Positions 1 to 64,000 of a stretch of 64,000 nt of DNA are shown one piece after another (the first letter of the stretch is position 1; every line of letters starts with the position of its first letter). The notes beneath the pieces were generated by a model, which was given only the letters and a program-made list of their open reading frames with translations, did not search any database and was not told where the DNA came from. The stretch is taken from assembly GCF_014621695.1 (NCBI RefSeq), contig NZ_CP061281.1:1240001-1304000 (forward strand), given 5' to 3'. Origin of the DNA: Streptomyces xanthii. Lineage in GTDB: Bacteria > Actinomycetota > Actinomycetes > Streptomycetales > Streptomycetaceae. The translations under genes and the position numbers were made by a program.

Positions 1-1449
1 GGGCGTGGCGGCACTGCCGACTTCCTGGTGGGCGTGAACCGGCTGTACAACGGCTATCCGGCGCAGCGCGAGGAGGCCGAGCGGGTGCTGCTGGACGCCT
101 TCCTCGCGGACCTGCGCGGCGCGTACGCGTCGAGCCGCGCCGACCGGCTGCGCACCACCCACTGCCTGGCCCTGCTCGACAACGCGGACTCCCCCGTCGG
201 CGAGGCCTTCCTGCAACTGCTGCTCGACGCGCGCGAACGCGCCCGGCGCCCCGACCCGCTGCTCGTCGTGGCCACGGCCCGGCGCCGTCCGGAGGCGCTG
301 GTGCGGGCGGAGACCGGCAGCGGCCGCCGCCCGGAGTACGGGGACAGCTGGCCTCAGCAGGGCGGGTTCGCGCCGCTGGACGCGGGGCCGCTGCGCGCGG
401 GCCGGCTGCGGAACCTGACCCGGCGCGAGGTGGAGGAGCAGGCGGCGGCCACGGTGGACGCGCTGCCGGCCGGTTCGGTCCTGCCGCGCGCGGACAACGC
501 GGTGCAGTGGCTCGGCTGGATCGTGCACGAGCTGACGCGCGGCCATCCCGCGGGCACCGCCCGGGTCCTGGACGTGCTGCGCCGGATGCCGGCGGGGCTG
601 CCGTGGGACGAGCGGGTGCGGCAGTGCCTGGCGCCCGCCGACGGCAGCGTGCGCCCGGAGCCGGTCCTCACGGCGGGCCCCGATCTCCTCGATCGGCTGC
701 TGCGGGACTGCTCGGGGCAGTTGCTGCGGGTGCTGCCCCGGGCCGCGGCGGCGCTCACCCTCGGCCGCGCCGAGACCTGCGAGCCGCTGTGGGAGAACCA
801 GGAGTCGGTGCTGCGCGAGTTCGTGAACCTGAGCGCGGACGATCTGCGCACGGTGCGCGAGCCCGAGGAGGGGCTGCCGGCGCTGCCCCGGCTGACCCGG
901 TTCCTGCTGCTGCGCCGGCTCGACGGGGCGGCCGGCCCGGACGACGACGCGGGGACCTGGACGGGCGCGCACCGCGCGCTGCGCCGGGCCGCCCGGGATC
1001 GCGGCGATCTGCGCACGGTCGCCTACCACGATCTGGCCCTGGGCGATCTGCCCGCCGCCGTCGACTTCCTGCGGGAACGTTTCGACGAGACGGGCGCCGA
1101 CGCGTGGTGCGCGGACCTCGCCTGGATCCAGCGTGCCCCGGCCCGCTGGGCGGGCGCCCCGCCGGAGTCCGCCCGTGAGCGGTACGAGCGGCTGGTGGGG
1201 GTCGCCGAGGGGGACGCGGCGCGGCGGGCCATCACCCGGCTGCTCACCGCGGGCTGGATCACCGCGCACCCCCGCCCGGAGGGCGGCGCGCCGCAGCCGT
1301 ACGCGGACCCGCTGGGCGACCCGTACGCGGAGCTGTACCCGGACATCGCCGAGGAGTTCCTCACGCTGCGCCGGCCGATCGGGGACGAACACGACCGCCA
1401 TGTGCTGCTGCGCATGGCCCAGCGGTACGAGAGGAAACCGTGGTGGTAG
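1..1449 (+). CDS. NTPase-like protein, 5'-truncated by window edge
   Basis: The reading frame is open from base 1 with no credible start, so the gene begins upstream; 482 residues are visible. An early stretch reads LALLDNADSP followed by LLVVATAR, resembling a Walker B/sensor pair of a STAND- or AAA-type NTPase; the P-loop would lie outside the window. The rest is alpha-helical, Arg/Leu-rich and has no motif I recognise. The stop overlaps the GTG start of the next gene by 10 nt, so the two are translationally coupled and probably act together as a cytoplasmic NTPase with an extracytoplasmic sensor. That role is inference. No specific family is recognised. Confidence 0.75.
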   Translation, partial: GRGGTADFLVGVNRLYNGYPAQREEAERVLLDAFLADLRGAYASSRADRLRTTHCLALLDNADSPVGEAFLQLLLDARERARRPDPLLVVATARRRPEALVRAETGSGRRPEYGDSWPQQGGFAPLDAGPLRAGRLRNLTRREVEEQAAATVDALPAGSVLPRADNAVQWLGWIVHELTRGHPAGTARVLDVLRRMPAGLPWDERVRQCLAPADGSVRPEPVLTAGPDLLDRLLRDCSGQLLRVLPRAAAALTLGRAETCEPLWENQESVLREFVNLSADDLRTVREPEEGLPALPRLTRFLLLRRLDGAAGPDDDAGTWTGAHRALRRAARDRGDLRTVAYHDLALGDLPAAVDFLRERFDETGADAWCADLAWIQRAPARWAGAPPESARERYERLVGVAEGDAARRAITRLLTAGWITAHPRPEGGAPQPYADPLGDPYAELYPDIAEEFLTLRRPIGDEHDRHVLLRMAQRYERKPWW

Positions 1450-2978
1450 ACGAGAGAGGGTTCACGCCACGGCGGCCGCGGCCGCGCCGCTGGCCCTGGG
1501 CGCTGCTGTCCGCCGTGGTGCTGGGCGCCGGAGTGTGGCTGCTGGTCTCGCTCCTCGGCGAGGACGGGTCCGGGCACGGCAAGGAGTGCGCGCCGGGCAT
1601 CTACGAGACCGGCCCGCGCAAGGAGTGCGTGGGCGTCTCGGACGGGTCGTTCGTCTTCGACGACTCCCTCAAGGACGTCATGGCGAAGATCGAGAAGGAG
1701 AACGCGCGGGTCGAGGAGTCCGGCAAGAAGTACGTGTCGGTGGTCTACGTGGAACCGCTGACGACCGTGCCGGGCGAGGAGGAGACCAAGTACGGGCTGC
1801 GGGCCGAGCTGCTCGGCGCGTATCTCGCGCAGCGCCGGCTCAACGACCCGGACCTGGGCGGCGGCCGCGGCGACCTGCCGCAGATCCGGCTGCTCGTGGG
1901 CAATCTGGGGCTGCGTTCGGAGCAGTGGAAGCCGCTCACCGAGGAGGTGATCGCCCGTTCGAAGGGCGAGGACCACGTGGTCGCGGTGGCCGGGTTCGGG
2001 CAGAGCCGCGGCGGCACCGGCAAGGCGGTCTCGGAGCTGCGCAGGCAGGGCATCCCGATGATGGGGGCGACGGTCACCGCGGACGGTCTCGCGGACACGG
2101 CGGACCCGGGCTTCTTCCGGGTGTCGGCACCCAACCGGGACCAGGCCTCGGGGGCGGTCAACTATCTGCGCGAACAGCAGAAGAAGCACCCCGGGTACAA
2201 GGTGGCGGTGATCCGGGACCGGAACACGGACGACATCTACAACACTTCGCTGTACCGGTCGTTCCAGACGGCCGCGCAGAACCGCGGGCTGAAGCTGGAG
2301 GGGGTGCCGCTGGAGTTCCTGTCCAGCACGGACGGGGTGTCGAACGCGTTCTCGTCGGTCGCCGACAAGGTGTGCGCGCTCAAGCCCGACGCGGTGTTCT
2401 TCGCGGGCCGGGGCCTGAACATCCGCAACTTCATCAACTCGATGTCGGCGCCGGACCGCCGCTGCACGGTCACGCTGCTGACCGGCGACGACGCCCTGGG
2501 CGCGTACTACGGGGCGAAGGAGAGCGAGGCGCGCCGCGCCCGGTTCCGTACGGAGTGGCAGGACAGCCGGGTGACCGTGCTGTACACGGCGCTCGGCCAC
2601 CCGGCGCTCGCGGGCGAGCTGTACGCGAAGGAGAACGATCCGCTGCCGGACTTCGTGGAGCTGTACCGCGCCGAGTTCGGCGGCAGCGCGCAGGCCGTGA
2701 ACAAGGCGCTGGAGGACGGCCAGTCGGTGCTCGGGCACGACGCGGTGTGGTCGCTCGGCATCGCCGTACGGGCCGCGGCGGGCCCCGACGGCAAGGGCCA
2801 GGTGAACCCGGGCGCGACCCTGCAGATGCTGCTCCAGCTCGGCGGCAGCGAAGCGGTGTCGGGCCTGAGCGGCCCGCTGTCCTTCGGCTCGGACGGCAAC
2901 CCGGACGGCAAGCCGATGGCGCTGGTGCGGATGGAACCGAGCGGGACGTACACGTTCCGGCAGGTGCTCAGGCCCTAG
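1440..2978 (+). CDS. membrane-anchored periplasmic-binding-fold protein (ABC receptor family)
   Basis: The product is 512 aa. A short basic N-terminus is followed by one hydrophobic segment (about residues 18-40) without a lipobox, so it is probably anchored by a signal-anchor helix with the bulk outside. The ectodomain has the type 1 periplasmic-binding fold of Leu/Ile/Val receptors: alternating beta strands and helices, with phrases such as VVAVAGFGQS, GIPMMGATVTAD and KVAVIRDRNTDD. No permease or ATPase genes are adjacent, so transport is unlikely; ligand sensing coupled to the overlapping upstream gene is more plausible (inference). GTG at 1440 is preceded by AGAGGAAAC; GTG at 1443 is an alternative start. 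Confidence 0.85.
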   Translation: MVVDERGFTPRRPRPRRWPWALLSAVVLGAGVWLLVSLLGEDGSGHGKECAPGIYETGPRKECVGVSDGSFVFDDSLKDVMAKIEKENARVEESGKKYVSVVYVEPLTTVPGEEETKYGLRAELLGAYLAQRRLNDPDLGGGRGDLPQIRLLVGNLGLRSEQWKPLTEEVIARSKGEDHVVAVAGFGQSRGGTGKAVSELRRQGIPMMGATVTADGLADTADPGFFRVSAPNRDQASGAVNYLREQQKKHPGYKVAVIRDRNTDDIYNTSLYRSFQTAAQNRGLKLEGVPLEFLSSTDGVSNAFSSVADKVCALKPDAVFFAGRGLNIRNFINSMSAPDRRCTVTLLTGDDALGAYYGAKESEARRARFRTEWQDSRVTVLYTALGHPALAGELYAKENDPLPDFVELYRAEFGGSAQAVNKALEDGQSVLGHDAVWSLGIAVRAAAGPDGKGQVNPGATLQMLLQLGGSEAVSGLSGPLSFGSDGNPDGKPMALVRMEPSGTYTFRQVLRP

Positions 2979-3014
2979 GGCCCCGCGGGCCCAGCCGGAT
3001 CCGAAAGAAGGGTC

Positions 3015-3752
3015 CTAGGCACGGGCCGGGCCGAACTCGGCGAGGGCGTCCGCCACCATCGTCTCCAGGCGGGCGTGGTGGGCGCCGCGCCAGTAGACGC
3101 GGCTGCACTCGGTGCAGGCGGCGAACACGTCGTAGTTCGCGCGGGTGCCGCCCTCAAGGCGGTCGGCGACGTCCTCCTTGCTCGCCTCGGTGAGCGGCCC
3201 GTTGCACGCGGTGCAGCGGGTCCACGGGCGCAGCTCGGGGGCGAACCGGCCGAGGATGTCGCGCAGTTGCTCGTCGGGCTGGTCGCTGTAGACGTAGGCG
3301 CCCGCGAACAGTTCGCGGCGGCGCAGCAGTCCGCGGTCGCGGCTGAGCAGGACGCGCCGCTCCTCGGCGGAGCGGGTGGCGAGGGCGGGGTCGCCGATGT
3401 CGACGGCCTCGTACGCGGCGTCGACGCCGAGCAGCCGGAGCCGGCGGGCGAGGGTGCCCAGGTGCACGTCGAGCAGGAAGCGCAGGGGCGCGCCGGGCAC
3501 CTCCTGAGGGCGGTGGACGGGGAGCACCTCGACGCGTTCGCCAGCCGACGGGACGTGGGCAGTGGGCACGTCGTGGCCGTCGACGCGGAGCGTGCCGGCC
3601 TCCGTGAGGGGCACGCCGAGCGACTCCACGACGTGGCCGAGCGTGGACACACCGTCCGTGACGAGCGGCGCGGGTTCGCCGGAACGCCACTGCGCGGGCA
3701 CGAAAAGCCCCAGTTCGGGGGCGACTTGGACGAGGATCTCCGGACCGTTCAT
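3015..3752 (-). CDS. Mut7-C RNase-domain protein with N-terminal ubiquitin-like domain
   Basis: The product is 245 aa. Residues 1-85 resemble the ubiquitin-like fold that precedes Mut7-C domains in bacteria. From about residue 90 comes the PIN-like Mut7-C domain (LDVHLGTLARRLRLLG is its typical opening, with conserved acidic residues and LLSRDRGLL). The C-terminal third carries two Cys pairs (CTAC and CTEC), a zinc ribbon. Mut7-C proteins are predicted RNases; the substrate is unknown. ATG at 3752 was chosen because the domain starts immediately after it. The gene is divergent from the proteasome subunit gene and convergent with the preceding gene, whose end is 36 bp away. Confidence 0.9.
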   Translation of the reverse strand: MNGPEILVQVAPELGLFVPAQWRSGEPAPLVTDGVSTLGHVVESLGVPLTEAGTLRVDGHDVPTAHVPSAGERVEVLPVHRPQEVPGAPLRFLLDVHLGTLARRLRLLGVDAAYEAVDIGDPALATRSAEERRVLLSRDRGLLRRRELFAGAYVYSDQPDEQLRDILGRFAPELRPWTRCTACNGPLTEASKEDVADRLEGGTRANYDVFAACTECSRVYWRGAHHARLETMVADALAEFGPARA

Positions 3753-3881
3753 CGGGACAGAATGCCATGCCGGGGCGGCGGCCCGCCGGGGATGTCCCGG
3801 CCGGGCGGACAGGTTCGCCGGGCGGCGCGCCGGGGAAGGTCCCCCGGAGGCCTTGGCGACGAACCGGAGGGCGAGGAACGG

Positions 3882-4709
3882 ATGACCGATCACACGCAGG
3901 GGCTGCCGGCCGTGTTCCTGGACGCCGACACGTCGTCGTTCACGCGGTTCGCGGAGCGGGTCGCGCCGCACTCGCTGCCGTGGAGCGGGGTGACGGGCCC
4001 GGTGCGCGACGTGCCGCACGGCACGACCGTGCTGGCGCTCACCTTCGAGGGCGGCGTCCTGATGGCGGGCGACCGGCGCGCGACGATGGGCAACGTGATC
4101 GCCCAGCGGGACCTGGAGAAGGTCAACGCGGCGGACGAGTACACGGCGGTCGCGTTCGCGGGAACGGTCGGTCTGGCCAAGGAGCTGGTGCGCCTGTTCC
4201 AGCTGGAGCTCGCGCACTACGAGAAGCTGGAGCGCCGCCCGCTGAGCCTCAACGGCAAGGCGCAGCGGCTCGCCACGATGATCCGCGAGCATCTGCCGCA
4301 GGCCATGCAGGGGCTCGCGGTGATCCCGCTGCTCGCGGGGTACGACGAGGCGCGCGGTGTGGGCCGGATCTTCAACTACGACGTGGGCGGCGGCCTGTTC
4401 GAGGCGACCGCCTTCCACGCCGACGGGTCGGGGTCGCCGTACGCGCGGGGCGCCCTGAAGAAGCTGTACCGGCCGGGACTCTCGGCGGCCGACGCGACGA
4501 CCCTGGCCGTTCAGGCCCTCTACGACGCGGCGGACGACGACTCGGCGACGGGCGGGCCCGATCTGAACCGGGGGATCTATCCGTCGGTGGCCCTCGTCAC
4601 GGAGGCGGGCTACCGCGCGGTGCCGGAGGACGAGGTGCGGGCGGTCGCGGAGGCGGTGGTGAACGCACGCGCGTCGTCTCCCGAAGGGCCTCGGGCGCCG
4701 CTCGTGTGA
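3882..4709 (+). CDS. prcB: proteasome beta subunit paralogue, orphan
   Basis: The product is 275 aa and reads as a full-length actinobacterial 20S proteasome beta subunit. The propeptide ends at His46-Gly47 and the mature N-terminal nucleophile would be Thr48. Asp64 and Lys80 fall at the expected mature positions 17 and 33 of the catalytic triad. Family motifs AGDRRATMGN and LYDAADDDSATGGPD are intact. GGAGG sits about 11 nt before the ATG. The oddity is context: prcA, pup, dop, pafA and mpa are not beside it, whereas the housekeeping prcB lies in a pup-prcB-prcA operon. It is probably a second beta subunit that either joins the main core particle or replaces its partner under some condition (inference). 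Confidence 0.92.
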   Translation: MTDHTQGLPAVFLDADTSSFTRFAERVAPHSLPWSGVTGPVRDVPHGTTVLALTFEGGVLMAGDRRATMGNVIAQRDLEKVNAADEYTAVAFAGTVGLAKELVRLFQLELAHYEKLERRPLSLNGKAQRLATMIREHLPQAMQGLAVIPLLAGYDEARGVGRIFNYDVGGGLFEATAFHADGSGSPYARGALKKLYRPGLSAADATTLAVQALYDAADDDSATGGPDLNRGIYPSVALVTEAGYRAVPEDEVRAVAEAVVNARASSPEGPRAPLV

Positions 4710-4751
4710 GGCGTGGCGTCTGCCGGGTGCGGTTTCGTCGGCGGCCGTCCG

Positions 4752-4911
4752 CCGGTGGGGGCTGGTCGCGCAGTTCCCCGCGCCCCTGGAAGGCTGCGGC
4801 TTCGCCGCGCCTTCCCCCGACCACAGGCACCCCGCACCTTGATCGGGGAAATGCGGCGCGCAGCGCCTGCATTTCAGGGGCGCGGGGAACTGCGCGAGCA
4901 GCCCCCACCGG
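4752..4911. repeat. Streptomyces-type dispersed inverted repeat
   Basis: Arms at about 4752-4790 and 4873-4911 are near-perfect reverse complements of about 39 nt. Each contains GCGCAGTTCCCCGCGCCCCT or its complement. The spacer is about 80 nt and holds a second small GC hairpin. I recognise the arm as an interspersed element often seen between Streptomyces genes. It lies between two same-strand genes, fills most of the 332-nt gap 4710-5041, and could fold as a terminator for the proteasome gene. Nothing else is recognisable in that gap. Confidence 0.8.
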
Positions 4912-5041
4912 ACCCGCGGCCCGCGACGCGCCCGACACACCCCCGGCGATCCCGTCTCGCTCCCCGAAGCGCCCGTGCAGGGCGACACGGCCGTCGAGTA
5001 ACGTCCAGGGGAACATCCGAGATCAGCCCGGGGGGGCTCAT

Positions 5042-5914
5042 ATGGGGACGGGGAGCACGACCGTGCGGGCAGTGCCAGTGCCAGTACCACAGGATGTCGC
5101 GAGCCAACCGGACTGCTGGACCCGGGCCGCGGAACTGGCGGCGAGCCACAGGTCCGCGCTCCCGCACCGCGGAGAACGCGTCGCGGTCATCGGCTCCGGC
5201 CCCGCCTACGCGATGGCCCAGTCCTACGCCGCGCTCCGCGAGAGCCGCGGCCACGGCGAGACGGACGCGTTCAGCGCGTCCGCGTTCCTGTACGGGCGGG
5301 AGTACGACCGGATCGTCGCCCTCACCCGCACCGGCACCGCACCCGTGATGCTGCGGCTGCTCGGCAGGGTGCACGGCAGTGTGCCCAGCGTCGTGATCAC
5401 GGCGGCGCCGGACGCCCCGGACATCGCCGACCACACGGTGCGGCTCGACTTCACCGACCAGCCGGCGACCGAGGTCGCGACCCGGTTCCCGACCACGGCC
5501 CTGGCCCTGCTGCGCGCGCAGCTCGGCGAGAAACTGGACGACGCGACGGACGACGCCCACGAGGCGATCGAGGAGACGCTGCCCCATGTGCTCCTGGCAG
5601 CGCGGGAGTTCACGTTCCTGGGTTCCGGATGGACGTACGGGATAGCCGAGGCGGCCGCGCAGTTGATGCGGGACAACGCGGGCGCCTGGGCGCAGGCCTA
5701 CCACGAGCCGGAGTACCGGCCGGGTCCGGCGGCGGCGCGGCAGGTGACGTGGGTGTTCGGCGAGGTGCCGGAGCGGCTCGCGCGGGCCGTGGCGGACGCG
5801 GGCGGCACGCTCGTCGCGTCGGCGCGGGATCCGCTGGCGGATCTGGTGCGGGTGCAGCGGCTCGCGCTCGGGTCCGCGGCGCACGGTGCGGCCGGGGCGG
5901 TCGGGGCGGCATGA
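5042..5914 (+). CDS. SIS (sugar isomerase) domain protein
   Basis: The product is 290 aa with two SIS-type alpha/beta halves, like the isomerase part of GlmS/AgaS proteins. Residues 40-130 carry VAVIGSGPAYAMAQSY, and from about 180 comes FTFLGSGWTYGIAEAAAQ. Such folds bind phosphosugars and catalyse aldose/ketose isomerisation or deamination, or sense them. No glutaminase domain is present. ATG at 5042 sits in a Gly-rich context (GGGGGG upstream). The stop overlaps the ATG of the next gene (ATGA), implying coupling with the glycerophosphotransferase-like gene and hence a role in supplying or sensing a sugar phosphate for a surface polymer (inference). Confidence 0.82.
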   Translation: MGTGSTTVRAVPVPVPQDVASQPDCWTRAAELAASHRSALPHRGERVAVIGSGPAYAMAQSYAALRESRGHGETDAFSASAFLYGREYDRIVALTRTGTAPVMLRLLGRVHGSVPSVVITAAPDAPDIADHTVRLDFTDQPATEVATRFPTTALALLRAQLGEKLDDATDDAHEAIEETLPHVLLAAREFTFLGSGWTYGIAEAAAQLMRDNAGAWAQAYHEPEYRPGPAAARQVTWVFGEVPERLARAVADAGGTLVASARDPLADLVRVQRLALGSAAHGAAGAVGAA

Positions 5915-6660
5915 CGGACGCGGTGCCGGACCACTGGATCCGGGTTCCGGCGGGGCCGGACGCGGCCCGCTGGGCGACCCGGGGCCGTACCCGCACCGTG
6001 CTGTTCGTCCTGCACAACGTCACGTCGGCGACCCGGCTGCTCGACGTCCTGCCGCTCTTCGACGACGACCTGCGCGTGCAGTTGCTCGCCACGTGCACCG
6101 AGTCCTCGGCGTTCGGCGCGGGCGTACGGGAGCTGCTCGCGCAGACGGGCGTGCCCGTGCTCCCGTGGGAACAGGCCCTGGCCACTCCGGTCGACCTCGC
6201 CGTCTCGGCGAGCTTCGGCGGTCAACTGGCAGAGATTAAAGGGCAGTTGGCCATCCTGTCGCACGGCGTTGGATACACTAAAAGGCTGGGGGTGCCGGGT
6301 GCCGGGTGCCGGGTGCCGGGAGCCGGGAGCGGAGGGGTGGCGCGCCCGTGTTCGGGCTGTCGCCGGAGTGGCTGCTCGGCCCCGACGGGGCGCCGGTCGC
6401 CGACGCGCTCGTCCTGTCGCACCCCGAGCAGGAGGAGCGGCTGCGCGCCGTCTGCCCCGAGGCGGCCCACACCGGGGTGCTCGCCGGTGACCCGTGCTGG
6501 GACCGGATCCTCGCCGCCCGCGCCCACCGCGACCGCTACCGCCGCGCGCTCGGCGTCCGTGCCGGGCAGCGGCTCGTGCTGCTCAGTTCGACCTGGGGAC
6601 CCGACGCGCTGTTCGGCGACGGCGGCGACGACACTCTCCCCGCGCTGCTGCCCCGGCTGA
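5911..6660 (+). CDS. CDP-glycerol glycerophosphotransferase-like protein, N-terminal part (frameshifted)
   Basis: The first about 127 residues (to VGYTKRL) form a coherent N-terminal domain with a Rossmann-like start (TVLFVLHNVTSATRLLDVLPL) and SHGVGYTK, typical of the glycerophosphotransferase-like family. After about 6290 the frame runs into a heptanucleotide tandem repeat, and the following residues (Gly/Cys/Arg-rich) no longer resemble protein; translation would end at 6660. The genuine continuation lies one frame over, from about 6330 to 7655. One extra 7-nt unit, or two fewer, would join the parts into a single protein of 583 or 576 aa. As sequenced, the gene appears to be off. It is coupled by ATGA overlap to the SIS gene. 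Confidence 0.7.
   Translation: MTDAVPDHWIRVPAGPDAARWATRGRTRTVLFVLHNVTSATRLLDVLPLFDDDLRVQLLATCTESSAFGAGVRELLAQTGVPVLPWEQALATPVDLAVSASFGGQLAEIKGQLAILSHGVGYTKRLGVPGAGCRVPGAGSGGVARPCSGCRRSGCSAPTGRRSPTRSSCRTPSRRSGCAPSAPRRPTPGCSPVTRAGTGSSPPAPTATATAARSASVPGSGSCCSVRPGDPTRCSATAATTLSPRCCPG
6290..6331. repeat. heptanucleotide tandem repeat (GGGTGCC)n inside a coding region
   Basis: Four perfect GGGTGCC units occupy 6290-6317. A one-mismatch unit GGGAGCC lies at 6318-6324 and a further degenerate GGGAGCG at 6325-6331. The unit length is not a multiple of three, so gain or loss of a unit changes the reading frame. The tract sits exactly where the glycerophosphotransferase-like gene changes frame. This is the arrangement expected of a slipped-strand phase-variation switch, although an assembly or sequencing miscount of the tract would look the same. 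Confidence 0.9.
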
Positions 6661-7655
6661 CCTCGGAACTCCCGGTGGACACCCATCGTCTGGCCGCCGT
6701 CCTGCACCCCAATCTCTGGCACGGCCACGGCCCCGGCCAGATACGGTCCTGGCTCGACCGGGCCCGTCGCGCGGGGCTCACCCTGATCGACCCGCTGCAC
6801 GGCTGGCGGCAGGCACTGATCGCGGCGGACGCCGTGATCGGCGACCACGGCGCGGTGACCTACTACGCGGCGGCGCTCGGCACACCCGTCCTGCTGGGCG
6901 CCGCCCCGCTCTCCGCGCTCGCGCCGGACGCCCCGGTCCACGCGTTCGTCCGCTCGGCGCCCCGGCTGGACCCGGCCGCCCCGCTGCGCCCGCAGCTCGA
7001 CGCGCTGCTCGCCCGGCACCGGCCGCTGCCCGAGGCGGCGGAGTTCGTCAGCGCGGTGCCGCACGAGGCGGCGCCCCGTCTGCGCCGCCTGTTCCACCAG
7101 CTCCTGGACCTGCCCGAGCCGCCTTGGCCGGCCCGGCTCGCCCCGCTCCCCCTGCCCCCGTACGAACCGGCGGAGCCGTCCGTCCCGTTGCACGTCCGCA
7201 CGTGGATCACGGGCCCGGGCGAGGTGCGCCTGGAGCGGTACGCGGGCCCGCATCCGGCCCCGTGCGGCGAGGACGGCGCCGTGGCGCACACCGCGCTCCA
7301 CGAGGACACCCGCGAGCAGGACAGGCTCGGCCTCGCGGACGCCGTGTTCCGCTACGGGGCCGCCGACGACCCGCGTCTCGGTCCGCCCGAGCGGTGGGCC
7401 GCCGAGACCCTCGACCGCTTCCCGCAGTGCGCGCTGGCCGCGTACGCGACGGGCCCCGCGGAGTGTGTGGTGCGGACGCGGACGGGGGCGCTGGTGGAAC
7501 TGAGCGGTCCGGACGGACCTGACCCGGCGGCGAACGCGTCCGCTCTGCACGCGTGGCTGGCCGCGGGCAAGGATGTGGCCGAACTCGCGGACTCCGGACT
7601 GCTGTTGGACACCAGTGGGGCCGGAACACACCGGGTCAGGGTCACGCTCCGCTGA
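6306..7655 (+). CDS. CDP-glycerol glycerophosphotransferase-like protein, C-terminal part (frameshifted)
   Basis: This is the 449-residue open frame from a GTG inside the heptamer tract. From about residue 13 (GAPVFGLSPEWLL) it is a clear continuation of the upstream ORF's domain. It contains VLSHPEQEERL, VLLSSTWGPDALF, AVLHPNLWHGHG and the nucleotide-binding-like ADAVIGDHGAVTYYAAALGTPVLL, matching the GT-B-like C-terminal lobe of Tag/TagF-type transferases. The family polymerises glycerol-phosphate onto wall teichoic acid or similar polymers. No ribosome-binding site precedes the GTG, so in this state the part is probably untranslated. It ends 14 nt inside the convergent STAND gene. Confidence 0.7.
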   Translation: MPGAGSRERRGGAPVFGLSPEWLLGPDGAPVADALVLSHPEQEERLRAVCPEAAHTGVLAGDPCWDRILAARAHRDRYRRALGVRAGQRLVLLSSTWGPDALFGDGGDDTLPALLPRLTSELPVDTHRLAAVLHPNLWHGHGPGQIRSWLDRARRAGLTLIDPLHGWRQALIAADAVIGDHGAVTYYAAALGTPVLLGAAPLSALAPDAPVHAFVRSAPRLDPAAPLRPQLDALLARHRPLPEAAEFVSAVPHEAAPRLRRLFHQLLDLPEPPWPARLAPLPLPPYEPAEPSVPLHVRTWITGPGEVRLERYAGPHPAPCGEDGAVAHTALHEDTREQDRLGLADAVFRYGAADDPRLGPPERWAAETLDRFPQCALAAYATGPAECVVRTRTGALVELSGPDGPDPAANASALHAWLAAGKDVAELADSGLLLDTSGAGTHRVRVTLR

Positions 7656-9747
7656 CGCAGCGCTCCCGCAGCACACGCAGCGCGTCCACATGCTGGGTGG
7701 CACCCTCGGCGACGAGGATCGCGAGGGCCTCGTCGATCAGCGGCAGCACGGTCGCGCGCTCACCGTCCTCGTAGCGGGTCCAGGCGAGGTCGGTGAGGAC
7801 GCGCGCGGTGTTGTAGCCCTCACTGCGGTCGCGGAAGAACTCCAGGGCGTGGTCGAGGCGCGGGAGTGCCTCGTCGTGGCGCCCGGCGCCGCGCAGCGCC
7901 CGGCCGCGGTGGCGTTCCAGCAGGGCGCGGGCCCGGGGCAGGTCGGCGTGGCCTTCGGCGCCGGGCTCGATGCCGTCGAGGATCGCGCCCGCCGCGTCGA
8001 ACCGCTCCAGCGCCTCGGGGTAGCGCCACTGCCGCAGCCGGAGCAGCCCGAGGAACTCGACGGCGGAGGCCTCACCGCGCAGATGCCCAGCCGCCGCCTC
8101 GGCACGTGCGGCGGCGACGGCCTCCGTCTCGGCCTCCGCATGGCGCCCCAACTCGGTGCAGGTGTGGGCCATTTGGGCATGGAGCGCGCCGGACATCCGC
8201 GTGCCGGGCTCCTGCGCGTCGGCGAGCCGTGCACCGGCGCGCAGGGCGGGAAGCAGCGTCTCGTGGTGTCCGGCCTTGAGCTGGAGCGGCCACAGGGCGC
8301 GGCAGATCCGCAGCGCCGTCGGTACGTCCCCCGACTCCTCGGCCGCCGCGACGGCCTCGACGAGAACGGCGGCATCGTCCGCGAGCACGGCGAGGGCGGC
8401 GCCCCGGTCGGCGTACGGTGCCGGGCTGTGGTCCGGCAGGGCGTCGGGGATCCGCCAGCTCTCCGGGAGGGCGGCCCGGGCGGCGTCCACGGCGCGGCGT
8501 TCGTAGTGGGTGAGCGCGCGGGCGAGGGCGGCGGAGCAGGCGGCGATGCCGTCGCCGGCGGCGGCGGTCCGCTCGGCGTGGGCGCGCACCCCGGGACGGT
8601 AGCGGTACCGGCCGTCGCCCGTGCGGTCGAGCAGGAGAGCGTCGGCGAGTTCTTCCAACAGGGCATCGGCGTCGGCCTGTCGGGGTCCGATGATCGCGGC
8701 GGCCGCCGGCGCGTCGAGGGCCGGCCAGGGGCGGAGGGCGGCGAGGCGGTACAGGCGGGCGGCCTCCGGACTCAGTCGCCGGTAGGTGTCCTCGGCCGCG
8801 GCGCCGACCGGGTCGTTCGCTCCGTTCACGGTGGGCTCCAGGGGCGCGTGCGGCACGGTCGACAGGCGGCGGGCCGCGGCGTGCAGGGCGTACGGGTGGC
8901 CGCCGCAGCGATCGAGCACGGCGGGCAGGGTGGCCTTCGCGGCGGCGACGGCGGGCTTGCCGGCGACCTCGGTGAGCAGGCGTTTCGCATCGCGGGGCGG
9001 CAGTGGTCCGAGAGGGACGCGCACGGCGCCGAGTCCGGCGAGCCGGTCGCGGGCTACGACTACGGTGCAGACGCCGGGCGCGGTGACGACGAGGGGCTGC
9101 ACCTGGGCGGTGGACGTGGCGTGGTCGAGGACGACGAGCAGCCGGCGCGCGTCGAGCAGGGAGCGCAGCGCGGTGACGCGGTCGGCCTGTGCGGGCGGTA
9201 TCCGGTCGTCGGGCACGCCGAGTTCGCGCAGGAGCAGGGCCGCGCCCTCGCCGGGACCCCGGCCGCGCAGGTCGGCGTAGAGCTGTCCGTCGGGGAAGCG
9301 GTCGGCGCGCCGCCAGCCCCAGTGGACGGCCACGGCGGTGGTGCCGATGCCTTCGGGGCCGTGCAGCTGCACGGTGCGGGGGCGGCCCGCGAAGGGCCGG
9401 GTCGCTTCGTCGTCGAGCTGCCGCATGACGTCGCGCCGGTCGGTGAAGACGTGCGGCGCCGAGGGCAGCCGGGGCCGGGCGCCGAGCGGTCCGGTGAGCG
9501 GGCTCGCGAGGCCACCGGTCAACCGGCCGAACTCGGCGAGGAGTTCCGGGCGTCCCGCGGCGCTCTCGACGACCAGTCGGGCGACGTGTTCGCGCTGTTC
9601 GGGGGTGGTGGGCGCGGGGACCTCGCGGCCGGTGATGCGGCGCACCAGGGCGCCGGTGGTCTCCCAGGCGCGCTTGCCGGCCTCGTTGGCCATCCCGGAG
9701 CCGACCGCTATCAGCACCCCGGCGACCGCCGTGACCGGATCCACCAT
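7642..9747 (-). CDS. STAND (NB-ARC-like) ATPase with C-terminal TPR repeats
   Basis: The product is 701 aa. A short helical N-terminal effector-like region (1-95) is followed by an NB-ARC-type NTPase (about 100-400) and helical TPR-like repeats (about 450-690, rich in HAEAETEAV and EALPRLDHALEFF repeats). This is the usual Streptomyces regulator/signalling architecture. The P-loop at 130-137 reads GPEGIGTT instead of GxxxxGKT/S: the catalytic Lys is replaced by Thr136. Walker B (LLVVLDHA, Asp208) is retained. ATP hydrolysis may therefore be lost, with nucleotide binding altered. Partner and ligand are unknown. The gene is first (5') on the minus strand ahead of nothing co-oriented nearby, and convergent with the preceding gene. 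Confidence 0.85.
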   Translation of the reverse strand: MVDPVTAVAGVLIAVGSGMANEAGKRAWETTGALVRRITGREVPAPTTPEQREHVARLVVESAAGRPELLAEFGRLTGGLASPLTGPLGARPRLPSAPHVFTDRRDVMRQLDDEATRPFAGRPRTVQLHGPEGIGTTAVAVHWGWRRADRFPDGQLYADLRGRGPGEGAALLLRELGVPDDRIPPAQADRVTALRSLLDARRLLVVLDHATSTAQVQPLVVTAPGVCTVVVARDRLAGLGAVRVPLGPLPPRDAKRLLTEVAGKPAVAAAKATLPAVLDRCGGHPYALHAAARRLSTVPHAPLEPTVNGANDPVGAAAEDTYRRLSPEAARLYRLAALRPWPALDAPAAAAIIGPRQADADALLEELADALLLDRTGDGRYRYRPGVRAHAERTAAAGDGIAACSAALARALTHYERRAVDAARAALPESWRIPDALPDHSPAPYADRGAALAVLADDAAVLVEAVAAAEESGDVPTALRICRALWPLQLKAGHHETLLPALRAGARLADAQEPGTRMSGALHAQMAHTCTELGRHAEAETEAVAAARAEAAAGHLRGEASAVEFLGLLRLRQWRYPEALERFDAAGAILDGIEPGAEGHADLPRARALLERHRGRALRGAGRHDEALPRLDHALEFFRDRSEGYNTARVLTDLAWTRYEDGERATVLPLIDEALAILVAEGATQHVDALRVLRERCVSGA

Positions 9748-9854
9748 GAGTCCACTCCCCCGCGCACCGACAGCCCTGCACCGCCTGACGAATGATCAAG
9801 CCTACGCGCCGGGCACCCCGTTCACAGGGGAACGGGCCGCTCGGGGGCGGGTGT

Positions 9855-10916
9855 TCAGAACTGCCGGGCCGGCCAGTCCAGGAGCCGCGCTCCGATGACC
9901 GCCGTCTGGAGCGTGTACCGGTGCACGGGGTCGGCGGGGTCCGCGCCGGTCAGCTGGTGGATGCGGGCCAGCCGGTAGGTGAAGGCGCGGACGCTGAGGG
10001 AGAGACGGCGGGCGGCCTCGGCGGCGACGCACCCGGTGTCGAAGTACGTGGCGAGCGTGTCGATGAGCGGCTGGGCTCCGCCGCGCGCCTGCTGGAGCGG
10101 GCCGAGCGCATTCTGCACGAGGTCGGCCATGGCCTGCCGGTCGCGGGTCAGCACCGGGTAGACGAGGAGGTCGGCGGCGCGCAGCACCGGGTCCTCCAGT
10201 TCGAGCCGGTCGGCGAGGTCGAGGGCGTTGAGGGCTTCCTCGTAGGACTGGACGACACCGCCGGGGCCCGACTGGGGGCGGCCGATGGCGACGCGGCCGC
10301 CGTCGGTCGCGGCGTGGGCCTGCTTGGCGAAGTGGACGAGGACCTCGTCCTGGTCGCCGGGCGCGATGCAGACGAGACGGCCGTCCTTGGTGGTGAGCAG
10401 GACGTTGCGGTCTCCGAAGCGGGCGCTGAGGGCACGCTCGACGTCGCGCGGGGCCCGGTCGCCCTCGTCGTAGGCGTGGCCGCCCTGGGCGACGGCGACG
10501 GCGTGCGCGTAGGACAGGCGCAGGCCGAAGCGTTCGGCGCGCTCGGCGATCCGGCCGAGGTCGCTGCGCCCGTGGAGGAGGTCGTCGATGAACTCGCGGC
10601 GGGCCGCCTCCTCGCGGCGTACGGCGACGCGCTGGGCGCGCTCGTAGCCCTCGGCGAAGGCGTCGACGCCCTGGGCCACGGCCGCCAGGACGGCGTCCAG
10701 CGTGGTGGCGGCGCCGTACGGGTGGGCGCGGGCCTGGGCCAGGTGGACACCGACGAGCTCCCGCAGTCCGTGTCCCGCCTCCGCGGCGCGCTCTCCCAGG
10801 GCGCGCCGCGAGTCGAGTTCGGCGCGGGTGAGGCGGCGGCCGGTGGCGGAGGCCTCGGCGACGATCCCGGCGAACCCGTCCAGGAACTCGTCCGGTATGC
10901 CCCGCTCCGCCGCCAT
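9855..10916 (-). CDS. PucR/CdaR-type transcriptional regulator
   Basis: The product is 353 aa. The N-terminal half is helical (about 1-110), the centre resembles the degenerate GGDEF-like CdaR sensor domain, and the C-terminus (about 280-350) carries the PucR helix-turn-helix: YFDTGCVAAEAARRLSLSV followed by RAFTYRLARIHQLTG. PucR-family proteins respond to small metabolites such as purine degradation products or sugar acids. The gene lies 80 bp downstream of the AAA ATPase on the same strand and may be co-transcribed with it. ATG at 10916 is the first start consistent with family length. Confidence 0.88.
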   Translation of the reverse strand: MAAERGIPDEFLDGFAGIVAEASATGRRLTRAELDSRRALGERAAEAGHGLRELVGVHLAQARAHPYGAATTLDAVLAAVAQGVDAFAEGYERAQRVAVRREEAARREFIDDLLHGRSDLGRIAERAERFGLRLSYAHAVAVAQGGHAYDEGDRAPRDVERALSARFGDRNVLLTTKDGRLVCIAPGDQDEVLVHFAKQAHAATDGGRVAIGRPQSGPGGVVQSYEEALNALDLADRLELEDPVLRAADLLVYPVLTRDRQAMADLVQNALGPLQQARGGAQPLIDTLATYFDTGCVAAEAARRLSLSVRAFTYRLARIHQLTGADPADPVHRYTLQTAVIGARLLDWPARQF

Positions 10917-10996
10917 GTGTGCCCCTGCCTCGCTCGACTCTCGCCGTGGCCTTTGTAGCGCAGGGGCGGGCAGGGGCCACAGGCGGGGGCGTCCGG

Positions 10997-13900
10997 TCAT
11001 GCCGGGGGCGGGGTGGTGGCGCGAGTGATCGCGGACTCGACGGCGGCGACGCGGTCGGCGAGCAGCCCGAGCGCGGCCACGGCCCGCACGAGCGGATCCG
11101 TCTCGGGGCCGCCGAGGGTGCGGGCGCGCACATGACCTGCCTTGATCTCGGCCCAGCGGGCGAGCTGCCCGCCGGTGAGCGTGCCGCGCAGTTCGGCGAG
11201 CTTGAGGAGGTTGGCCTCGGCGCCGGTGGTCAGGGTCTGGGCCTCGCTCGCGTAATGGTCGGACACGACGGCGTCGAGTTCGTCGTCGTTCATCGCGGGG
11301 TCGATCCGGGCAGCGATCTTGTTCATGTCGCGGTACGAGCCCTGGAGCCGGAAGGGCGGTTCGGTGCGGGTCGCGGGGTCCTGGGCGGCGGACGCGATGT
11401 AGGCGGCGTTGACGGCGAGGACGGTGGTGCGGGCGGCGAGCAGGTGGCGCAGGACGGCGACGACACGCTCGCGCTCGGCGGGCGGGTAGGGGTGGACGAG
11501 CCGGTCGGGGCGTGCGGTGGGGTCGCCGGCGGCGAGGCGGACGAGGAGGTCCAGGTCGGCGCGGTCGCGGCCGGCGAGCGGGGCGAGGTGTTCGTTGGCG
11601 GTGAGCGCGTTCTCGACGAAGGAGAGGGCGAAGGCCTCCTCCCTGCCGGTGAGGACGTCGCCGAGGTTCCACACGTCGGCGCGGTTGGCGAGCATGTCGG
11701 GGATGCGGAAACGGGCGCCGGACTCGGTGTACGGGTTGCCGGCCATGCAGACGGCGAAGCGCTTGCCGCGCAGGTCGTAGGTGCGGGACCGGCCGTTCCA
11801 GACGCCTTCCATGCGGCGCTGGGCGTCGCACAGGGAGATGAACTTCTGGAGGAGCTCGGGCGAGGTGTGCTGGATGTCGTCGAGGTGGAGCAGGACGTTG
11901 TTCCCGGCCTCCAGGGCGAAGTTGACCTTCTCGATCTCCTGGCGGGCGGCCGCGTTCGGGGCCTCCTCGGGGTCGAGCGAGGTGACGCCGTGGCCGAGCG
12001 CGGGACCGTTGACCTTGACGAGGATCATGCCGAGCCGGTCGGCCACGTACTCCATGAGGGTCGTCTTCCCGTATCCAGGCGGCGAGATCAGCAGCAACAG
12101 GCCGCCCGCGCTGCTGAGTTGGGCCGCCAGGTTGTCGCCGATCAGCGGTAGGTACACCTCGTCGATCAGGCGGCCGCGCACGAAGGTCGGCAGGACGTGC
12201 GGGCGGTGCTCGTCCAGGCGCAGCCGGTCGCGTTCGGCGGCGGCGAGGCGGGTGCGGAGCTTCTGGTAGGCGCGGTGTCCGGGGACGGTCTCGGTCCTGA
12301 ACCGGCGCGTGCGGGCGAGGAGTTCGTCGAGCCGCACGGTGAGGGTCCGGGAGCTGACGCGCGGGTGGGTGCCGAGGAGTCCGGTGACGGTGGCGGTGAG
12401 GTCGGCGGCGCCGTCGTAGCGCTCCAGGCCGGGGCAGAGCTCGACGGCGACGGCCTCGGGCAGGTCGGGGGCGCTCTCCCCCGCCGGGTCGGCCGAGGCG
12501 GCGTACGCCTGGAGCCAGGCCTCGACGATCTGGCGCCGGGAGCCGAGGTCGGGCAGTCCGCGCAGGTCCTCCTCGTAGGCGGGGCCGTCCACGGTGCGGC
12601 GGAACTTGTCGAGGAAGGTGCGCACGCGCGGCGAGGTCACGAATCCGGCGGGCGCCGTGCTCAGCTCGTCGAAGAGGTACGCGGCCGCGGCCGCGTCGCC
12701 GTCCATGCGGGCGCCCAGTTCCCGGCGGAAGTCGTCGATCGCGGGGGCGAGTCCGAAGGTGTCGCGGGCGCGGGCGAGGGAGCGGGCCCTGCGGGCGAGC
12801 GGCTCGCGCTCGGCCTCCGGCAGTCCGTGCGCCCAGAACAGCTGGGCCGCGGCGCGGGCGGCCGGGGTGTGCCGCAGGAGTCCCGCGCCGGCGTGCAGGC
12901 GCAGAAGGGCGGTGAGGATCTCGGTGGCGTCGTGGTCGTGGACCCCGCGCTCGTGTCCCTCGTCGTACGCGTCCTCGGCGGCCCGGCGGACCAGTGCGGG
13001 CAGGTCGTCGGCGGCGGCGAGGGCCTCGGCGCCGTGTTCGTCGAGGAGGCGGGCGGCGAGGTGTTCGGCACGGTAGACCTCGGGGGTCTCGGAGGCGAGG
13101 TGCTGCTCCCAGTAGGGGCGGGTCGCGGCGAAGGCGGGGTCGGTGACGGGCGCGCGGTAGTCGGTGCCGGTGACGGCGAAGGCCATGGCGTCGCCGTGCG
13201 GGACGAGGGTGAGCTCCAGGGGCTGGGTGTTGACGGCGAAGCGGTGGCGGCCGAGGCGGATGGTGTCGCCGCCGTCGGTGTAGAGGTCGGCGCGGTCGCG
13301 CAGGGCACGGACGGCTTCCTGCCGGGCTGCGGTGAGGCGGCCCGCGAGTTCGTCGGCGCGCACCTGGTCGCCGAGGGCCCGCAGCTCGTCGATGGTGCGG
13401 CCGACCTTGGCGACGAGCGGGTCGGAGGCGAAGTAGGTGTGGACGGCGTCGGCGGAGTCCAGGGCGGCGGAGCGGCGTGCGACGGTCTCCAGGACGCGCC
13501 CGGCGGAGCCGACGAGGCGTTCGGCGCGGCGGGCACGCTCGTCGGTGAGGCCCTGCTTGCGGGCGGCGAAGACCTCGTGGATCTCGGTCCGCTTGGCCTC
13601 CAGGTCGTCGAGGAACTCCTCGGACTCGGCGAACCGGCCGTGCAGGTCCTCGAGTTGGAGGACGAGCCGGGAGAGGTGTTCGTCGCAGGCCTGCGGGGTG
13701 TCGGCGGCGGCGAGCGCCCCGGTGACGGCCTGCCCGAGGAGGGCGAACTCGGCGGCGAACTCGGCGCGTCCCTCGCGGGCCGTGAGCTCGCGGCGGCGGA
13801 CGTCCAGGGTGGCGCGGGTGCGGTTGACTCCGGCGAGGGCCTCGGCGATGCGCTCCAGGACGGTCGCGCGGACAGTGGCGTCGGCGACGTCGAGTCCGGT

Positions 13901-15817
13901 GACGACCTCGGTGACGGTCTGCAACTGCGCTCCGGTTTCGCGGAGTTCGTCGTGCAGGGCGCCGGACTCGGCGACGGTGGTGAGTTCCTCGGCGCGGCGG
14001 GCCAGCGCTTCGGTCTTCTCGTGGTGGGCGGCGAAGGCGTCTGGGCGGGCGAGGAAGGTGACGGCGCGCTGCCCGGCGGCGGTGATGTCGTCCGCGAGTT
14101 CGGCGGCGAGCGTGTCGATGCGCGCGGCGTCGGCATAGCGCATTTCCTTGAGGGCCAGCAACTGTCCTTGAGCTCGCCGGAGTTCGGTGATGCGCTCGAC
14201 CCATTCGGGTGCGGAGCGCGGGGCCTCGCCGCGGATCCGGCGGACCAGGCCGGTGACGCGGGTGGCGCATTCGGCCAGCCGGTCGGCGGCCTGCCGGGTG
14301 AGGTCGCGCACGGTCGCGTACTCGGTGACGACCTGCTCGGCGGTGGCCTTCAGGGCGTTCAAGGGTTCGCCGAGCGCGCCGAGTTCGGGATCGCCGAGCC
14401 AGTGGTACTGGCCGGTGGCGCGGGCGCAGGCGGCGACGAGGGCCTCGTAGGCGGCGGTGGTGGGCGTGTCGGCGGTGCCGCTGACGGTGCGGGCGACGGC
14501 GAGCGCGTCGGAGATGCCTCGCACCAGGTCGGCGTTGCCGACACGGGCCAGTGGCCCCTCGCCGGCCGGGCGGGCGGCGGCGTGCGCGTCGGACACGTAC
14601 GGGGAGCGCCAGCGCTGCACCGGGTGGACCCGGCCCGGTTCGGCGTCGGCGGCGGTGCGCAGGACGAGGAGCGTGCCGTCGTCGAAGAGGGCGTGGCCGC
14701 GGCAGGCGATCGGGGTGGCGAACTCCTTGCGGATGACGTTGTAGGAGAGCAGCAGGGCGCGTTCGCCGCCGGGCGCCTGGAAGACGTAGAGGACGTCCTC
14801 GCCGTTGGGCGAGCGGACGGTGCGCTCGTACTCCAGTCCTGTGGTGTCGAGGGCGTCGAAACTGCGGTGCTCGCCGGTGGCGAGGACGTGGCCGCCGGGG
14901 AAGACGACGCCCTGCTCGTCGGGGAGGACGCGGCCGGTGCGCCCGAGGCCGTCGAGGCGGACGGTGCGCCGGGTGAGGGTGTCGTGGACGAGGTAGCGGT
15001 CGGTGGTCTCCTTGTAGGGGCGCACGCGCAGCAGGACGAGCGGGCCGACGCGGGCGTGGGCGACGGCCGCGTCGGCGAGCGACTGGAGCGGTTCGTCGAC
15101 AGGCTCGCTGTAGATGCCCTCGCCGGTCTCGGTGTCGTCCTCGGCCTTGAGGGTGAGAGTGCCGTCGAGCGTGTCGACGTACAGTCCGGCGCCGGGGATC
15201 GCGATGTGCGGGTGGCGTCCGGGCACGTGGTCGTCCCGCGTGGTCCGGGTCCAGCGCAGGTCGTGGGCGGGCGGCATGACGTGGTCGCGGTCGCCGCGCG
15301 CGTCGAGGAAGGCGGCGCGGCCGTCGACGGTGAGGCTCCAGCGCAGCACGCGGATGTCGTCGGCCTTGTCGCCGGTGCGGAAGACGGCGAGGAGCTTGCC
15401 GTCGAGGGGGCGCAGCCGGATCAGCCGGGCCGCGCGGTAGTAGCGGTGCAGGGCGCCGAACTCGCGGACGAACTCCGGGTCGTCGAGCAGTCCGGGCACG
15501 GCGCTCGCTTCGAGCGGCTCCAGGCTGTCACGGTCGTGGAGCGTGAACACGTCGGCGACGGCCGGCTCACCGGCGCCGCCGTGCGGCGGGGTGGTGCGGC
15601 CGAAGAGGAGCAGGTCGCCGACGGCGACGACGTCGCGTGCCACGGCCGGGTGCCCGGTGCCGAGGTGCTCGGTGCCGTCGAGGGCGAGGCCGGTGGAGCC
15701 GAAGGTCTCCAGGCGGCGCTCGTTGAGTTCGCCGGCCCGCTCGGCGAGCTGCCGGGCCTGCCCGGCGAGCCGGTCGCGCAGGACGTCGTACGTGCCCGCG
15801 TCCAGACCCGTTTCCAT
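10997..15817 (-). CDS. giant AAA ATPase ('DNA repair ATPase' family)
   Basis: The product is 1606 aa. Residues 1-410 are beta-rich and propeller-like. About 420-760 is a long coiled coil (RAQGQLLALKEM, RAEELTTVAESG, RRRELTAREGRAE). A helical spacer follows, and the AAA core is at about 1240-1450: Walker A PPGYGKTT, Walker B LLHLDDIQ and a sensor CMAGNPYTE. The core resembles MoxR-type ATPases. Related proteins are annotated as DNA repair ATPases from similarity alone; their biology is unclear. The neighbour upstream on the same strand is a flotillin, a pairing I recall from other bacteria, which suggests an envelope-stress or membrane-associated remodelling role (inference). ATG at 15817 has AGAGGGAA upstream; an in-frame start at 15862 would add 15 residues. 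Confidence 0.88.
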   Translation of the reverse strand: METGLDAGTYDVLRDRLAGQARQLAERAGELNERRLETFGSTGLALDGTEHLGTGHPAVARDVVAVGDLLLFGRTTPPHGGAGEPAVADVFTLHDRDSLEPLEASAVPGLLDDPEFVREFGALHRYYRAARLIRLRPLDGKLLAVFRTGDKADDIRVLRWSLTVDGRAAFLDARGDRDHVMPPAHDLRWTRTTRDDHVPGRHPHIAIPGAGLYVDTLDGTLTLKAEDDTETGEGIYSEPVDEPLQSLADAAVAHARVGPLVLLRVRPYKETTDRYLVHDTLTRRTVRLDGLGRTGRVLPDEQGVVFPGGHVLATGEHRSFDALDTTGLEYERTVRSPNGEDVLYVFQAPGGERALLLSYNVIRKEFATPIACRGHALFDDGTLLVLRTAADAEPGRVHPVQRWRSPYVSDAHAAARPAGEGPLARVGNADLVRGISDALAVARTVSGTADTPTTAAYEALVAACARATGQYHWLGDPELGALGEPLNALKATAEQVVTEYATVRDLTRQAADRLAECATRVTGLVRRIRGEAPRSAPEWVERITELRRAQGQLLALKEMRYADAARIDTLAAELADDITAAGQRAVTFLARPDAFAAHHEKTEALARRAEELTTVAESGALHDELRETGAQLQTVTEVVTGLDVADATVRATVLERIAEALAGVNRTRATLDVRRRELTAREGRAEFAAEFALLGQAVTGALAAADTPQACDEHLSRLVLQLEDLHGRFAESEEFLDDLEAKRTEIHEVFAARKQGLTDERARRAERLVGSAGRVLETVARRSAALDSADAVHTYFASDPLVAKVGRTIDELRALGDQVRADELAGRLTAARQEAVRALRDRADLYTDGGDTIRLGRHRFAVNTQPLELTLVPHGDAMAFAVTGTDYRAPVTDPAFAATRPYWEQHLASETPEVYRAEHLAARLLDEHGAEALAAADDLPALVRRAAEDAYDEGHERGVHDHDATEILTALLRLHAGAGLLRHTPAARAAAQLFWAHGLPEAEREPLARRARSLARARDTFGLAPAIDDFRRELGARMDGDAAAAAYLFDELSTAPAGFVTSPRVRTFLDKFRRTVDGPAYEEDLRGLPDLGSRRQIVEAWLQAYAASADPAGESAPDLPEAVAVELCPGLERYDGAADLTATVTGLLGTHPRVSSRTLTVRLDELLARTRRFRTETVPGHRAYQKLRTRLAAAERDRLRLDEHRPHVLPTFVRGRLIDEVYLPLIGDNLAAQLSSAGGLLLLISPPGYGKTTLMEYVADRLGMILVKVNGPALGHGVTSLDPEEAPNAAARQEIEKVNFALEAGNNVLLHLDDIQHTSPELLQKFISLCDAQRRMEGVWNGRSRTYDLRGKRFAVCMAGNPYTESGARFRIPDMLANRADVWNLGDVLTGREEAFALSFVENALTANEHLAPLAGRDRADLDLLVRLAAGDPTARPDRLVHPYPPAERERVVAVLRHLLAARTTVLAVNAAYIASAAQDPATRTEPPFRLQGSYRDMNKIAARIDPAMNDDELDAVVSDHYASEAQTLTTGAEANLLKLAELRGTLTGGQLARWAEIKAGHVRARTLGGPETDPLVRAVAALGLLADRVAAVESAITRATTPPPA

Positions 15818-15868
15818 GTGCGGGTTCCCTCTCGTTCGTCTCGGTGGTGAGGTGCCGCCCAAGCGGTG

Positions 15869-15912
15869 CCCGGCCGGGGCCGCCCACCCCCGTGGGGCGG
15901 TCCCGGCCGGGG
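15869..15912. terminator. GC-rich hairpin between flotillin and AAA ATPase genes
   Basis: Arms 15869-15887 and 15894-15912 pair over about 18 bp (CCCGGCCGGG outer block, GCCGCCCA/TGGGGCGGT inner block with one bulge) with a loop of about 6 nt. It lies in the 102-bp gap after the flotillin stop and before the ATPase start on the minus strand. It could reduce read-through so that the flotillin is made in excess over the ATPase. No U-tract follows, as is common in Streptomyces. Confidence 0.6.
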
Positions 15913-15919
15913 TCTCGGG

Positions 15920-17965
15920 TCAGGTGCGCGCGGTGCCGTTCAGCTCGGCTATCGGCAGATCGGCCAGCCCCAACTGGCCTGCCTTGTCGAGCAGTTCGCG
16001 CACCTGACCGGCCTGTTCGCCGCCGCCCTTCATGAGCTTCATGAGCAGCGCGGAGACGGTGAGGTTCTGTACGTCGGCCGTGGAGACCGACCCGAGGATC
16101 CTGGAGAGGTCAGCGGTGAAGTCCGCCGATCCGTCCAGCCACGGACCGGCGAGCACCTGGGCCGTCTCGGAGTTCTTGACGAAGGAGTCGACGCCCTTGC
16201 CGAGCGCGATCGAGTTGACGATCTTGTCGAAGAAGACGGACTCGCCGCCGACGATGTTGATGTCGGCGCCCTCCAGGCCGGTGGCGAGGACCGCGGCCTG
16301 CGCCTCGGCGACATGCCGCTGCGCGTCGAGTCCGGCGAGCCGGATCTCCTTCTCCGCCTGGATCCGCAGGCGGTACTCCTCGTGCCCGCGCGAGGCCTCG
16401 TCGAGCGCGGCCATCGCGACGGCCTTCTGGTTGATGCCCTCGGCCTCCGCCTTCAGCTTCTCGGCGATCCCGGTGGCCTCCGCGAGGGCCTTGGCGCGGG
16501 CGCCTTCCGCCTCGGCGCGCATGCGGGCCTCGGTGGCCTCGGCCTCGGCACGGCCCGCCTTCTCGATGACCTCGGCTTCCTTGTCGCGCACCTGCACCTC
16601 GGCGAGCCCGCCGGCCGCCGCCTCTGCCTGCAGACCCGCGGCGAGCTTCAGCTTGGCCTGCGACTGGAGCTCGGCGGACTTCAACTCGGCCTCGGCCAGC
16701 GTCAGTTGCTCGGCGGCGCGGTGCGTGGCGGCCTGCTCGGCGGCCTCCGCGGCCTTGATGTCCTTGACGAGCTTCTCCTGCGCCTCGGCCTCCGCCGCGA
16801 TGATGACGGCCTGCCGTCCGCGCTCGGCCTCCTCGACCGCGCGCAGCTTCTTGATGGACTCCTCCTGTTCGGCGACCGTGCGGTCGACGGCGACGCGCTC
16901 GCGGACGACCTCGGCGATCTCCCGCTTCTCCGCCTCGACCTCCTTGTCGGCGGCGATCTTCGACAGCTGCGTCTCGCGCTCGCGGGCGATGACCTCCAGA
17001 AGCCGGTCCTTCTCGATGCGCTCGTTCTCGACGGCGATGACGCGCTCGCGGTTCTTCTGCGCGACGGCGACCTCGCGGGCCTGGTTCTCGCGCTGCACCC
17101 CGAGCTTCTCCTCGGTGACGAGGAACGCGCCCTGCGCCCGCAGGCGTTCCTCCTCCACGACCCGCGCCGTCTCGGCCTCCTCACGGGCCCGCACGGTGTC
17201 GATCTCGCGCTTCTGCTTGATCTCGGCGTCGGCCTGCCGGCGCTCCAGTTCCAGGATGGTCTCGCGGGCGTCGACGTTCTGCCGCGTGATCTCCTTCTCC
17301 TCCGTGCGCTGGAACTCGTTGGTGCGCACGTGCTCGACGGTCGTCAGCTCGGTGATCTTCCGGATGCCCTGCGCGTCGAGGACGTTGTCCGGGTCGAGCT
17401 GGCTGAGCGGCGTCTGCTCCAGGTAGTCGATCGCCGCGTCCTCGAGGTGGTAGCCGTTCAGGTCGACCCCGATGACCTCGATGATCCGGAACCGCAGCTC
17501 CTCGCGCTTGGTGTAGAGGTCGGTGAAGTCGAGCTGCTTGCCGACCGTCTTGAGCGCCTCGGAGAACTTCGCGTGGAACAGCTCCTGGAGCGTCTTCTGG
17601 TCGCTGGCCCGCGCGGTGCCGACGCTCTGCGCGACGCGGATGACGTCGTCGACGCTCTTGTTCACCTTCACGAAGAACGAGATCCGGATGTCGGCCCGGA
17701 TGTTGTCCTTGCAGATGAGGCCGTCGCGGCCGGTGCGGGTGATGTCGATGGTCTTCACCGAGATGTCCATGACCTCGGCCTTGTGCAGCACCGGCAGCAC
17801 GATCTGCCCGGTGAAGGTCACATCGACCTTGCGCATCTTCGAGACGATGAGCGCCTTGCCCTGCTCGACCTTGCGGAACAGACGCGTGAAGACGAGCAGC
17901 AGCGCGGCGACGACGAGCAGGGCGGCGATGACGGACACGCCGATGCCCACGGTGGTGGCATCCAT
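15920..17965 (-). CDS. flotillin-like SPFH/band 7 membrane scaffold protein
   Basis: The product is 681 aa. One N-terminal membrane helix (about 6-28, VSVIAALLVVAALLLVF) is followed by the SPFH/band 7 domain (about 35-200). A very long charged coiled coil comes next (about 210-540, Glu/Arg/Ala heptads such as RVVEEERLRAQ and AEATEARMRAEAEGARAKAL). A C-terminal flotillin tail (about 560-681) includes NIVGGESVFFDKIVNSIALG. Flotillins organise functional membrane microdomains. At 681 aa it is closer to the long YqiK type than to the roughly 500-aa FloT. It is the first gene upstream of the AAA ATPase, with a hairpin between them. ATG at 17965 starts right before the membrane helix. Confidence 0.92.
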   Translation of the reverse strand: MDATTVGIGVSVIAALLVVAALLLVFTRLFRKVEQGKALIVSKMRKVDVTFTGQIVLPVLHKAEVMDISVKTIDITRTGRDGLICKDNIRADIRISFFVKVNKSVDDVIRVAQSVGTARASDQKTLQELFHAKFSEALKTVGKQLDFTDLYTKREELRFRIIEVIGVDLNGYHLEDAAIDYLEQTPLSQLDPDNVLDAQGIRKITELTTVEHVRTNEFQRTEEKEITRQNVDARETILELERRQADAEIKQKREIDTVRAREEAETARVVEEERLRAQGAFLVTEEKLGVQRENQAREVAVAQKNRERVIAVENERIEKDRLLEVIARERETQLSKIAADKEVEAEKREIAEVVRERVAVDRTVAEQEESIKKLRAVEEAERGRQAVIIAAEAEAQEKLVKDIKAAEAAEQAATHRAAEQLTLAEAELKSAELQSQAKLKLAAGLQAEAAAGGLAEVQVRDKEAEVIEKAGRAEAEATEARMRAEAEGARAKALAEATGIAEKLKAEAEGINQKAVAMAALDEASRGHEEYRLRIQAEKEIRLAGLDAQRHVAEAQAAVLATGLEGADINIVGGESVFFDKIVNSIALGKGVDSFVKNSETAQVLAGPWLDGSADFTADLSRILGSVSTADVQNLTVSALLMKLMKGGGEQAGQVRELLDKAGQLGLADLPIAELNGTART

Positions 17966-18167
17966 GAAGAAGTCCTTCGGATCCAGGGGTGGTTGACCCC
18001 TCGGTGACGGTGAAGACGCGGTGCGGCCGCCACGGGGACGACCGGCACAGGGATGACGTCAGTCACGGACGCGGTGCGCGCCGGTTCGGTTGCGGACCGT
18101 GGCGGCCTGTCGGCGTGCCGTGACGTCGCGGCTCTCCGCGCGTGGGCGGGTGGTGCTGCGCCGGGTC

Positions 18168-18476
18168 TCAGGCGCCGGCGCTGGGCGACTCCGCGCGACG
18201 GCGGCCGGGTTCGTCCAGCGCGGGTTCGTCGAGTGCCCGTTCGTCCGGCGCGGGTTCGTCGGGTGCGGGGTGAGCCGGCTTGGCCTCGTCGAATGCCGGG
18301 TGAGCCGGCCCCGGTTCGTCCGGCGCGAGATGAGCCGAAGCGGATTCGCCCTGCCCAGGCTCGGCGGGCCCGAACGCGTCAGGCGCGAGGGACGGAGCCG
18401 TGCGGACGACCGGACGGGCGCTGCCCGTTCCCCCGTGAGCGACCGCGATCCCCCGTGCCGCGTGCGCCTCGTCCAT
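18168..18476 (-). CDS. small Pro/Glu/Asp-rich hypothetical protein
   Basis: The product is 102 aa with no recognised domain. The C-terminal half is a low-complexity run of degenerate APDEP/ALDEP/AFDEA units encoded by imperfect 18-30 nt DNA repeats. A run of Gs (GAGGGGGCGGGG) just before ATG 18476 could serve as a ribosome-binding site. It lies 200 bp upstream of the flotillin on the same strand and could lead that operon. The compositional bias would also arise by chance in a GC-rich repeat, so reality of the gene is uncertain. Confidence 0.35.
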   Translation of the reverse strand: MDEAHAARGIAVAHGGTGSARPVVRTAPSLAPDAFGPAEPGQGESASAHLAPDEPGPAHPAFDEAKPAHPAPDEPAPDERALDEPALDEPGRRRAESPSAGA

Positions 18477-18809
18477 GCCCCGCCCCCTCGTGCCATGACT
18501 CCCCCGACGGCACTCCGCTGCCGGGCCCCGTTTCCGGAACCCGGCATCGGAGTCGGCCCCCCGTTCCTGCCACGACCATCCTGCCCCGCGGCCGAGCGCC
18601 CGCACATTGCCGCAATCCGGCAATCTTTACGCGTTCTTGATGCCGAGGAGTGACGGGTGAGCGGTGCTCCCCTGCCAGCGTGGCTGCAACGGCCCACGGG
18701 CTCCGGGGCCTTGGCGCTCGGCGGAGGAGCAGCATCGACACACGGTGGAGGCGAGGCACCGGCTCCCCTCAGGCTCGGGAACCCCGCGGGCGCCCCGCCG
18801 TACGGCGGC
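18477..18809. other. intergenic region, no gene seen
   Basis: These 333 nt lie between the small hypothetical and the 3' end of the kinase gene. A perfect palindrome CCGCCGTACGGCGG at 18795-18808 abuts the kinase stop codon and could be a weak terminator. A slightly AT-richer patch near 18610-18640 (CGGCAATCTTTACGCGTTC) may hold the promoter for the minus-strand small gene and flotillin. Nothing else is recognisable. Confidence 0.4.
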
Positions 18810-20747
18810 TCAGTCCTCCTGGACCGGCTCCTCCGCGTTGCGCCACGTCGTGACGTCGAGCGTGATGTACGTACTCGGGTCGTTGGTCCCCGACTTGCCG
18901 CGGAAGGTGATGAGACCGATGTGGCCGGCGTTGCTGCGGACGCAGATCTGCGAACCGGCTCCCAGCTGGTCCATCGTGATGTCTTCCGTGAAGCGGGTCT
19001 CGTTGCGGCAGGTCTCCAGGGAGCCCTTCTGCGCGTTGTTGAGCAGGACCAGCTTCCCGTTGTCGGTGCCGACCTTCGCGTCGCTGAAGCCCATCGAGTC
19101 CGTGTAGAAGAAGAAGTCACCGCCGGAGTACGAGGCTCCCGTGCCGCCGCCGTCGAGGGGCTTGACCGGGTTGTCGCCGAGCTGGAGGTAGTAGTTCTCC
19201 GTCAGGTTGATGTTCTTGTACGTGGCCGGCTTGGGGTCGGGTCGCTTCCCGTTGTCCTTGCCCTTCGCGGACCCGCCCGATCCGCCGGAGCTGCTCGAAC
19301 CGCCCGAGGACGACGACTGGTCGCCCTTGGTGTCGTCGACCAGGGCGCCGATGAGGCCGAGCGCGACGAAGACCGCGACGACCGAACCGGCGATGATGAG
19401 CCCGGTCTTCTTCTTCGGGGGCGGCGGAGCGGCGGCCCACGGGCGGCCGACGCCCGGGTGCGGCGCGCCCATCGGCACGTGCCCGCCGGTCGGCGGCATC
19501 GGACCCCGGTAGCCGGGGCCGGGCGGAGGCGTCTGGTAGCCGGGCTGCGCGACGGGCGGGGGCGTCTGGTACCCGGGGTGCGCGACGGGCGGCGGGGTCT
19601 GGGCGAACGCGGTGGGTGCGTACGGCGAGGGCCCGGTCGGCGGCGGGACGGCGGCCGTCGGCGGATGCGGCGTCGAACCGGCCACGGGCGGCGGCGTGGC
19701 GGCGGCCTGGGTGGGCGCGTGCGAGGCGTGCCCGGCGACCGGCGGCGGCGTGGCGGAGGCCTGGGTCGGCGGGTACGGCGGCTGCCCGGCGACGGGCGCC
19801 GGCGTAGCCGCCCCCGACGTGGGCGGCGGCGTCTGCGCCGGGGCCGGCATCTGCGAGCGGTCGACGAGCGCGGTCGCGAAGGACTGGGGCAGCCAGTCCT
19901 CGCCCTGGCGCAGCGGTGTCGGCGACACCTCGTGGCACAGTGCGATGACCTCGTCGAGGGAGGGCCGGTCGGCGGGGTCACGACTCAGGCAGCGGGTGAC
20001 CAGGGGCCGCAGCGCGTCGGGGAGCCGGCTGAGGTCGGGGTCCTCGTGCACGATCCGGTAGAGCACCGCGTGCGAGGCGCCCTCCCCGTAGGCGGGGGCG
20101 CCGATGGCGGCGAACGCGGCGATCTGGCCGAGCGCGAACACGTCCGTCGCGGGGCTCACGGTGCCGGACATCGCCTGCTCGGGGGCCATGAACGCCGGGG
20201 TGCCGACGGTGACGCCGCTGCTGGTGAGCGACGTGGCGTCGGCGGCGCGGGCGATGCCGAAGTCGATGACGCGCGGGCCGTCGGAGGCCAGCAGGACGTT
20301 GCCGGGCTTGAGGTCGCGGTGGACGATGCCCGCACCGTGGATGACCTGCAGCGCCTCGGCGACACCGACGGTGAGCAGCAGGGTGCTGCGCACGGGCAGG
20401 GCGCCGTGCTGCGCGACCGCTCCGGCGAGGGAGGGGCCGGGCACGTAGGCGGTGGCGAGCCAGGGCGGGTTGCCCTTGGTGTCGCAGTCGATGACCGGCG
20501 CCGTGTAGAGGCCCTGGACGCGCTGAGCGGAGTGCACCTCCTGCTCGAAGCGCCGCCGGAAGTCCGCGTCCTCGCTGAACTCGGGCCGGATGACCTTGAC
20601 GGCGAGGGGGCGGCCGCCCGGCGTGTACGACAGGTACACCTTGCCCATGCCACCGGCGCCGAGGACGGCCACCACGCGGTAGCCGCCGACCACGGCAGGA
20701 TCGTCGGCCTGAAGTGGCTGGAACGGACTCTGCGACGGTGTCGTCAT
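18810..20747 (-). CDS. membrane Ser/Thr protein kinase (Hanks type) with extracellular domain
   Basis: The product is 645 aa. The kinase domain (about 20-280) is intact: Gly loop GAGGMG (30-35), Lys51, catalytic HRDLKPGN (Asp145) and DFG (162-164). A Pro/Thr/Ala-rich linker (about 290-440) has repeated TPPPVAG-like units. A membrane helix starts near 450 (LIIAGSVVAVFVALGLIGAL) and is followed by a Ser/Gly linker and a roughly 140-aa extracellular domain with two Cys. The ligand is unknown; this ectodomain type recurs in Streptomyces kinases with tandem TPPP linkers. No PASTA repeats are present. ATG at 20747 was chosen; upstream in-frame codons lack family similarity. Confidence 0.93.
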   Translation of the reverse strand: MTTPSQSPFQPLQADDPAVVGGYRVVAVLGAGGMGKVYLSYTPGGRPLAVKVIRPEFSEDADFRRRFEQEVHSAQRVQGLYTAPVIDCDTKGNPPWLATAYVPGPSLAGAVAQHGALPVRSTLLLTVGVAEALQVIHGAGIVHRDLKPGNVLLASDGPRVIDFGIARAADATSLTSSGVTVGTPAFMAPEQAMSGTVSPATDVFALGQIAAFAAIGAPAYGEGASHAVLYRIVHEDPDLSRLPDALRPLVTRCLSRDPADRPSLDEVIALCHEVSPTPLRQGEDWLPQSFATALVDRSQMPAPAQTPPPTSGAATPAPVAGQPPYPPTQASATPPPVAGHASHAPTQAAATPPPVAGSTPHPPTAAVPPPTGPSPYAPTAFAQTPPPVAHPGYQTPPPVAQPGYQTPPPGPGYRGPMPPTGGHVPMGAPHPGVGRPWAAAPPPPKKKTGLIIAGSVVAVFVALGLIGALVDDTKGDQSSSSGGSSSSGGSGGSAKGKDNGKRPDPKPATYKNINLTENYYLQLGDNPVKPLDGGGTGASYSGGDFFFYTDSMGFSDAKVGTDNGKLVLLNNAQKGSLETCRNETRFTEDITMDQLGAGSQICVRSNAGHIGLITFRGKSGTNDPSTYITLDVTTWRNAEEPVQED

Positions 20748-20890
20748 CGCGACACATCCCCCTTTTGCTGCGGCCGGCACCGGCTTCCCGGCGTCCGAAA
20801 GACCTGGGGAGCGTACCGAATGGAACGGCCGGTTCGAGTCACTGCGGGGGTTTGTCCCGGCGTGGCACTCCGGCTCCCGGGACAACGAAA

Positions 20891-20922
20891 AGTGCCGGTC
20901 GAGAAGAATCTCGACCGGCACT
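20891..20922 (-). terminator. terminator of tRNA-Leu
   Basis: A perfect 14-bp stem (20891-20904 with 20909-20922) closes a 4-nt AGAA loop (plus-strand reading). On the minus strand it starts 7 nt after the tRNA 3' end and is followed by a T-rich stretch (TTTCGTTG). This is a textbook intrinsic terminator for the tRNA transcript. Confidence 0.85.
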
Positions 20923-20928
20923 CCGTGG

Positions 20929-21013
20929 TGTCCGAGGGGGGACTTGAACCCCCACGCCCGATAAAGGGCACTAGCACCTCAAGCTAGCGCGTCTGCCATT
21001 CCGCCACCCGGAC
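20929..21013 (-). tRNA. tRNA-Leu (anticodon GAG)
   Basis: An 85-nt cloverleaf reads on the minus strand. Acceptor GTCCGGG pairs with CTCGGAC, the discriminator is A, and CCA is not encoded. The anticodon stem CTAGC/GCTAG holds the loop TTGAGGT (anticodon GAG, decoding CUC/CUU). A long variable arm (GTGCCCTTTATCGGGCGT) marks it as a class II leucine tRNA, and the T-loop has GGTTCAAGTCC. It stands alone, followed by its own terminator. Confidence 0.97.
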
Positions 21014-21123
21014 AAGGTGTCTGCCGCCTGTTTGCGGGGTGTTCCCCGCGGCGACATGGACAACAATACCAAGGTTTCGGAGTGCCTTTCACCTGCGTAT
21101 CCGCCCGGGCGGACGACACCGCC

Positions 21124-21129
21124 TAGAGT
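21124..21129 (+). promoter_or_regulatory. possible -10 element for leaderless transcription
   Basis: TAGAGT ends 6 nt before the ATG of the DUF2254 gene and no Shine-Dalgarno sequence is visible. This spacing suggests that transcription may start at the A of the ATG, giving a leaderless mRNA. No clear -35 box was found. Confidence 0.3.
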
Positions 21130-21135
21130 CTCACC

Positions 21136-22494
21136 ATGAGTGACGCGACAATCACGCAACGTCGAGGAAAGGTACGCCGACCTCGGATGTTGTCCCCGCT
21201 GCGGGAGCATCTGCGGGACACCTTCTGGTTCGCCCCGACCGCGGCGATGGTGCTGGTGTGGCTGGTGTGGATGCTCGCCGCCGCGCTCGACGGAGTGATC
21301 GTGGAGTCGCTCCAGGACAGCGGGGACTACGACGCGGTCAAGGACCTGATGAGCGTCGCGGACGACGCGAAGACGGTCGTGACGACGATCAGCTCCGCGA
21401 TGATGACCTTCATCGGTGTCGTGTTCAGCATCTCGCTGGTGGCGGTGCAGATGGCGTCGGGGCAGCAGACGCCCCGCGTGGTGCGGCTCTTCGTCCGCAG
21501 CCGGATCACGAAGGCGACCTTCGCCGTCTTCCTGGCCACCTTCCTGCTGTCCCTGCTGGTCCTGACCTCGTTCGAGAGCGAGGAGGACCCGCGGCTCGTG
21601 ACGACGGTGCCGTTCCTGGAGGCGCTGCTCACCCTCGTACTGGTGGGCCTGAGTCTCCTTCTCTTCGTGATGTACGTGAACTCGACGCTGCGGATGCTGC
21701 GCGTCGGGCACGTCATCGACCGGGTCACGGCGGAGGCCTTCCGCGTCGTGGCCCGCATGCCGTACGTGGAGGGAGGCAGCCCCGCGCTCGGTCCCGAGGA
21801 AGGGGATCCGGCGGAGGGTCTCGCGCCCGAGACGGGGCGGGTGGCCTACCGCGGCCGGGCCGGGGTGCTGCGGGACGTGAACATCGCGCGTCTCGTGCAC
21901 GCCGCCCGCCGGCAGGGCGTCGTGCTCAGGGTGCTGCCGGGGATCGGCGACTTCGTCGTGCCGGGCACGCCGCTGCTCGCCGTGCACGGTGGAGCCGCGC
22001 CGTCACAGCGGGCGCTGGGGCGGTGCGTGTCGGTGGGCGTCGAGCGCACATTCCACCAGGACCTGGGCTTCGGTCTGCGGGTCCTCGCGGACATCGCCCT
22101 GCGCGCCCTGTCGCCGGCGGTGAACGATCCGACGACCGCCGTGCAGTCCCTCGACCGCATCGTGCAGTTCCTCGCGGCGCTGGGCCGGCGGCCGCTGGTC
22201 GAGCTCCGGTACACGGACCGCGGCGGAGCCGTCCGGCTCGTCCAGCCGGTACCGCGCTGGGACGAGCTGGTCGACCTCGCGTTCACCGAGATCCGCACCT
22301 GCGCCACCGGGAGCCCGCAGGTCGTCCGGCGGATGTTCGCCGCCTTCGACGACCTCCTCGCGCTGGTACCCGAGGAACGCCGCGCCCCGCTGCTGCGACA
22401 CCGCGAACTCCTGCTCCAGGGGGTGGAGCGCACGGTGCCGACCTCCGCCGACCGGACCTTCGCCCTGCGGCCCGACCGTCAGGGCATCGGCTGA
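21136..22494 (+). CDS. DUF2254 integral membrane protein
   Basis: The product is 452 aa. Four hydrophobic segments lie in the first 200 residues (about 32-52, 80-108, 125-145 and 158-180). A soluble C-terminal domain contains RALSPAVNDPTTAVQSLDRI, the signature of DUF2254 proteins. The family is widespread and uncharacterised; it is thought to be a membrane channel-like or signalling protein, but no function is proven. The gene stands alone, with a terminator hairpin downstream. Confidence 0.92.
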   Translation: MSDATITQRRGKVRRPRMLSPLREHLRDTFWFAPTAAMVLVWLVWMLAAALDGVIVESLQDSGDYDAVKDLMSVADDAKTVVTTISSAMMTFIGVVFSISLVAVQMASGQQTPRVVRLFVRSRITKATFAVFLATFLLSLLVLTSFESEEDPRLVTTVPFLEALLTLVLVGLSLLLFVMYVNSTLRMLRVGHVIDRVTAEAFRVVARMPYVEGGSPALGPEEGDPAEGLAPETGRVAYRGRAGVLRDVNIARLVHAARRQGVVLRVLPGIGDFVVPGTPLLAVHGGAAPSQRALGRCVSVGVERTFHQDLGFGLRVLADIALRALSPAVNDPTTAVQSLDRIVQFLAALGRRPLVELRYTDRGGAVRLVQPVPRWDELVDLAFTEIRTCATGSPQVVRRMFAAFDDLLALVPEERRAPLLRHRELLLQGVERTVPTSADRTFALRPDRQGIG

Positions 22495-22544
22495 GCGGCG
22501 CGGCGACGCGGGGCCTTGAGGCCGAGGTGAGGCAGGGCGAGGCA

Positions 22545-22568
22545 GGGGGCCCGGGAGCGCGGGCCCCC
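22545..22568 (+). terminator. terminator of DUF2254 gene
   Basis: GGGGGCCCG (22545-22553) pairs perfectly with CGGGCCCCC (22560-22568) around a 6-nt loop, 51 nt after the stop codon. Confidence 0.6.
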
Positions 22569-22685
22569 GCCTCCGGCCGGCGCGGCGACGGCACGGGGCA
22601 CGCGGCCCGCGCCGCGCCCACGCCGCTCCGGCCCGGTACCGGTCGGGACATCGGGTCAGGACGTCCGGCCCATGGAGCCGGGGCA

Positions 22686-22763
22686 GGACATCAGTTCAGG
22701 ACATCAGGTCAGCGCATCAGGTCAGGACATCGGATCAGGGCATCGGGTCAGGGCATCAGGTGG
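22686..22763. repeat. 13-bp tandem repeat overlapping the aldehyde dehydrogenase stop codon
   Basis: Six consecutive 13-nt units (consensus GGACATCAGGTCA on the plus strand) start at 22686, 22699, 22712, 22725, 22738 and 22751, each with one to four mismatches. The stop codon (22748-22750) and last residues of the dehydrogenase are encoded by the final units. An isolated related unit lies near 22646. Each unit supplies TGATG or CTGA on the minus strand, so the array adds extra stops after the gene. Confidence 0.85.
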
Positions 22764-24313
22764 TATTCCGGGAAGTTCCCGGGCGGGCGTTCGCCGGCCG
22801 GGCCCTCGGTGACGGCCCGGACGAGCAGCTCGCCGCCGACGAACGCGCCGCGCCACGACGCCCCGAACCCGCCGAACAGCTCGTCCCGGTCCCCGCGCGA
22901 GCGCGCCTTGCCGTGCCCGACCTTGAACGCCCGGATCTGCGGGGCGAGCCGGGCGAAGGTCGCTGGATCGTCGGTGGAGAGCGTCGCCACGAGCGCCCCG
23001 TTCGACGCGTTCATGGCCGCGAGCAGCTCCGCCTCGGTGTCGACCAGGACGATGGTGTCGACCGGGCCGAAGGGTTCGGCGTGGTGCAGGGGTGAGGACG
23101 GCGGCGGTCCGAGCAGCGTGACGGGGTGGACGTAGGCGCTGGTGTCCTGGCCGTCCAGGAATCGGCCGGGGTCCGCGCTCGCCCGGTGCAGCGGCACGGC
23201 TCCGCGGTCGATGGCCTCGCCGACCTGGTCGGTGAGCTCCTTGGCCTTCGCGGCGTTGATGAGCGGCCCGAAGTCGAGGTCCGGGTAGGGGTCGGAAGGG
23301 TCCGCGACCGCGAGGGGGTGGCCGACGCGCAGGGTGCGCACGGCGGGCAGGTACGCGTCGAGGAACGCGTCGAACGCCTCGCGCTGGACGACGAACCGGG
23401 GGTAGGCGGTGCAGCGCTGCTTCCCGTAGTCGAACAGCTTGGGGATCGCGGCCGTCAGGCCGGCCCAGTCCGTGTGGTTCCAGATGCCCCAGGTGTTGAG
23501 TCCTTCCTGTTCGAGGATGTGCCGCTTGCCGAGGTCGGCGACGGCCGTCGCGACGGCCGCGCCGGTGTCGCGTCCGCCGACGAAGGAGACGCAGCCGATC
23601 TCCGGCGCCCGCACGAGCGCCTCGGACAGCTGGCCGCCGCTGCCGCTGACGAGCGTGACGGGGATGCCCTCGCGGGCGGCGAGGGCGCAGGCCAGAGTGA
23701 GGCAGGCGACGCCGCCGTCGGTCGGGGTCTTGGCGATCACCGCATTGCCCGCGAGGGCCTGTACCAGCAATGCGTGAACGAGCACGCTCATCGGATAGTT
23801 CCAGCTCGCGATGTTGGACACCGGGCCGGGCAGCGGGGTGCGGCCGTCGAGCATTGTGTCGATGCCGTCCACGTACCAGCGGACGCCGTCGACGGCCCGG
23901 TCGACGTCGGCCATGGCCAGGCGCCAGGGCTTGCCGATCTCCCAGACCAGCAACAGCGCGAGCAGTTCGCGGTGTTCGGCGAGGGCGTCGAGCGTGGCGG
24001 CGACGCGGGCCCGGCGCTCGGGCAGCGGGACGTGCCGCCAGGCGCGGTGCTGGTCGAGCGAGGCGCGGACGGCGCGGTGGGCGGCTTCGGCGTCCAGGCG
24101 CGGAGGGCCGGCGACGGGGCGGCCGTCGACCGGGCTGGTGGCGGGCAGGGGCAGGCCGTCGGGCTGCCAGCCGCCCTGCCAGAGGTTGAGGACGCGGTCG
24201 TCGCGGAAGGCCTCGGGGGCGACGGCGAGGCAGCGCCGCCAGGCGTCGTCCCAGGACGTTCCAGCTTTCAGGGTGGTCGGGGCGGCGGGCGTGGAGAGGG
24301 TGGTGGTGGCCAT
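22748..24313 (-). CDS. NAD(P)-dependent aldehyde dehydrogenase family protein
   Basis: The product is 521 aa and spans the complete ALDH fold. Asn172 in SWNYP and the Rossmann segments precede the likely general base Glu268 or Glu270 (LEQEGLNTW, where most ALDHs read ELGGK). The catalytic Cys301 is in GKQRCTAYP. The residues around the base and nucleophile depart from the common ALDH consensus, pointing to a divergent subfamily. Its position beside a second sucCD and an oxalate operon suggests a small (semi)aldehyde substrate such as glyoxal, glycolaldehyde or succinic semialdehyde (inference only). ATG at 24313 begins MATTTLST; a terminator separates it from sucD, so it is probably transcribed on its own. 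Confidence 0.88.
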   Translation of the reverse strand: MATTTLSTPAAPTTLKAGTSWDDAWRRCLAVAPEAFRDDRVLNLWQGGWQPDGLPLPATSPVDGRPVAGPPRLDAEAAHRAVRASLDQHRAWRHVPLPERRARVAATLDALAEHRELLALLLVWEIGKPWRLAMADVDRAVDGVRWYVDGIDTMLDGRTPLPGPVSNIASWNYPMSVLVHALLVQALAGNAVIAKTPTDGGVACLTLACALAAREGIPVTLVSGSGGQLSEALVRAPEIGCVSFVGGRDTGAAVATAVADLGKRHILEQEGLNTWGIWNHTDWAGLTAAIPKLFDYGKQRCTAYPRFVVQREAFDAFLDAYLPAVRTLRVGHPLAVADPSDPYPDLDFGPLINAAKAKELTDQVGEAIDRGAVPLHRASADPGRFLDGQDTSAYVHPVTLLGPPPSSPLHHAEPFGPVDTIVLVDTEAELLAAMNASNGALVATLSTDDPATFARLAPQIRAFKVGHGKARSRGDRDELFGGFGASWRGAFVGGELLVRAVTEGPAGERPPGNFPEYHLMP

Positions 24314-24410
24314 TCTTCGGTCTCCGCTCACGGTGCACAGTCGGGGCGGGGGACGTCTCATGGCGTGCGGGCGAGACATCGCTGGATGGGTGTACGTGTG
24401 GGGGCGTAGG

Positions 24411-24439
24411 CCGGGAGGTGCCCGCTCGGCACCTCCCGG
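24411..24439 (-). terminator. terminator downstream of sucD
   Basis: A perfect 12-bp stem (24411-24422 with 24428-24439, CCGGGAGGTGCC) has a CGCTC loop. It lies 30 nt past the sucD stop on the minus strand and separates the sucCD transcript from the aldehyde dehydrogenase. Confidence 0.75.
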
Positions 24440-24468
24440 CGTGCGCGGGGGGGCGGGAGGCGCCGGGG

Positions 24469-25353
24469 TCAGCGCTCGGCTTCGAGCCGGTCGAGGACCA
24501 GGCGGGCGGTCTCGGTCGGCGTCGCGCCGACGCGGACGCCGACCGCCTCCAGGGCCTCCTTCTTGGCCCGGGCGGTGCCGGACGAGCCGGAGACGATCGC
24601 GCCGGCGTGGCCCATGGTCTTGCCCTCGGGCGCGGTGAACCCGGCGATGTAGGCGACGACGGGCTTGGTGACGTGGTCGCGTATGTACGCCGCGGCCCGT
24701 TCCTCGGCGTCGCCGCCGATCTCGCCGATGAGCACGACGAGTTCGGTCTCCGGATCGTTCTCGAAGGCTTCGAGGCAGTCGATGTGGGTGGTGCCGATGA
24801 CGGGGTCTCCGCCGATGCCCACGCAGGTGGTGAAACCGATGTCGCGCAGCTCGTACATGAGTTGGTAGGTGAGCGTGCCCGACTTGGAGACGAGGCCGAT
24901 GCGGCCGGGCTTGGTGATGTCGGCCGGGATGATGCCGGCGTTGGACTGTCCCGGGCTGATCAGGCCGGGGCAGTTGGGGCCGATGACGCGGGTGCCCTGG
25001 CGGCGCGCGTGGGCGTGGAAGGCGACGGCGTCGTGGACGGGGATGCCTTCGGTGATGACGACGGCGAGCGGGATGCCCGCGTCGGCCGCTTCGAGGACGG
25101 CGGCCTTGGCGAAGGCGGGCGGGACGAAGACGACGCTGACGTCGGCTCCGGTGGCCCGCATGCCCTCGGCGACGCTGCCGAAGACGGGGACGGCGCGGTC
25201 GTCGAAGTCGACGGTGCTGCCGGCCTTGCGGGGGTTGACCCCGCCGACCACGTCGGTGCCCGCGGCCAGCATGCGCCGGGTGTGCTTCATGCCCTCGGCC
25301 CCGGTCATCCCCTGGACGAGGACCTTGCTCTCTTTGGTGAGATAGATGGCCAT
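24469..25353 (-). CDS. sucD: succinyl-CoA ligase (ADP-forming) alpha subunit, accessory copy
   Basis: The product is 294 aa, the usual SucD length. It has the N-terminal CoA-binding Rossmann domain ([19 protein letters not shown]) and the ligase domain with the phosphorylated His249 in [11 protein letters not shown]. With SucC it would interconvert an acyl-CoA, ADP and phosphate with the acid, ATP and CoA. It starts 26 nt after the sucC stop. Its position divergent from an oxalate operon suggests either a dedicated carboxylate-CoA ligase for this pathway or an anaplerotic spare copy. Streptomyces normally carry a main sucCD elsewhere. Confidence 0.93.
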
Positions 25354-25379
25354 GTCCGTACTCCTTGGAGAGTGGGTCC

Positions 25380-26510
25380 TTAGTGGGAGACGGCCAGGTC
25401 CGCGGCGTGCTGTGCGGCGCCGTCCATGGTCGTGGCCTGCTGGACGAGGGGGTGGGCGCGCTCGTCGAGGATGGCGCGGCCTCGGGCGGCGTTGTTGCCG
25501 TCGAGGCGGACGACGAGCGGTTTGGTGAGGCGGACGGTGTCGAGGGCCTTGACGATGCCGTCGGCGACGGCGTCGCAGGCGGTGATGCCGCCGAAGACGT
25601 TGACGAAGACGGACCGGACGGCGGGGTCGGAGAGGATGACGTTGAGGCCGTCGGCCATGGTCTGGGCGGAGGCGCCGCCGCCGATGTCGAGGAAATTGGC
25701 GGGGCGTGCGCCGCAGCCGGCGACGACGTCGAGGGTGGACATGACGAGGCCCGCGCCGTTGCCGATGATGCCGACCTCGCCGTCGAGCTTCACGTAGTTG
25801 AGGCCTTTGGACGCCGCCTCGGCCTCGAGGGGGCCCTCGTGGGCGGCTTCGCTCGCACCCCAGCGTTCGCGCCGGAAGCGGGCGTTGTCGTCGAGGGTGA
25901 CCTTGCCGTCGAGCGCGAGGATCTGCCCCTGCGCGGTGCGCACGAGGGGGTTCACCTCGACGAGGACGGCGTCCTCGCGGGTGAGGACGCCCCACAGCCG
26001 CACGAGGACGTCGGCGGTCTGTGCCGGCAGTCCGGCCGCCTCGGCGATCTCGGCGGCCTTGGCGCCGGTCACGCCCTCCGCGGGGTCGACGGGGATACGG
26101 GCGACGGCGTCGGGCCGGGTCGCGGCCACCTCCTCGATGTCCATGCCGCCCTCGGCGGAGGCGATGGCGAGGAAGGTGCCGGCCGCGCGGTCGAGCACGT
26201 AGGAGACATAGAACTCTGTCTCTATGTCGACGGGTTGGGCCAGCATGACGCTGTGCACGGTGTGGCCCTTGATGTCCATGCCGAGGATCTGACGTGCCGT
26301 GAGTTCGGCGGCGGCCGGGTCGGCGGCGAGCTTGACGCCACCCGCCTTGCCACGGCCGCCGGTCTTCACCTGCGCCTTGACGACGACGCGGCCGCCGAGC
26401 CTGCGGGCGATCTCCCGGGCCCCCTTGGCGGACGTGGTGACCTCGGCCCGGGGCACCAAGATGCCGTGTTCCTCGAAGAGTTCCCTTGCCTGGTGTTCGT
26501 ACAGGTCCAT
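25380..26510 (-). CDS. sucC: succinyl-CoA ligase (ADP-forming) beta subunit, accessory copy
   Basis: The product is 376 aa. The ATP-grasp domain (about 1-235) begins [17 protein letters not shown] and has [18 protein letters not shown] for nucleotide binding and LVEVNPLV for metal binding. The C-terminal CoA-ligase domain carries [10 protein letters not shown] and FVNVFGGI (nucleotide/phosphohistidine site). All catalytic segments are present. It is the first gene of the minus-strand sucCD transcript. The 189-bp divergent promoter region with the oxalyl-CoA decarboxylase-like gene contains a GntR-type inverted repeat. Confidence 0.94.
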
Positions 26511-26580
26511 TCCGGCTCCTGACTCGAAAGTGCCGCACGCCCCCTGGACACCACCCACCGGATGCGGGATAACAAGGTTC

Positions 26581-26611
26581 ATACAGTATTCGTCGACTGT
26601 ATGCAATGTAC
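26581..26611. promoter_or_regulatory. candidate GntR-type operator between sucC and oxc
   Basis: ATACAGT (26581-26587) and ACTGTAT (26596-26602) form a perfect 7-bp inverted repeat with an 8-nt spacer. The right arm overlaps ACTGTATGCAATGT, which fits a TGTNNNCA-like GntR/FCD site and matches the motif upstream of the PanE/formate dehydrogenase operon (59809-59824) at 12 of 14 positions. It sits in the divergent promoter region where it could control both directions. Confidence 0.55.
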
Positions 26612-26699
26612 GAGCGACGCACGAGAACCCGTGCCTCTGTCGTGCTCGGCACGGCTCACGGTGTCGCTCCAATCCCCTAGGAAGGGACGGGACTTCGCC

Positions 26700-28394
26700 A
26701 TGCCCCAGTCCAATGCGGACAACGGCCAGGAGCAGATCTCAGGTGGGCATCTGGTCGCCAAGGCACTCAAGGCGGAGGGTGTGGAGGTCATCTACACCCT
26801 CTGCGGCGGCCACATCATCGACATCTACGACGGCTGCGTCGACGAGGGCATCGAAGTCGTCGACGTACGTCACGAGCAGGTCGCCGCGCACGCCGCCGAC
26901 GGTTACGCGCGGCTGACCGGCAAGCCCGGCTGCGCCGTGGTGACGGCGGGACCGGGCACCACGGACGCCGTCACCGGTGTCGCCAACGCCTTCCGGGCCG
27001 AGTCACCGATGCTGCTCATCGGCGGCCAGGGCGCCCACACACAGCACAAGATGGGGTCGCTGCAGGACCTGCCGCACGTCGACATGATGACGCCCATCAC
27101 CAAGTTCGCCGCGACCGTGCCGGACACCGCGCGGGCGGCCGACATGGTGTCCATGGCGTTCCGCGAGTGCTACCACGGGGCTCCCGGTCCGTCCTTCCTG
27201 GAGATCCCGCGCGACGTCCTGGACGCCAAGGTGCCCGTCGAGAAGGCGCGCGTGCCCGAGGCCGGCCGCTATCGCGCCTCCACGCGCTCGGCCGGCGACC
27301 CCGACGCGATCGAGAAGCTCGCCGACCTGCTGGTCCACTCGGAGAAGCCGGCGATCCTGCTCGGCGGCCAGGTGTGGACGACCCGCGCCACCGAGTCGGC
27401 CATCCAGCTGGTGCGCACCCTCAACGTGCCCGCCTACATGAACGGCGCCGGACGAGGCACCCTGCCGCCCGGCGACCCGCACCACTTCCAGCTGTCGCGC
27501 CGCTACGCGTTCTCCAACGCGGACCTCATCATCATCGTCGGCACGCCCTTCGACTTCCGCATGGGCTACGGCAAGCGGCTCTCCCCCGACGCGACCGTGG
27601 TGCAGATCGACCTCGACTACCGCACGGTCGGCAAGAACCGCGACATCGACCTCGGCATCGTCGGCGACGCGAACCTCGTCCTCAAGCAGGTCACCGAGGC
27701 CGCCTCCGGGCGCGTCAACGGGGGCGCGGCCAAGCGCAAGGAGTGGCTCGACGAGCTGCGCGCCGCCGAGCAGGCGGCTCTGGAGAAGCGGCTGCCGAAC
27801 CTGCGCTCCGACGCCTCCCCCATCCACCCGTACCGGCTCGTCAGCGAGATCAACGACTTCCTGACCGAGGACTCGATCTACATCGGCGACGGCGGCGACA
27901 TCGTCACCTTCTCCGGCCAGGTCGTACAGCCCAAGTCGCCCGGCCACTGGATGGACCCGGGACCGCTCGGCACCCTCGGCGTCGGCATCCCCTTCGTGCT
28001 CGCGGCCAAGCAGGCACGGCCCGCCAAGGAGGTCGTGGCGCTCTTCGGCGACGGCGCGTTCTCCCTGACCGGCTGGGACTTCGAGACGCTGGTGCGCTAC
28101 GACCTCCCCTTCGTCGGCATCGTCGGCAACAACTCCTCGATGAACCAGATCCGGTACGGCCAGAAGGCCAAGTACGGCGAGGAGCGCGAGCGCGTCGGCA
28201 ACACCCTCGGGGACGTCCACTACGACAAGTTCGCCCAGATGCTGGGCGGTTACGGCGAGGAGGTCCGCGACCCCGCCGACATCGGCCCGGCCCTGCGCCG
28301 CGCCCGCGAGTCCGGCAAGCCGTCCCTCATCAACGTGTGGGTCGATCCGGACGCGTACGCCCCCGGAACCATGAACCAGACCATGTACAAGTAG
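26700..28394 (+). CDS. oxc: ThDP-dependent enzyme, oxalyl-CoA decarboxylase / 2-hydroxyacyl-CoA lyase family
   Basis: The product is 564 aa with the three-domain ThDP fold. The activating Glu59 is in [15 protein letters not shown]. The cofactor motif [15 protein letters not shown] with VGNNSSMNQ downstream binds ThDP-Mg. Phrases in the middle ([18 protein letters not shown]) also occur in acetolactate-synthase-like and 2-hydroxyacyl-CoA lyase proteins, so sequence alone does not fix the substrate. The adjacent formyl-CoA transferase and OFA transporters make oxalyl-CoA decarboxylation to formyl-CoA and CO2 the best call. GGAAGGGA precedes ATG 26700. It is the first gene of a five-gene plus-strand block; frc follows after 15 nt. 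Confidence 0.8.
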
Positions 28395-28409
28395 TGAGGT
28401 GCCCGGGAA

Positions 28410-29648
28410 ATGACATCTGCGACCAAGGCTCTCGAAGGCATCCGCGTCCTCGACATGACCCACGTCCAGTCGGGCCCCTCCGCCACCCAGATCCTCGCGT
28501 GGCTCGGCGCCGACGTGGTCAAGCTGGAGGCGCCGTCCGGCGACATCACGCGCAAGCAGCTGCGTGACCTCCCCGACGTCGACTCCCTCTACTTCACGAT
28601 GCTCAACTGCAACAAGCGGAGCATCACCCTCAACACCAAGTCGGAGCGCGGCAAGGAGCTGCTCACCGAGCTGATCCGCCGCTCCGACGTGATGGTCGAG
28701 AACTTCGGCCCCGGCGCCGTCGACCGCATGGGCTTCACCTGGGACCGCATCCAGGAGATCAACCCGCGCATCGTCTACGCCTCCATCAAGGGCTTCGGCG
28801 AGGGCCCGTACACCAACTTCAAGGCGTACGAGGTCGTCGCGCAGGCCATGGGCGGCTCCATGGCGACCACCGGCTTCGAGGACGGACCGCCGCTCGCGAC
28901 CGGCGCCCAGATCGGTGACTCCGGCACCGGCATCCACGCCGTCGCCGGCATCCTGGCCGCCCTCTTCCAGCGGGAGAGCACCGGGCGCGGCCAGCGGGTC
29001 AACGTGGCCATGCAGCACGCCGTACTGAACCTGTGCCGGGTCAAGCTGCGCGACCAGCAGCGTCTCGCGCACGGCCCGCTGGCCGAGTACCCGAACGAGG
29101 ACTTCGGCGACGAGGTGCCGCGCTCGGGCAACGCCTCCGGCGGCGGCCAGCCCGGCTGGGCCGTCAAGTGTGCGCCGGGCGGCCCGAACGACTATGTGTA
29201 CGTCATCGTGCAGCCCGTGGGCTGGCAGCCGCTGAGCGCCCTCATAGGACGCCCGGAACTCGCCGACGACCCCGAGTGGGCGACGCCCGAGTCCCGGCTG
29301 CCGAAGCTCAACAAGATGTTCCAGCTCATCGAGGAGTGGTCCTCGACGCTCCCCAAGTGGGAGGTCCTGGAGAAGCTCAACGCGCACAACATCCCGTGCG
29401 GCCCGATCCTCTCCACCAAGGAGATCATCGAGGACGCCTCCCTCGTGGCGAACGACATGGTCGTCGAGGTCCCGCACCCGCAGCGCGGCTCCTTCACGAC
29501 CGTCGGCTCCCCGCTCAAGCTCTCCGACTCCCCCGTGGACATCACCAGTTCGCCCCTTCTCGGTGAGCACAACGAGGAGGTCTTCGTCGGCGAACTCGGC
29601 CTCGGGGACGAGGAACTGCGTCTGCTCAAGTCGAACGGAGTGATCTGA
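28410..29648 (+). CDS. frc: formyl-CoA:oxalate CoA-transferase
   Basis: The product is 412 aa, a class III CoA-transferase very like characterised Oxalobacter FRC. Conserved segments include THVQSGP (Gln20), [33 protein letters not shown], the catalytic Asp170 in [17 protein letters not shown] and the glycine-rich loop SGGGQPGW near 240. The residues used to separate FRC from other family III enzymes (Gln, Asp and the glycine loop) are all present. It transfers CoA from formyl-CoA to oxalate, giving formate and oxalyl-CoA. It lies 15 nt after oxc and abuts the acyl-CoA ligase gene. Confidence 0.95.
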
Positions 29649-29651
29649 TTG

Positions 29652-31805
29652 ATGGCCGAGGACCGGACGCTGACGGTGCGGGCGCTGCTCGACACCGTGC
29701 GGGCCGAGGGGCGCACGGCGCTCACCGCTCCGGAGGGGAAGGTGATCGCCGACGCGTACGGGATCGCCGTCCCCGGTGAGGAGCTGGCGACGGACGTGGA
29801 CGCGGCCGTCGCGGCGGCGGCCCGCTTCGGCAAGCCCGTCGTGCTGAAGATCGTCTCCCCCGACATCCTGCACAAGACCGACGCCGGCGGTGTCGTGGTC
29901 GGTGTGGAGGGCGCGGCCGCGGTACGCGAGGCGTTCTGCCGGATCGTGAAGAACGCGCGGGCCTACGCGCCGGACGCCCGTGTCGAGGGCGTCCAGGTGC
30001 AGGAGCTGCTGCCGACGGGGGCCGACTCGCAGGAGGTCATCGTCGGGGCCGTCACCGACCCCACCTTCGGCAAGGTCGTCGCCTTCGGGCTGGGCGGCGT
30101 GCTCGTGGAGGTGCTGAAGGACGTCACCTTCCGGCTCGCACCCGTGGACCCCGACGAGGCGCTCGGGATGCTGGACTCCATCGGCGCGGCGGAGGTGCTG
30201 CGCGGGGTGCGGGGCGCCCGGGGCGTGGACCGGTGGGCGCTCGCCGAGCAGATCCGGCGGGTCTCCCAACTGGTCACGGACTTCCCGGAGATCGCGGAGG
30301 TGGACCTCAACCCGGTGATCGCCACGCCGGAGGGCGCCGTCGCAGCGGACATCCGGGTGATCCTCGCCGAGGGCGCGCCCCGGCAGCGCCGCACGTACAC
30401 GCGCGAGCAGATCCTGGCGTCCATGAAGCGGCTCATGCAGCCGCGCTCGGTGGCCGTGATCGGCGCGTCCAACGAACAGGGCAAGATCGGCAACTCGGTG
30501 ATGCGCAACCTCATCGACGGCGGGTTCTCCGGTGAGATCCATCCGGTGAACCCCAAGGCCGATGACATTCTGGGCCGCAAGGCGTACAAGAGTGTCACGG
30601 ACGTGCCCGGTGAGGTGGATGTGGCGGTCTTCGCGATCCCCGCCAAGTTCGTGGCCGCGGCCTTGGAGGAGGTGGGGCGCAAGGGCATACCGAACGCGGT
30701 GCTGATCCCGTCCGGCTTCGCCGAGACCGGCGAGCACGAACTCCAGGCGGAGATCGTGGCCATCGCCGAACGCCACGGGGTGCGCCTGCTCGGCCCGAAC
30801 ATCTACGGCTACTACTCGACGTGGCAGGACCTGTGCGCCACGTTCTGCACGCCGTACGACGTGAAGGGCGGGGTGGCGCTGACCTCGCAGTCCGGCGGCA
30901 TCGGGATGGCGATCCTGGGCTTCGCGCGGACGACGAAGACGGGCGTCTCGGCGATCGTCGGGCTCGGCAACAAGTCGGACCTGGACGAGGACGACCTGCT
31001 CACCTGGTTCGGCGAGGACCCCAACACGCAGTGCATCGCCATGCACCTGGAGGACCTCAAGGACGGGCGCGCCTTCGTGGAGGCCGCGCGTGCGACCGTC
31101 CCCAAGAAGCCCGTCGTCGTGCTCAAGGCCGGACGCACGGCCGCCGGCGCGAAGGCCGCCGGCTCGCACACCGGCGCGCTGGCGGGCGACGACGCCGTGT
31201 ACGACGACATCCTGCGGCAGGCCGGCGTCATCCGGGCCCCGGGCCTGAACGACATGCTGGAGTACGCGCGGGCCCTGCCCGTGCTGCCGACGCCGCAGGG
31301 CGACAACGTCGTGATCATCACGGGGGCGGGCGGCTCGGGCGTGCTGCTCTCGGACGCGGTGACCGACAACGGGCTGCGGCTGATGGAGATCCCGGACGAC
31401 CTCGACGCGGCTTTCCGGCAGTTCATCCCGCCGTTCGGAGCCGCGGGCAACCCCGTGGACATCACGGGCGGCGAGCCGCCGTCGACGTACGAGGCGACGA
31501 TCCGCCTCGGGCTCGAGGACCCGCGCATCCACGCACTCGTGCTGGGCTACTGGCACACCATCGTCACCCCTCCCATGGTCTTCGCGGAGGTAACGGCCCG
31601 CGTCGTCGAGGAGTTCCGCGAGCGCGGGATCGAGAAGCCGGTCGTCGCGTCGCTGGCCGGGGACGTCGAGGTCGAGGAGGCGTGCCAGTATCTCTTCGAC
31701 CGCGGGGTGGTCGCGTACCCGTACACGACCGAGAAGCCGGTCGCGGTGCTCGGGGCCAAGTACCGGTGGGCCCGTGCGGCAGGGCTGTTGGGGGGCGGTC
31801 GATGA
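29652..31805 (+). CDS. ADP-forming acyl-CoA synthetase (ATP-grasp plus CoA-binding), possible oxalyl-CoA synthetase
   Basis: The product is 717 aa. Residues 1-235 form the ATP-grasp (beta) part: VVLKIVSPDILHKTDAGGV and an AEVDLNPVI metal site. From about 255 comes the CoA-binding alpha part (PRSVAVIGASNEQGKIG), then ligase domains with the active His in AGSHTGALAG. The order is beta-alpha, the reverse of the usual alpha-beta ADP-forming acetyl-CoA synthetases. In this operon it could activate oxalate (or formate/acetate) with ATP to prime the CoA-transferase cycle (inference). ATG 29652 is one TTG codon after the frc stop. A strong hairpin follows at 31819. Confidence 0.88.
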   Translation: MAEDRTLTVRALLDTVRAEGRTALTAPEGKVIADAYGIAVPGEELATDVDAAVAAAARFGKPVVLKIVSPDILHKTDAGGVVVGVEGAAAVREAFCRIVKNARAYAPDARVEGVQVQELLPTGADSQEVIVGAVTDPTFGKVVAFGLGGVLVEVLKDVTFRLAPVDPDEALGMLDSIGAAEVLRGVRGARGVDRWALAEQIRRVSQLVTDFPEIAEVDLNPVIATPEGAVAADIRVILAEGAPRQRRTYTREQILASMKRLMQPRSVAVIGASNEQGKIGNSVMRNLIDGGFSGEIHPVNPKADDILGRKAYKSVTDVPGEVDVAVFAIPAKFVAAALEEVGRKGIPNAVLIPSGFAETGEHELQAEIVAIAERHGVRLLGPNIYGYYSTWQDLCATFCTPYDVKGGVALTSQSGGIGMAILGFARTTKTGVSAIVGLGNKSDLDEDDLLTWFGEDPNTQCIAMHLEDLKDGRAFVEAARATVPKKPVVVLKAGRTAAGAKAAGSHTGALAGDDAVYDDILRQAGVIRAPGLNDMLEYARALPVLPTPQGDNVVIITGAGGSGVLLSDAVTDNGLRLMEIPDDLDAAFRQFIPPFGAAGNPVDITGGEPPSTYEATIRLGLEDPRIHALVLGYWHTIVTPPMVFAEVTARVVEEFRERGIEKPVVASLAGDVEVEEACQYLFDRGVVAYPYTTEKPVAVLGAKYRWARAAGLLGGGR

Positions 31806-31818
31806 GGTGAGGGATGTC

Positions 31819-31851
31819 GGGTCCGGCCGGCGGTGCGCGCCGGCCGGACCC
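31819..31851 (+). terminator. strong hairpin between acyl-CoA ligase and transporter genes
   Basis: A perfect 14-bp stem (31819-31832 with 31838-31851, GGGTCCGGCCGGCG) has a 5-nt loop and starts 13 nt after the ligase stop. It probably ends or attenuates the oxc-frc-ligase transcript before the transporter pair. Confidence 0.75.
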
Positions 31852-31927
31852 AGGACCCGTGCGCACACGAAAGCAATTTGGACAGGGGGCGCTGGCCAGA
31901 TCTTTCGACGCAAGGGATGCGACCGTC

Positions 31928-33313
31928 ATGACCGCAACCGAACTGTCAAGTTCCGTCCCTTACAGGGAGGTGACGGACGCCAACGGCCGGGTCTACCGGG
32001 TTGGCGAGCGCGACATCGACATCATGGGGCGCAAGCGCAAGTGGATGGTGATCCTGCCCTGGGTGGGCATGATGGGGATCTCTTCCGCCGAGTACGCGTT
32101 CGCGTCCGCAGAGGACACTCTGCACACCGCGCACAGCTGGAACAGTCAGCACATCTTCTGGATGATGACGGTCTGGGTCTTCTTCCAGGCCGCGGTCGCC
32201 TTCCCGGCGGGAAGGCTGCGTGAGAGCGGCAGGCTGCCGGCCCGCTGGGCCATGATGCTCGGCGCGCTGGGCACGCTGCTCGGCTATCTGTCCCTCGCCT
32301 ACGCGCCGCACGTCGTGTTCGCCTACATAGGCTTCAGCGTCTTCAGCGGCATGGGCGCCGGCATGGTGTACGCCACGTGCGTCAACATGGTCGGCAAGTG
32401 GTATCCGGAGCGCAGGGGCGGCAAGACGGGCTTCGTGAACGGCGGATTCGCCTACGGCTCCGTGCCGTTCGTGTTCCTGTTCACCGGCTTCATGGACCTG
32501 ACCAACTTCCGCTGGGTGCTGGTCTCCGTGGGTCTGCTCCTGGCCACGATGGTCGCGACCGCCGGCTTCTTCTTCCGGGACCCGCCGAAGAACTGGTGGC
32601 CCGCCGAGATCGACCCGCTGCATCCCCCGGAGGACCCGCGGGCCCGGCGTTCACTGCAGAAGAACCCTCCGGCGGTGAAGCAGTACACCCCCATGGAGGC
32701 GTGGCGGACGGGCCGGGTCGCCCTGATGTGGTTCTGCCTGGCGTGTACCTCCGGCGTGAACATCTTCGGCATCGCCTTCCAGGTGGACATCGGAAAGGAG
32801 GCCGGTTTCGCGGGCGGGATCGTGGCGACCGCGATGTCGCTCAAGGCGGTCGTCAACGGCACCGGGCGCGGTGTCATCGGCTGGCTGTCCGACCGGTACG
32901 GCCGCAAGCAGTGTCTGCTCGCGGTCTGCGTCATTCTGGGCGCCGCCCAGTTCGGCATTCTCTGGTCGGCGCAGGAGCAGCACCTTGCGTTCTTCCTGAT
33001 CTTCTCCGCGATCTCCGGGTTCGGCGGCGGTGCCATCTTCCCGATGTTCGCGGCGCTCACCGCCGACTACTTCGGTGAGAACAACAACGCGACGAACTAC
33101 GGGATGGTCTACAGCTCCAAGCTCGTCTCCGGTCTGGGTGCGGGCATGGGCTCGATGGTCGTCGCGGCGTGGGGGCATTCGGGTGCCTTCATCCTGGCCG
33201 GCTGCATCTCGTTCTTCGCGGGAATCGTCGCGATCTTCCTGTCGCCGCCCGGGCGGCCCAAGTCCCGTGACGTCCGCCCCAATCCGCAACCGCTCGGTGA
33301 GGAGATGGCCTGA
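31928..33313 (+). CDS. OFA-family MFS transporter (oxalate/formate antiporter type), copy 1
   Basis: The product is 461 aa with about 12 membrane helices. It has the OFA-family loop VNMVGKWYPERRGGKTGFVNGGF between helices 4 and 6, the FFFRDPPKNWWP cytosolic loop, and GFGGGAIFPMFAALTADYFG near helix 10. OFA transporters exchange oxalate for formate or carry related monocarboxylates. The N-terminus (YREVTDANGRVYRVGERDID) is an unusual soluble lead of about 35 residues shared with copy 2. AAGGGA lies 10 nt before the ATG. Only one base separates its stop from the ATG of copy 2. Confidence 0.92.
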   Translation: MTATELSSSVPYREVTDANGRVYRVGERDIDIMGRKRKWMVILPWVGMMGISSAEYAFASAEDTLHTAHSWNSQHIFWMMTVWVFFQAAVAFPAGRLRESGRLPARWAMMLGALGTLLGYLSLAYAPHVVFAYIGFSVFSGMGAGMVYATCVNMVGKWYPERRGGKTGFVNGGFAYGSVPFVFLFTGFMDLTNFRWVLVSVGLLLATMVATAGFFFRDPPKNWWPAEIDPLHPPEDPRARRSLQKNPPAVKQYTPMEAWRTGRVALMWFCLACTSGVNIFGIAFQVDIGKEAGFAGGIVATAMSLKAVVNGTGRGVIGWLSDRYGRKQCLLAVCVILGAAQFGILWSAQEQHLAFFLIFSAISGFGGGAIFPMFAALTADYFGENNNATNYGMVYSSKLVSGLGAGMGSMVVAAWGHSGAFILAGCISFFAGIVAIFLSPPGRPKSRDVRPNPQPLGEEMA

Positions 33314-33314
33314 T

Positions 33315-34682
33315 ATGACGGCGGAGCCCATCGCCGCAGGAACACACGCGTCGGAGTACGGCGCGGGGTACGAAGAGATCACCGACGAGAACGGCCGCGT
33401 CTATCGCGTCGGCGAGACGGACCGCGACATCCTCGGCCATTCCCGGAAATTCATGGTGTACCTGCCGTGGATCGCGATGATGGCCATCAGCGTGTCCGAG
33501 TACGCGTACGGCTCAGCGGAGGACACGCTGTCCAGCGCTCACGGCTGGACGCAGTCCAACACCTTCTGGATTCTCAGCGTCTGGGTGTTCTTCCAGGCAG
33601 GCATCGCCTTCCCGGCCGGCTGGCTGCGCGAGAAGGGCATCATGACGGCGCGGCGGGCCATGTCCATCGGCTCCTTTCTGTGCCTGCTCGGCTTTCTCGC
33701 GCTGTCCCATCTGAGCAATGTGTGGCTGGCCATCATCGGGTTCGGTGTCATCGGCGGCCTGGGTGCCGGGCTCGTCTACTCGACGTGCATCAACATGGTC
33801 GGGAAGTGGTATCCGGAACGAAAGGGCGGCCGCACCGGATTCGTCAACGGCGGATTCGCGTACGGTTCGTTGCCGTTCATCTTCATCTTCAACTACGGCT
33901 TCGACACGTCGAACTACCACCGCGTCCTGGACATGATCGGCGCCTATGTTCTCGTCGTGGTGCTGGTCTGCGCCTTCTTCTTCAAGGACCCGCCGAAGAA
34001 CTGGTGGCCCTCGGACATCGACCCACTCGTGACCTCGGGTTCCGGGAAAAGTGCGCGGTCGCTCACCAAGAATCCGCCCGCGGTTCGGCAGTTCACACCG
34101 AAGGAAGCCATCAGGACGGGAATGCTGCCGCTGATGTGGCTCAGTCTGGTGCTGACGGCCGGGGTGTCGATCTTCGGCATCTCGTTCCAGGTCGACTTCG
34201 CCAAGGAGGTCGGGTTCGGGCCCCTCGTGGCGGCGTCCTCGATGGGCGTGATGGCCGTCATCAACGGGGTGGGGCGCGCGGTCGTCGGCTGGATGTCGGA
34301 CATCATGGGCCGCAAGCTCAGCCTGGTGTTCGTCATCGTCGTCCTGGGGCTCGCCCAGTTCGGCGTCATCTGGGCGGGCGACATCCGCAGCGAAGGGCTG
34401 TTCCTGGTCTTCGCGTTCCTCTCCGGATTCGGCGGCGGCGCCTTCTATCCGATGTTCGCGGCACTCACGCCGGACTATTTCGGCGAGAACTACAACGCCA
34501 CGAACTACGGGCTCGTCTACAGCGGGAAGCTCATCAGCGGCCTGTTCGGCGGCGGCCTCGGCTCGATGGTGGTCGCCGCGTGGGGGTACAACGGGGCGTA
34601 CGCGCTGGCCGGCGGGATCTCGATGGTGGCCGCCGCGGTGGCGCTGCTCCTGAAACAGCCGGGGCGAACCGGCACGGTCTAG
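33315..34682 (+). CDS. OFA-family MFS transporter (oxalate/formate antiporter type), copy 2
   Basis: The product is 455 aa, a close paralogue of the preceding transporter, sharing the N-terminal ITDENGRVYRVGE lead, INMVGKWYPERKGGRTGF, FFKDPPKNWWPSDIDPL and GFGGGAFYPMFAALTPDYFG. About 12 membrane helices are predicted. Tandem OFA genes could form a heteromer, or one could import oxalate and the other export formate (inference). The spacing TGA-T-ATG implies translational coupling. A bidirectional terminator follows. Confidence 0.92.
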   Translation: MTAEPIAAGTHASEYGAGYEEITDENGRVYRVGETDRDILGHSRKFMVYLPWIAMMAISVSEYAYGSAEDTLSSAHGWTQSNTFWILSVWVFFQAGIAFPAGWLREKGIMTARRAMSIGSFLCLLGFLALSHLSNVWLAIIGFGVIGGLGAGLVYSTCINMVGKWYPERKGGRTGFVNGGFAYGSLPFIFIFNYGFDTSNYHRVLDMIGAYVLVVVLVCAFFFKDPPKNWWPSDIDPLVTSGSGKSARSLTKNPPAVRQFTPKEAIRTGMLPLMWLSLVLTAGVSIFGISFQVDFAKEVGFGPLVAASSMGVMAVINGVGRAVVGWMSDIMGRKLSLVFVIVVLGLAQFGVIWAGDIRSEGLFLVFAFLSGFGGGAFYPMFAALTPDYFGENYNATNYGLVYSGKLISGLFGGGLGSMVVAAWGYNGAYALAGGISMVAAAVALLLKQPGRTGTV

Positions 34683-34701
34683 TTCGCACGCATCTCAGTC
34701 A

Positions 34702-34746
34702 CACATGAGTGGGGCCCGGCCGCATCGGCCGGGCCCCACTCATGTG
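34702..34746. terminator. bidirectional terminator
   Basis: A perfect 21-bp stem (34702-34722 with 34726-34746) has a 3-nt CAT loop. It lies between the convergent OFA transporter and Tat-exported TIM-barrel genes and can serve both. Confidence 0.9.
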
Positions 34747-34756
34747 CTGGCGGGCG

Positions 34757-35926
34757 TCAGTGCCGTTTACGCAGCGCCGCCATGTTGTCGTAGCCGGTCT
34801 TCGCGTACTTCAGCGACTGGCCGAGGTCGGTACCGCTGGGCGCGTTGTCCTGTTCGACCATCGGGTTGTGGTAGTTCTTCCGGCCGACGCGGCTGAAGAA
34901 CGTCGTGTAGTCGATGACGCCCTCGCCGAAGGGAACCATGTCGTAGCCCATGCCGTTGGTGTCGTTGCGGGTGCCGTCCTTGGCATGGAACAGCGGATAG
35001 CGCTTGTTGTGGGCGCGGACCAGGGCCGCCGGGTCGAAGACGTTCTCCTGCTGCGAGCCGTCGTGCGCGGTGTAGGTGTGGAACTTGTACTGGGCGACGT
35101 GCGCCCAGAAGATGTCCATCTCGAGCCACACCGTGCGCGGGTCGCTGACCTGGAGGAAGTACTCCAGCTTGCGGATGCCGGAGCTGCGCGTCGGCCGGCC
35201 CTGGGCGTCGAGCGGGCCGCCGTCGAGCAGGAAGCCGTACGCGGCGTCGTGGTTGTGGGTGTAGAGCTTGAGGCCCGCCCGGTGCGCGATCTCGCCGAGC
35301 GCGTTCCACTTGTCGGCGGCGACGTCCCAGTCCGCCTTGTACGAGCTGCCGGTGGGGTCGCCGCCGGTGCCCATGTGGTCCATGCCGAGGATGTTGGCGA
35401 TCTCGAGGTGCTTCTTGAACGTGTCGATGTCGGACGTGCTGAGCGGCCAGGACGACGGGATGAAGCCGTGGTTGCCCTGGGCCCGCAGCCCGTACTCGTC
35501 GAGCCAGCCGCGCAGCAGCTTGGCGCCGGCGACGGATTCCAGGTTCGCGCCGCCGGGCGCGTTGGCGTGCTGGCCGTACCCGGCGAACTCGACCTGCTTG
35601 TAGCCGTAGCGGGCCAGCTCCTTGAACACCTCGCGGAAACCGCTGGGCAGGTCACTGGAGAGCGGGTCGCGGCCGGTCGCGTCGCGAACGGTGTAGAGGA
35701 TGATGCCGCGCTTGTGCGCGGGCACCAGGTCCTGCCCCTTGCCGTCGCCCTCGCTCTCGCCCGGGATCCGGTTCCCGGCCTGGGCGAAGGAGGGTGCGGC
35801 GCCGAGGACCGGGGCGGCTATCGCGCCTGCGGCGACGGCGGTGCAGGTGCTCAGGAAGCGGCGGCGGTTGATGCCGAGGCGGGCTCTGAGGGCCTCGTCT
35901 GCGGCGGTCTCGCGGAAGTCGGTCAC
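34757..35926 (-). CDS. Tat-exported sugar isomerase/epimerase-like TIM-barrel protein
   Basis: The product is 389 aa. A Tat signal (INRRRFLSTCTAVAAGAIAAP, about 20-45, twin Arg plus Ala-rich core ending near AQA) precedes a xylose-isomerase-like TIM barrel (Pfam AP_endonuc_2 type). Metal-site-like acidic and His residues occur in YKQVEFAGYG, LYTHNHD, VWLEMDIFW and FHAKDG. Secreted members of this fold act on oxidised or free sugars, and some are 3-keto-glycoside lyases. GTG at 35926 follows GAGAGG; an upstream GTG at 36052 would translate a 15-bp repeat array and is rejected. It lies 146 nt downstream of the ebo operon on the same strand. Confidence 0.88.
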   Translation of the reverse strand: MTDFRETAADEALRARLGINRRRFLSTCTAVAAGAIAAPVLGAAPSFAQAGNRIPGESEGDGKGQDLVPAHKRGIILYTVRDATGRDPLSSDLPSGFREVFKELARYGYKQVEFAGYGQHANAPGGANLESVAGAKLLRGWLDEYGLRAQGNHGFIPSSWPLSTSDIDTFKKHLEIANILGMDHMGTGGDPTGSSYKADWDVAADKWNALGEIAHRAGLKLYTHNHDAAYGFLLDGGPLDAQGRPTRSSGIRKLEYFLQVSDPRTVWLEMDIFWAHVAQYKFHTYTAHDGSQQENVFDPAALVRAHNKRYPLFHAKDGTRNDTNGMGYDMVPFGEGVIDYTTFFSRVGRKNYHNPMVEQDNAPSGTDLGQSLKYAKTGYDNMAALRKRH

Positions 35927-35950
35927 GGGGGTGCCTCTCGTCGGGATGCG

Positions 35951-36010
35951 GATCCTCGAAGTCCGGAACTTCGAGCTGCGGAGTTTCGAGGTGCGGAGTT
36001 TCGAGGTGCG
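35951..36010. repeat. 15-bp tandem repeat upstream of Tat TIM-barrel gene
   Basis: Four consecutive 15-nt units start at 35951, 35966, 35981 and 35996. The last two are identical (GAGTTTCGAGGTGCG) and the first two diverge. The array ends 25 nt upstream of the GTG start, in the leader or promoter of the gene, and copy number could affect expression. It would be in frame with that gene if translation began at 36052. Confidence 0.8.
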
Positions 36011-36071
36011 GGTCGGATGCCACTGGCGCGTTGTCAGTGACGTGTGCTTCACTCTCTGTAACTACTCCTGG

Positions 36072-37469
36072 TCAGGAGGGCTTCAGGCCCGCCAGATCCA
36101 GCAGCAGGGCTTTCACATCGGTGGCCGCGACACGGCCGGGGAACGCATGGGGGGTGGAGCTGATGATGAGCGGACCGTCGTCGTCGCTCGCGGGGAGGCG
36201 GCCGTGGCTGCCACGAAGAGGTGAGGGGTCCAGAGGCACGACCGCCATCCGGTAGCGCATGCCGAGCTTCTTTCGGGCGAGCGCTCCGGCGGCCTTGACC
36301 TTGACGTAGGGGTCGAGGGGGTCCATGAACAGTTCGACCGGGTCGTAGCCGGGTTTGCGGTGGATCTCGACGAGCTGCGCGAAGTCGGGGGCGCGGTCGT
36401 CGTCGAGCCAGTAGTAGTACGTGAACCAGGCGTCCGGCTCGGCGACGGCGACCAGTTCGCCGGAGCGCGGGTGGTCGAGGTGGTGGGCCTTCTTTCCCTC
36501 GTCGTCGAGGAGCCGCTCGATGCCGGGCAGTCCGTCGAGGGCGGCGCGAGTGGCGTCGAGGTCCTCGGGCCGGCGGACGTAGACGTGGGCGATCTGGTGG
36601 TCGGCGACCGCGAAGGCGCGGGAGGCCATCGGGTCGAGGTACTCCATGCCGTCCTGCGTGTGCACTTCGAGCAGACCGGCGCGGCGCAGGGCCCGGTTGA
36701 TGTCGACGGGGCGCTCGACGCGGGTGATGCCGTACTCGGACAGGGCGACGACGGTGCGGCCGGCGGCGCGGGCGTCGGAGAGGAGCGGGGCGAGGGCCGT
36801 GTCGATCTCGGCGGCGGCCTGGTGGGAGCGCGGGTCGTCGGGGCCGAAGCGCTGCAGGTCGTAGTCGAGGTGGGGGAGGTAGCACAGGGTCAGGTCGGGG
36901 TCGCGGGTGTCGATGACGTGCCGGGTGGCGTCGATGATCCACTGGCTGGACACGATGTCGGCGCCGGGGCCCCAGAAGTGGAAGAGGGGGAACGTGCCGA
37001 GTTTGTCGGTGAGTTCGTCGTGCAGGGCCGGGGGCCGGGTGTAGCAGTCGGGTTCCTTGCGGCCGTCGGCGTAGTAGACGGGTCGGGGGGTGATGGTGAT
37101 GTCGGTGTCGGCGCCCATGGCGTACCACCAGCAGATGTTGGCGACGGTGTAGCCGGGGTGCGCCCGGCGGGCCGCGTCCCAGAGTTTGTCGCCGGACACG
37201 AGGCCGTTGTGCTGGCGCCACAGGAGGACGTCGCCGAGTTCGCGGAAGTACCAGCCGTTGCCGACGATGCCGTGTTCGGAGGGCATGGTGCCGGTGAGGA
37301 AGGTCGACTGGGCGGCGCAGGTGACGGCCGGCAGCACGGTGCTGAGCGGAGCCTTGGTGCCGGATCCGGCGAGCGCCTTGAGGTTCGGCATGTGGTCGAG
37401 GAGGCGGGGGGTGAGACCGACGACGTCCAGGACGAGCAGCGGGGTCGGCCGGGGGTGCGCGTCCGTCAC
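36072..37469 (-). CDS. EboF-like phosphodiesterase/nucleotide pyrophosphatase
   Basis: The product is 465 aa of the alkaline-phosphatase superfamily (type I phosphodiesterase/NPP). Metal ligands and nucleophile appear in LLVLDVVGL and VTCAAQSTFLTGTMPSEHGI (Thr nucleophile region), with LPHLDYDLQRFG and ALSEYGI further on. Last gene of the seven-gene operon, it overlaps the upstream gene by 4 nt (GTGA). In ebo clusters this position holds the phosphatase EboF, thought to release the phosphate of the pathway intermediate. GTG 37469 was chosen for the overlap. Confidence 0.88.
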   Translation of the reverse strand: MTDAHPRPTPLLVLDVVGLTPRLLDHMPNLKALAGSGTKAPLSTVLPAVTCAAQSTFLTGTMPSEHGIVGNGWYFRELGDVLLWRQHNGLVSGDKLWDAARRAHPGYTVANICWWYAMGADTDITITPRPVYYADGRKEPDCYTRPPALHDELTDKLGTFPLFHFWGPGADIVSSQWIIDATRHVIDTRDPDLTLCYLPHLDYDLQRFGPDDPRSHQAAAEIDTALAPLLSDARAAGRTVVALSEYGITRVERPVDINRALRRAGLLEVHTQDGMEYLDPMASRAFAVADHQIAHVYVRRPEDLDATRAALDGLPGIERLLDDEGKKAHHLDHPRSGELVAVAEPDAWFTYYYWLDDDRAPDFAQLVEIHRKPGYDPVELFMDPLDPYVKVKAAGALARKKLGMRYRMAVVPLDPSPLRGSHGRLPASDDDGPLIISSTPHAFPGRVAATDVKALLLDLAGLKPS

Positions 37470-38638
37470 GGCAGCTCCTTCAGTCCGAGGTGGGTCAGCA
37501 GGTCGCGGGCGAGGGTGAGTTCGGCGGCGATGCCGTCGGCGAGCTGGGCGCGGGCCCGTGGGCGCAGCTCGGGCGGGAGGGCCTGCCAGGTGTAGGTCTC
37601 GACCTCCAGGTGGTGGGTGCGGGGGTGCTCGCCACCTACGAGCCGGGTCAGCGTGTCCTGGAGGACGTCGAGTGTGGAGGTGAGGGGTGCGGCGGGGGCC
37701 GCGTGCAGGGGGACGTGGAAGTGGGCGCGCCAGGGTGTCTCGTCCGGGAGTGCGGCGCCGTCGAGCGCGGGGCCGAGGTCGTCGGTGCCGTGGAGGGTGT
37801 CCTCGGCGACGGTGCGGGTCTGGTGCAGGAAGCGGGGTTCGTCGAAGGCGGCCAGTGCTTCGCGGACTTCGGGGAGGTGGGGGTGTTCGGCGTGCAGGGC
37901 GGCGGAGAGCTGGGATTTGACGACGGGTACGCGGGCGGCGGCGAGGGCGTCGAGCGCGGTGGCGGGGTCTTCGAAGGAGGTGGCGAGGTGGCAGGTGTCG
38001 AGGCACAGGCCGATGCGGTCGGGCCGGCCGATCCGGGTGAGCGGTGCGATGGCGTCGGCGGTGGTCTCGACGACGCAGCCGGGTTCGGGTTCCAGGCCGA
38101 CGCGGATGGACCGGCCGGTGAGTTCCTGGAGTGCGTCGAGGCGTTCGGCGAGGGTGGTGAGGGCCGTGGTGGCGGTGTCGGCGCTCCGGGTGTCGTGGGC
38201 GGTGCGCCAGGCGAGCGGAAGGGTGGAGACGGTGCCTTCGGTGACGTCGCCCGGGAGGAGGCTGGCGAGCAGCCGGGCGAGGTCGGAGGTGTGGGCGAGA
38301 CGTTCGGGGTCGGCCCAGTCCGGCTTGTAGACGCGGTACTTGACTTCCTCGGCGCCGAATCCTTCGTAGGGGAAGCCGTTGAGGGTGACGACCTCGAGGC
38401 CACGCCGGTCGAGTTCGGTGCGCAGGCCGCGCAGGGCCACGGGGTCGGTGATCAGGGCGCGGGCGGCGTCCTTTGCGAGCCAGAGTCCGATACCGAGGCG
38501 GTCGCGGCCCAGGCGTTTCCGCACGGGTTCGCAGTGGTCGCGGAGCTGCGCGAGGACGCCGTCGAGCGTCTCGGCGGGGTGCACGTTGGTGCAGTACGCG
38601 AGGTGGACGGTCGAGCCGTCGGGGTGGCGGAAGCGCAT
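37466..38638 (-). CDS. eboE: EboE-like metabolite traffic protein (TIM barrel)
   Basis: The product is 390 aa, xylose-isomerase-like. Recognisable EboE features are LAYCTNVHPAETLDG near the N-terminus, VVTLNGFPYEGFG and YKPDWADPERLA, then VGLEPEPGC, LCLDTCHLATSFED (metal/His) and WRAHFHVPLH. EboE proteins are required for ebo function but the reaction is unknown. It starts 3 nt after the EboB stop and overlaps the phosphatase start by 4 nt. Confidence 0.9.
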   Translation of the reverse strand: MRFRHPDGSTVHLAYCTNVHPAETLDGVLAQLRDHCEPVRKRLGRDRLGIGLWLAKDAARALITDPVALRGLRTELDRRGLEVVTLNGFPYEGFGAEEVKYRVYKPDWADPERLAHTSDLARLLASLLPGDVTEGTVSTLPLAWRTAHDTRSADTATTALTTLAERLDALQELTGRSIRVGLEPEPGCVVETTADAIAPLTRIGRPDRIGLCLDTCHLATSFEDPATALDALAAARVPVVKSQLSAALHAEHPHLPEVREALAAFDEPRFLHQTRTVAEDTLHGTDDLGPALDGAALPDETPWRAHFHVPLHAAPAAPLTSTLDVLQDTLTRLVGGEHPRTHHLEVETYTWQALPPELRPRARAQLADGIAAELTLARDLLTHLGLKELP

Positions 38639-38641
38639 GGG

Positions 38642-39493
38642 TCACGCTCCGCCGCGGAGGATGGAGTTGCCCTCGTGGGTGGCCTCGGGCGGGGCGGGTG
38701 CGTCGAGTTGGAGGCGGCCGCTGAGTCCGTAGAAGGCGACGGGGTTGCGCCACAGGACCAGGTCGACGTCGTCGTCGGTGAAGCCGGCGGCGAGCATGGC
38801 GTCGGCGACCTTGCGGGTCTTGAGCGGGTCGCTCTTGCCCCAGTCGGCGGCGGAGTTGACGAGGACCTTCTCCGGTCCGTAGGTCCGCAGGATGTCGACC
38901 ATGCGGTCCTCGTCCATCTTGGTGTCGGGATAGACGGAGAAGCCGAGCCAGCTGCCGGCGTCCTTGGCCTCCTTGACGGTGGTCTCATTGAGGTGGTCGA
39001 CGAGGACCCTGTCGACGGGCAGCGCGGACTCGCGGACGACGTCGAGCGTGCGGCGCAGGCCGGCGAGCTTGTCGCGGTGCGGGGTGTGCACGAGGGCGGG
39101 CAGTTCGTGGTCGGCGGCGAGTTGGAGCTGGGTGGCCAGGGCGGTGTCCTCGGCCGGGGTCATGGAGTCGTAGCCGATCTCGCCGACGGCGACGACGTTG
39201 TCCTTGACGAGGTAGCGCGGCAGGGCGTCGAGGACGGGGGTGCAGCGCGGATCGTTGGCCTCTTTGGGGTTGAGGGCGATCGTGCAGTGGTGGGTGATGC
39301 CGTACTGGGCGGCACGGAAGGGTTCCCAGCCGAGGAGCGCGTCGAAGTAGTCGAAGAAGGAGGCGGGCGAGGTGCGCGGCTGGCCGAGCCAGAAGGCGGG
39401 CTCGACGAGGGCGCGGACGCCCGCTGCGTACATGGCCTCGTAGTCGTCGGTGGTGCGCGAGGTCATGTGGATGTGCGGGTCGAAGATGCGCAT
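38642..39493 (-). CDS. eboB: EboB-like TatD-family metal hydrolase
   Basis: The product is 283 aa, an amidohydrolase-fold TatD-type enzyme. Metal ligands appear as FDPHIHM (start), EIGYDSM (Glu), HTPHRDK (His), VDHLN (His) and NSAADWG near the C-terminus. EboB belongs to this family. It starts one base inside the EboA stop (TGATG). It probably hydrolyses a pathway intermediate, and the substrate is unknown. Confidence 0.9.
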   Translation of the reverse strand: MRIFDPHIHMTSRTTDDYEAMYAAGVRALVEPAFWLGQPRTSPASFFDYFDALLGWEPFRAAQYGITHHCTIALNPKEANDPRCTPVLDALPRYLVKDNVVAVGEIGYDSMTPAEDTALATQLQLAADHELPALVHTPHRDKLAGLRRTLDVVRESALPVDRVLVDHLNETTVKEAKDAGSWLGFSVYPDTKMDEDRMVDILRTYGPEKVLVNSAADWGKSDPLKTRKVADAMLAAGFTDDDVDLVLWRNPVAFYGLSGRLQLDAPAPPEATHEGNSILRGGA

Positions 39494-40131
39494 CAGGACT
39501 CCTTCGCCTCGGTGCCCGGGTCGTGGGGTGCGGGCTCGGTCAGGGCCAGGACGCGGTGCAGGTCCTCGGGGACGGCCCGGCCGGCGGCTGTGCGTTCGGC
39601 TGCGAAGTCGCCCAGCATGCGGGCGAGTTCGGCGTCGCCGTGGGCGCGTCTGGGCAGTTCGGCGACTGCGTCGACGGGCACGCCGGTGAACAGGCACTTC
39701 AGGACGGCGTGCCGCCAGTGGTGGGCGGGCAGGTGCGCGGCGGCGTACGGGCCGACGGCGGCGGCGACGAGCCGGGTGTCGTTGGTGCGCAGCGCGTCCT
39801 CGACGAGAGGCAGTCCTTCGGGGCCCGGCACGAGGTGGGGCAGGGCGTGCAGGACGGCACGGCGTTCCGCGGCGGTGCCCTCGGTGTACAGCCGGTGGAG
39901 GGTGGTCGTGTCGGCGCCTGCGGCGTGCAGCAGGACGACGCGGGTGGCGTCGGCGTTGTCCTGGCCGGTGCGGCGCCCGGCCTCGGCGAACCGGGTCTCC
40001 CAGGCCTGCGAAGCCGTGCCGGTAGTGCTGCGGGCGGCAGCCAGGGCTTGGTCGAGCCAGTCGCGGGCGGGTTCGGTGAGCGCGGCGTCGAGGTGGGCGC
40101 GCAGCGCGGTGACGGTGGTGGTCCTGCTCAT
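39493..40131 (-). CDS. eboA: EboA-domain protein
   Basis: The product is 212 aa and all alpha-helical. It matches the EboA pattern: ARDWLDQALAAAR at the start, TRVVLLHA, LYTEGTAAERRAVLHALPHL and HHWRHAVLKCLFTGVPVD. EboA has no known activity; it is a HEAT-like scaffold in appearance. It overlaps the upstream TIM-barrel gene by 4 nt and the downstream EboB by 1 nt. Confidence 0.9.
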   Translation of the reverse strand: MSRTTTVTALRAHLDAALTEPARDWLDQALAAARSTTGTASQAWETRFAEAGRRTGQDNADATRVVLLHAAGADTTTLHRLYTEGTAAERRAVLHALPHLVPGPEGLPLVEDALRTNDTRLVAAAVGPYAAAHLPAHHWRHAVLKCLFTGVPVDAVAELPRRAHGDAELARMLGDFAAERTAAGRAVPEDLHRVLALTEPAPHDPGTEAKES

Positions 40132-40979
40132 GAGCTGCCTCCTCGTGCTGCGGCGCGGAGGAACGGGAGGGATCGGGCGGCCTGTTCGGGCCCCGCGTGG
40201 GAGTGGCGCGGGAGTTCGACGACGACGAGGCCCTGGTATCCGGTGTCGGCCAGGGCGTCGAGGACCGGCGGGAAGTCGATCTCTCCGTCGCCGAACGGGA
40301 GGTGCTCGTGGACGCCGCGCCGCATGTCCTCGATCTGGACGTGGCGCAGCCAGGGCGCCGCCGCGCGGACGCAGTCGGCGGGCGAGGCGGGTTCCAGGCA
40401 CTGGCAGTGGCCGATGTCCAGGGTGAGGCCAAGAGCGTCGGGGCTGCCGAGCAAGCCGCGCAGGTGGTGGAAGTCGTCGAGCGTGGCGAGGAGATGGCCG
40501 GGTTCGGGTTCGACGGCCAGGGGCACGCCGGCGCCGGTGGCGGCTTCCAGGAGCGGGGCGAGTTCGCCGGAGAGGCGCTTCCAGGCGGTGTCCCGGTCGG
40601 TGCCGGCCGGGGTGATGCCGCTGAAGCAGTGCGCGGCGTGGGCGCCCAGGTCGGCGGCGACCTGGACGGCGCGTACGAGGAGCCGGCCGCGGGCGGCGCG
40701 GGCGTCGGGGTCGGGGTCGAGGAGGGAGGGTCCGTGTTTGCGGCGCGGGTCGAGGACGTAGCGGGCGCCTGTCTCGACGGTGGCCTTGAGCCCGTACCGG
40801 TCCAGGGCCCGGGCGACCTGGCGGGTGCGGGCCGCCAGGTCCGGGAGCAGAGGGTCGAGGTGCATGTGGTCGAGGGTGAGGCCGACGCCGTCGTAGCCGA
40901 GGTCGGCCAGGAGGGCGAGGGCGTCGTCGAGGCGGAGGTCGGTGAGTCCGTTGGTTCCGTAGCCCCAGCGCAGGGTCAT
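40128..40979 (-). CDS. sugar phosphate isomerase/epimerase-like TIM-barrel protein of the ebo operon
   Basis: The product is 283 aa of the AP_endonuc_2 fold. It carries RWGYGTNGLTDLRL, YDGVGLTLDHMHLDPLLPDL, LAVEPEPGHL, LTLDIGHCQCL (metal Asp/His) and VQIEDMRRGVHEHLPFGDG. A second TIM barrel beside EboE is seen in actinobacterial ebo clusters. It overlaps neighbours by 4 nt on each side, so it belongs to the operon. The reaction is unknown and may act on the cyclitol or sugar intermediate. Confidence 0.88.
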   Translation of the reverse strand: MTLRWGYGTNGLTDLRLDDALALLADLGYDGVGLTLDHMHLDPLLPDLAARTRQVARALDRYGLKATVETGARYVLDPRRKHGPSLLDPDPDARAARGRLLVRAVQVAADLGAHAAHCFSGITPAGTDRDTAWKRLSGELAPLLEAATGAGVPLAVEPEPGHLLATLDDFHHLRGLLGSPDALGLTLDIGHCQCLEPASPADCVRAAAPWLRHVQIEDMRRGVHEHLPFGDGEIDFPPVLDALADTGYQGLVVVELPRHSHAGPEQAARSLPFLRAAARGGSS

Positions 40980-42442
40980 GTGACGCTCACCTTCCGGGAG
41001 AAGCGGCGGGCGAGAGGGGCGAGGGCTGCGGTGAGCAGGGCGGTTCCGGGCGCGCCCGCGCGGGCGGCCAGGGCGGCCTGGAGCGGGATCATCGCGCGGA
41101 TCCCGGCGCCGACGGCGCGCTGGGTCAGGGGTGGTGACGGGTTGAGGGCGGCATGGAGGAGGGGCCGGGTCGTGGTGACCGCGTACGCGGTGGGACCCGG
41201 CAGGCCGAGGGGGGCTGCGGCGCCTCGGCCTGCCGGGGGTCTGGTGAGGTGCGCGGCGATGGCCGCGGTGGCGGCCAGGGCCGCGGCGGGGACCTGGGGT
41301 CGGCCGCCGGTGGTCTCGTTGCGGGAGACCGTCGTGACGGCGACGGTGTGGCCGGCGAGGGTCAGGGCTGAGGGGAGGGCGGCGCGGAGCGGGGCCGGCG
41401 AGGTGGATCCGCCACGGCTCGGGCGCGGGGCGGTGGGCCGCGCGGTCGCGGTGGTCGCAGTGGTCGCGTCTGCGGCACGGCGGGCGGCTCGGCCCTGTGT
41501 CGAGCCGGTTGCGGTGGGCATGGCGCGGAGCGGAGTGCGCTGCCCGGGTGCGGTGGGCCGGAGTGCGGTGGGCGGGGGTGTTGCGGTGCCGTTCGATGCC
41601 CGGCGGCCGGGTTCGGCGCGCGGCACCGGGGCTGCCGGGGATGCGGCCGCCGGCCGAGGGGCGGTGCGGGTGGCCGAGGCGCCGAGGAAGAGGTCGAGGC
41701 CGCGGGCCGCGCCCATGGCCAGGGGTCCGGCGGGGGTGTGCTTCAGGCGCAGGTCGTACGCCCAGACCGTCGCGGCCAGGGCTCCGGCGACGGCGCCGGG
41801 GGCCCGGCCTGCGCGGAAGGCGAGGCCCACGCCCGCTGCCGTGAAGGCGCCCGCCGCCGCCAGTGCCGCGGAGGGGCGGATGCGGCCCGAGGGGATCGGG
41901 CGGTGGGGGCGGTCGACGGCGTCCTCGGCACGGTCCGCCCAGTCGTTGAGGGCCATGCCGGCCTCGTACAGGCACAGGGAGGAGGCGACGGCCAGGAGGG
42001 TACGGCGGTTCGGGCGGGCTCCGACGGCGGCGGCGCCGGCGAGGGCGTCACCGGGGACCGTGAACAGGGCGGGCAGGCGCAGGAGTTCGGCCCAGGCTCG
42101 GGCGCGGGAGGTGGCGCCTGTTCGGGGGCCGGTGCGGGATCCGTTTCGGGATCCGTTTCGGGATCCGTTTCGGGATCCGTTTCGGGGTCCGCTTCGGGTT
42201 CCGGTGGCTGCGGGTGCGTCTGCGTCGCCACGTCGGGAGGCGGGGCCGTGCGGGGTGGACCCGGTGTCGGTCGCCGCACCGGCGGTCACCACGGCAGGGG
42301 GCGCGGTTCGCGCGTCGGGGGCCTCGGCCCAGTCCCCTGCGGCTGCCCCCGCGGACGCATCCGCTGTGCCTGCCGTGTCCGCCGCGTCGAGCCTGCGGGG
42401 TCCGTTCCGCCGGCCGGTCGTCTCGGGGTCGGCCGCGCTCAT
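40976..42442 (-). CDS. eboC: EboC-like UbiA-family prenyltransferase with disordered inserts
   Basis: The product is 488 aa, versus about 290 for ordinary UbiA proteins. The core is intact: NDWADRAEDAVDRPHRPIP gives the first Asp motif and YDLRLK the second-motif region, flanked by hydrophobic helices (ALFTVPGDALAGAAAVG, AAGVGLAFRAG, AGALAATVWAY). A disordered N-terminal tail of about 115 residues holds tandem RNGS units from a 12-bp DNA repeat. A roughly 90-residue Ala/Thr/Pro/Arg-rich insert lies after the LFLGAS helix. UbiA enzymes attach a polyprenyl chain to a head group in the membrane; here a cyclitol is the likely acceptor (inference). It overlaps neighbours by 4 nt at both ends. Confidence 0.87.
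   Translation of the reverse strand: MSAADPETTGRRNGPRRLDAADTAGTADASAGAAAGDWAEAPDARTAPPAVVTAGAATDTGSTPHGPASRRGDADAPAATGTRSGPRNGSRNGSRNGSRNGSRTGPRTGATSRARAWAELLRLPALFTVPGDALAGAAAVGARPNRRTLLAVASSLCLYEAGMALNDWADRAEDAVDRPHRPIPSGRIRPSAALAAAGAFTAAGVGLAFRAGRAPGAVAGALAATVWAYDLRLKHTPAGPLAMGAARGLDLFLGASATRTAPRPAAASPAAPVPRAEPGRRASNGTATPPPTALRPTAPGQRTPLRAMPTATGSTQGRAARRAADATTATTATARPTAPRPSRGGSTSPAPLRAALPSALTLAGHTVAVTTVSRNETTGGRPQVPAAALAATAAIAAHLTRPPAGRGAAAPLGLPGPTAYAVTTTRPLLHAALNPSPPLTQRAVGAGIRAMIPLQAALAARAGAPGTALLTAALAPLARRFSRKVSVT
42135..42194. repeat. 12-bp in-frame tandem repeat in the EboC-like gene
   Basis: Four perfect copies of CGGGATCCGTTT (42135-42182) are followed by a degenerate fifth (42183-42194). 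On the minus strand it encodes repeated Arg-Asn-Gly-Ser in the disordered N-terminal tail. Copy-number change would keep the frame and only lengthen the tail. Confidence 0.9.
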
Positions 42443-43599
42443 GACCGGCCTCGCAGGCGACCCGCGAAGTCGACCAGGGCGGCGTACTGCTCGCCGAGGG
42501 ACGAGGAGGCGCCCTGGTCGGGGTCCTTGAAGTAGAAGCCGAGTTCGGGGCGGGGGCCGGTGAGGCCGACGGAATGGGCGCGCAGGAGGAGGCGGGCCAG
42601 GTCGAGGACGAGAGGGGCGGCGAGGACGGAGTCGCAGCCCTGCCAGGTGGTCTGCAGCACCATGCGGGCGCCGAGGAAGCCGTCGAAGGCGATGTGGTCC
42701 CAGGCGGTCTTCCAGTCGCCGAGTGCGGGCACGTCGTCGATGTGGACCTCGCCCTGGGGGGCGGCGCCGAGGGTGTCGGCGAGGACGCGTTCCTTGCCCG
42801 CGTTCTTGGCGGCGGCCGCGGCCGGGTCGGCCAGGGCGGCGCCGTCGCCTCCGCCGAGGAGGTTGGTGCCGGACCAGGCACGGACGTCGAGGGCGCGCTG
42901 AAGGAACATCGGGCCGAGGACGGAACGGAGGAGGGTCTGCCCGGTCTTGCCGTCGCGACCGGCGTGGGGCACGGGCGCGGTGGCGGCTTGTTCGGAGAGG
43001 GCGGGGTGGTGGAGGCCCGTCGAGGGGGTGAAGTTGACGTAGGGGCAGCCGGCACGGAGTGCGGCGGCGGCGTAGAGGGAGCTCGGGGGGAGGTGTCCGT
43101 CGGGGGGTGCCGGTTCGGTGGAGGCGACGTTCACGACGACGGCGCCGGCGAGGTTCTCGCGGCGGACGAAGTCGGTGAGGTCGGCGGCGAACGTGTCGAT
43201 GAGGGCGTCGGTCGTGCGGTCGTCGTCCCGGCCGGGAAGGGGGCCGCCGGGGCGGATCTCGCGGTCGGCGGCGGTGAGTTCGGTGTGGACGGCGGACGGG
43301 AGGCCGTGGGGCAGGACGCCGCCGGCGGCGAGGTGTTCGGCGCGTTTGGGGAGCGGGCAGTCGACGGTGTCGTGTCCGCCGAAGACGAGTGAGCTGAGGG
43401 ACGGGAGCCCGGAGTCGGTGAAGGGGGTGGTCTCGGTGACCATGCCGGTCGGGGGATGGAGTCCGGCGGCGACGGCGGCGCAGCCGGCGACAGCGGTGGT
43501 GGCGACGGAGCCGCGGGCGCCGATGAGCCAGACGCCGAAGCGCGGGGCGGGGACGGTGTCGGTGGCGGTGGGGGTGGTGGAGGACGGTTCGGTGGACAT
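42439..43599 (-). CDS. inositol-3-phosphate synthase (MIPS)
   Basis: The product is 386 aa, the prokaryotic MIPS length. The NAD-binding motif is VWLIGARGSVATT (about 24-36). Other family blocks include YVNFTPSTGLHHPAL, WSGTNLLGGGDG, DWKTAWDHIAFDGFLGARM and DSVLAAPLVLDLARLL. It converts glucose-6-phosphate to inositol-1-phosphate (numbering varies) with transient NAD reduction. It is the first gene of the seven-gene coupled operon and overlaps the UbiA gene by 4 nt (ATGA). AGGAGG lies 6 nt before ATG 43599. In canonical ebo clusters this role is taken by the dehydroquinate-synthase-like EboD, absent here. Confidence 0.92.
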   Translation of the reverse strand: MSTEPSSTTPTATDTVPAPRFGVWLIGARGSVATTAVAGCAAVAAGLHPPTGMVTETTPFTDSGLPSLSSLVFGGHDTVDCPLPKRAEHLAAGGVLPHGLPSAVHTELTAADREIRPGGPLPGRDDDRTTDALIDTFAADLTDFVRRENLAGAVVVNVASTEPAPPDGHLPPSSLYAAAALRAGCPYVNFTPSTGLHHPALSEQAATAPVPHAGRDGKTGQTLLRSVLGPMFLQRALDVRAWSGTNLLGGGDGAALADPAAAAAKNAGKERVLADTLGAAPQGEVHIDDVPALGDWKTAWDHIAFDGFLGARMVLQTTWQGCDSVLAAPLVLDLARLLLRAHSVGLTGPRPELGFYFKDPDQGASSSLGEQYAALVDFAGRLRGRS

Positions 43600-44044
43600 G
43601 GGCAGCCTCCTTGTCGAACGCGAACCGGGGGTGGTGGCCGGAGTGGTGGTGGCCGGGCGGGACGGCGGGCGGAGGTCCGGCGTCCTCCGCCCGCCGCCGT
43701 TCGGGGTGCCCGGGGTCCCGTCGCGGGGGCGGGTCTCCGGGTTCTTCGGCCCGGGCCGGAGGGCCCGGGGGCCGGCCCGGTGGTGCGGCGTGTCGTTCTG
43801 GCTGGCCTGGATGGCCTGGGTTCCGTGCGTGTCCTGTTGGCTCTGGGTGCTCCAGGGCCCCCGGGGCTTCCCGGAACTCACCCGACAGCGCTCGCCGGAG
43901 CGCGGCCGGGCAGGTCAGGCACGCCACACGGACCGGACGGGCCGGTCGGATCGGGCCCGGCCGCCGGGGCCGGTGGTGATGGATCGGCCTGCGGTTCCGG
44001 GGCAGCCGGGTCGCTCGGGGAGCGGCCCGGCGTGCCGGGGCGGG
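43600..44044. other. intergenic region upstream of the ebo-like operon
   Basis: These 445 nt hold no supported gene. A 13-bp hairpin at 43663-43696 lies in the probable leader of the operon. A small 5-bp stem (CCCGG CGTG CCGGG, about 44026-44039) abuts the stop of the PQQ/ThuA gene and may be its weak terminator. No AT-rich promoter is obvious. Confidence 0.5.
43663..43696 (-). promoter_or_regulatory. hairpin in the leader of the ebo-like operon
   Basis: A perfect 13-bp stem (CGGCGGGCGGAGG at 43663-43675 with its complement at 43684-43696) has an 8-nt loop. It lies 64 nt upstream of the inositol-phosphate synthase start. It could be an attenuator, an operator or an RNA stability element. Confidence 0.45.
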
Positions 44045-47000
44045 CTAGTCGCTCAGTTCCTTGAGTTGGATGTCGCGGAAGGAGACATGGTCGGCGTCAC
44101 CGTGGTTCTGGATGCCGATGTAGCCGTCCTTGAGGCTGCGCTCGGGGTCCTCGTTGGTGAAGTCGTTGATCTTGACTCCGTTGAGGAAGACCTGGAGGCG
44201 TTCGCCCTGGACCCGGATCTCGTAGGAGTTCCACTCGCCGGGCGGCTTGAGGGCCGCGTCACGGGCCTCGATGTCCGCCGCCTTGAACGTGTAGACGGAC
44301 CCGGTGGTGCGGTCGGGCGCGTCCGTGGCGTCGATCTGGACCTCGTAGCCCTTGTTCACGGCGGACCAGGGGTCGTCGGAGGCGGGGAAGCCCACGAAGA
44401 CGCCGGAGTTGTCGTCGCCCTGCATCTTCCAGTCGAGCTTGAGGGAGTACGACGAGAGCTCGTGGGCCTGGTACCAGAGCAGGCCCATGCCGCCGTTGGA
44501 CGCGAGCGTGCCGTCCTTGATGTCGAACCCGCCGGGGCCGGCCTGCTTCCAGCCGTCCAGGGTCTGGCCGTTGAAGATCGGCCGGTAGCCCTTGTCCGGC
44601 TTGCAGTCCGCCGCGGTCTGGCCGGTGGCGTACTTCAGGCCGCCGAGGAGGTGCTTGCGGTAGGCGTCGTCGGCGTAGGACTCCTTGGTGTGGCCGAGGC
44701 CGGTGTAGAAGGAGCGGCCGCCGCCGTAGTTCTGGCACCAGGCGATCGGGTGGTCGCCCTTCATGGTGCCGCCCTGGTAGGTCGTCTCGTCCAGCGAGGC
44801 GAGGACGTGGACCTTGCCGCGCGGGTTGCTGCGGTAGTTGTACAGCTCGTCGGTGCGCTCCCAGGTGGCGTCGAGGTGCTTGGTGGCCGGGTTGTCCCGG
44901 TCCTCGACGCGGACGGTGGCCTTCTGGATGGCCGGGTGGGAGTCGAACCAGGCGCCGACGAGGTTGCCGTAGTACGGCCAGTCGTACTCGGTGTCGGCGG
45001 CGGCGTGGATGCCCATGTAGCCGCCGCCGTCGGCGATGTAGTCCTCGAAGGCCTTCTGCTGGGTGTCGTTCAGGACGTCGCCGGTGGTGGAGAGGAAGAC
45101 GACGGCGTCGTAGCGGGCGAGGTTGTCGGGGGTGAACTGGGCGGCGTTCTCCGTGGCGTCGACGGTCATGTCGCTGCCCGCGCCGAGTTCCTTGAGGGCG
45201 GCGATGCCGTCCGGGATGGCGTCGTGGCGGAAGCCGGCGGTCTTGGAGAAGACCAGGACCCGCTTGGCGTCCTTCGCGGGGGCCTGGGTGGAGAGCTCGA
45301 AGGAGTCCAAGTCGTAGAGGGCTCCGGTGCCGCCCTTGAAGACGAGGTAGAGGTCGGTGGTCTTCGTCGGGACCTTCGTCAGGGCTACGTCGACGTTCTG
45401 GAAGTTCGCCCAGCCGCCGGTGACGGGGACGGTGGTGGAGCCCAGGAGGGGTCCGGTCGCGGAGCCGGTGCGCACCTCGAGGATGCCGCCGGCGCCGCCG
45501 GAGGAGACGCGGGCGGTGAGCTTCTTGACGCCGGTGAGGTTGTAGGGCGTGAAGGAGATCCAGTCGCCGTTGTGGATGTCGCCGACGGTCTTGCCGCCTT
45601 CGGCCTCCGTCTTGCTCTGCTGGGTGGTGCCCTGCTGCTTGCTGTAGTGCTCGGCCTGGCGGTGCGGCGGCTGCACGACGGCGCGGGCGGTGCCGGTGAG
45701 CGCCTCCTGGCCGTTGGCCCCCTTGTCGGTGTAGCCGGCGCCGACGACGCCGTAGATGTTGGCGTTGGGGTCGTGTCCGCCGTCACCGGCGGGCGGCTTC
45801 AGGGTGCCGGTGCAGCCCATCTCGCTGGTGAGCTCGTGGGCGTGGGAGTCGTGGCCGAGGCTGTAGGCGACCTTGACCTTGGAGCAGTCGATCTGCTCCT
45901 CGGGGTCGGTGACGGTCACCTTGAAGGGGACGGGGTCTCCGAGCTTGGCGAGGGTGCCGTTGGCCGGGAGGTCGATCTTAACCTTGGGCTCGGTGTTGCC
46001 GACGACGATCCGGGTGCTGGCGTTGCCCGTGTTGCCTTCGGGGTCCTTGGCTGTGAAGGTCGCGGTGTAGGTGCCGATCTTCTTGTACTGGTGGGTCGGG
46101 GTGAGGCCCTCGCCCTTGGTGCCGTCGCCGAAGTCCCAGCTGTAGGTCAGGTTCGGCGAGTCGGCGTCCTTGGCGGTGCCGGTGAAGGCGACCTTCATGC
46201 CGGCCGCGCCGGAGGTCCGGTCCGCCTTGACCTCGGCGATCGGGGAGAAGCCGTCGGCGGCGTTCTCGATGCGGTACAGGGCCGAGTTCTCGTCGCCCTG
46301 GAACCAGGAGACGCCGTAGTCGAGGACGTAGAGCGCGCCGTCGGGGCCGAACTCCATGTCCATGATCTGGGTGCCGGTCCACGGGAAGTCGTTGATCTTC
46401 GCGACCGTGCCGTCCTCGTTCTGCTCGATCCGCTTGATCCAGCGGCGGCCGAACTCACCGGCGAAGAAGTCCCCGTCGTAGGCCTCGGGGAACTTCACCT
46501 TGGAGTCGAGGTTCGGGTCGTAGCGGTAGACCGGGCCCCCCATCGGGGACTCGGAGCCGGAGCCGAACTCGGGCACGGAGCCGCCGTCGTACGGGATCCA
46601 CGCGGCCTGCGCGGGCGGCAGGTCGACGAGGCCCGTGTTGTGCGGCGAGGTGTTCTTCGGCGCGGCGCAGTCGAAGGTCTCGCCGGACTCCTTGGTGGCG
46701 AAGTCGTAGTCGACGTACGGGTCGTTGTTCCCGGTGCAGAACGGCCAGCCGAAGTTGGCGGCCTTGGTGACCTTGGCGAACTCGACCTGGCCGCCCGGGC
46801 CGCGCTTCGGGTCGGCGGCGCCCGCGTCGGGGCCGTAGTCGCCGACGTAGACGGTGCCGGTCTTGTCGTCGACGCTCATCCGGAACGGGTTGCGGAAGCC
46901 CATCGCGTAGATCTCGGGGCGGGTCTTCTCGGTGCCGGGGGCGAAGAGGTTGCCCTCGGGGACCGTGTACGAGCCGTCCTCGGCCACCTTGATGCGCAGG

Positions 47001-47791
47001 ATCTTGCCGCGCAGGTCGTTGGTGTTGCCGGCGGAGCGGCGGGCGTCGAACGCGGGGTTGCGGTCCGGGCGTTCGTCGATCGGGGTGAAGCCGTCGGAGG
47101 CGAAGGGGTTGGAGTCGTCGCCGGTCGACAGGTACAGGTTGCCCTGCGCGTCGAAGTCGATGTCACCGCCGACGTGGCAGCAGATGCCGCGGGACGCGGC
47201 GACGTCGATGACCTTCTTCTCGCTGGCCATGTCGAGGGTGCCGTTGCTGTTGAGGACGAAGCGGGACAGGCGGTTGACGCCGTCGAACTTCTTGAAGTCC
47301 TCGGCGGTCCCGGTCTCCGGGGCGTCACCGGCGGGGGTGTCGAGCGGCGGCGCGTAGTAGAGGTAGACGGCCCGGTTGTTCTTGAAGTCGGGGTCGATGC
47401 CGACGCCCTGCAGGCCCTCCTCGTCGTGGTTGTAGACGGGGATCTTGCCGGCGACCTTGGTGACGCCGCCCTGGTCGGTGAGGCGGAGCGTGCCGTCGCG
47501 GGCGGTGTGCAGGACGCTGCGGTCGGGCAGTACGGCGAGCGACATCGGCTCGCCCATCTCGGGCTCGCCCTTGGCCAGGGGGACCTGCTGGAACTGGCCC
47601 TCGGCGGCCGCGGCGGTCGAGGCGGCCCCGCCGGCCGAGGCAGCCGGGGCGGTGTTGTCCGCGGGCTCGGCCGCGACGGCCGTCAGCGTCGGGGTGCCCA
47701 CGGCGAGCAGGGTGCCGGTGAGCAGGGCGAGGGCGGTGCGGAGTCGGGGGCGACGCAAGGCTCCGCTGCTTCTGGATCGGGTTCTGTGCAC
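44045..47791 (-). CDS. secreted multidomain protein: PQQ-type sugar dehydrogenase propeller, PKD, CBM6, ThuA, DUF1080
   Basis: The product is 1248 aa. A signal peptide (about 1-40, hydrophobic LALLTGTLLAVG, then AVAAEPAD) is followed by a glucose/sorbosone-dehydrogenase beta-propeller (about 70-515: DEEGLQGVGIDPDF, GDIDFDAQGNLYLSTGDD, GFRNPFRMSVD). Next come PKD (520-600, YSWDFGDGTKGEG), CBM6 (712-835), ThuA (843-1058, VLVFSKTAGFRHDAIPDG) and DUF1080 (1068-1247, FNGQTLDGW, DDNSGVFVGFP). ThuA has been linked to 3-keto-disaccharide formation and DUF1080 to 3-keto-glycoside hydrolysis. The polypeptide may therefore bind, oxidise and cleave a glycoside outside the cell (inference). GTG 47791 follows GGAGGGACTTC. 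A probable ROK operator lies 187 nt upstream. Confidence 0.9.
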   Translation of the reverse strand: MHRTRSRSSGALRRPRLRTALALLTGTLLAVGTPTLTAVAAEPADNTAPAASAGGAASTAAAAEGQFQQVPLAKGEPEMGEPMSLAVLPDRSVLHTARDGTLRLTDQGGVTKVAGKIPVYNHDEEGLQGVGIDPDFKNNRAVYLYYAPPLDTPAGDAPETGTAEDFKKFDGVNRLSRFVLNSNGTLDMASEKKVIDVAASRGICCHVGGDIDFDAQGNLYLSTGDDSNPFASDGFTPIDERPDRNPAFDARRSAGNTNDLRGKILRIKVAEDGSYTVPEGNLFAPGTEKTRPEIYAMGFRNPFRMSVDDKTGTVYVGDYGPDAGAADPKRGPGGQVEFAKVTKAANFGWPFCTGNNDPYVDYDFATKESGETFDCAAPKNTSPHNTGLVDLPPAQAAWIPYDGGSVPEFGSGSESPMGGPVYRYDPNLDSKVKFPEAYDGDFFAGEFGRRWIKRIEQNEDGTVAKINDFPWTGTQIMDMEFGPDGALYVLDYGVSWFQGDENSALYRIENAADGFSPIAEVKADRTSGAAGMKVAFTGTAKDADSPNLTYSWDFGDGTKGEGLTPTHQYKKIGTYTATFTAKDPEGNTGNASTRIVVGNTEPKVKIDLPANGTLAKLGDPVPFKVTVTDPEEQIDCSKVKVAYSLGHDSHAHELTSEMGCTGTLKPPAGDGGHDPNANIYGVVGAGYTDKGANGQEALTGTARAVVQPPHRQAEHYSKQQGTTQQSKTEAEGGKTVGDIHNGDWISFTPYNLTGVKKLTARVSSGGAGGILEVRTGSATGPLLGSTTVPVTGGWANFQNVDVALTKVPTKTTDLYLVFKGGTGALYDLDSFELSTQAPAKDAKRVLVFSKTAGFRHDAIPDGIAALKELGAGSDMTVDATENAAQFTPDNLARYDAVVFLSTTGDVLNDTQQKAFEDYIADGGGYMGIHAAADTEYDWPYYGNLVGAWFDSHPAIQKATVRVEDRDNPATKHLDATWERTDELYNYRSNPRGKVHVLASLDETTYQGGTMKGDHPIAWCQNYGGGRSFYTGLGHTKESYADDAYRKHLLGGLKYATGQTAADCKPDKGYRPIFNGQTLDGWKQAGPGGFDIKDGTLASNGGMGLLWYQAHELSSYSLKLDWKMQGDDNSGVFVGFPASDDPWSAVNKGYEVQIDATDAPDRTTGSVYTFKAADIEARDAALKPPGEWNSYEIRVQGERLQVFLNGVKINDFTNEDPERSLKDGYIGIQNHGDADHVSFRDIQLKELSD

Positions 47792-47977
47792 GAAGTCCCT
47801 CCGGGAACGGGTGGGCCGTACGGAACGGGTGCTCGGACGTGCGGTGCGGGCGCCGGGGTGCGCCGTCACCCCGGAGGTGCGGGTGTCCCGGAGTGCTCGG
47901 GGCGACTGCGGGGACACGTCTGGGACCGTAGCGGCGTTTGTCCGGGGCGAACACCCCTTGCGCCACTGTTGGTTGAG

Positions 47978-48000
47978 CTTTCTCCCATCACAGGACAAAG
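47978..48000. promoter_or_regulatory. candidate ROK operator upstream of the multidomain gene
   Basis: An imperfect inverted repeat has arms CTTTCTCC (47978-47985) and GGACAAAG (47993-48000) around 7 nt. It matches 21 of 23 positions of a site at 55817-55839 upstream of the ROK gene; the differences are two adjacent central bases. It lies 187 nt upstream of the secreted multidomain gene on the minus strand. Confidence 0.65.
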
Positions 48001-48085
48001 CCGGTTCTGGGCAGCCCGGATCAGGGACCGGCGTGCGGTGCCGGTCCCTCCCCCCGTGGCGATTGCTCGCCGGGTGCCGGGTCGG

Positions 48086-49084
48086 TCAGCTGTTGAAGGC
48101 AGCGTCGAAGGACGCGGTGGGCGGTTCGAAGTCGAAAGCCTTCAGGCTGCGCAGGGCCTCGGGGGCCCCTTGCAGGCGGTCCATGCCGGCGTCCTCCCAC
48201 TCCACGGAGACCGGCCCCGTGTAGTCGATGGAGCGCAGCATGCGGAAGACGTCCTCCCAGGGCACGTCCCCGTGTCCGGCCGAGACGAAGTCCCAGCCGC
48301 GGCGCGGGTCGCCCCAGGGCAGGTGGGAGCCGAGGCGGCCGTTGCGGCCGTCGAGGCGGCGCCGGGCCTCCTTGCAGTCGACGTGGTAGATGCGGTCCCG
48401 GAAGTCCCACAGGAAGCCGACCGGGTCCAGGTCCTGCCACACGAAGTGCGAGGGGTCGAAGTTGAGGCCGAACGCGGGCCGGTGACCGACCGCTTCGAGC
48501 GCCTTGTGCGTGGTCCAGTAGTCGTAGGCGATCTCGCTGGGGTGGACCTCGTGGGCGAAGCGGACGCCTTCCGCGTCGAACACGTCGAGGATCGGGTTCC
48601 ACCGCTCGGCGAAGTCCTCGTAGCCGCGCTCGATCATCGACTCGGGGGCCGGGGGGAACATGGCGACGAGATGCCAGATCGACGATCCGGTGAAGCCGAT
48701 GACGGTGTCGACGCCGAAGGCCGCGGCGGCGCGCGCCGTGTCCTTGATCTCGGCGGCGGCCCGCTGCCGGACGCCTTCGGCGTCCCCGTCGCCCCAGATG
48801 CGGGCCGGCAGGATGCCCTGGTGCCGTTCGTCGATGATGGCGTCGCAGACGGCCTGGCCGACCAGGTGGTTGGAGATGGCCCAGCACTTGAGCCCGTACT
48901 TGTCGAGCAGGGCGTGGCGGGAGTCCAGGTAGGACGGGTCGGTGAGGGCCTTGTCGACCTCGAAGTGGTCGCCCCAGCAGGCGAGTTCGAGTCCGTCGTA
49001 GCCGAAGTCGCGGGCCAGGCGGCAGACTTCCTCGAGCGGCAGGTCGGCCCATTGTCCGGTGAAGAGCGTGAACTGGCGTGGCAC
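48086..49084 (-). CDS. sugar phosphate isomerase/epimerase-like TIM-barrel protein
   Basis: The product is 332 aa, cytoplasmic, of the AP_endonuc_2/xylose-isomerase fold. Metal-binding positions occur in [39 protein letters not shown] (Asp/His) and [12 protein letters not shown], then [11 protein letters not shown]. Beside a Gfo/Idh/MocA oxidoreductase this fold often epimerises or eliminates 3-keto sugars. GTG 49084 follows GAGGAGGTC. It is the last cytoplasmic gene of the ABC-transporter operon, starting 15 nt after the oxidoreductase stop. Confidence 0.9.
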
Positions 49085-49099
49085 GGTGTGCGGACCTCC

Positions 49100-50353
49100 T
49101 CAGGCCGGTACGGGGGTGTAGACGGAGTTCTTCGCCGCGCTCTCCTCCACGGCGGCGAGGACGCGCTGCACCTGGAGCCCGTCGGCGAACGACGGGGCGG
49201 GCGCCGTGCGGGCCGCGATCGCGTGGACGAGGTCGCGGGCCTGGTGCGCGAAGGTGTGCTCGTAGCCGAGGCCGTGGCCCGGCGGCCACCAGCCCTCCAG
49301 GTAGGGGTGCTCGGGTTCGGTCACGAGGATGCGGCGGAAGCCGGCGCTGACGCCGGGTTCGGTGTGGTCGTGGAAGTACAGCTCGTTGAGGCGCTCCAGG
49401 TCGAAGGCCAGGGAGCCGCGCTCACCGTTGAGTTCCACTTTCAGGGCGTTCTTGCGGCCGGAGGCGAAGCGGGTCGCCTCGAAGGAGGCGAGTGCCCCGG
49501 AGGCGAAGCGGCCGGTGAACACGGCGGCGTCGTCGACGGTGACCTGCCCGACGCCGCCGGCGCCGGTCGCCGACAGGCCCGAGGTGGCGCCGGCCGGCAG
49601 CGGGCGTTCCTTGACGAAGGTCTCGGTGAGCGCGGAGACCCCGGCGACGGGCTCCCCCGCGAGGAACTGGGCGAGGTCGACGGCGTGCGCCCCCAGGTCA
49701 CCGAGTGCGCCCGAGCCGGCGTACGGCTTCTGCAGGCGCCAGGTGAGCGGGAAGGCGGGGTCGACGAGCCAGTCCTGGAGGTAGCTGACGCGGACGTGGC
49801 GCAGGGTGCCGAGGCGGCCCTCGGAGATCATCCGGCGGGCCAGCGCGATGGCCGGGACCCGCCGGTAGTTGAAGCCGGTCATGGCGAGCTGGCCGCGTGC
49901 GGCGGCGGCCCGCGCGGCCTCGGTCATCGCCTCGGCCTCCTCGACGGTGTTGGCGAGGGGCTTCTCGCACAGCACGTGCTTGCCGGCCTCGAGGGCGGCG
50001 ACGGCGATCTCGGCGTGGCTGTCGCCGGGGGTGCAGATGTCGACGAGGTCGACGTCGTCCCGGGCGATCAGCGCACGCCAGTCGGTCTCGGCCGCGGCCC
50101 AGCCGAGCCGGTCGGCCGCCTCGCGCACGGCCTGTCCGTCCCGCCCGCAGACCGCGGCGAGCCGGGGCCTGAGCGGAAGGTCGAAGGCGTGTCCGACCGT
50201 GCGCCACCCCTGGGAGTGGGCGGCGCCCATGAACGCGTAGCCGACCATGCCGACGCCGAGCACGGGCTTGTGCCCGCTCGCGCCGCTCCCCTCTCCGCCG
50301 CCGTCCCCCGTCGCTTCCCGGACCGTCGTCGGGCCCGTGCTGCTGCCTGCCAT
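49100..50353 (-). CDS. Gfo/Idh/MocA-family NAD(P)-dependent sugar oxidoreductase
   Basis: The product is 417 aa. The Rossmann motif GVGMVGYAFMGAAH (about 33-46) follows a disordered Gly/Ser-rich N-terminus of about 28 residues. The family motif CEKPLAN (Lys, Pro) lies near 128 and the C-terminal substrate domain starts at about 155, with GALGDLGAHAVDLAQF (conserved Asp/His). Members oxidise a sugar hydroxyl, frequently C3. ATG 50353 is supported by AGGAGGA. It starts 55 nt after the ABC binding-protein stop, and the TIM-barrel gene follows it. Confidence 0.92.
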   Translation of the reverse strand: MAGSSTGPTTVREATGDGGGEGSGASGHKPVLGVGMVGYAFMGAAHSQGWRTVGHAFDLPLRPRLAAVCGRDGQAVREAADRLGWAAAETDWRALIARDDVDLVDICTPGDSHAEIAVAALEAGKHVLCEKPLANTVEEAEAMTEAARAAAARGQLAMTGFNYRRVPAIALARRMISEGRLGTLRHVRVSYLQDWLVDPAFPLTWRLQKPYAGSGALGDLGAHAVDLAQFLAGEPVAGVSALTETFVKERPLPAGATSGLSATGAGGVGQVTVDDAAVFTGRFASGALASFEATRFASGRKNALKVELNGERGSLAFDLERLNELYFHDHTEPGVSAGFRRILVTEPEHPYLEGWWPPGHGLGYEHTFAHQARDLVHAIAARTAPAPSFADGLQVQRVLAAVEESAAKNSVYTPVPA

Positions 50354-50408
50354 GCGGAAGTCCTCCTCGTCCACGCCGTGATCGCCAGGTGCCTCGTGCC
50401 CGCACCCG

Positions 50409-51461
50409 TCACCTGAAGCCGGTCGGCATGTACTGACCGACGTTCTTCTTGTCGACGACGGCCGAGTACAGGGTCACGTGCGCGGGGATCTCGAACTCGG
50501 CCATGCCGCCGATCCCCTTGCCCTGTCCGAGGGCGCGGGCGAGGTCGATCGCGGACGCGGCCATCGTCGGCGGGTACAGGACGGTCGCCTTGAGCACGCT
50601 GTCGTCGGCCTCGATGGCCTGCATGGCGGAGAGCGCGCCCGCGCCGCCGACCATCAGGAAGTCGTCGCGTCCCGCCTGCTTGATGGCGCGCAGGGCGCCC
50701 ACACCCTGGTCGTCGTCGTGGTTCCACAGGGCGTCGAACTTCTTCTGCGCCTGGAGCAGCTGGGACATCTTGGCCTGCCCCGACTCGACGGTGAAGTCGG
50801 CGGCCTGGCGGGCCACCTTCTTGATGTTCGGGTAGTTCTTCAGGGCGTCGTCGAAGCCCTGGCTGCGCTGCTTGGTCAGTTCCAGGTTGTCGAGCCCGGC
50901 GAGCTCGACGACCGTCGCGTTCTTCTTGTCCTTGAGCTGCTCGCCGATGTAGTTGCCGGCGCTCAGGCCCATGCCGTAGTTGTCGCCGCCGATCCAGCAG
51001 CGGTAGGCCTGCGGGGTGTTGAAGATGCGGTCCAGGTTCACGACGGGGATGCCGGCGCGCATGGCCTTGAGGCCGACCTGGGTGAGGGCCTTGCCGTCGG
51101 CGGGCAGGATGACGAGGACGTCGACCTTCTTGTTGATAAGGGTCTCGACCTGGCCGATCTGGGCGGCGGTGTCGTTGGAGCCCTCCGTCGCCTCCAGGGT
51201 GACGTCGGAGTACTTCTTCGCCCGCTCCTTGGCGTTGTCGTTGATCGCGTTGAGCCAGCCGTGGTCGGCCTGGGGTCCGGCGAAGCCGATAATGACCTGC
51301 TTGCCGGGCTTGTCGTCGGCGACCGGCTGGTCGGCGGGCTTGCCGCCCGAACCGCCCTTGTCGCTGGGCTCGTTGCTGGTGCAGGCGGTGAGCAGGCCGC
51401 CCGTGGTGACGGCTGCGGCCGCGCCGAACAGGATGTTTCTGCGGCTCGTCATGTCTGGCAT
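50409..51461 (-). CDS. ribose-type sugar ABC transporter, substrate-binding lipoprotein
   Basis: The product is 350 aa. A twin-Arg-like start (TSRRNILFGA) with a lipobox LTAC (Cys27) suggests Tat export and lipid anchoring. The periplasmic-binding type 1 fold (RbsB-like) shows VIIGFAGPQADHGWLNAI, DVLVILPADG, VVNLDRIF and ALWNHDDDQGVGALRAI. It delivers a sugar to the adjacent permease. ATG 51461 has GGAAGGGA at about 8 nt; the in-frame ATG 51452 is less well placed. Confidence 0.93.
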   Translation of the reverse strand: MPDMTSRRNILFGAAAAVTTGGLLTACTSNEPSDKGGSGGKPADQPVADDKPGKQVIIGFAGPQADHGWLNAINDNAKERAKKYSDVTLEATEGSNDTAAQIGQVETLINKKVDVLVILPADGKALTQVGLKAMRAGIPVVNLDRIFNTPQAYRCWIGGDNYGMGLSAGNYIGEQLKDKKNATVVELAGLDNLELTKQRSQGFDDALKNYPNIKKVARQAADFTVESGQAKMSQLLQAQKKFDALWNHDDDQGVGALRAIKQAGRDDFLMVGGAGALSAMQAIEADDSVLKATVLYPPTMAASAIDLARALGQGKGIGGMAEFEIPAHVTLYSAVVDKKNVGQYMPTGFR

Positions 51462-51503
51462 GGCGTCGTCCCTTCCCGGGGCACGAGAGGTGGTGGGCTG
51501 GGG

Positions 51504-52523
51504 TCAGGTGGTGGAGTGGGCGTCACGTCGCTGGACGAGGACCGCGGCGACGATGATCGCGCCCTTGGCGATCTGCTGGACGTCGCTCTGGAGGTTGTTC
51601 AGCGCGAAGATGTTGGTGATCGTGGTGAAGATCAGGACGCCGAGCACGGAGCCGACGATGGTGCCGCGGCCGCCGGTGAGGAGGGTGCCGCCGATGATCG
51701 CGGCGGCGATGGCGTCGAGCTCGTAGAGGTTGCCGTTGGTGTTCTGTCCGGAACCGGCGAGCACGATCAGGAGGAACGCGGCGATGCCGCAGCACAGGCC
51801 GGACAGCAGGTACAGGTACAGACGCTGGCGGCGTACGTCGATGCCGGCGAGGCGGGCGGCCTCCGCGTTGCCGCCGACCGCGACGGAGCGGCGGCCGAAG
51901 GTGGTGCGGTTGAGGACGAGCCAGCCGATGACGGTGACCGCGGCGAAGACGAGGACGAGGGGCGGGATGCCGAGGATGTAGGAGTCCCGTTCGCCGAGGC
52001 TCAGCACGCCGTCGACCGTGACGACCTGCGTCTTCCCGTCGGTGATCTGGAGGGCGAGACCGCGGCCGGAGGCGAGCATCGCGAGGGTGGCGATGAACGG
52101 GACCATGCCGCCGTACGCGATGAGGAGGCCGTTGACCAGGCCGCAGGCGACGCCCACGACGATCGCGGTGAACAGGATGCCGGCGAAGCCGTACTCCTGC
52201 GTCGCGACGGTGGTGGCCCAGACGCTGGCCAGGGCGACGATCGCGCCGACGGAGAGGTCGATGCCGCCGGAGATGATCACGAAGGTCATGCCCACGGTGA
52301 CGACGCCGATGACGCTGGCCTGGGTGAGGATCAGCTGGACGTTGTCCGTGTCCAGGAAGCTGTCGGGCTGGGTGACGCCGCCGATGACGACGAGGACGGC
52401 GAGGACGCCCAGGAGGGAGAGGGTGCGCAGGTCCGTTCTCAGGAGGGTTCGGTGCGGGGTCTTGTGCGGGGCCGTAGCGCGCTTCGGCTCCGCCGGGCGG
52501 GCGGGGGTGGCGGGGTGCGTCAT
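51504..52523 (-). CDS. ribose-type sugar ABC transporter, permease
   Basis: The product is 339 aa with about 8-10 membrane helices. RbsC-family hallmarks are ISGGIDLSVGAIVAL, YGGMVPFIATLAML, RRSVAVGGNAEAARLAGI and GGTLLTGGRGTIVGSVLGV. It forms the membrane channel for the binding protein encoded 42 nt downstream. ATG 52523 follows AAAGGA. The 214-nt gap to the ATPase gene holds a half copy of a dispersed repeat. Confidence 0.93.
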   Translation of the reverse strand: MTHPATPARPAEPKRATAPHKTPHRTLLRTDLRTLSLLGVLAVLVVIGGVTQPDSFLDTDNVQLILTQASVIGVVTVGMTFVIISGGIDLSVGAIVALASVWATTVATQEYGFAGILFTAIVVGVACGLVNGLLIAYGGMVPFIATLAMLASGRGLALQITDGKTQVVTVDGVLSLGERDSYILGIPPLVLVFAAVTVIGWLVLNRTTFGRRSVAVGGNAEAARLAGIDVRRQRLYLYLLSGLCCGIAAFLLIVLAGSGQNTNGNLYELDAIAAAIIGGTLLTGGRGTIVGSVLGVLIFTTITNIFALNNLQSDVQQIAKGAIIVAAVLVQRRDAHSTT

Positions 52524-52638
52524 CGCGCCGGGGTCCTTTCTGGGCGGGAGCTGCTTCGGTGCGGGTTCGTCTTCGTGCGGGTGCGCCGCTCGCCGTCGCC
52601 GTGGCACGTCCTGTCTTCGGCGAGTGACGGTGCGTCGT

Positions 52639-52670
52639 GGCTGGTCGGGCGGTTCCCCGCGCCCCTGGAG
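52639..52670. repeat. half copy of the dispersed Streptomyces repeat
   Basis: GGCTGGTCGGGCGGTTCCCC followed by GCGCCCCTGGA matches one arm of the inverted repeat at 4752-4911. No second arm is visible. It lies in the 214-nt gap between the ABC ATPase and permease genes. Confidence 0.7.
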
Positions 52671-52737
52671 GGCCCAGCGGCGGCGGTTGTGGTCGCGCCC
52701 CGCGGCGGAGCCGCCGACCGATACGGCCACGGGCCCG

Positions 52738-54261
52738 TCATGCCGGAGCCCCTTCCATCACCAGGTCCAGGACCTCGTGTTCGGTCAGGGACTGGGCTCG
52801 GGACGTGTGGACGACCTTGCCCTCCCTCAGGACGAGGACGCGGTCCGCGAGGCCGAGGACCTCGGGGACCTCGCTGGAGACCAGGAGGACGGCCAGGCCC
52901 TCGTCGGCGAGGCGGCGGATGACGGCGTAGAGCTCGGCGCGGGCGCCGACGTCGACGCCGCGGGTCGGCTCGTCGAGGAGCAGGACCTTGCAGCCGCGCA
53001 GGAGCCAGCGGGCGAGGACCGCCTTCTGCTGGTTGCCGCCGGAGAGGGTGCGCACGGGGACGGAGGGGTCGTCGGGGCGCAGGGAGAGGTCGCGGGTCGC
53101 GCGGTGCGCCGCGTCCCGTTCCGCCGCCCGGTTCAGCCAGCCGCCGTGCGCGAAGCGGGACATGGAGGAGACGGAGACGTTCCGGGTCACGGACTCGAGC
53201 ATCAGGAGGGCCTGCGCCTTGCGTTCCTCGGGGGCGAGCCCGAGTCCGGCGCGGACGGCCGAGCGGACGCTGCCCGGGCGCAGGGCCGTACCGGCGACGG
53301 TGACCGTGCCGCTGCTCGGCCGCCGTGCCCCGTAGATCGTCTCCAGGATCTCGGAGCGGCCGGAGCCGACCAGACCGGCGAGGCCGACGATCTCGCCGGG
53401 GCGGACGTCCAGGTCGAGCGGGGCGAACTCGCCGCTGCGGGAGAGGTCACGGACCGTCAGGACGGGTTCCGCGACCGGCTCTTCGGCGGGCCGGTCGGGG
53501 AAAACGTACTCGACGTTGCGGCCCGTCATGAGGGAGACGACGTCGCGGGTCGGGGTGTCCTTCGCGGGGAGGCCGACGGCCACGGCACGTCCGTCCTTGA
53601 GGACGGTGACGCGGTCGCCGATGCGGCGGATCTCCTCCAGGCGGTGCGAGATGTAGACGACGGCGACGCCGTCGGCGGTGAGGTCGCCGACGATGCGGAA
53701 GAGGTTGTCGGTCTCGTCGGGGTCGAGCGCCGCGGAGGGCTCGTCCATCACGATGAGCCGGACGTCGTGGGAGAGGGCGCGGGCCATGGAGACGATCTGC
53801 TGGTGCGCGGCGGAGAGGTCGCCGACGAGGGTGCCGGGGTCGATCTCGCCGTGTCCGAGCCGTTTGAGCAGGGCGGCCGTCGACGCTTTGGCCTCGCGTC
53901 CCCGTACGACGAAGCCGGCGGAGGTCGGCTCATGGCCGAGGTGGACGTTCTCGGCGACGGACAGGCCTTCCACCAGGTCGAGTTCCTGGTAGATCGTGGC
54001 GATGCCGAGGCGCATGGCGGCGATCGGGGAGCGCAGGGTGACCGTCTCGCCGGCCCAGGTGATGGCACCGTCGTCGGGCTGGTGGGCGCCGGCGAGCACC
54101 TTGATGAGCGTGGACTTGCCCGCGCCGTTCTGTCCGAGCAGGCAGTGCACCTCGCCGGCCCGGACCTCCAGGTCCACTCCGTCGAGGGCGCGGACGCCGG
54201 GGAACGACTTGGTGATGCCGGACATGGTGAGCAGCGGTGGTGCGGATGCCGAAGGTGCCAT
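52738..54261 (-). CDS. ribose-type sugar ABC transporter, tandem ATPase
   Basis: The product is 507 aa with two nucleotide-binding domains, RbsA-like. NBD1 has Walker A GQNGAGKST, signature LSAAHQQ, Walker B LIVMDEPSAAL and the H-loop YISHR. NBD2 has the degenerate P-loop GLVGSGRSE typical of this family, signature LSGGNQQK and Walker B VLLLDEPTRGVD. It energises the permease encoded next. It is the first gene of the transporter operon. ATG 54261 follows AAGGGAA. A direct repeat lies in its promoter region. Confidence 0.94.
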   Translation of the reverse strand: MAPSASAPPLLTMSGITKSFPGVRALDGVDLEVRAGEVHCLLGQNGAGKSTLIKVLAGAHQPDDGAITWAGETVTLRSPIAAMRLGIATIYQELDLVEGLSVAENVHLGHEPTSAGFVVRGREAKASTAALLKRLGHGEIDPGTLVGDLSAAHQQIVSMARALSHDVRLIVMDEPSAALDPDETDNLFRIVGDLTADGVAVVYISHRLEEIRRIGDRVTVLKDGRAVAVGLPAKDTPTRDVVSLMTGRNVEYVFPDRPAEEPVAEPVLTVRDLSRSGEFAPLDLDVRPGEIVGLAGLVGSGRSEILETIYGARRPSSGTVTVAGTALRPGSVRSAVRAGLGLAPEERKAQALLMLESVTRNVSVSSMSRFAHGGWLNRAAERDAAHRATRDLSLRPDDPSVPVRTLSGGNQQKAVLARWLLRGCKVLLLDEPTRGVDVGARAELYAVIRRLADEGLAVLLVSSEVPEVLGLADRVLVLREGKVVHTSRAQSLTEHEVLDLVMEGAPA

Positions 54262-54292
54262 GGCTGTTCCCTTGTGAACGGGTGCGGGCCGG

Positions 54293-54343
54293 TTTCGGGG
54301 CAGGGCTGAGCGGAGGTCTGTTTTCGGGCAGGGCGGAGCGGAG
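54293..54343. promoter_or_regulatory. direct repeat upstream of the ABC transporter operon
   Basis: Two similar copies (54293-54315 and 54322-54343) read TTTCGGG(G)CAGGGC followed by TGAGCGGAG or GGAGCGGAG. Start-to-start spacing is 29 nt, roughly three helical turns, so they could be paired binding sites for a regulator 30-80 nt upstream of the ATPase start. They do not resemble the 23-bp ROK-site candidate. Confidence 0.4.
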
Positions 54344-54522
54344 CACTGTGCTGCGTCGGAGAGCGAAGGCCTCGAAGGGCGCGGGGAAAGGGCGTGCGGC
54401 GGCGCTTGGTGACACGTGTGCATGCTGCGGGAACACGAGGGTTCCCACGGGTGCGGGTGGCGCTGTTCCGGAGCCGGGCGGCGGCGTCCGCCCGGGCGTG
54501 GCGTGCTGAGCCCCGGGAGGGG

Positions 54523-55713
54523 CTACGCGGGTGAGAACAGGTGGTCGCTGATGAGGCGGGCTCCGCCGATGACTCCGGCGGTGGGGCCGAGCTCTCCCAG
54601 GACGATGGGCAGGTTGCCGGTCGCCAGGGGCAGCGACTGGCGGTAGACCTGGGTGCGCAGGGCGGCGAGCAGCGTGTGGCCGAGGCCGGTGACCCCGCCG
54701 CCGATGACGACGAGGCCGGGGTTGAAGAAGCTGACGAGGGACGCGATGACCTGGCCGGTGCGGTTGCCGCCCTCGCGGATCAGGTCGAGGGCGGTGGCGT
54801 CGCCGGCCGCGGCGGCCACCGCGACGTCCGCCGCGCTGAGCTTCCCGGCCGACTCCAGTCGTCCGGCGAGCTCGGGCGAGCGGCCGTCCCGTGCGGCGTC
54901 CTCGGCGTCGCGGGCGAGTGCCGCGCCGCTGAAGTACGCCTCCAGGCAGCCCTTGTTGCCGCAGGCGCAGGGCCTGCCGTCGGGCTCGACCTGGATGTGT
55001 CCGATGTCGCCGGCCGAACCGGTCGTCCCGCGGTAGACCTCACCGCCGACGACGATCCCGCAGCCGATACCGGTGCCGATCTTGACGCAGAGGAAGTCGC
55101 GCGCCTGGCGGGCCACGCCCGCATGCTGCTCCCCCATCGCCATGAGGTTCACGTCGTTGTCGACCATGACGGGGCAGCCCAGTTCCTGACTGAGCGCCTC
55201 GCGGACCGGGAAGCCGTCCCAGCCGGGCATGATCGGCGGCGCGACGGGCACGCCCTCGGGGAAGCGGACGGGGCCGGGCACTCCGATGCCCGCTCCGTCG
55301 AACCCCTCGGCGAGTCCGGACGCCTTCAACTTGGCAGCCATGGCGAGGACTTGCTCGAAGACCGCGACCGGCCCCTCCCGCACGTCCATGGGCTGGGTGA
55401 TGTGCCCGAGGACCTCCAGCTCGGCGTTGGTGACGGCGACGTCGACCGAGGTCGCGCCGATGTCGACGCCGAGGAAGCGGAGTTCGGGAGCGAGCCGGAT
55501 GTTGTGGGAGCGGCGGCCGCCGCGCGAGGCGGCGAGTCCGTCGGCGACCACGAGTCCGGTCTCCAGGAGCCGGTCCACCTCGACGGCCAGCTTCGACCGG
55601 GAGAGGTCGATCTGATCACCGAGCTGGGCCCGGGAGTTGGGCCCTCCGTCGCGCAGCAGTCGCAGCAGGCGCGCCTGATGCGCGTTCGCGGGTCGAGCCG
55701 TCATGCGTCTCAC
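54523..55713 (-). CDS. ROK-family transcriptional repressor
   Basis: The product is 396 aa. An N-terminal winged helix (about 10-70, LLRLLRDGGPNSRAQLGDQI and LSRSKLAVEVDRLLETGLV) is followed by the ROK sugar-kinase-like domain: LGVDIGATSVDVAV (ATP-site-like), GIGVPGPV, MVDNDVNLMAMGE (Asp base) and the zinc motif CACGNKGCLEAY. It senses a sugar and derepresses its operon. It is next to the ribose-type ABC operon on the same strand. GTG 55713 has GGAGG 5 nt upstream; ATG 55704 is too far from it. A putative operator lies at 55817. Confidence 0.92.
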   Translation of the reverse strand: MRRMTARPANAHQARLLRLLRDGGPNSRAQLGDQIDLSRSKLAVEVDRLLETGLVVADGLAASRGGRRSHNIRLAPELRFLGVDIGATSVDVAVTNAELEVLGHITQPMDVREGPVAVFEQVLAMAAKLKASGLAEGFDGAGIGVPGPVRFPEGVPVAPPIMPGWDGFPVREALSQELGCPVMVDNDVNLMAMGEQHAGVARQARDFLCVKIGTGIGCGIVVGGEVYRGTTGSAGDIGHIQVEPDGRPCACGNKGCLEAYFSGAALARDAEDAARDGRSPELAGRLESAGKLSAADVAVAAAAGDATALDLIREGGNRTGQVIASLVSFFNPGLVVIGGGVTGLGHTLLAALRTQVYRQSLPLATGNLPIVLGELGPTAGVIGGARLISDHLFSPA

Positions 55714-55816
55714 GTGCCCCTCCCCGCCTCTTCGGGCTCCAGTGGCCTTGCTTTCGACGGTGAACGTAGCAGCGCCTGCCGGGTGTGGGAAGAAGTTGCG
55801 CAGGAATCACCCACGA

Positions 55817-55839
55817 CTTTCTCCAGTCACAGGACAAAG
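55817..55839. promoter_or_regulatory. candidate ROK operator between ROK and PucR-type genes
   Basis: Arms CTTTCTCC (55817-55824) and GGACAAAG (55832-55839) form a near-palindrome (CTTTsTCC). It matches the site at 47978-48000 in all but two central bases. It lies 104 nt upstream of the ROK start and 78 nt upstream of the divergent PucR-type gene, so autoregulation is likely. Confidence 0.65.
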
Positions 55840-55916
55840 CCCGGTGCGGCGGCTCCTGTTCACGGGGCGCCGACGATCTCTGTTCCGGACCGCCGTCACC
55901 TCATTACGCTGCGGGG

Positions 55917-57131
55917 ATGGAGCACGAGCAGCTGCGGATGACCGGGCTCGGGCCGGGTCCCGACGCGATGATGCGGATCGTCGCGTACTTCGACGGGCTC
56001 GGGGAGTCGGCGGCCGACGCGGACACCGTCGTACGGCGGGCGGCCGCGCTCGCGCAGTGCGGCGTCGGCGCCCGGCTGGCCTCGGGTGCCGTCGTCCGCC
56101 GCGGCCCGCAGGGCGACCGGCCCGGCGGGCAGCCCGGGGGAATGCCCGCCGGGGACCGGGAGGTCTGGCTGGAACGCACGGGCCCCGCGCACCCCCTGGA
56201 CCCCGTCCTCCTGGACCGGCTGTCGCACACGCTGCGCATGCTGGAGGTCCGCACGCCGTCCCGCTCCGATCTGCACCTGGGCGACCCGGCTCTGGTGGAG
56301 GTCCTGCTCTCCGACACCGAGCAGCGCACCGACCGGGGCCGCGCCGTGGAGCTGTCGGGCCTGGACCCGGGCCGGGACGTACGGGTCCTGGCGCTGTACG
56401 CGGACCGGGTCGGCCCCGTGCTCGAACTGATCGAGCGGCTCTGCCCGGGGCGGCTCGTCCGCTCGGCTCCGATCGACGGGCTGACCGCGGTGCTCACGCA
56501 GACCCCGGTCGAGGACCGCACCCTGTGCGACGCCCTGCACTCGGCGCTCGCGGACGCGGTCCCCGCGCCGCCGCGCCCCGCGCAAGGGCGTGCCCGCGGG
56601 CCCTGGATCGGCGTCGGCGAGCGGATGAGCGTGTACGCGGCGCCGACCTCGTGGGCGCAGGCGCGGCGTGCGCTGCGTTTCGCGTCGTCGACGGTGTACG
56701 GGCGGCGGGCGGTGGCGTTCGGCCGGCTCGGGCCGCTCGATCTGCTGGCCGACGTGCCGCCGGGCCGGCTGCTCGGGGCGCGCGGCATCGCGCACATCAA
56801 CGCGCTGGCGGCGACGGCGACGGGCGCCCAGGACGTGGACACGCTGGAGGCGTTCTGCGTCTACGGCTCGCTGCGCCGGACCGCCGCCGAACTCCACGTG
56901 CACCACAGCACGGTGGCGAGCCGGCTGGCCCGGGTGGAGGCGGAGACGGACTGGGACCTCGGGAACTCGATCGACCGGTTCGTGGCGACGCTGGTGCTGA
57001 TGATGCGGCGGATGGCCCTGTCCTCGGCGGAGCTGGCGGCGGCGGAAGGCGCGGCCGCGGAAGGCGCGGCCGTGGACGGAGGGACGAGGGCGGACGGCGG
57101 GACGGGCGAAGCGGCGGGCGACACGGCGTAG
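55917..57131 (+). CDS. PucR-type helix-turn-helix regulator
   Basis: The product is 404 aa. No N-terminal domain is recognised (residues 1-280 are alpha/beta with LALYADRVGPVLEL). The C-terminal PucR-type HTH (about 310-370) reads DTLEAFCVYGSLRRTAAEL followed by HVHHSTVASRLARVE. The tail is low-complexity Ala/Gly/Glu from imperfect 15-nt DNA repeats. It is divergent from ROK and may share its operator region, which would tie it to the sugar locus (inference). Confidence 0.85.
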   Translation: MEHEQLRMTGLGPGPDAMMRIVAYFDGLGESAADADTVVRRAAALAQCGVGARLASGAVVRRGPQGDRPGGQPGGMPAGDREVWLERTGPAHPLDPVLLDRLSHTLRMLEVRTPSRSDLHLGDPALVEVLLSDTEQRTDRGRAVELSGLDPGRDVRVLALYADRVGPVLELIERLCPGRLVRSAPIDGLTAVLTQTPVEDRTLCDALHSALADAVPAPPRPAQGRARGPWIGVGERMSVYAAPTSWAQARRALRFASSTVYGRRAVAFGRLGPLDLLADVPPGRLLGARGIAHINALAATATGAQDVDTLEAFCVYGSLRRTAAELHVHHSTVASRLARVEAETDWDLGNSIDRFVATLVLMMRRMALSSAELAAAEGAAAEGAAVDGGTRADGGTGEAAGDTA

Positions 57132-57286
57132 GCCCGGCGGCACCCGACAGGAGTCGGCCGTCGCCCGCCCATCCGCCGACGGCCGTCTGCTGTCCGTGCC
57201 GGGGCGCGCTGAGCAGAATCGGCTCCACCCACAGAGCCCTTCTCCCGAACTCCCCCAGAGCCCTTCTCCAGAAGAGGAACCGCCCT

Positions 57287-57841
57287 ATGGCCGTCATCGA
57301 TTCGCAGCGCACCTGGGCCCCGCTCGAGGAGCGTCTCGCCGCCACGAAGGACGAGCGGCACCGTGTGGTGCTGAGTGCGGTGATCGAGCACATGAAGGCC
57401 GAGGCCGAGCCGGACCTCGACCGCCTGATGGCCACCCTGTCCCCCGCGCCGGACTACCACTTCTGGTCCGCCGGCAAGGACATCGGCCCGAAGACCACGG
57501 ACGGCGTGCGCACGTACTACGCCGCATTCGTCGCCTCGCGGAGCAATGTCCTCGAGTACGAGATCGAGCGCCTCGTCCTGGACGACCACTGCCTGGTCAC
57601 CGAGGGGAACCTGAAGCAGGTCTACCCCGGCTCGTACGCGGCGCAGCTCGGTTTCCCGGTGGACGACGAGTCCGCCGACTACCTGATCGTGAACCGGCAG
57701 CTGCTGCTGTGGCCGGTGGACGAGAACGGCCTGATCCAGGGCGAGGACTCGTACAGCTCGGGCCCGATGAGCATCACGAAGCTGTCGTTCGACGAACTGC
57801 CGCAGCAGTACGTCGACATGGTGCACGGGGACCGGCGCTAG
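57287..57841 (+). CDS. NTF2-like (SnoaL-type) protein
   Basis: The product is 184 aa with the cone-shaped alpha+beta NTF2 fold pattern: helical residues 20-60 (ERHRVVLSAVIEHMKAEAEPDLDRLMATL), then beta strands around YHFWSAG, YYAAF, EIERLVLDDHCLVTEGN and ADYLIVNRQLLLWPV. The fold serves enzymes and binding proteins, so no reaction can be assigned. GAAGAGGAA lies 8 nt before the ATG. It ends 4 nt into the convergent GntR gene. Confidence 0.8.
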   Translation: MAVIDSQRTWAPLEERLAATKDERHRVVLSAVIEHMKAEAEPDLDRLMATLSPAPDYHFWSAGKDIGPKTTDGVRTYYAAFVASRSNVLEYEIERLVLDDHCLVTEGNLKQVYPGSYAAQLGFPVDDESADYLIVNRQLLLWPVDENGLIQGEDSYSSGPMSITKLSFDELPQQYVDMVHGDRR

Positions 57842-58515
57842 TCGCGGTCCCGGTGGTGGTAGGTCGTGCGGGTGTGCTCGGTGTGCGCCCGCATGACCTC
57901 GGTGGCCCGCGCCTCGTCGCGGGCGGAGATCGCCGCGATGAGGTCGCGGTGCTCGATCCAGGACTGGCGGCCGCGCTGGCGGGCGACCGGCTGGTAGTAC
58001 CAGCGCACGCGGCGGTCGACCTGGCCGGCGAGCTCGGCGAGGACCACGTTGCCCGCGAGCTCCATGACCTTGGCGTGGAAGGCCGCGTTCGTCGCGACGA
58101 CCTGCTCCACGTCCCCGTCGGCGACCGCCTGCTCGCCCCGGGCGCACAGCTCCTCGAGGGCGGTGATGCCGGTCTTGCCCGCGTTGGCCGCGGCGAGGCG
58201 GGCGGCCTCCGCCTCCAGCAGCGTGCGCACCGACAGGAGTTGGTCCGCCTCGGCTTCGGTCGGCTCGTGCACGAAGGCGCCCTGCGCGGGGCGCAGATCG
58301 ACCCAGCCCTCCGTGTTCAGCCGCTGGAGCGCCTCGCGCACCGGCTGCCGGGACACCCCGAGGTGCCCGGCGAGCTCGCTCTCGACCAGGTGCTGGCCGG
58401 GCTGGAGCGCGCGCGTCGTGATGAGTTCGAGCAGGGCCTCGTAGACGCGCTCGCGCAGCGGTCCGGGGCGCTCGAGCTTGGGCACCGCACCCTGCGGCAG
58501 TCCTGTGGACAACAT
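57838..58515 (-). CDS. GntR-family regulator with FCD domain
   Basis: The product is 225 aa. The N-terminal winged HTH (about 18-85) has LRERVYEALLELI and LGVSRQPVREALQRLNTEGWV. The FCD domain (about 95-215) supplies metal/effector residues in ATNAAFHAKVME and WIEHRDLIAAI (His). FCD regulators usually sense organic acids. It is beside a formate dehydrogenase operon and a GntR-like box lies in its promoter, so control of the oxalate/formate genes is plausible. ATG 58515 follows GAGGGGGACCCG. Confidence 0.93.
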   Translation of the reverse strand: MLSTGLPQGAVPKLERPGPLRERVYEALLELITTRALQPGQHLVESELAGHLGVSRQPVREALQRLNTEGWVDLRPAQGAFVHEPTEAEADQLLSVRTLLEAEAARLAAANAGKTGITALEELCARGEQAVADGDVEQVVATNAAFHAKVMELAGNVVLAELAGQVDRRVRWYYQPVARQRGRQSWIEHRDLIAAISARDEARATEVMRAHTEHTRTTYHHRDRD

Positions 58516-58558
58516 CGGGTCCCCCTCGCACACGACACGGGATGGCTCGTCGGACTGG

Positions 58559-58582
58559 ATTGTCTTTGGAATACAGTCTACC
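58559..58582. promoter_or_regulatory. candidate GntR autoregulatory site
   Basis: ATTGTC (58559-58564) and ATACAGTCTACC (58571-58582) flank a short spacer, about 50 nt upstream of the GntR start. The 8-mer ATACAGTC is, in complement, the GACTGTAT found at the sucC-oxc site. Confidence 0.45.
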
Positions 58583-58639
58583 GAGCACAATCGCCAGCGC
58601 CATGGGGAGTCTTGCTCGTCACATCGGGGGCGTCCCGCC

Positions 58640-59587
58640 TCAGGGGCAGCGCACGACCTGGCCCGCGTACGAGAGGTTCCCGCCGAAGCCGAAGAGCAGG
58701 GCGGGCTGTCCGCTGACGAGTTCCCCGCGCTCCACCAGCTTGGACAGGGCCATCGGGATGCTGGCGGCCGAGGTGTTCCCGGAGTCGACGACGTCGCGGG
58801 CGACCACGGCGTTCACCGCGCCGATCTTCTCGGCGAGCGGCTCGATGATGCGCAGATTGGCCTGGTGCAGGACGACGGCGCCGAGGTCGGCCGGGTCGAG
58901 CCCCGCCTTGGCGCAGGCCTCGCGGGCGAGCGGGGGCAGCTGCCGGGTGGCCCAGCGGTAGACGGACTGGCCCTCCTGGGCGAAGCGCGGGGGTTCGCCC
59001 TCGATGCGGACCGCGTTGCCCATCTCGGGGACCGAGCCCCACAGGACGGGGCCGATGCCGGGCTCCTGACCGTCGGCGCAGGTCTCGACGACCACGGCGC
59101 CCGCGCCGTCACCGACGAGGACGCAGGTGGAACGGTCGCTCCAGTCGACGACGGCGGACATCTTGTCGGCGCCGATCACGAGGGCGCGGGTGGCGGCGCC
59201 GGCCCGCAGGGTGTGGTCGGCGGTGGCCAGGGCGTGGGTGAAGCCGGCGCACACGACGTTCAGGTCGAGGGCGGCCGGGGACGGGATCCCGAGCCGGCGG
59301 GCGACGCGCGCGGCCGTGTTCGGGGAGCGGTCGGTCGCCGTGGACGTGGCGACGACGACCAGGTCGATCGCGTCGGCCGTCAGGCCCGCGGCGGCGAGCG
59401 CCTTGGCGGCGGCGCCCGCGGCCAGCTCGTCGACGGGCTCGTCGGGGCCCCCGATGTGCCGGGTGCGGATGCCGACGCGCGAGCGGATCCACTCGTCGTC
59501 GGTGTCGACCATCTCCGCGAGGTCCTCGTTCGTGAGGACGCGCGCGGGCTGGTAATGGCCGATGCCGACGATGCGTGAACCGTTCAT
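58640..59587 (-). CDS. 3-oxoacyl-ACP synthase III (FabH type), stand-alone
   Basis: The product is 315 aa, a thiolase-fold KAS III with the complete Cys-His-Asn triad: Cys113 in NVVCAGFTHA, His241 in LHQANLRI and Asn271 in DSGNTSAAS. It condenses an acyl-CoA starter with malonyl-ACP. It has no ACP or FabD/F genes beside it, so it is not the housekeeping fatty-acid cluster; it may make a beta-ketoacyl signal or a starter unit, or act as a thioesterase-like enzyme. It lies upstream of the GntR gene on the same strand, and divergent from the PanE/formate dehydrogenase block. Confidence 0.92.
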   Translation of the reverse strand: MNGSRIVGIGHYQPARVLTNEDLAEMVDTDDEWIRSRVGIRTRHIGGPDEPVDELAAGAAAKALAAAGLTADAIDLVVVATSTATDRSPNTAARVARRLGIPSPAALDLNVVCAGFTHALATADHTLRAGAATRALVIGADKMSAVVDWSDRSTCVLVGDGAGAVVVETCADGQEPGIGPVLWGSVPEMGNAVRIEGEPPRFAQEGQSVYRWATRQLPPLAREACAKAGLDPADLGAVVLHQANLRIIEPLAEKIGAVNAVVARDVVDSGNTSAASIPMALSKLVERGELVSGQPALLFGFGGNLSYAGQVVRCP

Positions 59588-59808
59588 GGGGCCCCCTTGG
59601 CCGATCGGTGGGCCCTCCAGTCTGGTCAGCGACTGACGAGTACGAGGTGACGTAAAGCGACAGGATTGGGGCGCACCTGTTGGAGAGTTCCACCCGGTCA
59701 CCCGGCGAACGCGTGTGCACCTTTTGTGCCGGTCGGGGTGGGCCTCACCCCGACGCGGGGCGGGTGCGGGAACCGGTCGGTGCGCGGACCCTTGTCGACC
59801 CAACTTCC

Positions 59809-59824
59809 ATACTGTAGACAATAT
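59809..59824. promoter_or_regulatory. candidate GntR operator upstream of panE-like/formate dehydrogenase operon
   Basis: ATACTGTAGACAATAT is an imperfect palindrome (arms ATACTGT/ACAATAT, 6 of 7) with a TGT-NN-ACA core typical of GntR/FCD sites. It lies about 95 nt upstream of the panE-like start. Confidence 0.6.
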
Positions 59825-59830
59825 TCCATC

Positions 59831-59845
59831 GACCGTTCAACGGTC
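59831..59845. promoter_or_regulatory. palindrome next to the GntR-type box
   Basis: GACCGTTCAACGGTC is a perfect 7-bp inverted repeat around one base, 6 nt downstream of the 59809-59824 motif. It could bind a second regulator or form part of the same operator. Confidence 0.45.
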
Positions 59846-59917
59846 CTCCGTGCTTCCCGGACCGCCACTGCCCGTGCGAGCGGGGCGTATCCGGCACCCT
59901 CGACGAACGGAGCTCCA

Positions 59918-60898
59918 GTGAAAGTCGCAGTCCTCGGCGCCGGTGCGATCGGCGCGTATGTCGGAGCCGCTCTGCACCGGGCCGGCGCCGACGTCCATCT
60001 CGTCGCCCGTGGACCGCACCTCGCGGCCATGAGGCGCGACGGCGTGCGGGTCCTCAGCCCGCGCGGTGACTTCACCGCACGGGTGCACGCCACCGACGAC
60101 CCGGCCGACATCGGCCCCGTCGACCACGTCTTCCTCGGCCTCAAGGCGAACTCGTACGCGGCGTGCGGGCCGCTCATCGAGCCGCTGCTGCACGAGGGCA
60201 CCTCGGTGATCGCCGCGCAGAACGGCATCCCGTGGTGGTACTTCCACGGGCACGGCGGGCCCCACGACGGGCACCGTCTGGAGAGCGTCGACCCCGGCGG
60301 CGCGGTCAGCGCCGTGCTCGCGCCCGAGCGGGCCGTCGGCTGTGTCGTCTACGCGGCGACCGAGCTGGAGGGCCCGGGGATCGTGCGCCACCTGGAAGGC
60401 ACCCGGTTCTCCATCGGGGAGCCGGACCGGACCGTCTCGGCGCGCTGCACCGAGTTCAGCGAGGCGATGAAGGCCGGCGGGCTCAAGTGTCCCGTCGAGC
60501 CGGATCTGCGCGCCGACATCTGGATCAAGCTGCTCGGCAACATCTCGTTCAACCCCATCAGCGCGCTCGTGCGGGCCACGATGCGGCAGATGTGCCTGCA
60601 CGGCGGCACCCGCAGGGTCATCGAGATCATGATGACCGAGACGCTCGCCGTCGCCGGGGCCCTCGGCTGCAAGCCCGACATCTCGGTGGAGCGCCGCCTC
60701 GCCGGCGCCGAGCGCGTCGGCGACCACCGCACCTCCACGCTCCAGGACCTGGAGCGCGGCAAGCCGCTGGAGCTCGACGTGCTGCTCGCCGCGGTGGTGG
60801 AGCTGGCGGACATCACGGGCGTCGAGGTGCCGACCCTGCGCACCGTGCACGCCCTCTCGGACCTGCTCGCCCACGGTATGAGGAGGGACGCCGCATGA
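59918..60898 (+). CDS. PanE/ApbA-family reductase (2-dehydropantoate 2-reductase-like; possible oxalyl-CoA reductase)
   Basis: The product is 326 aa. The N-terminal NADP-binding motif is VLGAGAIGAYVG. The mid-section has QNGIPWW and the C-terminal helical domain has the conserved Lys and Asn/Ser of KetoPan reductases (IKLLGNISFNPIS). Its stop overlaps the formate dehydrogenase start (ATGA), an odd partner for pantothenate synthesis. In Methylobacterium, a PanE homologue reduces oxalyl-CoA to glyoxylate, so this may be an oxalyl-CoA reductase (inference). GTG 59918 follows GGAG. Confidence 0.88.
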   Translation: MKVAVLGAGAIGAYVGAALHRAGADVHLVARGPHLAAMRRDGVRVLSPRGDFTARVHATDDPADIGPVDHVFLGLKANSYAACGPLIEPLLHEGTSVIAAQNGIPWWYFHGHGGPHDGHRLESVDPGGAVSAVLAPERAVGCVVYAATELEGPGIVRHLEGTRFSIGEPDRTVSARCTEFSEAMKAGGLKCPVEPDLRADIWIKLLGNISFNPISALVRATMRQMCLHGGTRRVIEIMMTETLAVAGALGCKPDISVERRLAGAERVGDHRTSTLQDLERGKPLELDVLLAAVVELADITGVEVPTLRTVHALSDLLAHGMRRDAA

Positions 60899-62868
60899 AG
60901 CAGAAGCGGCGCGACCGCACCCCGAAGACCTACACCCGGCTCACCCGCCCCCTGGTGCGGGAGGTGCCCGGCGACCGCACCTCGCCCTTCAGGACCGCGA
61001 CCTGGGACGAGGCGCTCGACGCGGCGGCCGGCGGTTTCGCCCGCACCCGCGCCGCGCACGGCCCGGACGCCTTCGCGATGCTGTCCTGCTCCCGCGCGAC
61101 GAACGAGATGAACTTCGTGGCGCAGAAGTTCACCCGCGTCGTCATGGGCACCAACAACGTCGACTCCTGCAACCGTACGTGCCACGCCCCGAGCGTCGCC
61201 GGACTCTCCGCGGTGTTCGGTTCGGGCGGGGGCACGTCCTCGTACGAGGAGGTCGAGCACACCGATCTGATCCTGATGTGGGGGTCCAACGCCCGCTTCG
61301 CGCACCCGATCTTCTTCCAGCACGTGCTGCGGGGGATACGGAACGGGGCGCGGATGTACGCCGTCGATCCGCGCCGCACCTCGACCGCGGAGTGGGCGGA
61401 GAGCTGGCTCGGCCTGAACGTGGGGACCGACATCCCGCTCGCGCACGCCGTGGCCCGCGAGATCATCGCGGCCGATCTGCACAACAAGGCCTTCGTGGAG
61501 CGCGCGACGACCGGCTTCGAGGAGTTCGAGGCGCTCGTCGAACCGTGGACGCTGTCGCTCGCCGAGAAGGTCACGGGCGTCCCAGCCGCCGCGATCAGGC
61601 AGCTCGCCCACGCCTACGCGACCGCCGAGCGGGCCCAGTTGTGCTGGACCCTCGGCATCACCGAGCACCACAACGGGACCGACAACGTCCGGGCGCTCAT
61701 CAACCTCGCCCTGCTCACCGGGCACGTCGGCCGGTACGGCGCGGGCGTGCAGCCGCTGCGCGGGCAGAACAACGTGCAGGGCGGCGGCGACATGGGCGCC
61801 ATCCCCAACCGGCTGCCCGGCTTCCAGGACCTGCTCGACGACGGGCTGCGGCTCAAGTTCGAGAAAGCATGGGAGACGGTCATCCCGGCGCGCTACGGCA
61901 TGACGCTCACCGACATGTTCGAGGCCATGGAGGAGGGTTCGCTGCACGCCGTGTACTGCGTCGGCGAGAATCCGGCGCAGTCCGAGGCCGACAGCGAACA
62001 GGCCGTACGGCGCCTGTCCGCCCTCGACCACCTGGTCGTCCAGGACATCTTCCTGACGAAGACCGCCGAACTCGCCGACGTGGTGCTGCCCGCGACCGCC
62101 TCCTGGGCCGAGACCGAGGGCACCACCACCAACAGCGAGCGGCGCGTGCAGCGGGTGCGGGCCGCGCTCACCCCGCCGGGCGAGGCCCGCGAGGACATCG
62201 ACATCATCTGCGAGGTCGCGGGGCGGCTCGGTCACGACTGGAAGTACCCGGACGCGGAGACGGTGTGGAACGAGCTGCGGTCCCTGTCCCCCGACCACTT
62301 CGGGATGACCTACGACCGGCTCGCCGAGCACCAGGGCCTGCAGTGGCCGTGCCCGGACACCGAGGAGTTGCCATCCCCGTACCTGCACGGCCGGCTGTGG
62401 GAGAGCGATCCGGCGCGGCGCGGGCGGCTCGCGCCGTTCGGCCTGGTCCAGCACGATCCGCCGGTCGACCTGACCGACGAGTCGTACCCGATCCGGCTCA
62501 CCACGGGCCGCCGCCTCGACTCGTACAACACGGGGGTGCAGAGCAGCGGGTTCGCGTCGCCGCTGCGGCGCGGTGAGTACGTGGAGCTGTGCCCGGAGGA
62601 CGCCGAGCGGTACGGGGTCGTGGTCGGCGAGGAGGTCCGGGTGTCCTCGCGGCGCGGGACCGTGACCGCGCCGGTGTGGGTCGATCCGGGGCTGCGCCCC
62701 GGGCTCGCGTTCATGACCATGCACTTCCCCGACGAGGTGGACACCAACGTGCTGACGATCGAGGCGAACTGCCCGATCGCCGGGACGGCGGAGTTCAAGG
62801 CGTCGGCCATCCGGATCGAGAAGATCGAAAAGATCGAGAACGCCGAGAAGCTGACGGTGAGGGGCTGA
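60895..62868 (+). CDS. NAD-dependent formate dehydrogenase alpha subunit (molybdopterin), lacking the N-terminal Fe-S domain
   Basis: The product is 657 aa and homologous to FdhF/FdsA. The active-site Cys96 is in NRTCHAPSV (codon TGC, not Sec). MoCo segments are YAVDPRRTSTAEWAES, ELADVVLPATASWAETEGT with NSERRVQRVRAA, and TTGRRLDSYNTGV in the C-terminal dinucleotide-binding domain. It begins at TRLTRPLVREVPGD, where family members have an upstream CxxCxxxC domain; that [4Fe-4S] domain and the ferredoxin-like domains of FdsA (about 900 aa) are missing. It couples to the NuoE/NuoF-type subunit encoded 7 nt downstream. Confidence 0.92.
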   Translation: MKQKRRDRTPKTYTRLTRPLVREVPGDRTSPFRTATWDEALDAAAGGFARTRAAHGPDAFAMLSCSRATNEMNFVAQKFTRVVMGTNNVDSCNRTCHAPSVAGLSAVFGSGGGTSSYEEVEHTDLILMWGSNARFAHPIFFQHVLRGIRNGARMYAVDPRRTSTAEWAESWLGLNVGTDIPLAHAVAREIIAADLHNKAFVERATTGFEEFEALVEPWTLSLAEKVTGVPAAAIRQLAHAYATAERAQLCWTLGITEHHNGTDNVRALINLALLTGHVGRYGAGVQPLRGQNNVQGGGDMGAIPNRLPGFQDLLDDGLRLKFEKAWETVIPARYGMTLTDMFEAMEEGSLHAVYCVGENPAQSEADSEQAVRRLSALDHLVVQDIFLTKTAELADVVLPATASWAETEGTTTNSERRVQRVRAALTPPGEAREDIDIICEVAGRLGHDWKYPDAETVWNELRSLSPDHFGMTYDRLAEHQGLQWPCPDTEELPSPYLHGRLWESDPARRGRLAPFGLVQHDPPVDLTDESYPIRLTTGRRLDSYNTGVQSSGFASPLRRGEYVELCPEDAERYGVVVGEEVRVSSRRGTVTAPVWVDPGLRPGLAFMTMHFPDEVDTNVLTIEANCPIAGTAEFKASAIRIEKIEKIENAEKLTVRG

Positions 62869-62875
62869 GGCAATC

Positions 62876-64000
62876 GTGGATCTGCGCTTCGGTGACAGCA
62901 AGCCGACGGACGAGGAACGGGCGGCGGTCGACGCGCTGCTCGGGCCGCCGGAGTCCGCGTGGGAGGCGCCCGCCGGTGAGTGGGTGGACCGGTCGGACGC
63001 CGATCTGCGCTGGGCGCGTGGGGGGCGGGCCGCCCGGGACCGGCGGGATCAGCTGTTGCCGGGGCTGCACGCGATCAACGACCGCGTCGGCTGGATCAGC
63101 GAGGGAGCCCTCGCGTATCTGTGCCGGCGGCTCACGGTGCCGCCCGCGGAGGCGTACGGGGTGGCCACGTTCTACTCCATGTTCTCGATGCGGCCGCGTC
63201 CTTCCGCGGTGCTGCACGTGTGCACGGATCTGGCCTGTGCGGGGGCCTCCGGCGGTCTGCCGGACGTGCCCGGGGTGCATGTGGAGGAGTCGCCTTGTCT
63301 CGGGATGTGCGAGCGGGCGCCGGCGGCGCTTCTCGTGCGGGCCGGGGCTTCGGCGTCGGCCACGCCTCTGGCACCGTTCCGGGGCTTGGCCCCGGACCCC
63401 GCTCCTCGATCGCCGGAGGGGCTTGAACATGCGGAGGCGGGTCAGGCTGTTCCCCAACTCGGCTCGCCCGACCTCGTGTTGCTCCGCCGCATCGGTACCG
63501 TCGACCCCGCCTCGCTCGACGACTACCGCGCCCACGGCGGATACGCCGCCCTGCGGCGGGCGTTCGCGCTCGGGCCCGCCGGGGTGATCCGGGAGGTGAC
63601 CGACGCGGGGCTCGTGGGGCGGGGCGGGGCCGCGTTCCCGACCGGGCGGAAGTGGCAGGCGACCGCCGCGCAGCCGGACGGGCCGCACTACCTCGTGTGC
63701 AACGCCGACGAGTCGGAGCCCGGCACCTTCAAGGACCGGGTGGTGATGGAGGGCGACCCGTACGCGCTCGTCGAGTCGATGACGATCGCCGCGTACGCCA
63801 CCGGCGCCCACCACGGCTACCTCTACCTGCGCGGCGAGTACCCGACCGCGCTCGCCCGGATGAGCCACGCCATCGAACAGGCCCGCGCGCGCGGTCTGTT
63901 GGGGGACGACATCCTCGGCCAGGGCTTCTCCTTCGACATCGAGATCCGGCGCGGGGCGGGCGCGTACATCTGCGGCGAGGAGACGGCCCTCTTCCAGTCC
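62876..64000 (+). CDS. NuoE/NuoF fusion, diaphorase subunit of formate dehydrogenase (3' end outside window)
   Basis: 375 codons are visible and open to the edge. The NuoE-like part (about 1-170) has the 2Fe-2S ligands in CTDLACAGAS and CLGMCERAPA. The NuoF-like part (about 225 on) has GRGGAAFPTGRKW (FMN), YLVCNADESEPGTFKDR (NAD) and GAGAYICGEETAL. It would pass formate electrons to NAD. The linker at about 160-200 is encoded partly by a dispersed intergenic-type repeat (63379-63424). GTG 62876 is preceded by GAGGGGCTGAGG. The 4Fe-4S C-terminal domain must lie beyond the window. Confidence 0.88.
   Translation, partial: MDLRFGDSKPTDEERAAVDALLGPPESAWEAPAGEWVDRSDADLRWARGGRAARDRRDQLLPGLHAINDRVGWISEGALAYLCRRLTVPPAEAYGVATFYSMFSMRPRPSAVLHVCTDLACAGASGGLPDVPGVHVEESPCLGMCERAPAALLVRAGASASATPLAPFRGLAPDPAPRSPEGLEHAEAGQAVPQLGSPDLVLLRRIGTVDPASLDDYRAHGGYAALRRAFALGPAGVIREVTDAGLVGRGGAAFPTGRKWQATAAQPDGPHYLVCNADESEPGTFKDRVVMEGDPYALVESMTIAAYATGAHHGYLYLRGEYPTALARMSHAIEQARARGLLGDDILGQGFSFDIEIRRGAGAYICGEETALFQS
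63379..63424. repeat. dispersed Streptomyces-type repeat inside a coding region
   Basis: CCGGGGC-TTG-GCCCCGG (63379-63395) is followed by a second palindromic block, ACCCCGCTCC ... GGAGGGGC to 63424. I recognise this tandem-hairpin arrangement as a common intergenic repeat in Streptomyces. Here it is translated in frame as the linker between the NuoE and NuoF domains. Confidence 0.65.

Follow-up and report, generated by a model that had tools for sequence, protein, structure and literature searches.

The canonical ebo operon (eboABCDEF) is found in Bacteroidota, Cyanobacteria and other groups, and the EDB cluster of Pseudomonas is one of its representatives. The idea that ebo makes a prenylated cyclitol is not new, as an isoprenoid-cyclitol compound was already proposed for the EboD-type operon by Yurchenko et al. 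2016 (PMC5133447), who also reported that in actinobacteria a xylose-isomerase-like part is fused to EboA. According to excerpts of a study of Nostoc (PMC6282210), five ebo genes were deleted (A, B, C, E and F; not eboD) and each was needed for export of the scytonemin monomer. Saccharomonospora, an actinobacterium, is listed among the ebo carriers in excerpts of PMC9235831, where EboD is described in general terms. In Streptomyces coelicolor, SCO3242-SCO3243 comprise a putative transferase adjoining a myo-inositol phosphate synthase, and the excerpted text of PMC3610822 counts the pair with the CDA antibiotic genes and not with ebo. Our open-access literature searches found no paper on a form of ebo with an inositol-3-phosphate synthase (MIPS).

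An ebo operon with a MIPS homologue in place of EboD

The window analyzed here, a stretch of 64,000 nucleotides from Streptomyces xanthii, carries a seven-gene operon on the minus strand (36072-43599), and we confirmed the gene order and tight junctions described in an earlier sequence-only reading. The first gene, in EboD's place, encodes a homologue of the inositol-3-phosphate synthase family (42439..43599; PF07994, PF01658). It is followed by a UbiA-superfamily prenyltransferase of the SCO3242 family in the EboC position (40976..42442; NF045897), so that the first two genes carry the same annotation as SCO3242-SCO3243, and by an extra TIM-barrel enzyme (40128..40979; PF01261, 153 bits). The remaining genes encode an EboA-domain protein (39493..40131; NF035938), the TatD-like metallo-hydrolase EboB (38642..39493; PF01026, 45 bits), EboE, a TIM-barrel "metabolite traffic protein" (37466..38638; NF035939), and EboF, of the type I phosphodiesterase/nucleotide pyrophosphatase family (36072..37469; PF01663, 244 bits; GTG start). 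Start and stop codons overlap by 4 nt at the MIPS/UbiA, UbiA/TIM and TIM/EboA junctions (ATGA) and at EboE/EboF (GTGA); EboA and EboB overlap by 1 nt, and a 3-nt gap separates EboB from EboE.

The operon is an ebo variant in which a MIPS homologue replaces the sugar phosphate cyclase EboD. It shares with the canonical operon its tight organization, homologues of EboA, EboB, EboE and EboF, a UbiA enzyme and a sugar-phosphate cyclase. However, it has MIPS instead of EboD (PF01761), its UbiA is SCO3242-type whereas the canonical enzyme is EboC-type, and the form to which it belongs usually has the extra TIM barrel. The replacement claimed in the sequence-only reading held when we searched for eboD elsewhere in the genome: the sole PF01761 match in the whole genome is aroB, which is placed after aroE, aroC and aroK and scores 355 bits against the aroB model (cut-off 305).

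EboE exceeds the cut-off of its model (NF035939; 428 bits, cut-off 250), EboB is 57% identical to Azospirillum EboB and is one of six EboB proteins with the stretch HxHMxSRTTDDY, and EboF is 52-58% identical to EboF from three EboD-type clusters. The EboA protein scores 169 bits against the domain model (NF035938, cut-off 50) and 60 bits against the narrower family model (NF035937, cut-off 320). It is predicted to be all-helical (AlphaFold2, pLDDT 92.7), and its model had no match below E 0.19 in the PDB. A helical EboA would suit scaffolding, as would be expected if the Ebo proteins form a membrane export complex (suggested by Klicki et al. for EboA, EboB and EboC) and the contribution of the cyclase is minor. 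The block of monomer export by each of the five Nostoc deletions, as excerpted in PMC6282210, fits such a complex. However, a swap to a sugar phosphate cyclase of different ancestry preserves the kind of chemistry and not an interaction surface, and we consider this explanation highly improbable.

Distribution of the two cyclase types

Our sample of 246 Actinomycetes genomes contained 67 EboE loci, of which 66 were fetched for neighbor counts. MIPS lies within 8 kb of EboE in 59 of the 67, the window included, so the arrangement is not due to chance. No PF01761 match was detected within 15 kb of EboE in any of the 67 loci. MIPS is therefore the usual cyclase form of ebo in the sampled actinobacteria, and the two counts together point to a one-for-one cyclase replacement. 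A survey of MIPS versus EboD in ebo clusters, suggested in the sequence-only reading, found no locus with both among those tested with both queries. Among the eight loci outside the 59, two stop at a contig end and have MIPS on another contig; in one, a piece of MIPS adjoins EboE and a fuller copy lies on a different contig, which is probably due to a break in the assembly; one has a second MIPS elsewhere; and one is an additional cluster whose genome carries a MIPS-type cluster as well. The other three are lone EboE genes and count against the reading that we favor (below). The prenyltransferase gene is retained in 60/66 loci and the PF01261 TIM barrel in 58/66; the latter is usual in the MIPS form and absent from some clusters.

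MIPS also stands in for EboD outside the actinobacteria. The ebo cluster of Gemmatirosa (on a Gemmatimonadota plasmid) has MIPS and no EboD match in the 17 kb fetched. Its EboB is placed among EboD-type EboB proteins, and grouping with the actinobacteria was rejected (p 9e-4). The tree test leaves the grouping of its UbiA unsettled (AU p 0.45), and grouping of its EboF with the actinobacteria was not rejected (p 0.17), which counts against our reading. Three haloarchaeal plasmids encode MIPS with UbiA, EboB, EboF and two TIM barrels, with no EboD match. The presence of MIPS in these plasmids and in a Gemmatimonadota cluster with an EboB of EboD lineage indicates, from sequence comparison, that there was more than one origin or transfer of the swap. 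Two further observations weigh against our reading: a Haladaptatus locus has UbiA, EboB and EboF and neither cyclase within 16 kb, and MIPS was found in none of 80 EboB loci of other phyla.

The cyclase, the prenyltransferase and a candidate product

The MIPS protein has 386 aa and an ATG start with AAGGAGG ahead of it, and both of its Pfam domains score above cut-off (PF07994, 113 bits against 25; PF01658, 100 bits against 27). Its best solved relative is the archaeal myo-inositol-1-phosphate synthase of A. fulgidus (1u1i, E 1e-56). Over the C-terminal part the two share 90 of 209 residues; the window copy differs in sitting in an ebo operon. We take N255, K274, K278, K306 and K367 of the A. 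fulgidus enzyme to be active-site residues; K278 and K367 are Ala in PDB entries 3qvw and 3qvx. The same Asn and Lys are present in the window protein (N246, K265, K269, K297 and K358), and none of the five varies among 61 actinobacterial, 1 Gemmatimonadota and 3 haloarchaeal MIPS copies. In contrast, the window has Gly250 where A. fulgidus has Asp259. This Gly is present in 61/61 actinobacterial ebo MIPS, and the position is Asn in the 11 other MIPS compared; the difference might alter specificity, which is a point against our reading. The protein scores only 19.6 bits against the mycothiol INO1 model (TIGR03450, cut-off 638). The second MIPS encoded in the genome reaches 737 bits with this model and is mycothiol-type.

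The reading that we favor, which we hold to be about evenly balanced between right and wrong when taken as a whole, is that a dedicated second inositol-3-phosphate synthase, apart from the mycothiol-type one, would supply a ring that the SCO3242-type UbiA prenylates to give a cyclitol lipid. The substrate cyclised by MIPS would be a hexose phosphate, with conversion of glucose 6-phosphate to 1D-myo-inositol 3-phosphate the most likely case, and the ring formed would take the place of the one that EboD provides in other clusters. EboF would probably then strip or swap the phosphate, the TIM barrels (the PF01261 enzyme and EboE) and EboB may modify the ring, and EboA may be a helical helper. UbiA would join the prenyl chain at the membrane; this order of steps is a presumed one. 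The lipid would help other metabolites to be exported or to be processed outside the cell, a traffic role borrowed by analogy from a distant relative, the Nostoc ebo. For MIPS-type clusters we came across neither a product nor an activity or phenotype, which counts against this reading.

Alternatively, the MIPS homologue may be a cyclase with altered substrate or product, for example a five-membered cyclitol phosphate, so that the ring would be a cyclitol other than inositol. A structure is available for a related five-membered-cyclitol-phosphate synthase (6k96), and Gly250 and the low mycothiol-type score are compatible with divergence, for which the window copy would be free because the other MIPS is mycothiol-type. 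However, the archaeal MIPS is a far closer match than 6k96 (1e-56 against 1.3e-6), all of the active-site Lys and Asn residues are retained, and the haloarchaeal ebo MIPS groups with a non-ebo haloarchaeal MIPS, albeit with weak support (90/44). We regard an altered cyclase as unlikely.

The UbiA protein has 488 aa, with an N-terminal extension and an internal low-complexity insert. It exceeds the cut-off of the SCO3242 model (NF045897; 350 bits, cut-off 260) and fails the EboC model (NF035940; 138 bits, cut-off 250). Three EboD-type UbiA proteins also fail the EboC model (76-96 bits), so it is a narrow test. The first Asp-rich motif is NDWADRAED, and NDxxDxxxD is present in the consensus of 66 MIPS-type UbiA proteins; the consensus sequence has no clear second Asp-rich motif. 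In the UbiA tree, six EboD-type proteins are placed on the side of the MIPS-type ones (L121, L123, L124, L125, L127 and L142 (long branch)). The match between UbiA type and cyclase type is thus imperfect, a point against the favored reading. So is the substrate of Ubi-297, the one EboC-type enzyme group for which we found an assay: in excerpts of PMC9235831 it farnesylated 8-hydroxyquinoline-2-carboxylic acid, an aromatic acid and not a cyclitol. The mention in that paper of Saccharomonospora as an ebo carrier, alongside its general description of EboD, may weigh against the favored reading as well.

Flanking genes and the meaning of the swap

Genes resembling a keto-sugar module recurrently flank ebo clusters. 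Downstream of EboF on the minus strand, and possibly linked to the operon, is a PF01261 TIM barrel (34757..36052; 85 bits), which has a twin-arginine-like N-terminus when read by eye and probably an internal true start; PF01261 matches of at least 60 bits lie within 9 kb in 32/66 EboE loci. Upstream, also on the minus strand, are a protein with GSDH, PKD, CBM6, ThuA and 3-keto-disaccharide-hydrolase Pfam domains (44045..47998), which by eye looks secreted, a further PF01261 TIM barrel, TIM2 (48086..49084; 147 bits), and a Gfo/Idh/MocA dehydrogenase (49100..50374; Pfam). The GSDH part is near 28/66 EboE loci, and the whole genome has only 3 GSDH matches. TIM2 lies within 15 kb of EboE in 38/54 genomes with both, and a copy 58% identical is beside the Gemmatirosa cluster. 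A Gfo/Idh/MocA copy 43% identical is in the Haladaptatus locus. In general kind, the flanking Gfo/Idh and PF01261 genes resemble those for LgdA/LgdB1/LgdB2 of the levoglucosan pathway (a dehydrogenase and sugar-phosphate-isomerase-like enzymes); the dehydrogenase scores 363 bits against the levoglucosan dehydrogenase model, below its cut-off (NF052479, 650).

This linkage, seen in actinobacteria, Gemmatirosa and haloarchaea, is what would be expected if the operon belonged to carbohydrate metabolism, together with the flanking ABC transporter, Gfo/Idh, TIM2 and ThuA/3-keto-hydrolase genes, and had no prenylated product of its own. The three lone EboE loci (L072, L098 and L107) are near sugar-type ABC transporter genes. 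We think such a role very unlikely, as it leaves aside both the widely retained prenyltransferase gene and its conserved NDxxDxxxD motif, and other clusters are apart from these sugar genes, some of them beside NRPS genes.

The same neighbors are compatible with a pathway in which oxidation and dehydration turn the cyclitol into an enolic or phenolic ring that is then prenylated, yielding a quinone-like redox carrier for secreted beta-propeller oxidoreductases (GSDH, ScyE-like). The GSDH protein also flanks the Natronococcus cluster, enzymes of the Gfo/Idh and PF01261 kinds oxidise, eliminate and hydrate on levoglucosan (excerpts of PMC7676230), and the ring prenylated by Ubi-297 is aromatic. 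ScyD/ScyE-family genes are directly upstream of MIPS on four Streptomyces plasmids (in NBC_00019 by coordinates). However, the flanking genes can equally be read as a separate sugar catabolic module, and 18/66 loci have none of five flanking markers within 9 kb. A ScyD/ScyE match is absent from the window genome and is beside ebo in only 1/67 genomes (E 1e-10), and the Nostoc mutants, as excerpted in PMC6282210, were defective in export and not in oxidation alone. We consider a redox carrier quite improbable. A broader version, in which ebo operons of either cyclase type build on a sugar-derived ring a prenylated keto-cyclitol or phenol acting as a dedicated membrane redox or carrier lipid for extramembrane enzymes and metabolites, with MIPS recruited more than once, archaea included, seems to us more doubtful still. 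If true, it would mean a widely distributed isoprenoid cofactor derived from a cyclitol, never yet isolated.

The haloarchaeal and Gemmatimonadota forms indicate that the ebo module crosses phyla and domains. The operon received its name in 2016, and the replacement of EboD narrows the guess at what it makes. Since EboD is replaced by a cyclase from an unrelated, inositol-making family with a known usual product, a ring-shaped sugar alcohol can start the ebo product, and the swap suggests that the product is built on one; for the MIPS-type ebo, an inositol-based product is plausible. In Streptomyces, deleting genes and feeding labelled inositol are standard practice, and the occurrence of the MIPS form in this genus makes the ebo product directly testable.

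The ebo operon of the window and its cyclase

The ebo operon of S. xanthii runs from 43599 down to 36072 on the (-) strand and comprises seven genes with no real gaps. They encode, in order, an inositol-3-phosphate synthase homologue (MIPS), a UbiA prenyltransferase, a TIM barrel (PF01261), an EboA-domain protein, EboB (TatD-like hydrolase), EboE and EboF (PF01663 phosphodiesterase). The sequence-only reading had described these seven genes as coupled from MIPS to the phosphatase, and the junctions were confirmed: four ATGA/GTGA overlaps, one 1-nt overlap and one 3-nt gap. A sigma-70 scan, which is uninformative at this G+C, returned no promoter site. The host genome (8.35 Mb) is Streptomyces-like, and the ebo MIPS shares 97% identity with the MIPS of a Streptomyces sp. 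We dropped a defence role for the operon after zero PADLOC matches among the five proteins submitted. The fold search with EboA gave no match below E 0.19, and its “HEAT-like” fold is only an impression. Elsewhere in the window, positions 26562-34682 encode a TPP enzyme, a family III CoA-transferase, an acyl-CoA-ligase-like protein and two MFS-like transporters (MFS by eye), a set that looks like an oxalate-use locus.

EboD, the cyclase of canonical ebo clusters, and MIPS have different ancestries. Yurchenko et al. (2016, PMC5133447) assign EboD to PF01761. The claim that MIPS stands in place of EboD withstood a genome-wide search for an eboD homologue: the sole PF01761 match in the host genome scores above the cut-off of the aroB model (355 bits, cut-off 305) and stands after aroE, aroC and aroK (named by eye from translations), which rules out an EboD elsewhere in this genome. 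There are two MIPS genes in the genome. The copy at 3.90 Mb belongs to the mycothiol type (737 bits, cut-off 638), and the ebo copy fails that model with 19.6 bits.

Among solved structures, archaeal MIPS come closest to the ebo MIPS (1u1i, E 1e-56), and the eukaryotic and mycobacterial enzymes rank behind them; the five-membered cyclitol-phosphate synthase 6k96 matches remotely (E 1.3e-6). In the C-terminal part, 90 of 209 residues are identical to A. fulgidus MIPS. The residues equivalent to A. fulgidus N255, K274, K278, K306 and K367, presumably catalytic, are invariant in the ebo copies (61 actinobacterial, one from Gemmatimonadota and three haloarchaeal), and two of the five positions are Ala in aligned PDB entries. 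Gly250 is found in all 61 actinobacterial ebo MIPS, where 11 other MIPS compared have Asn and A. fulgidus has Asp. This residue table included all 72 rows of the comparison, 34 of which were used in the MIPS tree. An AlphaFold2 model of the ebo MIPS (pLDDT 48.8) was set aside.

Distribution of the two cyclases in Actinomycetes

The sequence-only reading had proposed a survey of which ebo clusters have MIPS and which have EboD; run on Actinomycetes, it agreed with the exchange. EboE matches occurred in 67 of 246 genomes, 64 of them with a match over the cut-off. By same-genome coordinates, MIPS lies within 8 kb of EboE at 59 of the 67 loci over the cut-off and PF01761 within 15 kb at none of the 67; most canonical MIPS rows and six weak rows were omitted from this coordinate comparison, and by eye none of them is near an EboE locus. 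The 66 fetched EboE loci (window excluded) contain MIPS in 59 cases, UbiA in 60, EboA, EboB and EboF in 63 each, the TIM barrel in 58 and EboD in none. Three clusters that are complete in other respects (L046, L048 and L063) lack the TIM barrel, so the minimal set is EboA, EboB, an EboC-like protein, EboE, EboF and MIPS, with EboD replaced one for one.

Eight of the 67 loci lack MIPS within 8 kb. One of them is a second cluster (L047:13813-16709) in a same-genus genome (G057), where the expected position of MIPS, upstream of UbiA, is occupied by genes for an inositol monophosphatase and an FAD oxidoreductase. In another (G028), MIPS is found elsewhere in the genome and not near the EboE locus. 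Lone EboE genes occur at L072, L098 and L107, and the sub-cut-off EboE matches (L108-L116) are weaker, shorter and without ebo neighbours. Of 48 matching EboE records, 32 were compared; MIPS lies within 10 kb of EboE in 29, the exceptions being NBC_01562, NBC_01340 and NBC_01244. We inspected the last of these three, where the lone eboE (L035:7995-9173) of Streptomyces sp. NBC_01244 adjoins type II PKS genes. Among eight further records, the three inspected all have a gene annotated as 3-dehydroquinate synthase.

Clusters in other phyla and the history of the exchange

Outside the actinobacteria, an EboB alignment scan returned at least 581 loci. The best 80, mostly from Planctomycetota and Verrucomicrobiota, include EboD in 34 and MIPS in none, a biased sample in that the loci were ranked by likeness to the EboB of Gemmatirosa and many are on short contigs. 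Plasmid clusters of Deinococcus, Azospirillum and Ketogulonicigenium hold a gene annotated as 3-dehydroquinate synthase. Two planctomycete loci (L156:12103-16130 and L195) encode EboB, EboF, UbiA and TIM barrels with no match to either cyclase. On Hymenobacter and Roseomonas plasmids (L202:6839-13465 and L203:6635-13987), MIPS stands in one row with genes for a Gfo/Idh dehydrogenase, a YcaO-like protein and a member of the sugar phosphate isomerase/epimerase family.

The cluster of Gemmatirosa (Gemmatimonadota) comprises a TIM barrel, MIPS, UbiA, EboF, EboB and EboE, with no EboD match within the 17 kb fetched. The identity of its EboB is 71% to the Deinococcus protein versus 42% to ours; its EboE shows 47-49% to three EboD-type copies versus 40% to ours, and its EboF 59-65% versus 58%. 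In the EboB tree, eight EboD-type rows belong to the same starred set as the Gemmatirosa protein, and a grouping of that protein with the full set of actinobacterial rows was rejected (AU test p 9e-4). Since EboB groups in this way, MIPS either entered the Gemmatirosa cluster separately or came by transfer, judging from one plasmid. The same grouping was not rejected for EboF (AU test p 0.17), and EboF was dropped as a second proof that this cluster is EboD-derived. The EboB tree calls for three changes of cyclase type, the EboF tree for two; both were built without the non-actinobacterial EboB loci that have neither cyclase, and with one third of the actinobacterial whole-genome MIPS-type rows.

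Three haloarchaeal plasmids (Halobaculum, Halocatena and Natronococcus) have MIPS, UbiA, EboB, EboF and two TIM barrels. We detected no EboD or EboA match at these three loci, and the EboE-like matches were weak and to TIM barrels. EboB of Halobaculum and Halocatena matches both our protein and its S. camelliae counterpart at 43-47% identity. The gene row of Haladaptatus resembles these, and over 16 kb it gave no match to either cyclase. In the MIPS tree, the actinobacterial ebo copies form one clade (98/100), and the haloarchaeal ebo MIPS joins a haloarchaeal MIPS from outside an ebo cluster with weak support (90/44). Copies from haloarchaea, Gemmatirosa and actinobacteria do not come together in this tree to the exclusion of other MIPS, and we rejected the alternative that MIPS-type ebo is a single monophyletic cassette. 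That the swap probably arose or moved more than once rests on the AU result for EboB and on the haloarchaeal plasmids.

The prenyltransferase was also compared with the cyclase type. The window UbiA (40976-42442) is of the SCO3242 type (350 bits) and below the EboC model cut-off; it has 488 aa versus 287 positions in the family model, with an N-terminal extension partly coded by a 12-nt tandem repeat (5.8 copies, 42121-42206) and a low-complexity insert within the UbiA region. Split UbiA hits were also given by several Streptomyces relatives. The Gemmatirosa UbiA scores 173 on the SCO3242 model and 136 on the EboC model, two haloarchaeal proteins score 165-178 on either model, and those of three EboD-type plasmid clusters score 76-100 on either. 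A tree of 104 UbiA proteins contains two changes between MIPS and EboD types, with six EboD-type proteins on the MIPS side and that of Gemmatirosa without a firm side; a single clade of all MIPS-type proteins is neither established nor rejected (AU p 0.60). These comparisons are suggestive of a prenyltransferase type that changes together with the cyclase type.

Flanking genes and the possible product

Upstream of MIPS on the (-) strand, the window encodes a GSDH-PKD-CBM6-ThuA-3-keto-disaccharide-hydrolase protein (44045-47998), a PF01261 TIM barrel (TIM2, 48086-49084) and a Gfo/Idh dehydrogenase (49100-50374); a sugar-type substrate-binding protein and a ROK regulator are also upstream. Of 246 genomes, 89 contain a TIM2 relative (E 1e-60); in 38 of the 54 genomes with both, it lies within 15 kb of EboE, a share inflated by common ancestry; chance expectation for one gene in ~7 Mb is <1%. 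The arrangement is not uniform: of 26 loci with TIM2 in view, 21 have it after EboF, same strand and no more than 200 nt away, unlike the window, where it is upstream of MIPS. None of five flank markers was found at 18 of 66 EboE loci within ~9 kb of EboE, the reach of the flank reading. The TIM2 of Gemmatirosa is 58% identical to ours, the Gfo of Haladaptatus is 43% identical to ours, and the Natronococcus locus carries a GSDH protein. A third MIPS gene directly adjoins a TIM2 gene apart from the ebo cluster of one genome (G136:C11:39267-41315).

In the levoglucosan pathway, oxidation, elimination and hydration of the sugar are the work of one dehydrogenase together with two sugar-phosphate-isomerase-like enzymes (PMC7676230). 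Because enzymes of these kinds do so, a keto-sugar or keto-cyclitol step from the flanking enzymes is possible. Alternatively, the link between flank and operon may be only a shared island. MIPS-type ebo was also found beside NRPS genes, and SCO3242/SCO3243 of S. coelicolor are counted among the CDA genes (PMC3610822).

ScyD/ScyE matches occur in six Streptomyces plasmids, all with MIPS-type ebo. In four, the gene is directly upstream of MIPS (NBC_00019 by coordinates), and these four are 78-100% identical and represent one lineage. At L209, L211 and L041, MIPS-type ebo has the ScyD/ScyE-family gene directly upstream and a multicopper oxidase gene downstream; L209 and L211 also carry cydABCD-type and hemerythrin genes close by. 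At E 1e-10, ScyD/ScyE is near ebo in one of 67 genomes and absent from the genome of the window. We dropped it as a general ebo partner on that count and on the single plasmid lineage. On a Calothrix plasmid with a ScyD/E relative, none of seven ebo components was matched across the 25 kb fetched. The upstream position may be read as recalling the scytonemin setting, and is rare elsewhere. In two genomes, a ScyD/ScyE relative is directly downstream of the other MIPS gene (G064:C17:20067-21964 and G079:C177:30-2013).

An isoprenoid-cyclitol compound was proposed as the ebo product by Yurchenko et al.; the available portion of that text does not contain the word inositol and mentions a fusion of EboA to a xylose-isomerase-like part in actinobacteria, with the data not shown (PMC5133447). 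In Nostoc, each of the five ebo genes deleted (A, B, C, E and F) was reported to be required for export of the scytonemin monomer (PMC6282210). The EboC-type enzyme Ubi-297 farnesylates 8-hydroxyquinoline-2-carboxylic acid (PMC9235831). NCBI already has a model for the SCO3242 family and one that calls EboE a “metabolite traffic protein”, and the gene row is visible in public annotation; among the open-access papers listed in our searches, none described ebo with MIPS. Because EboD has been replaced by an enzyme of different ancestry with the same kind of chemistry, the exchange supports a cyclitol as the probable ring of the ebo product.
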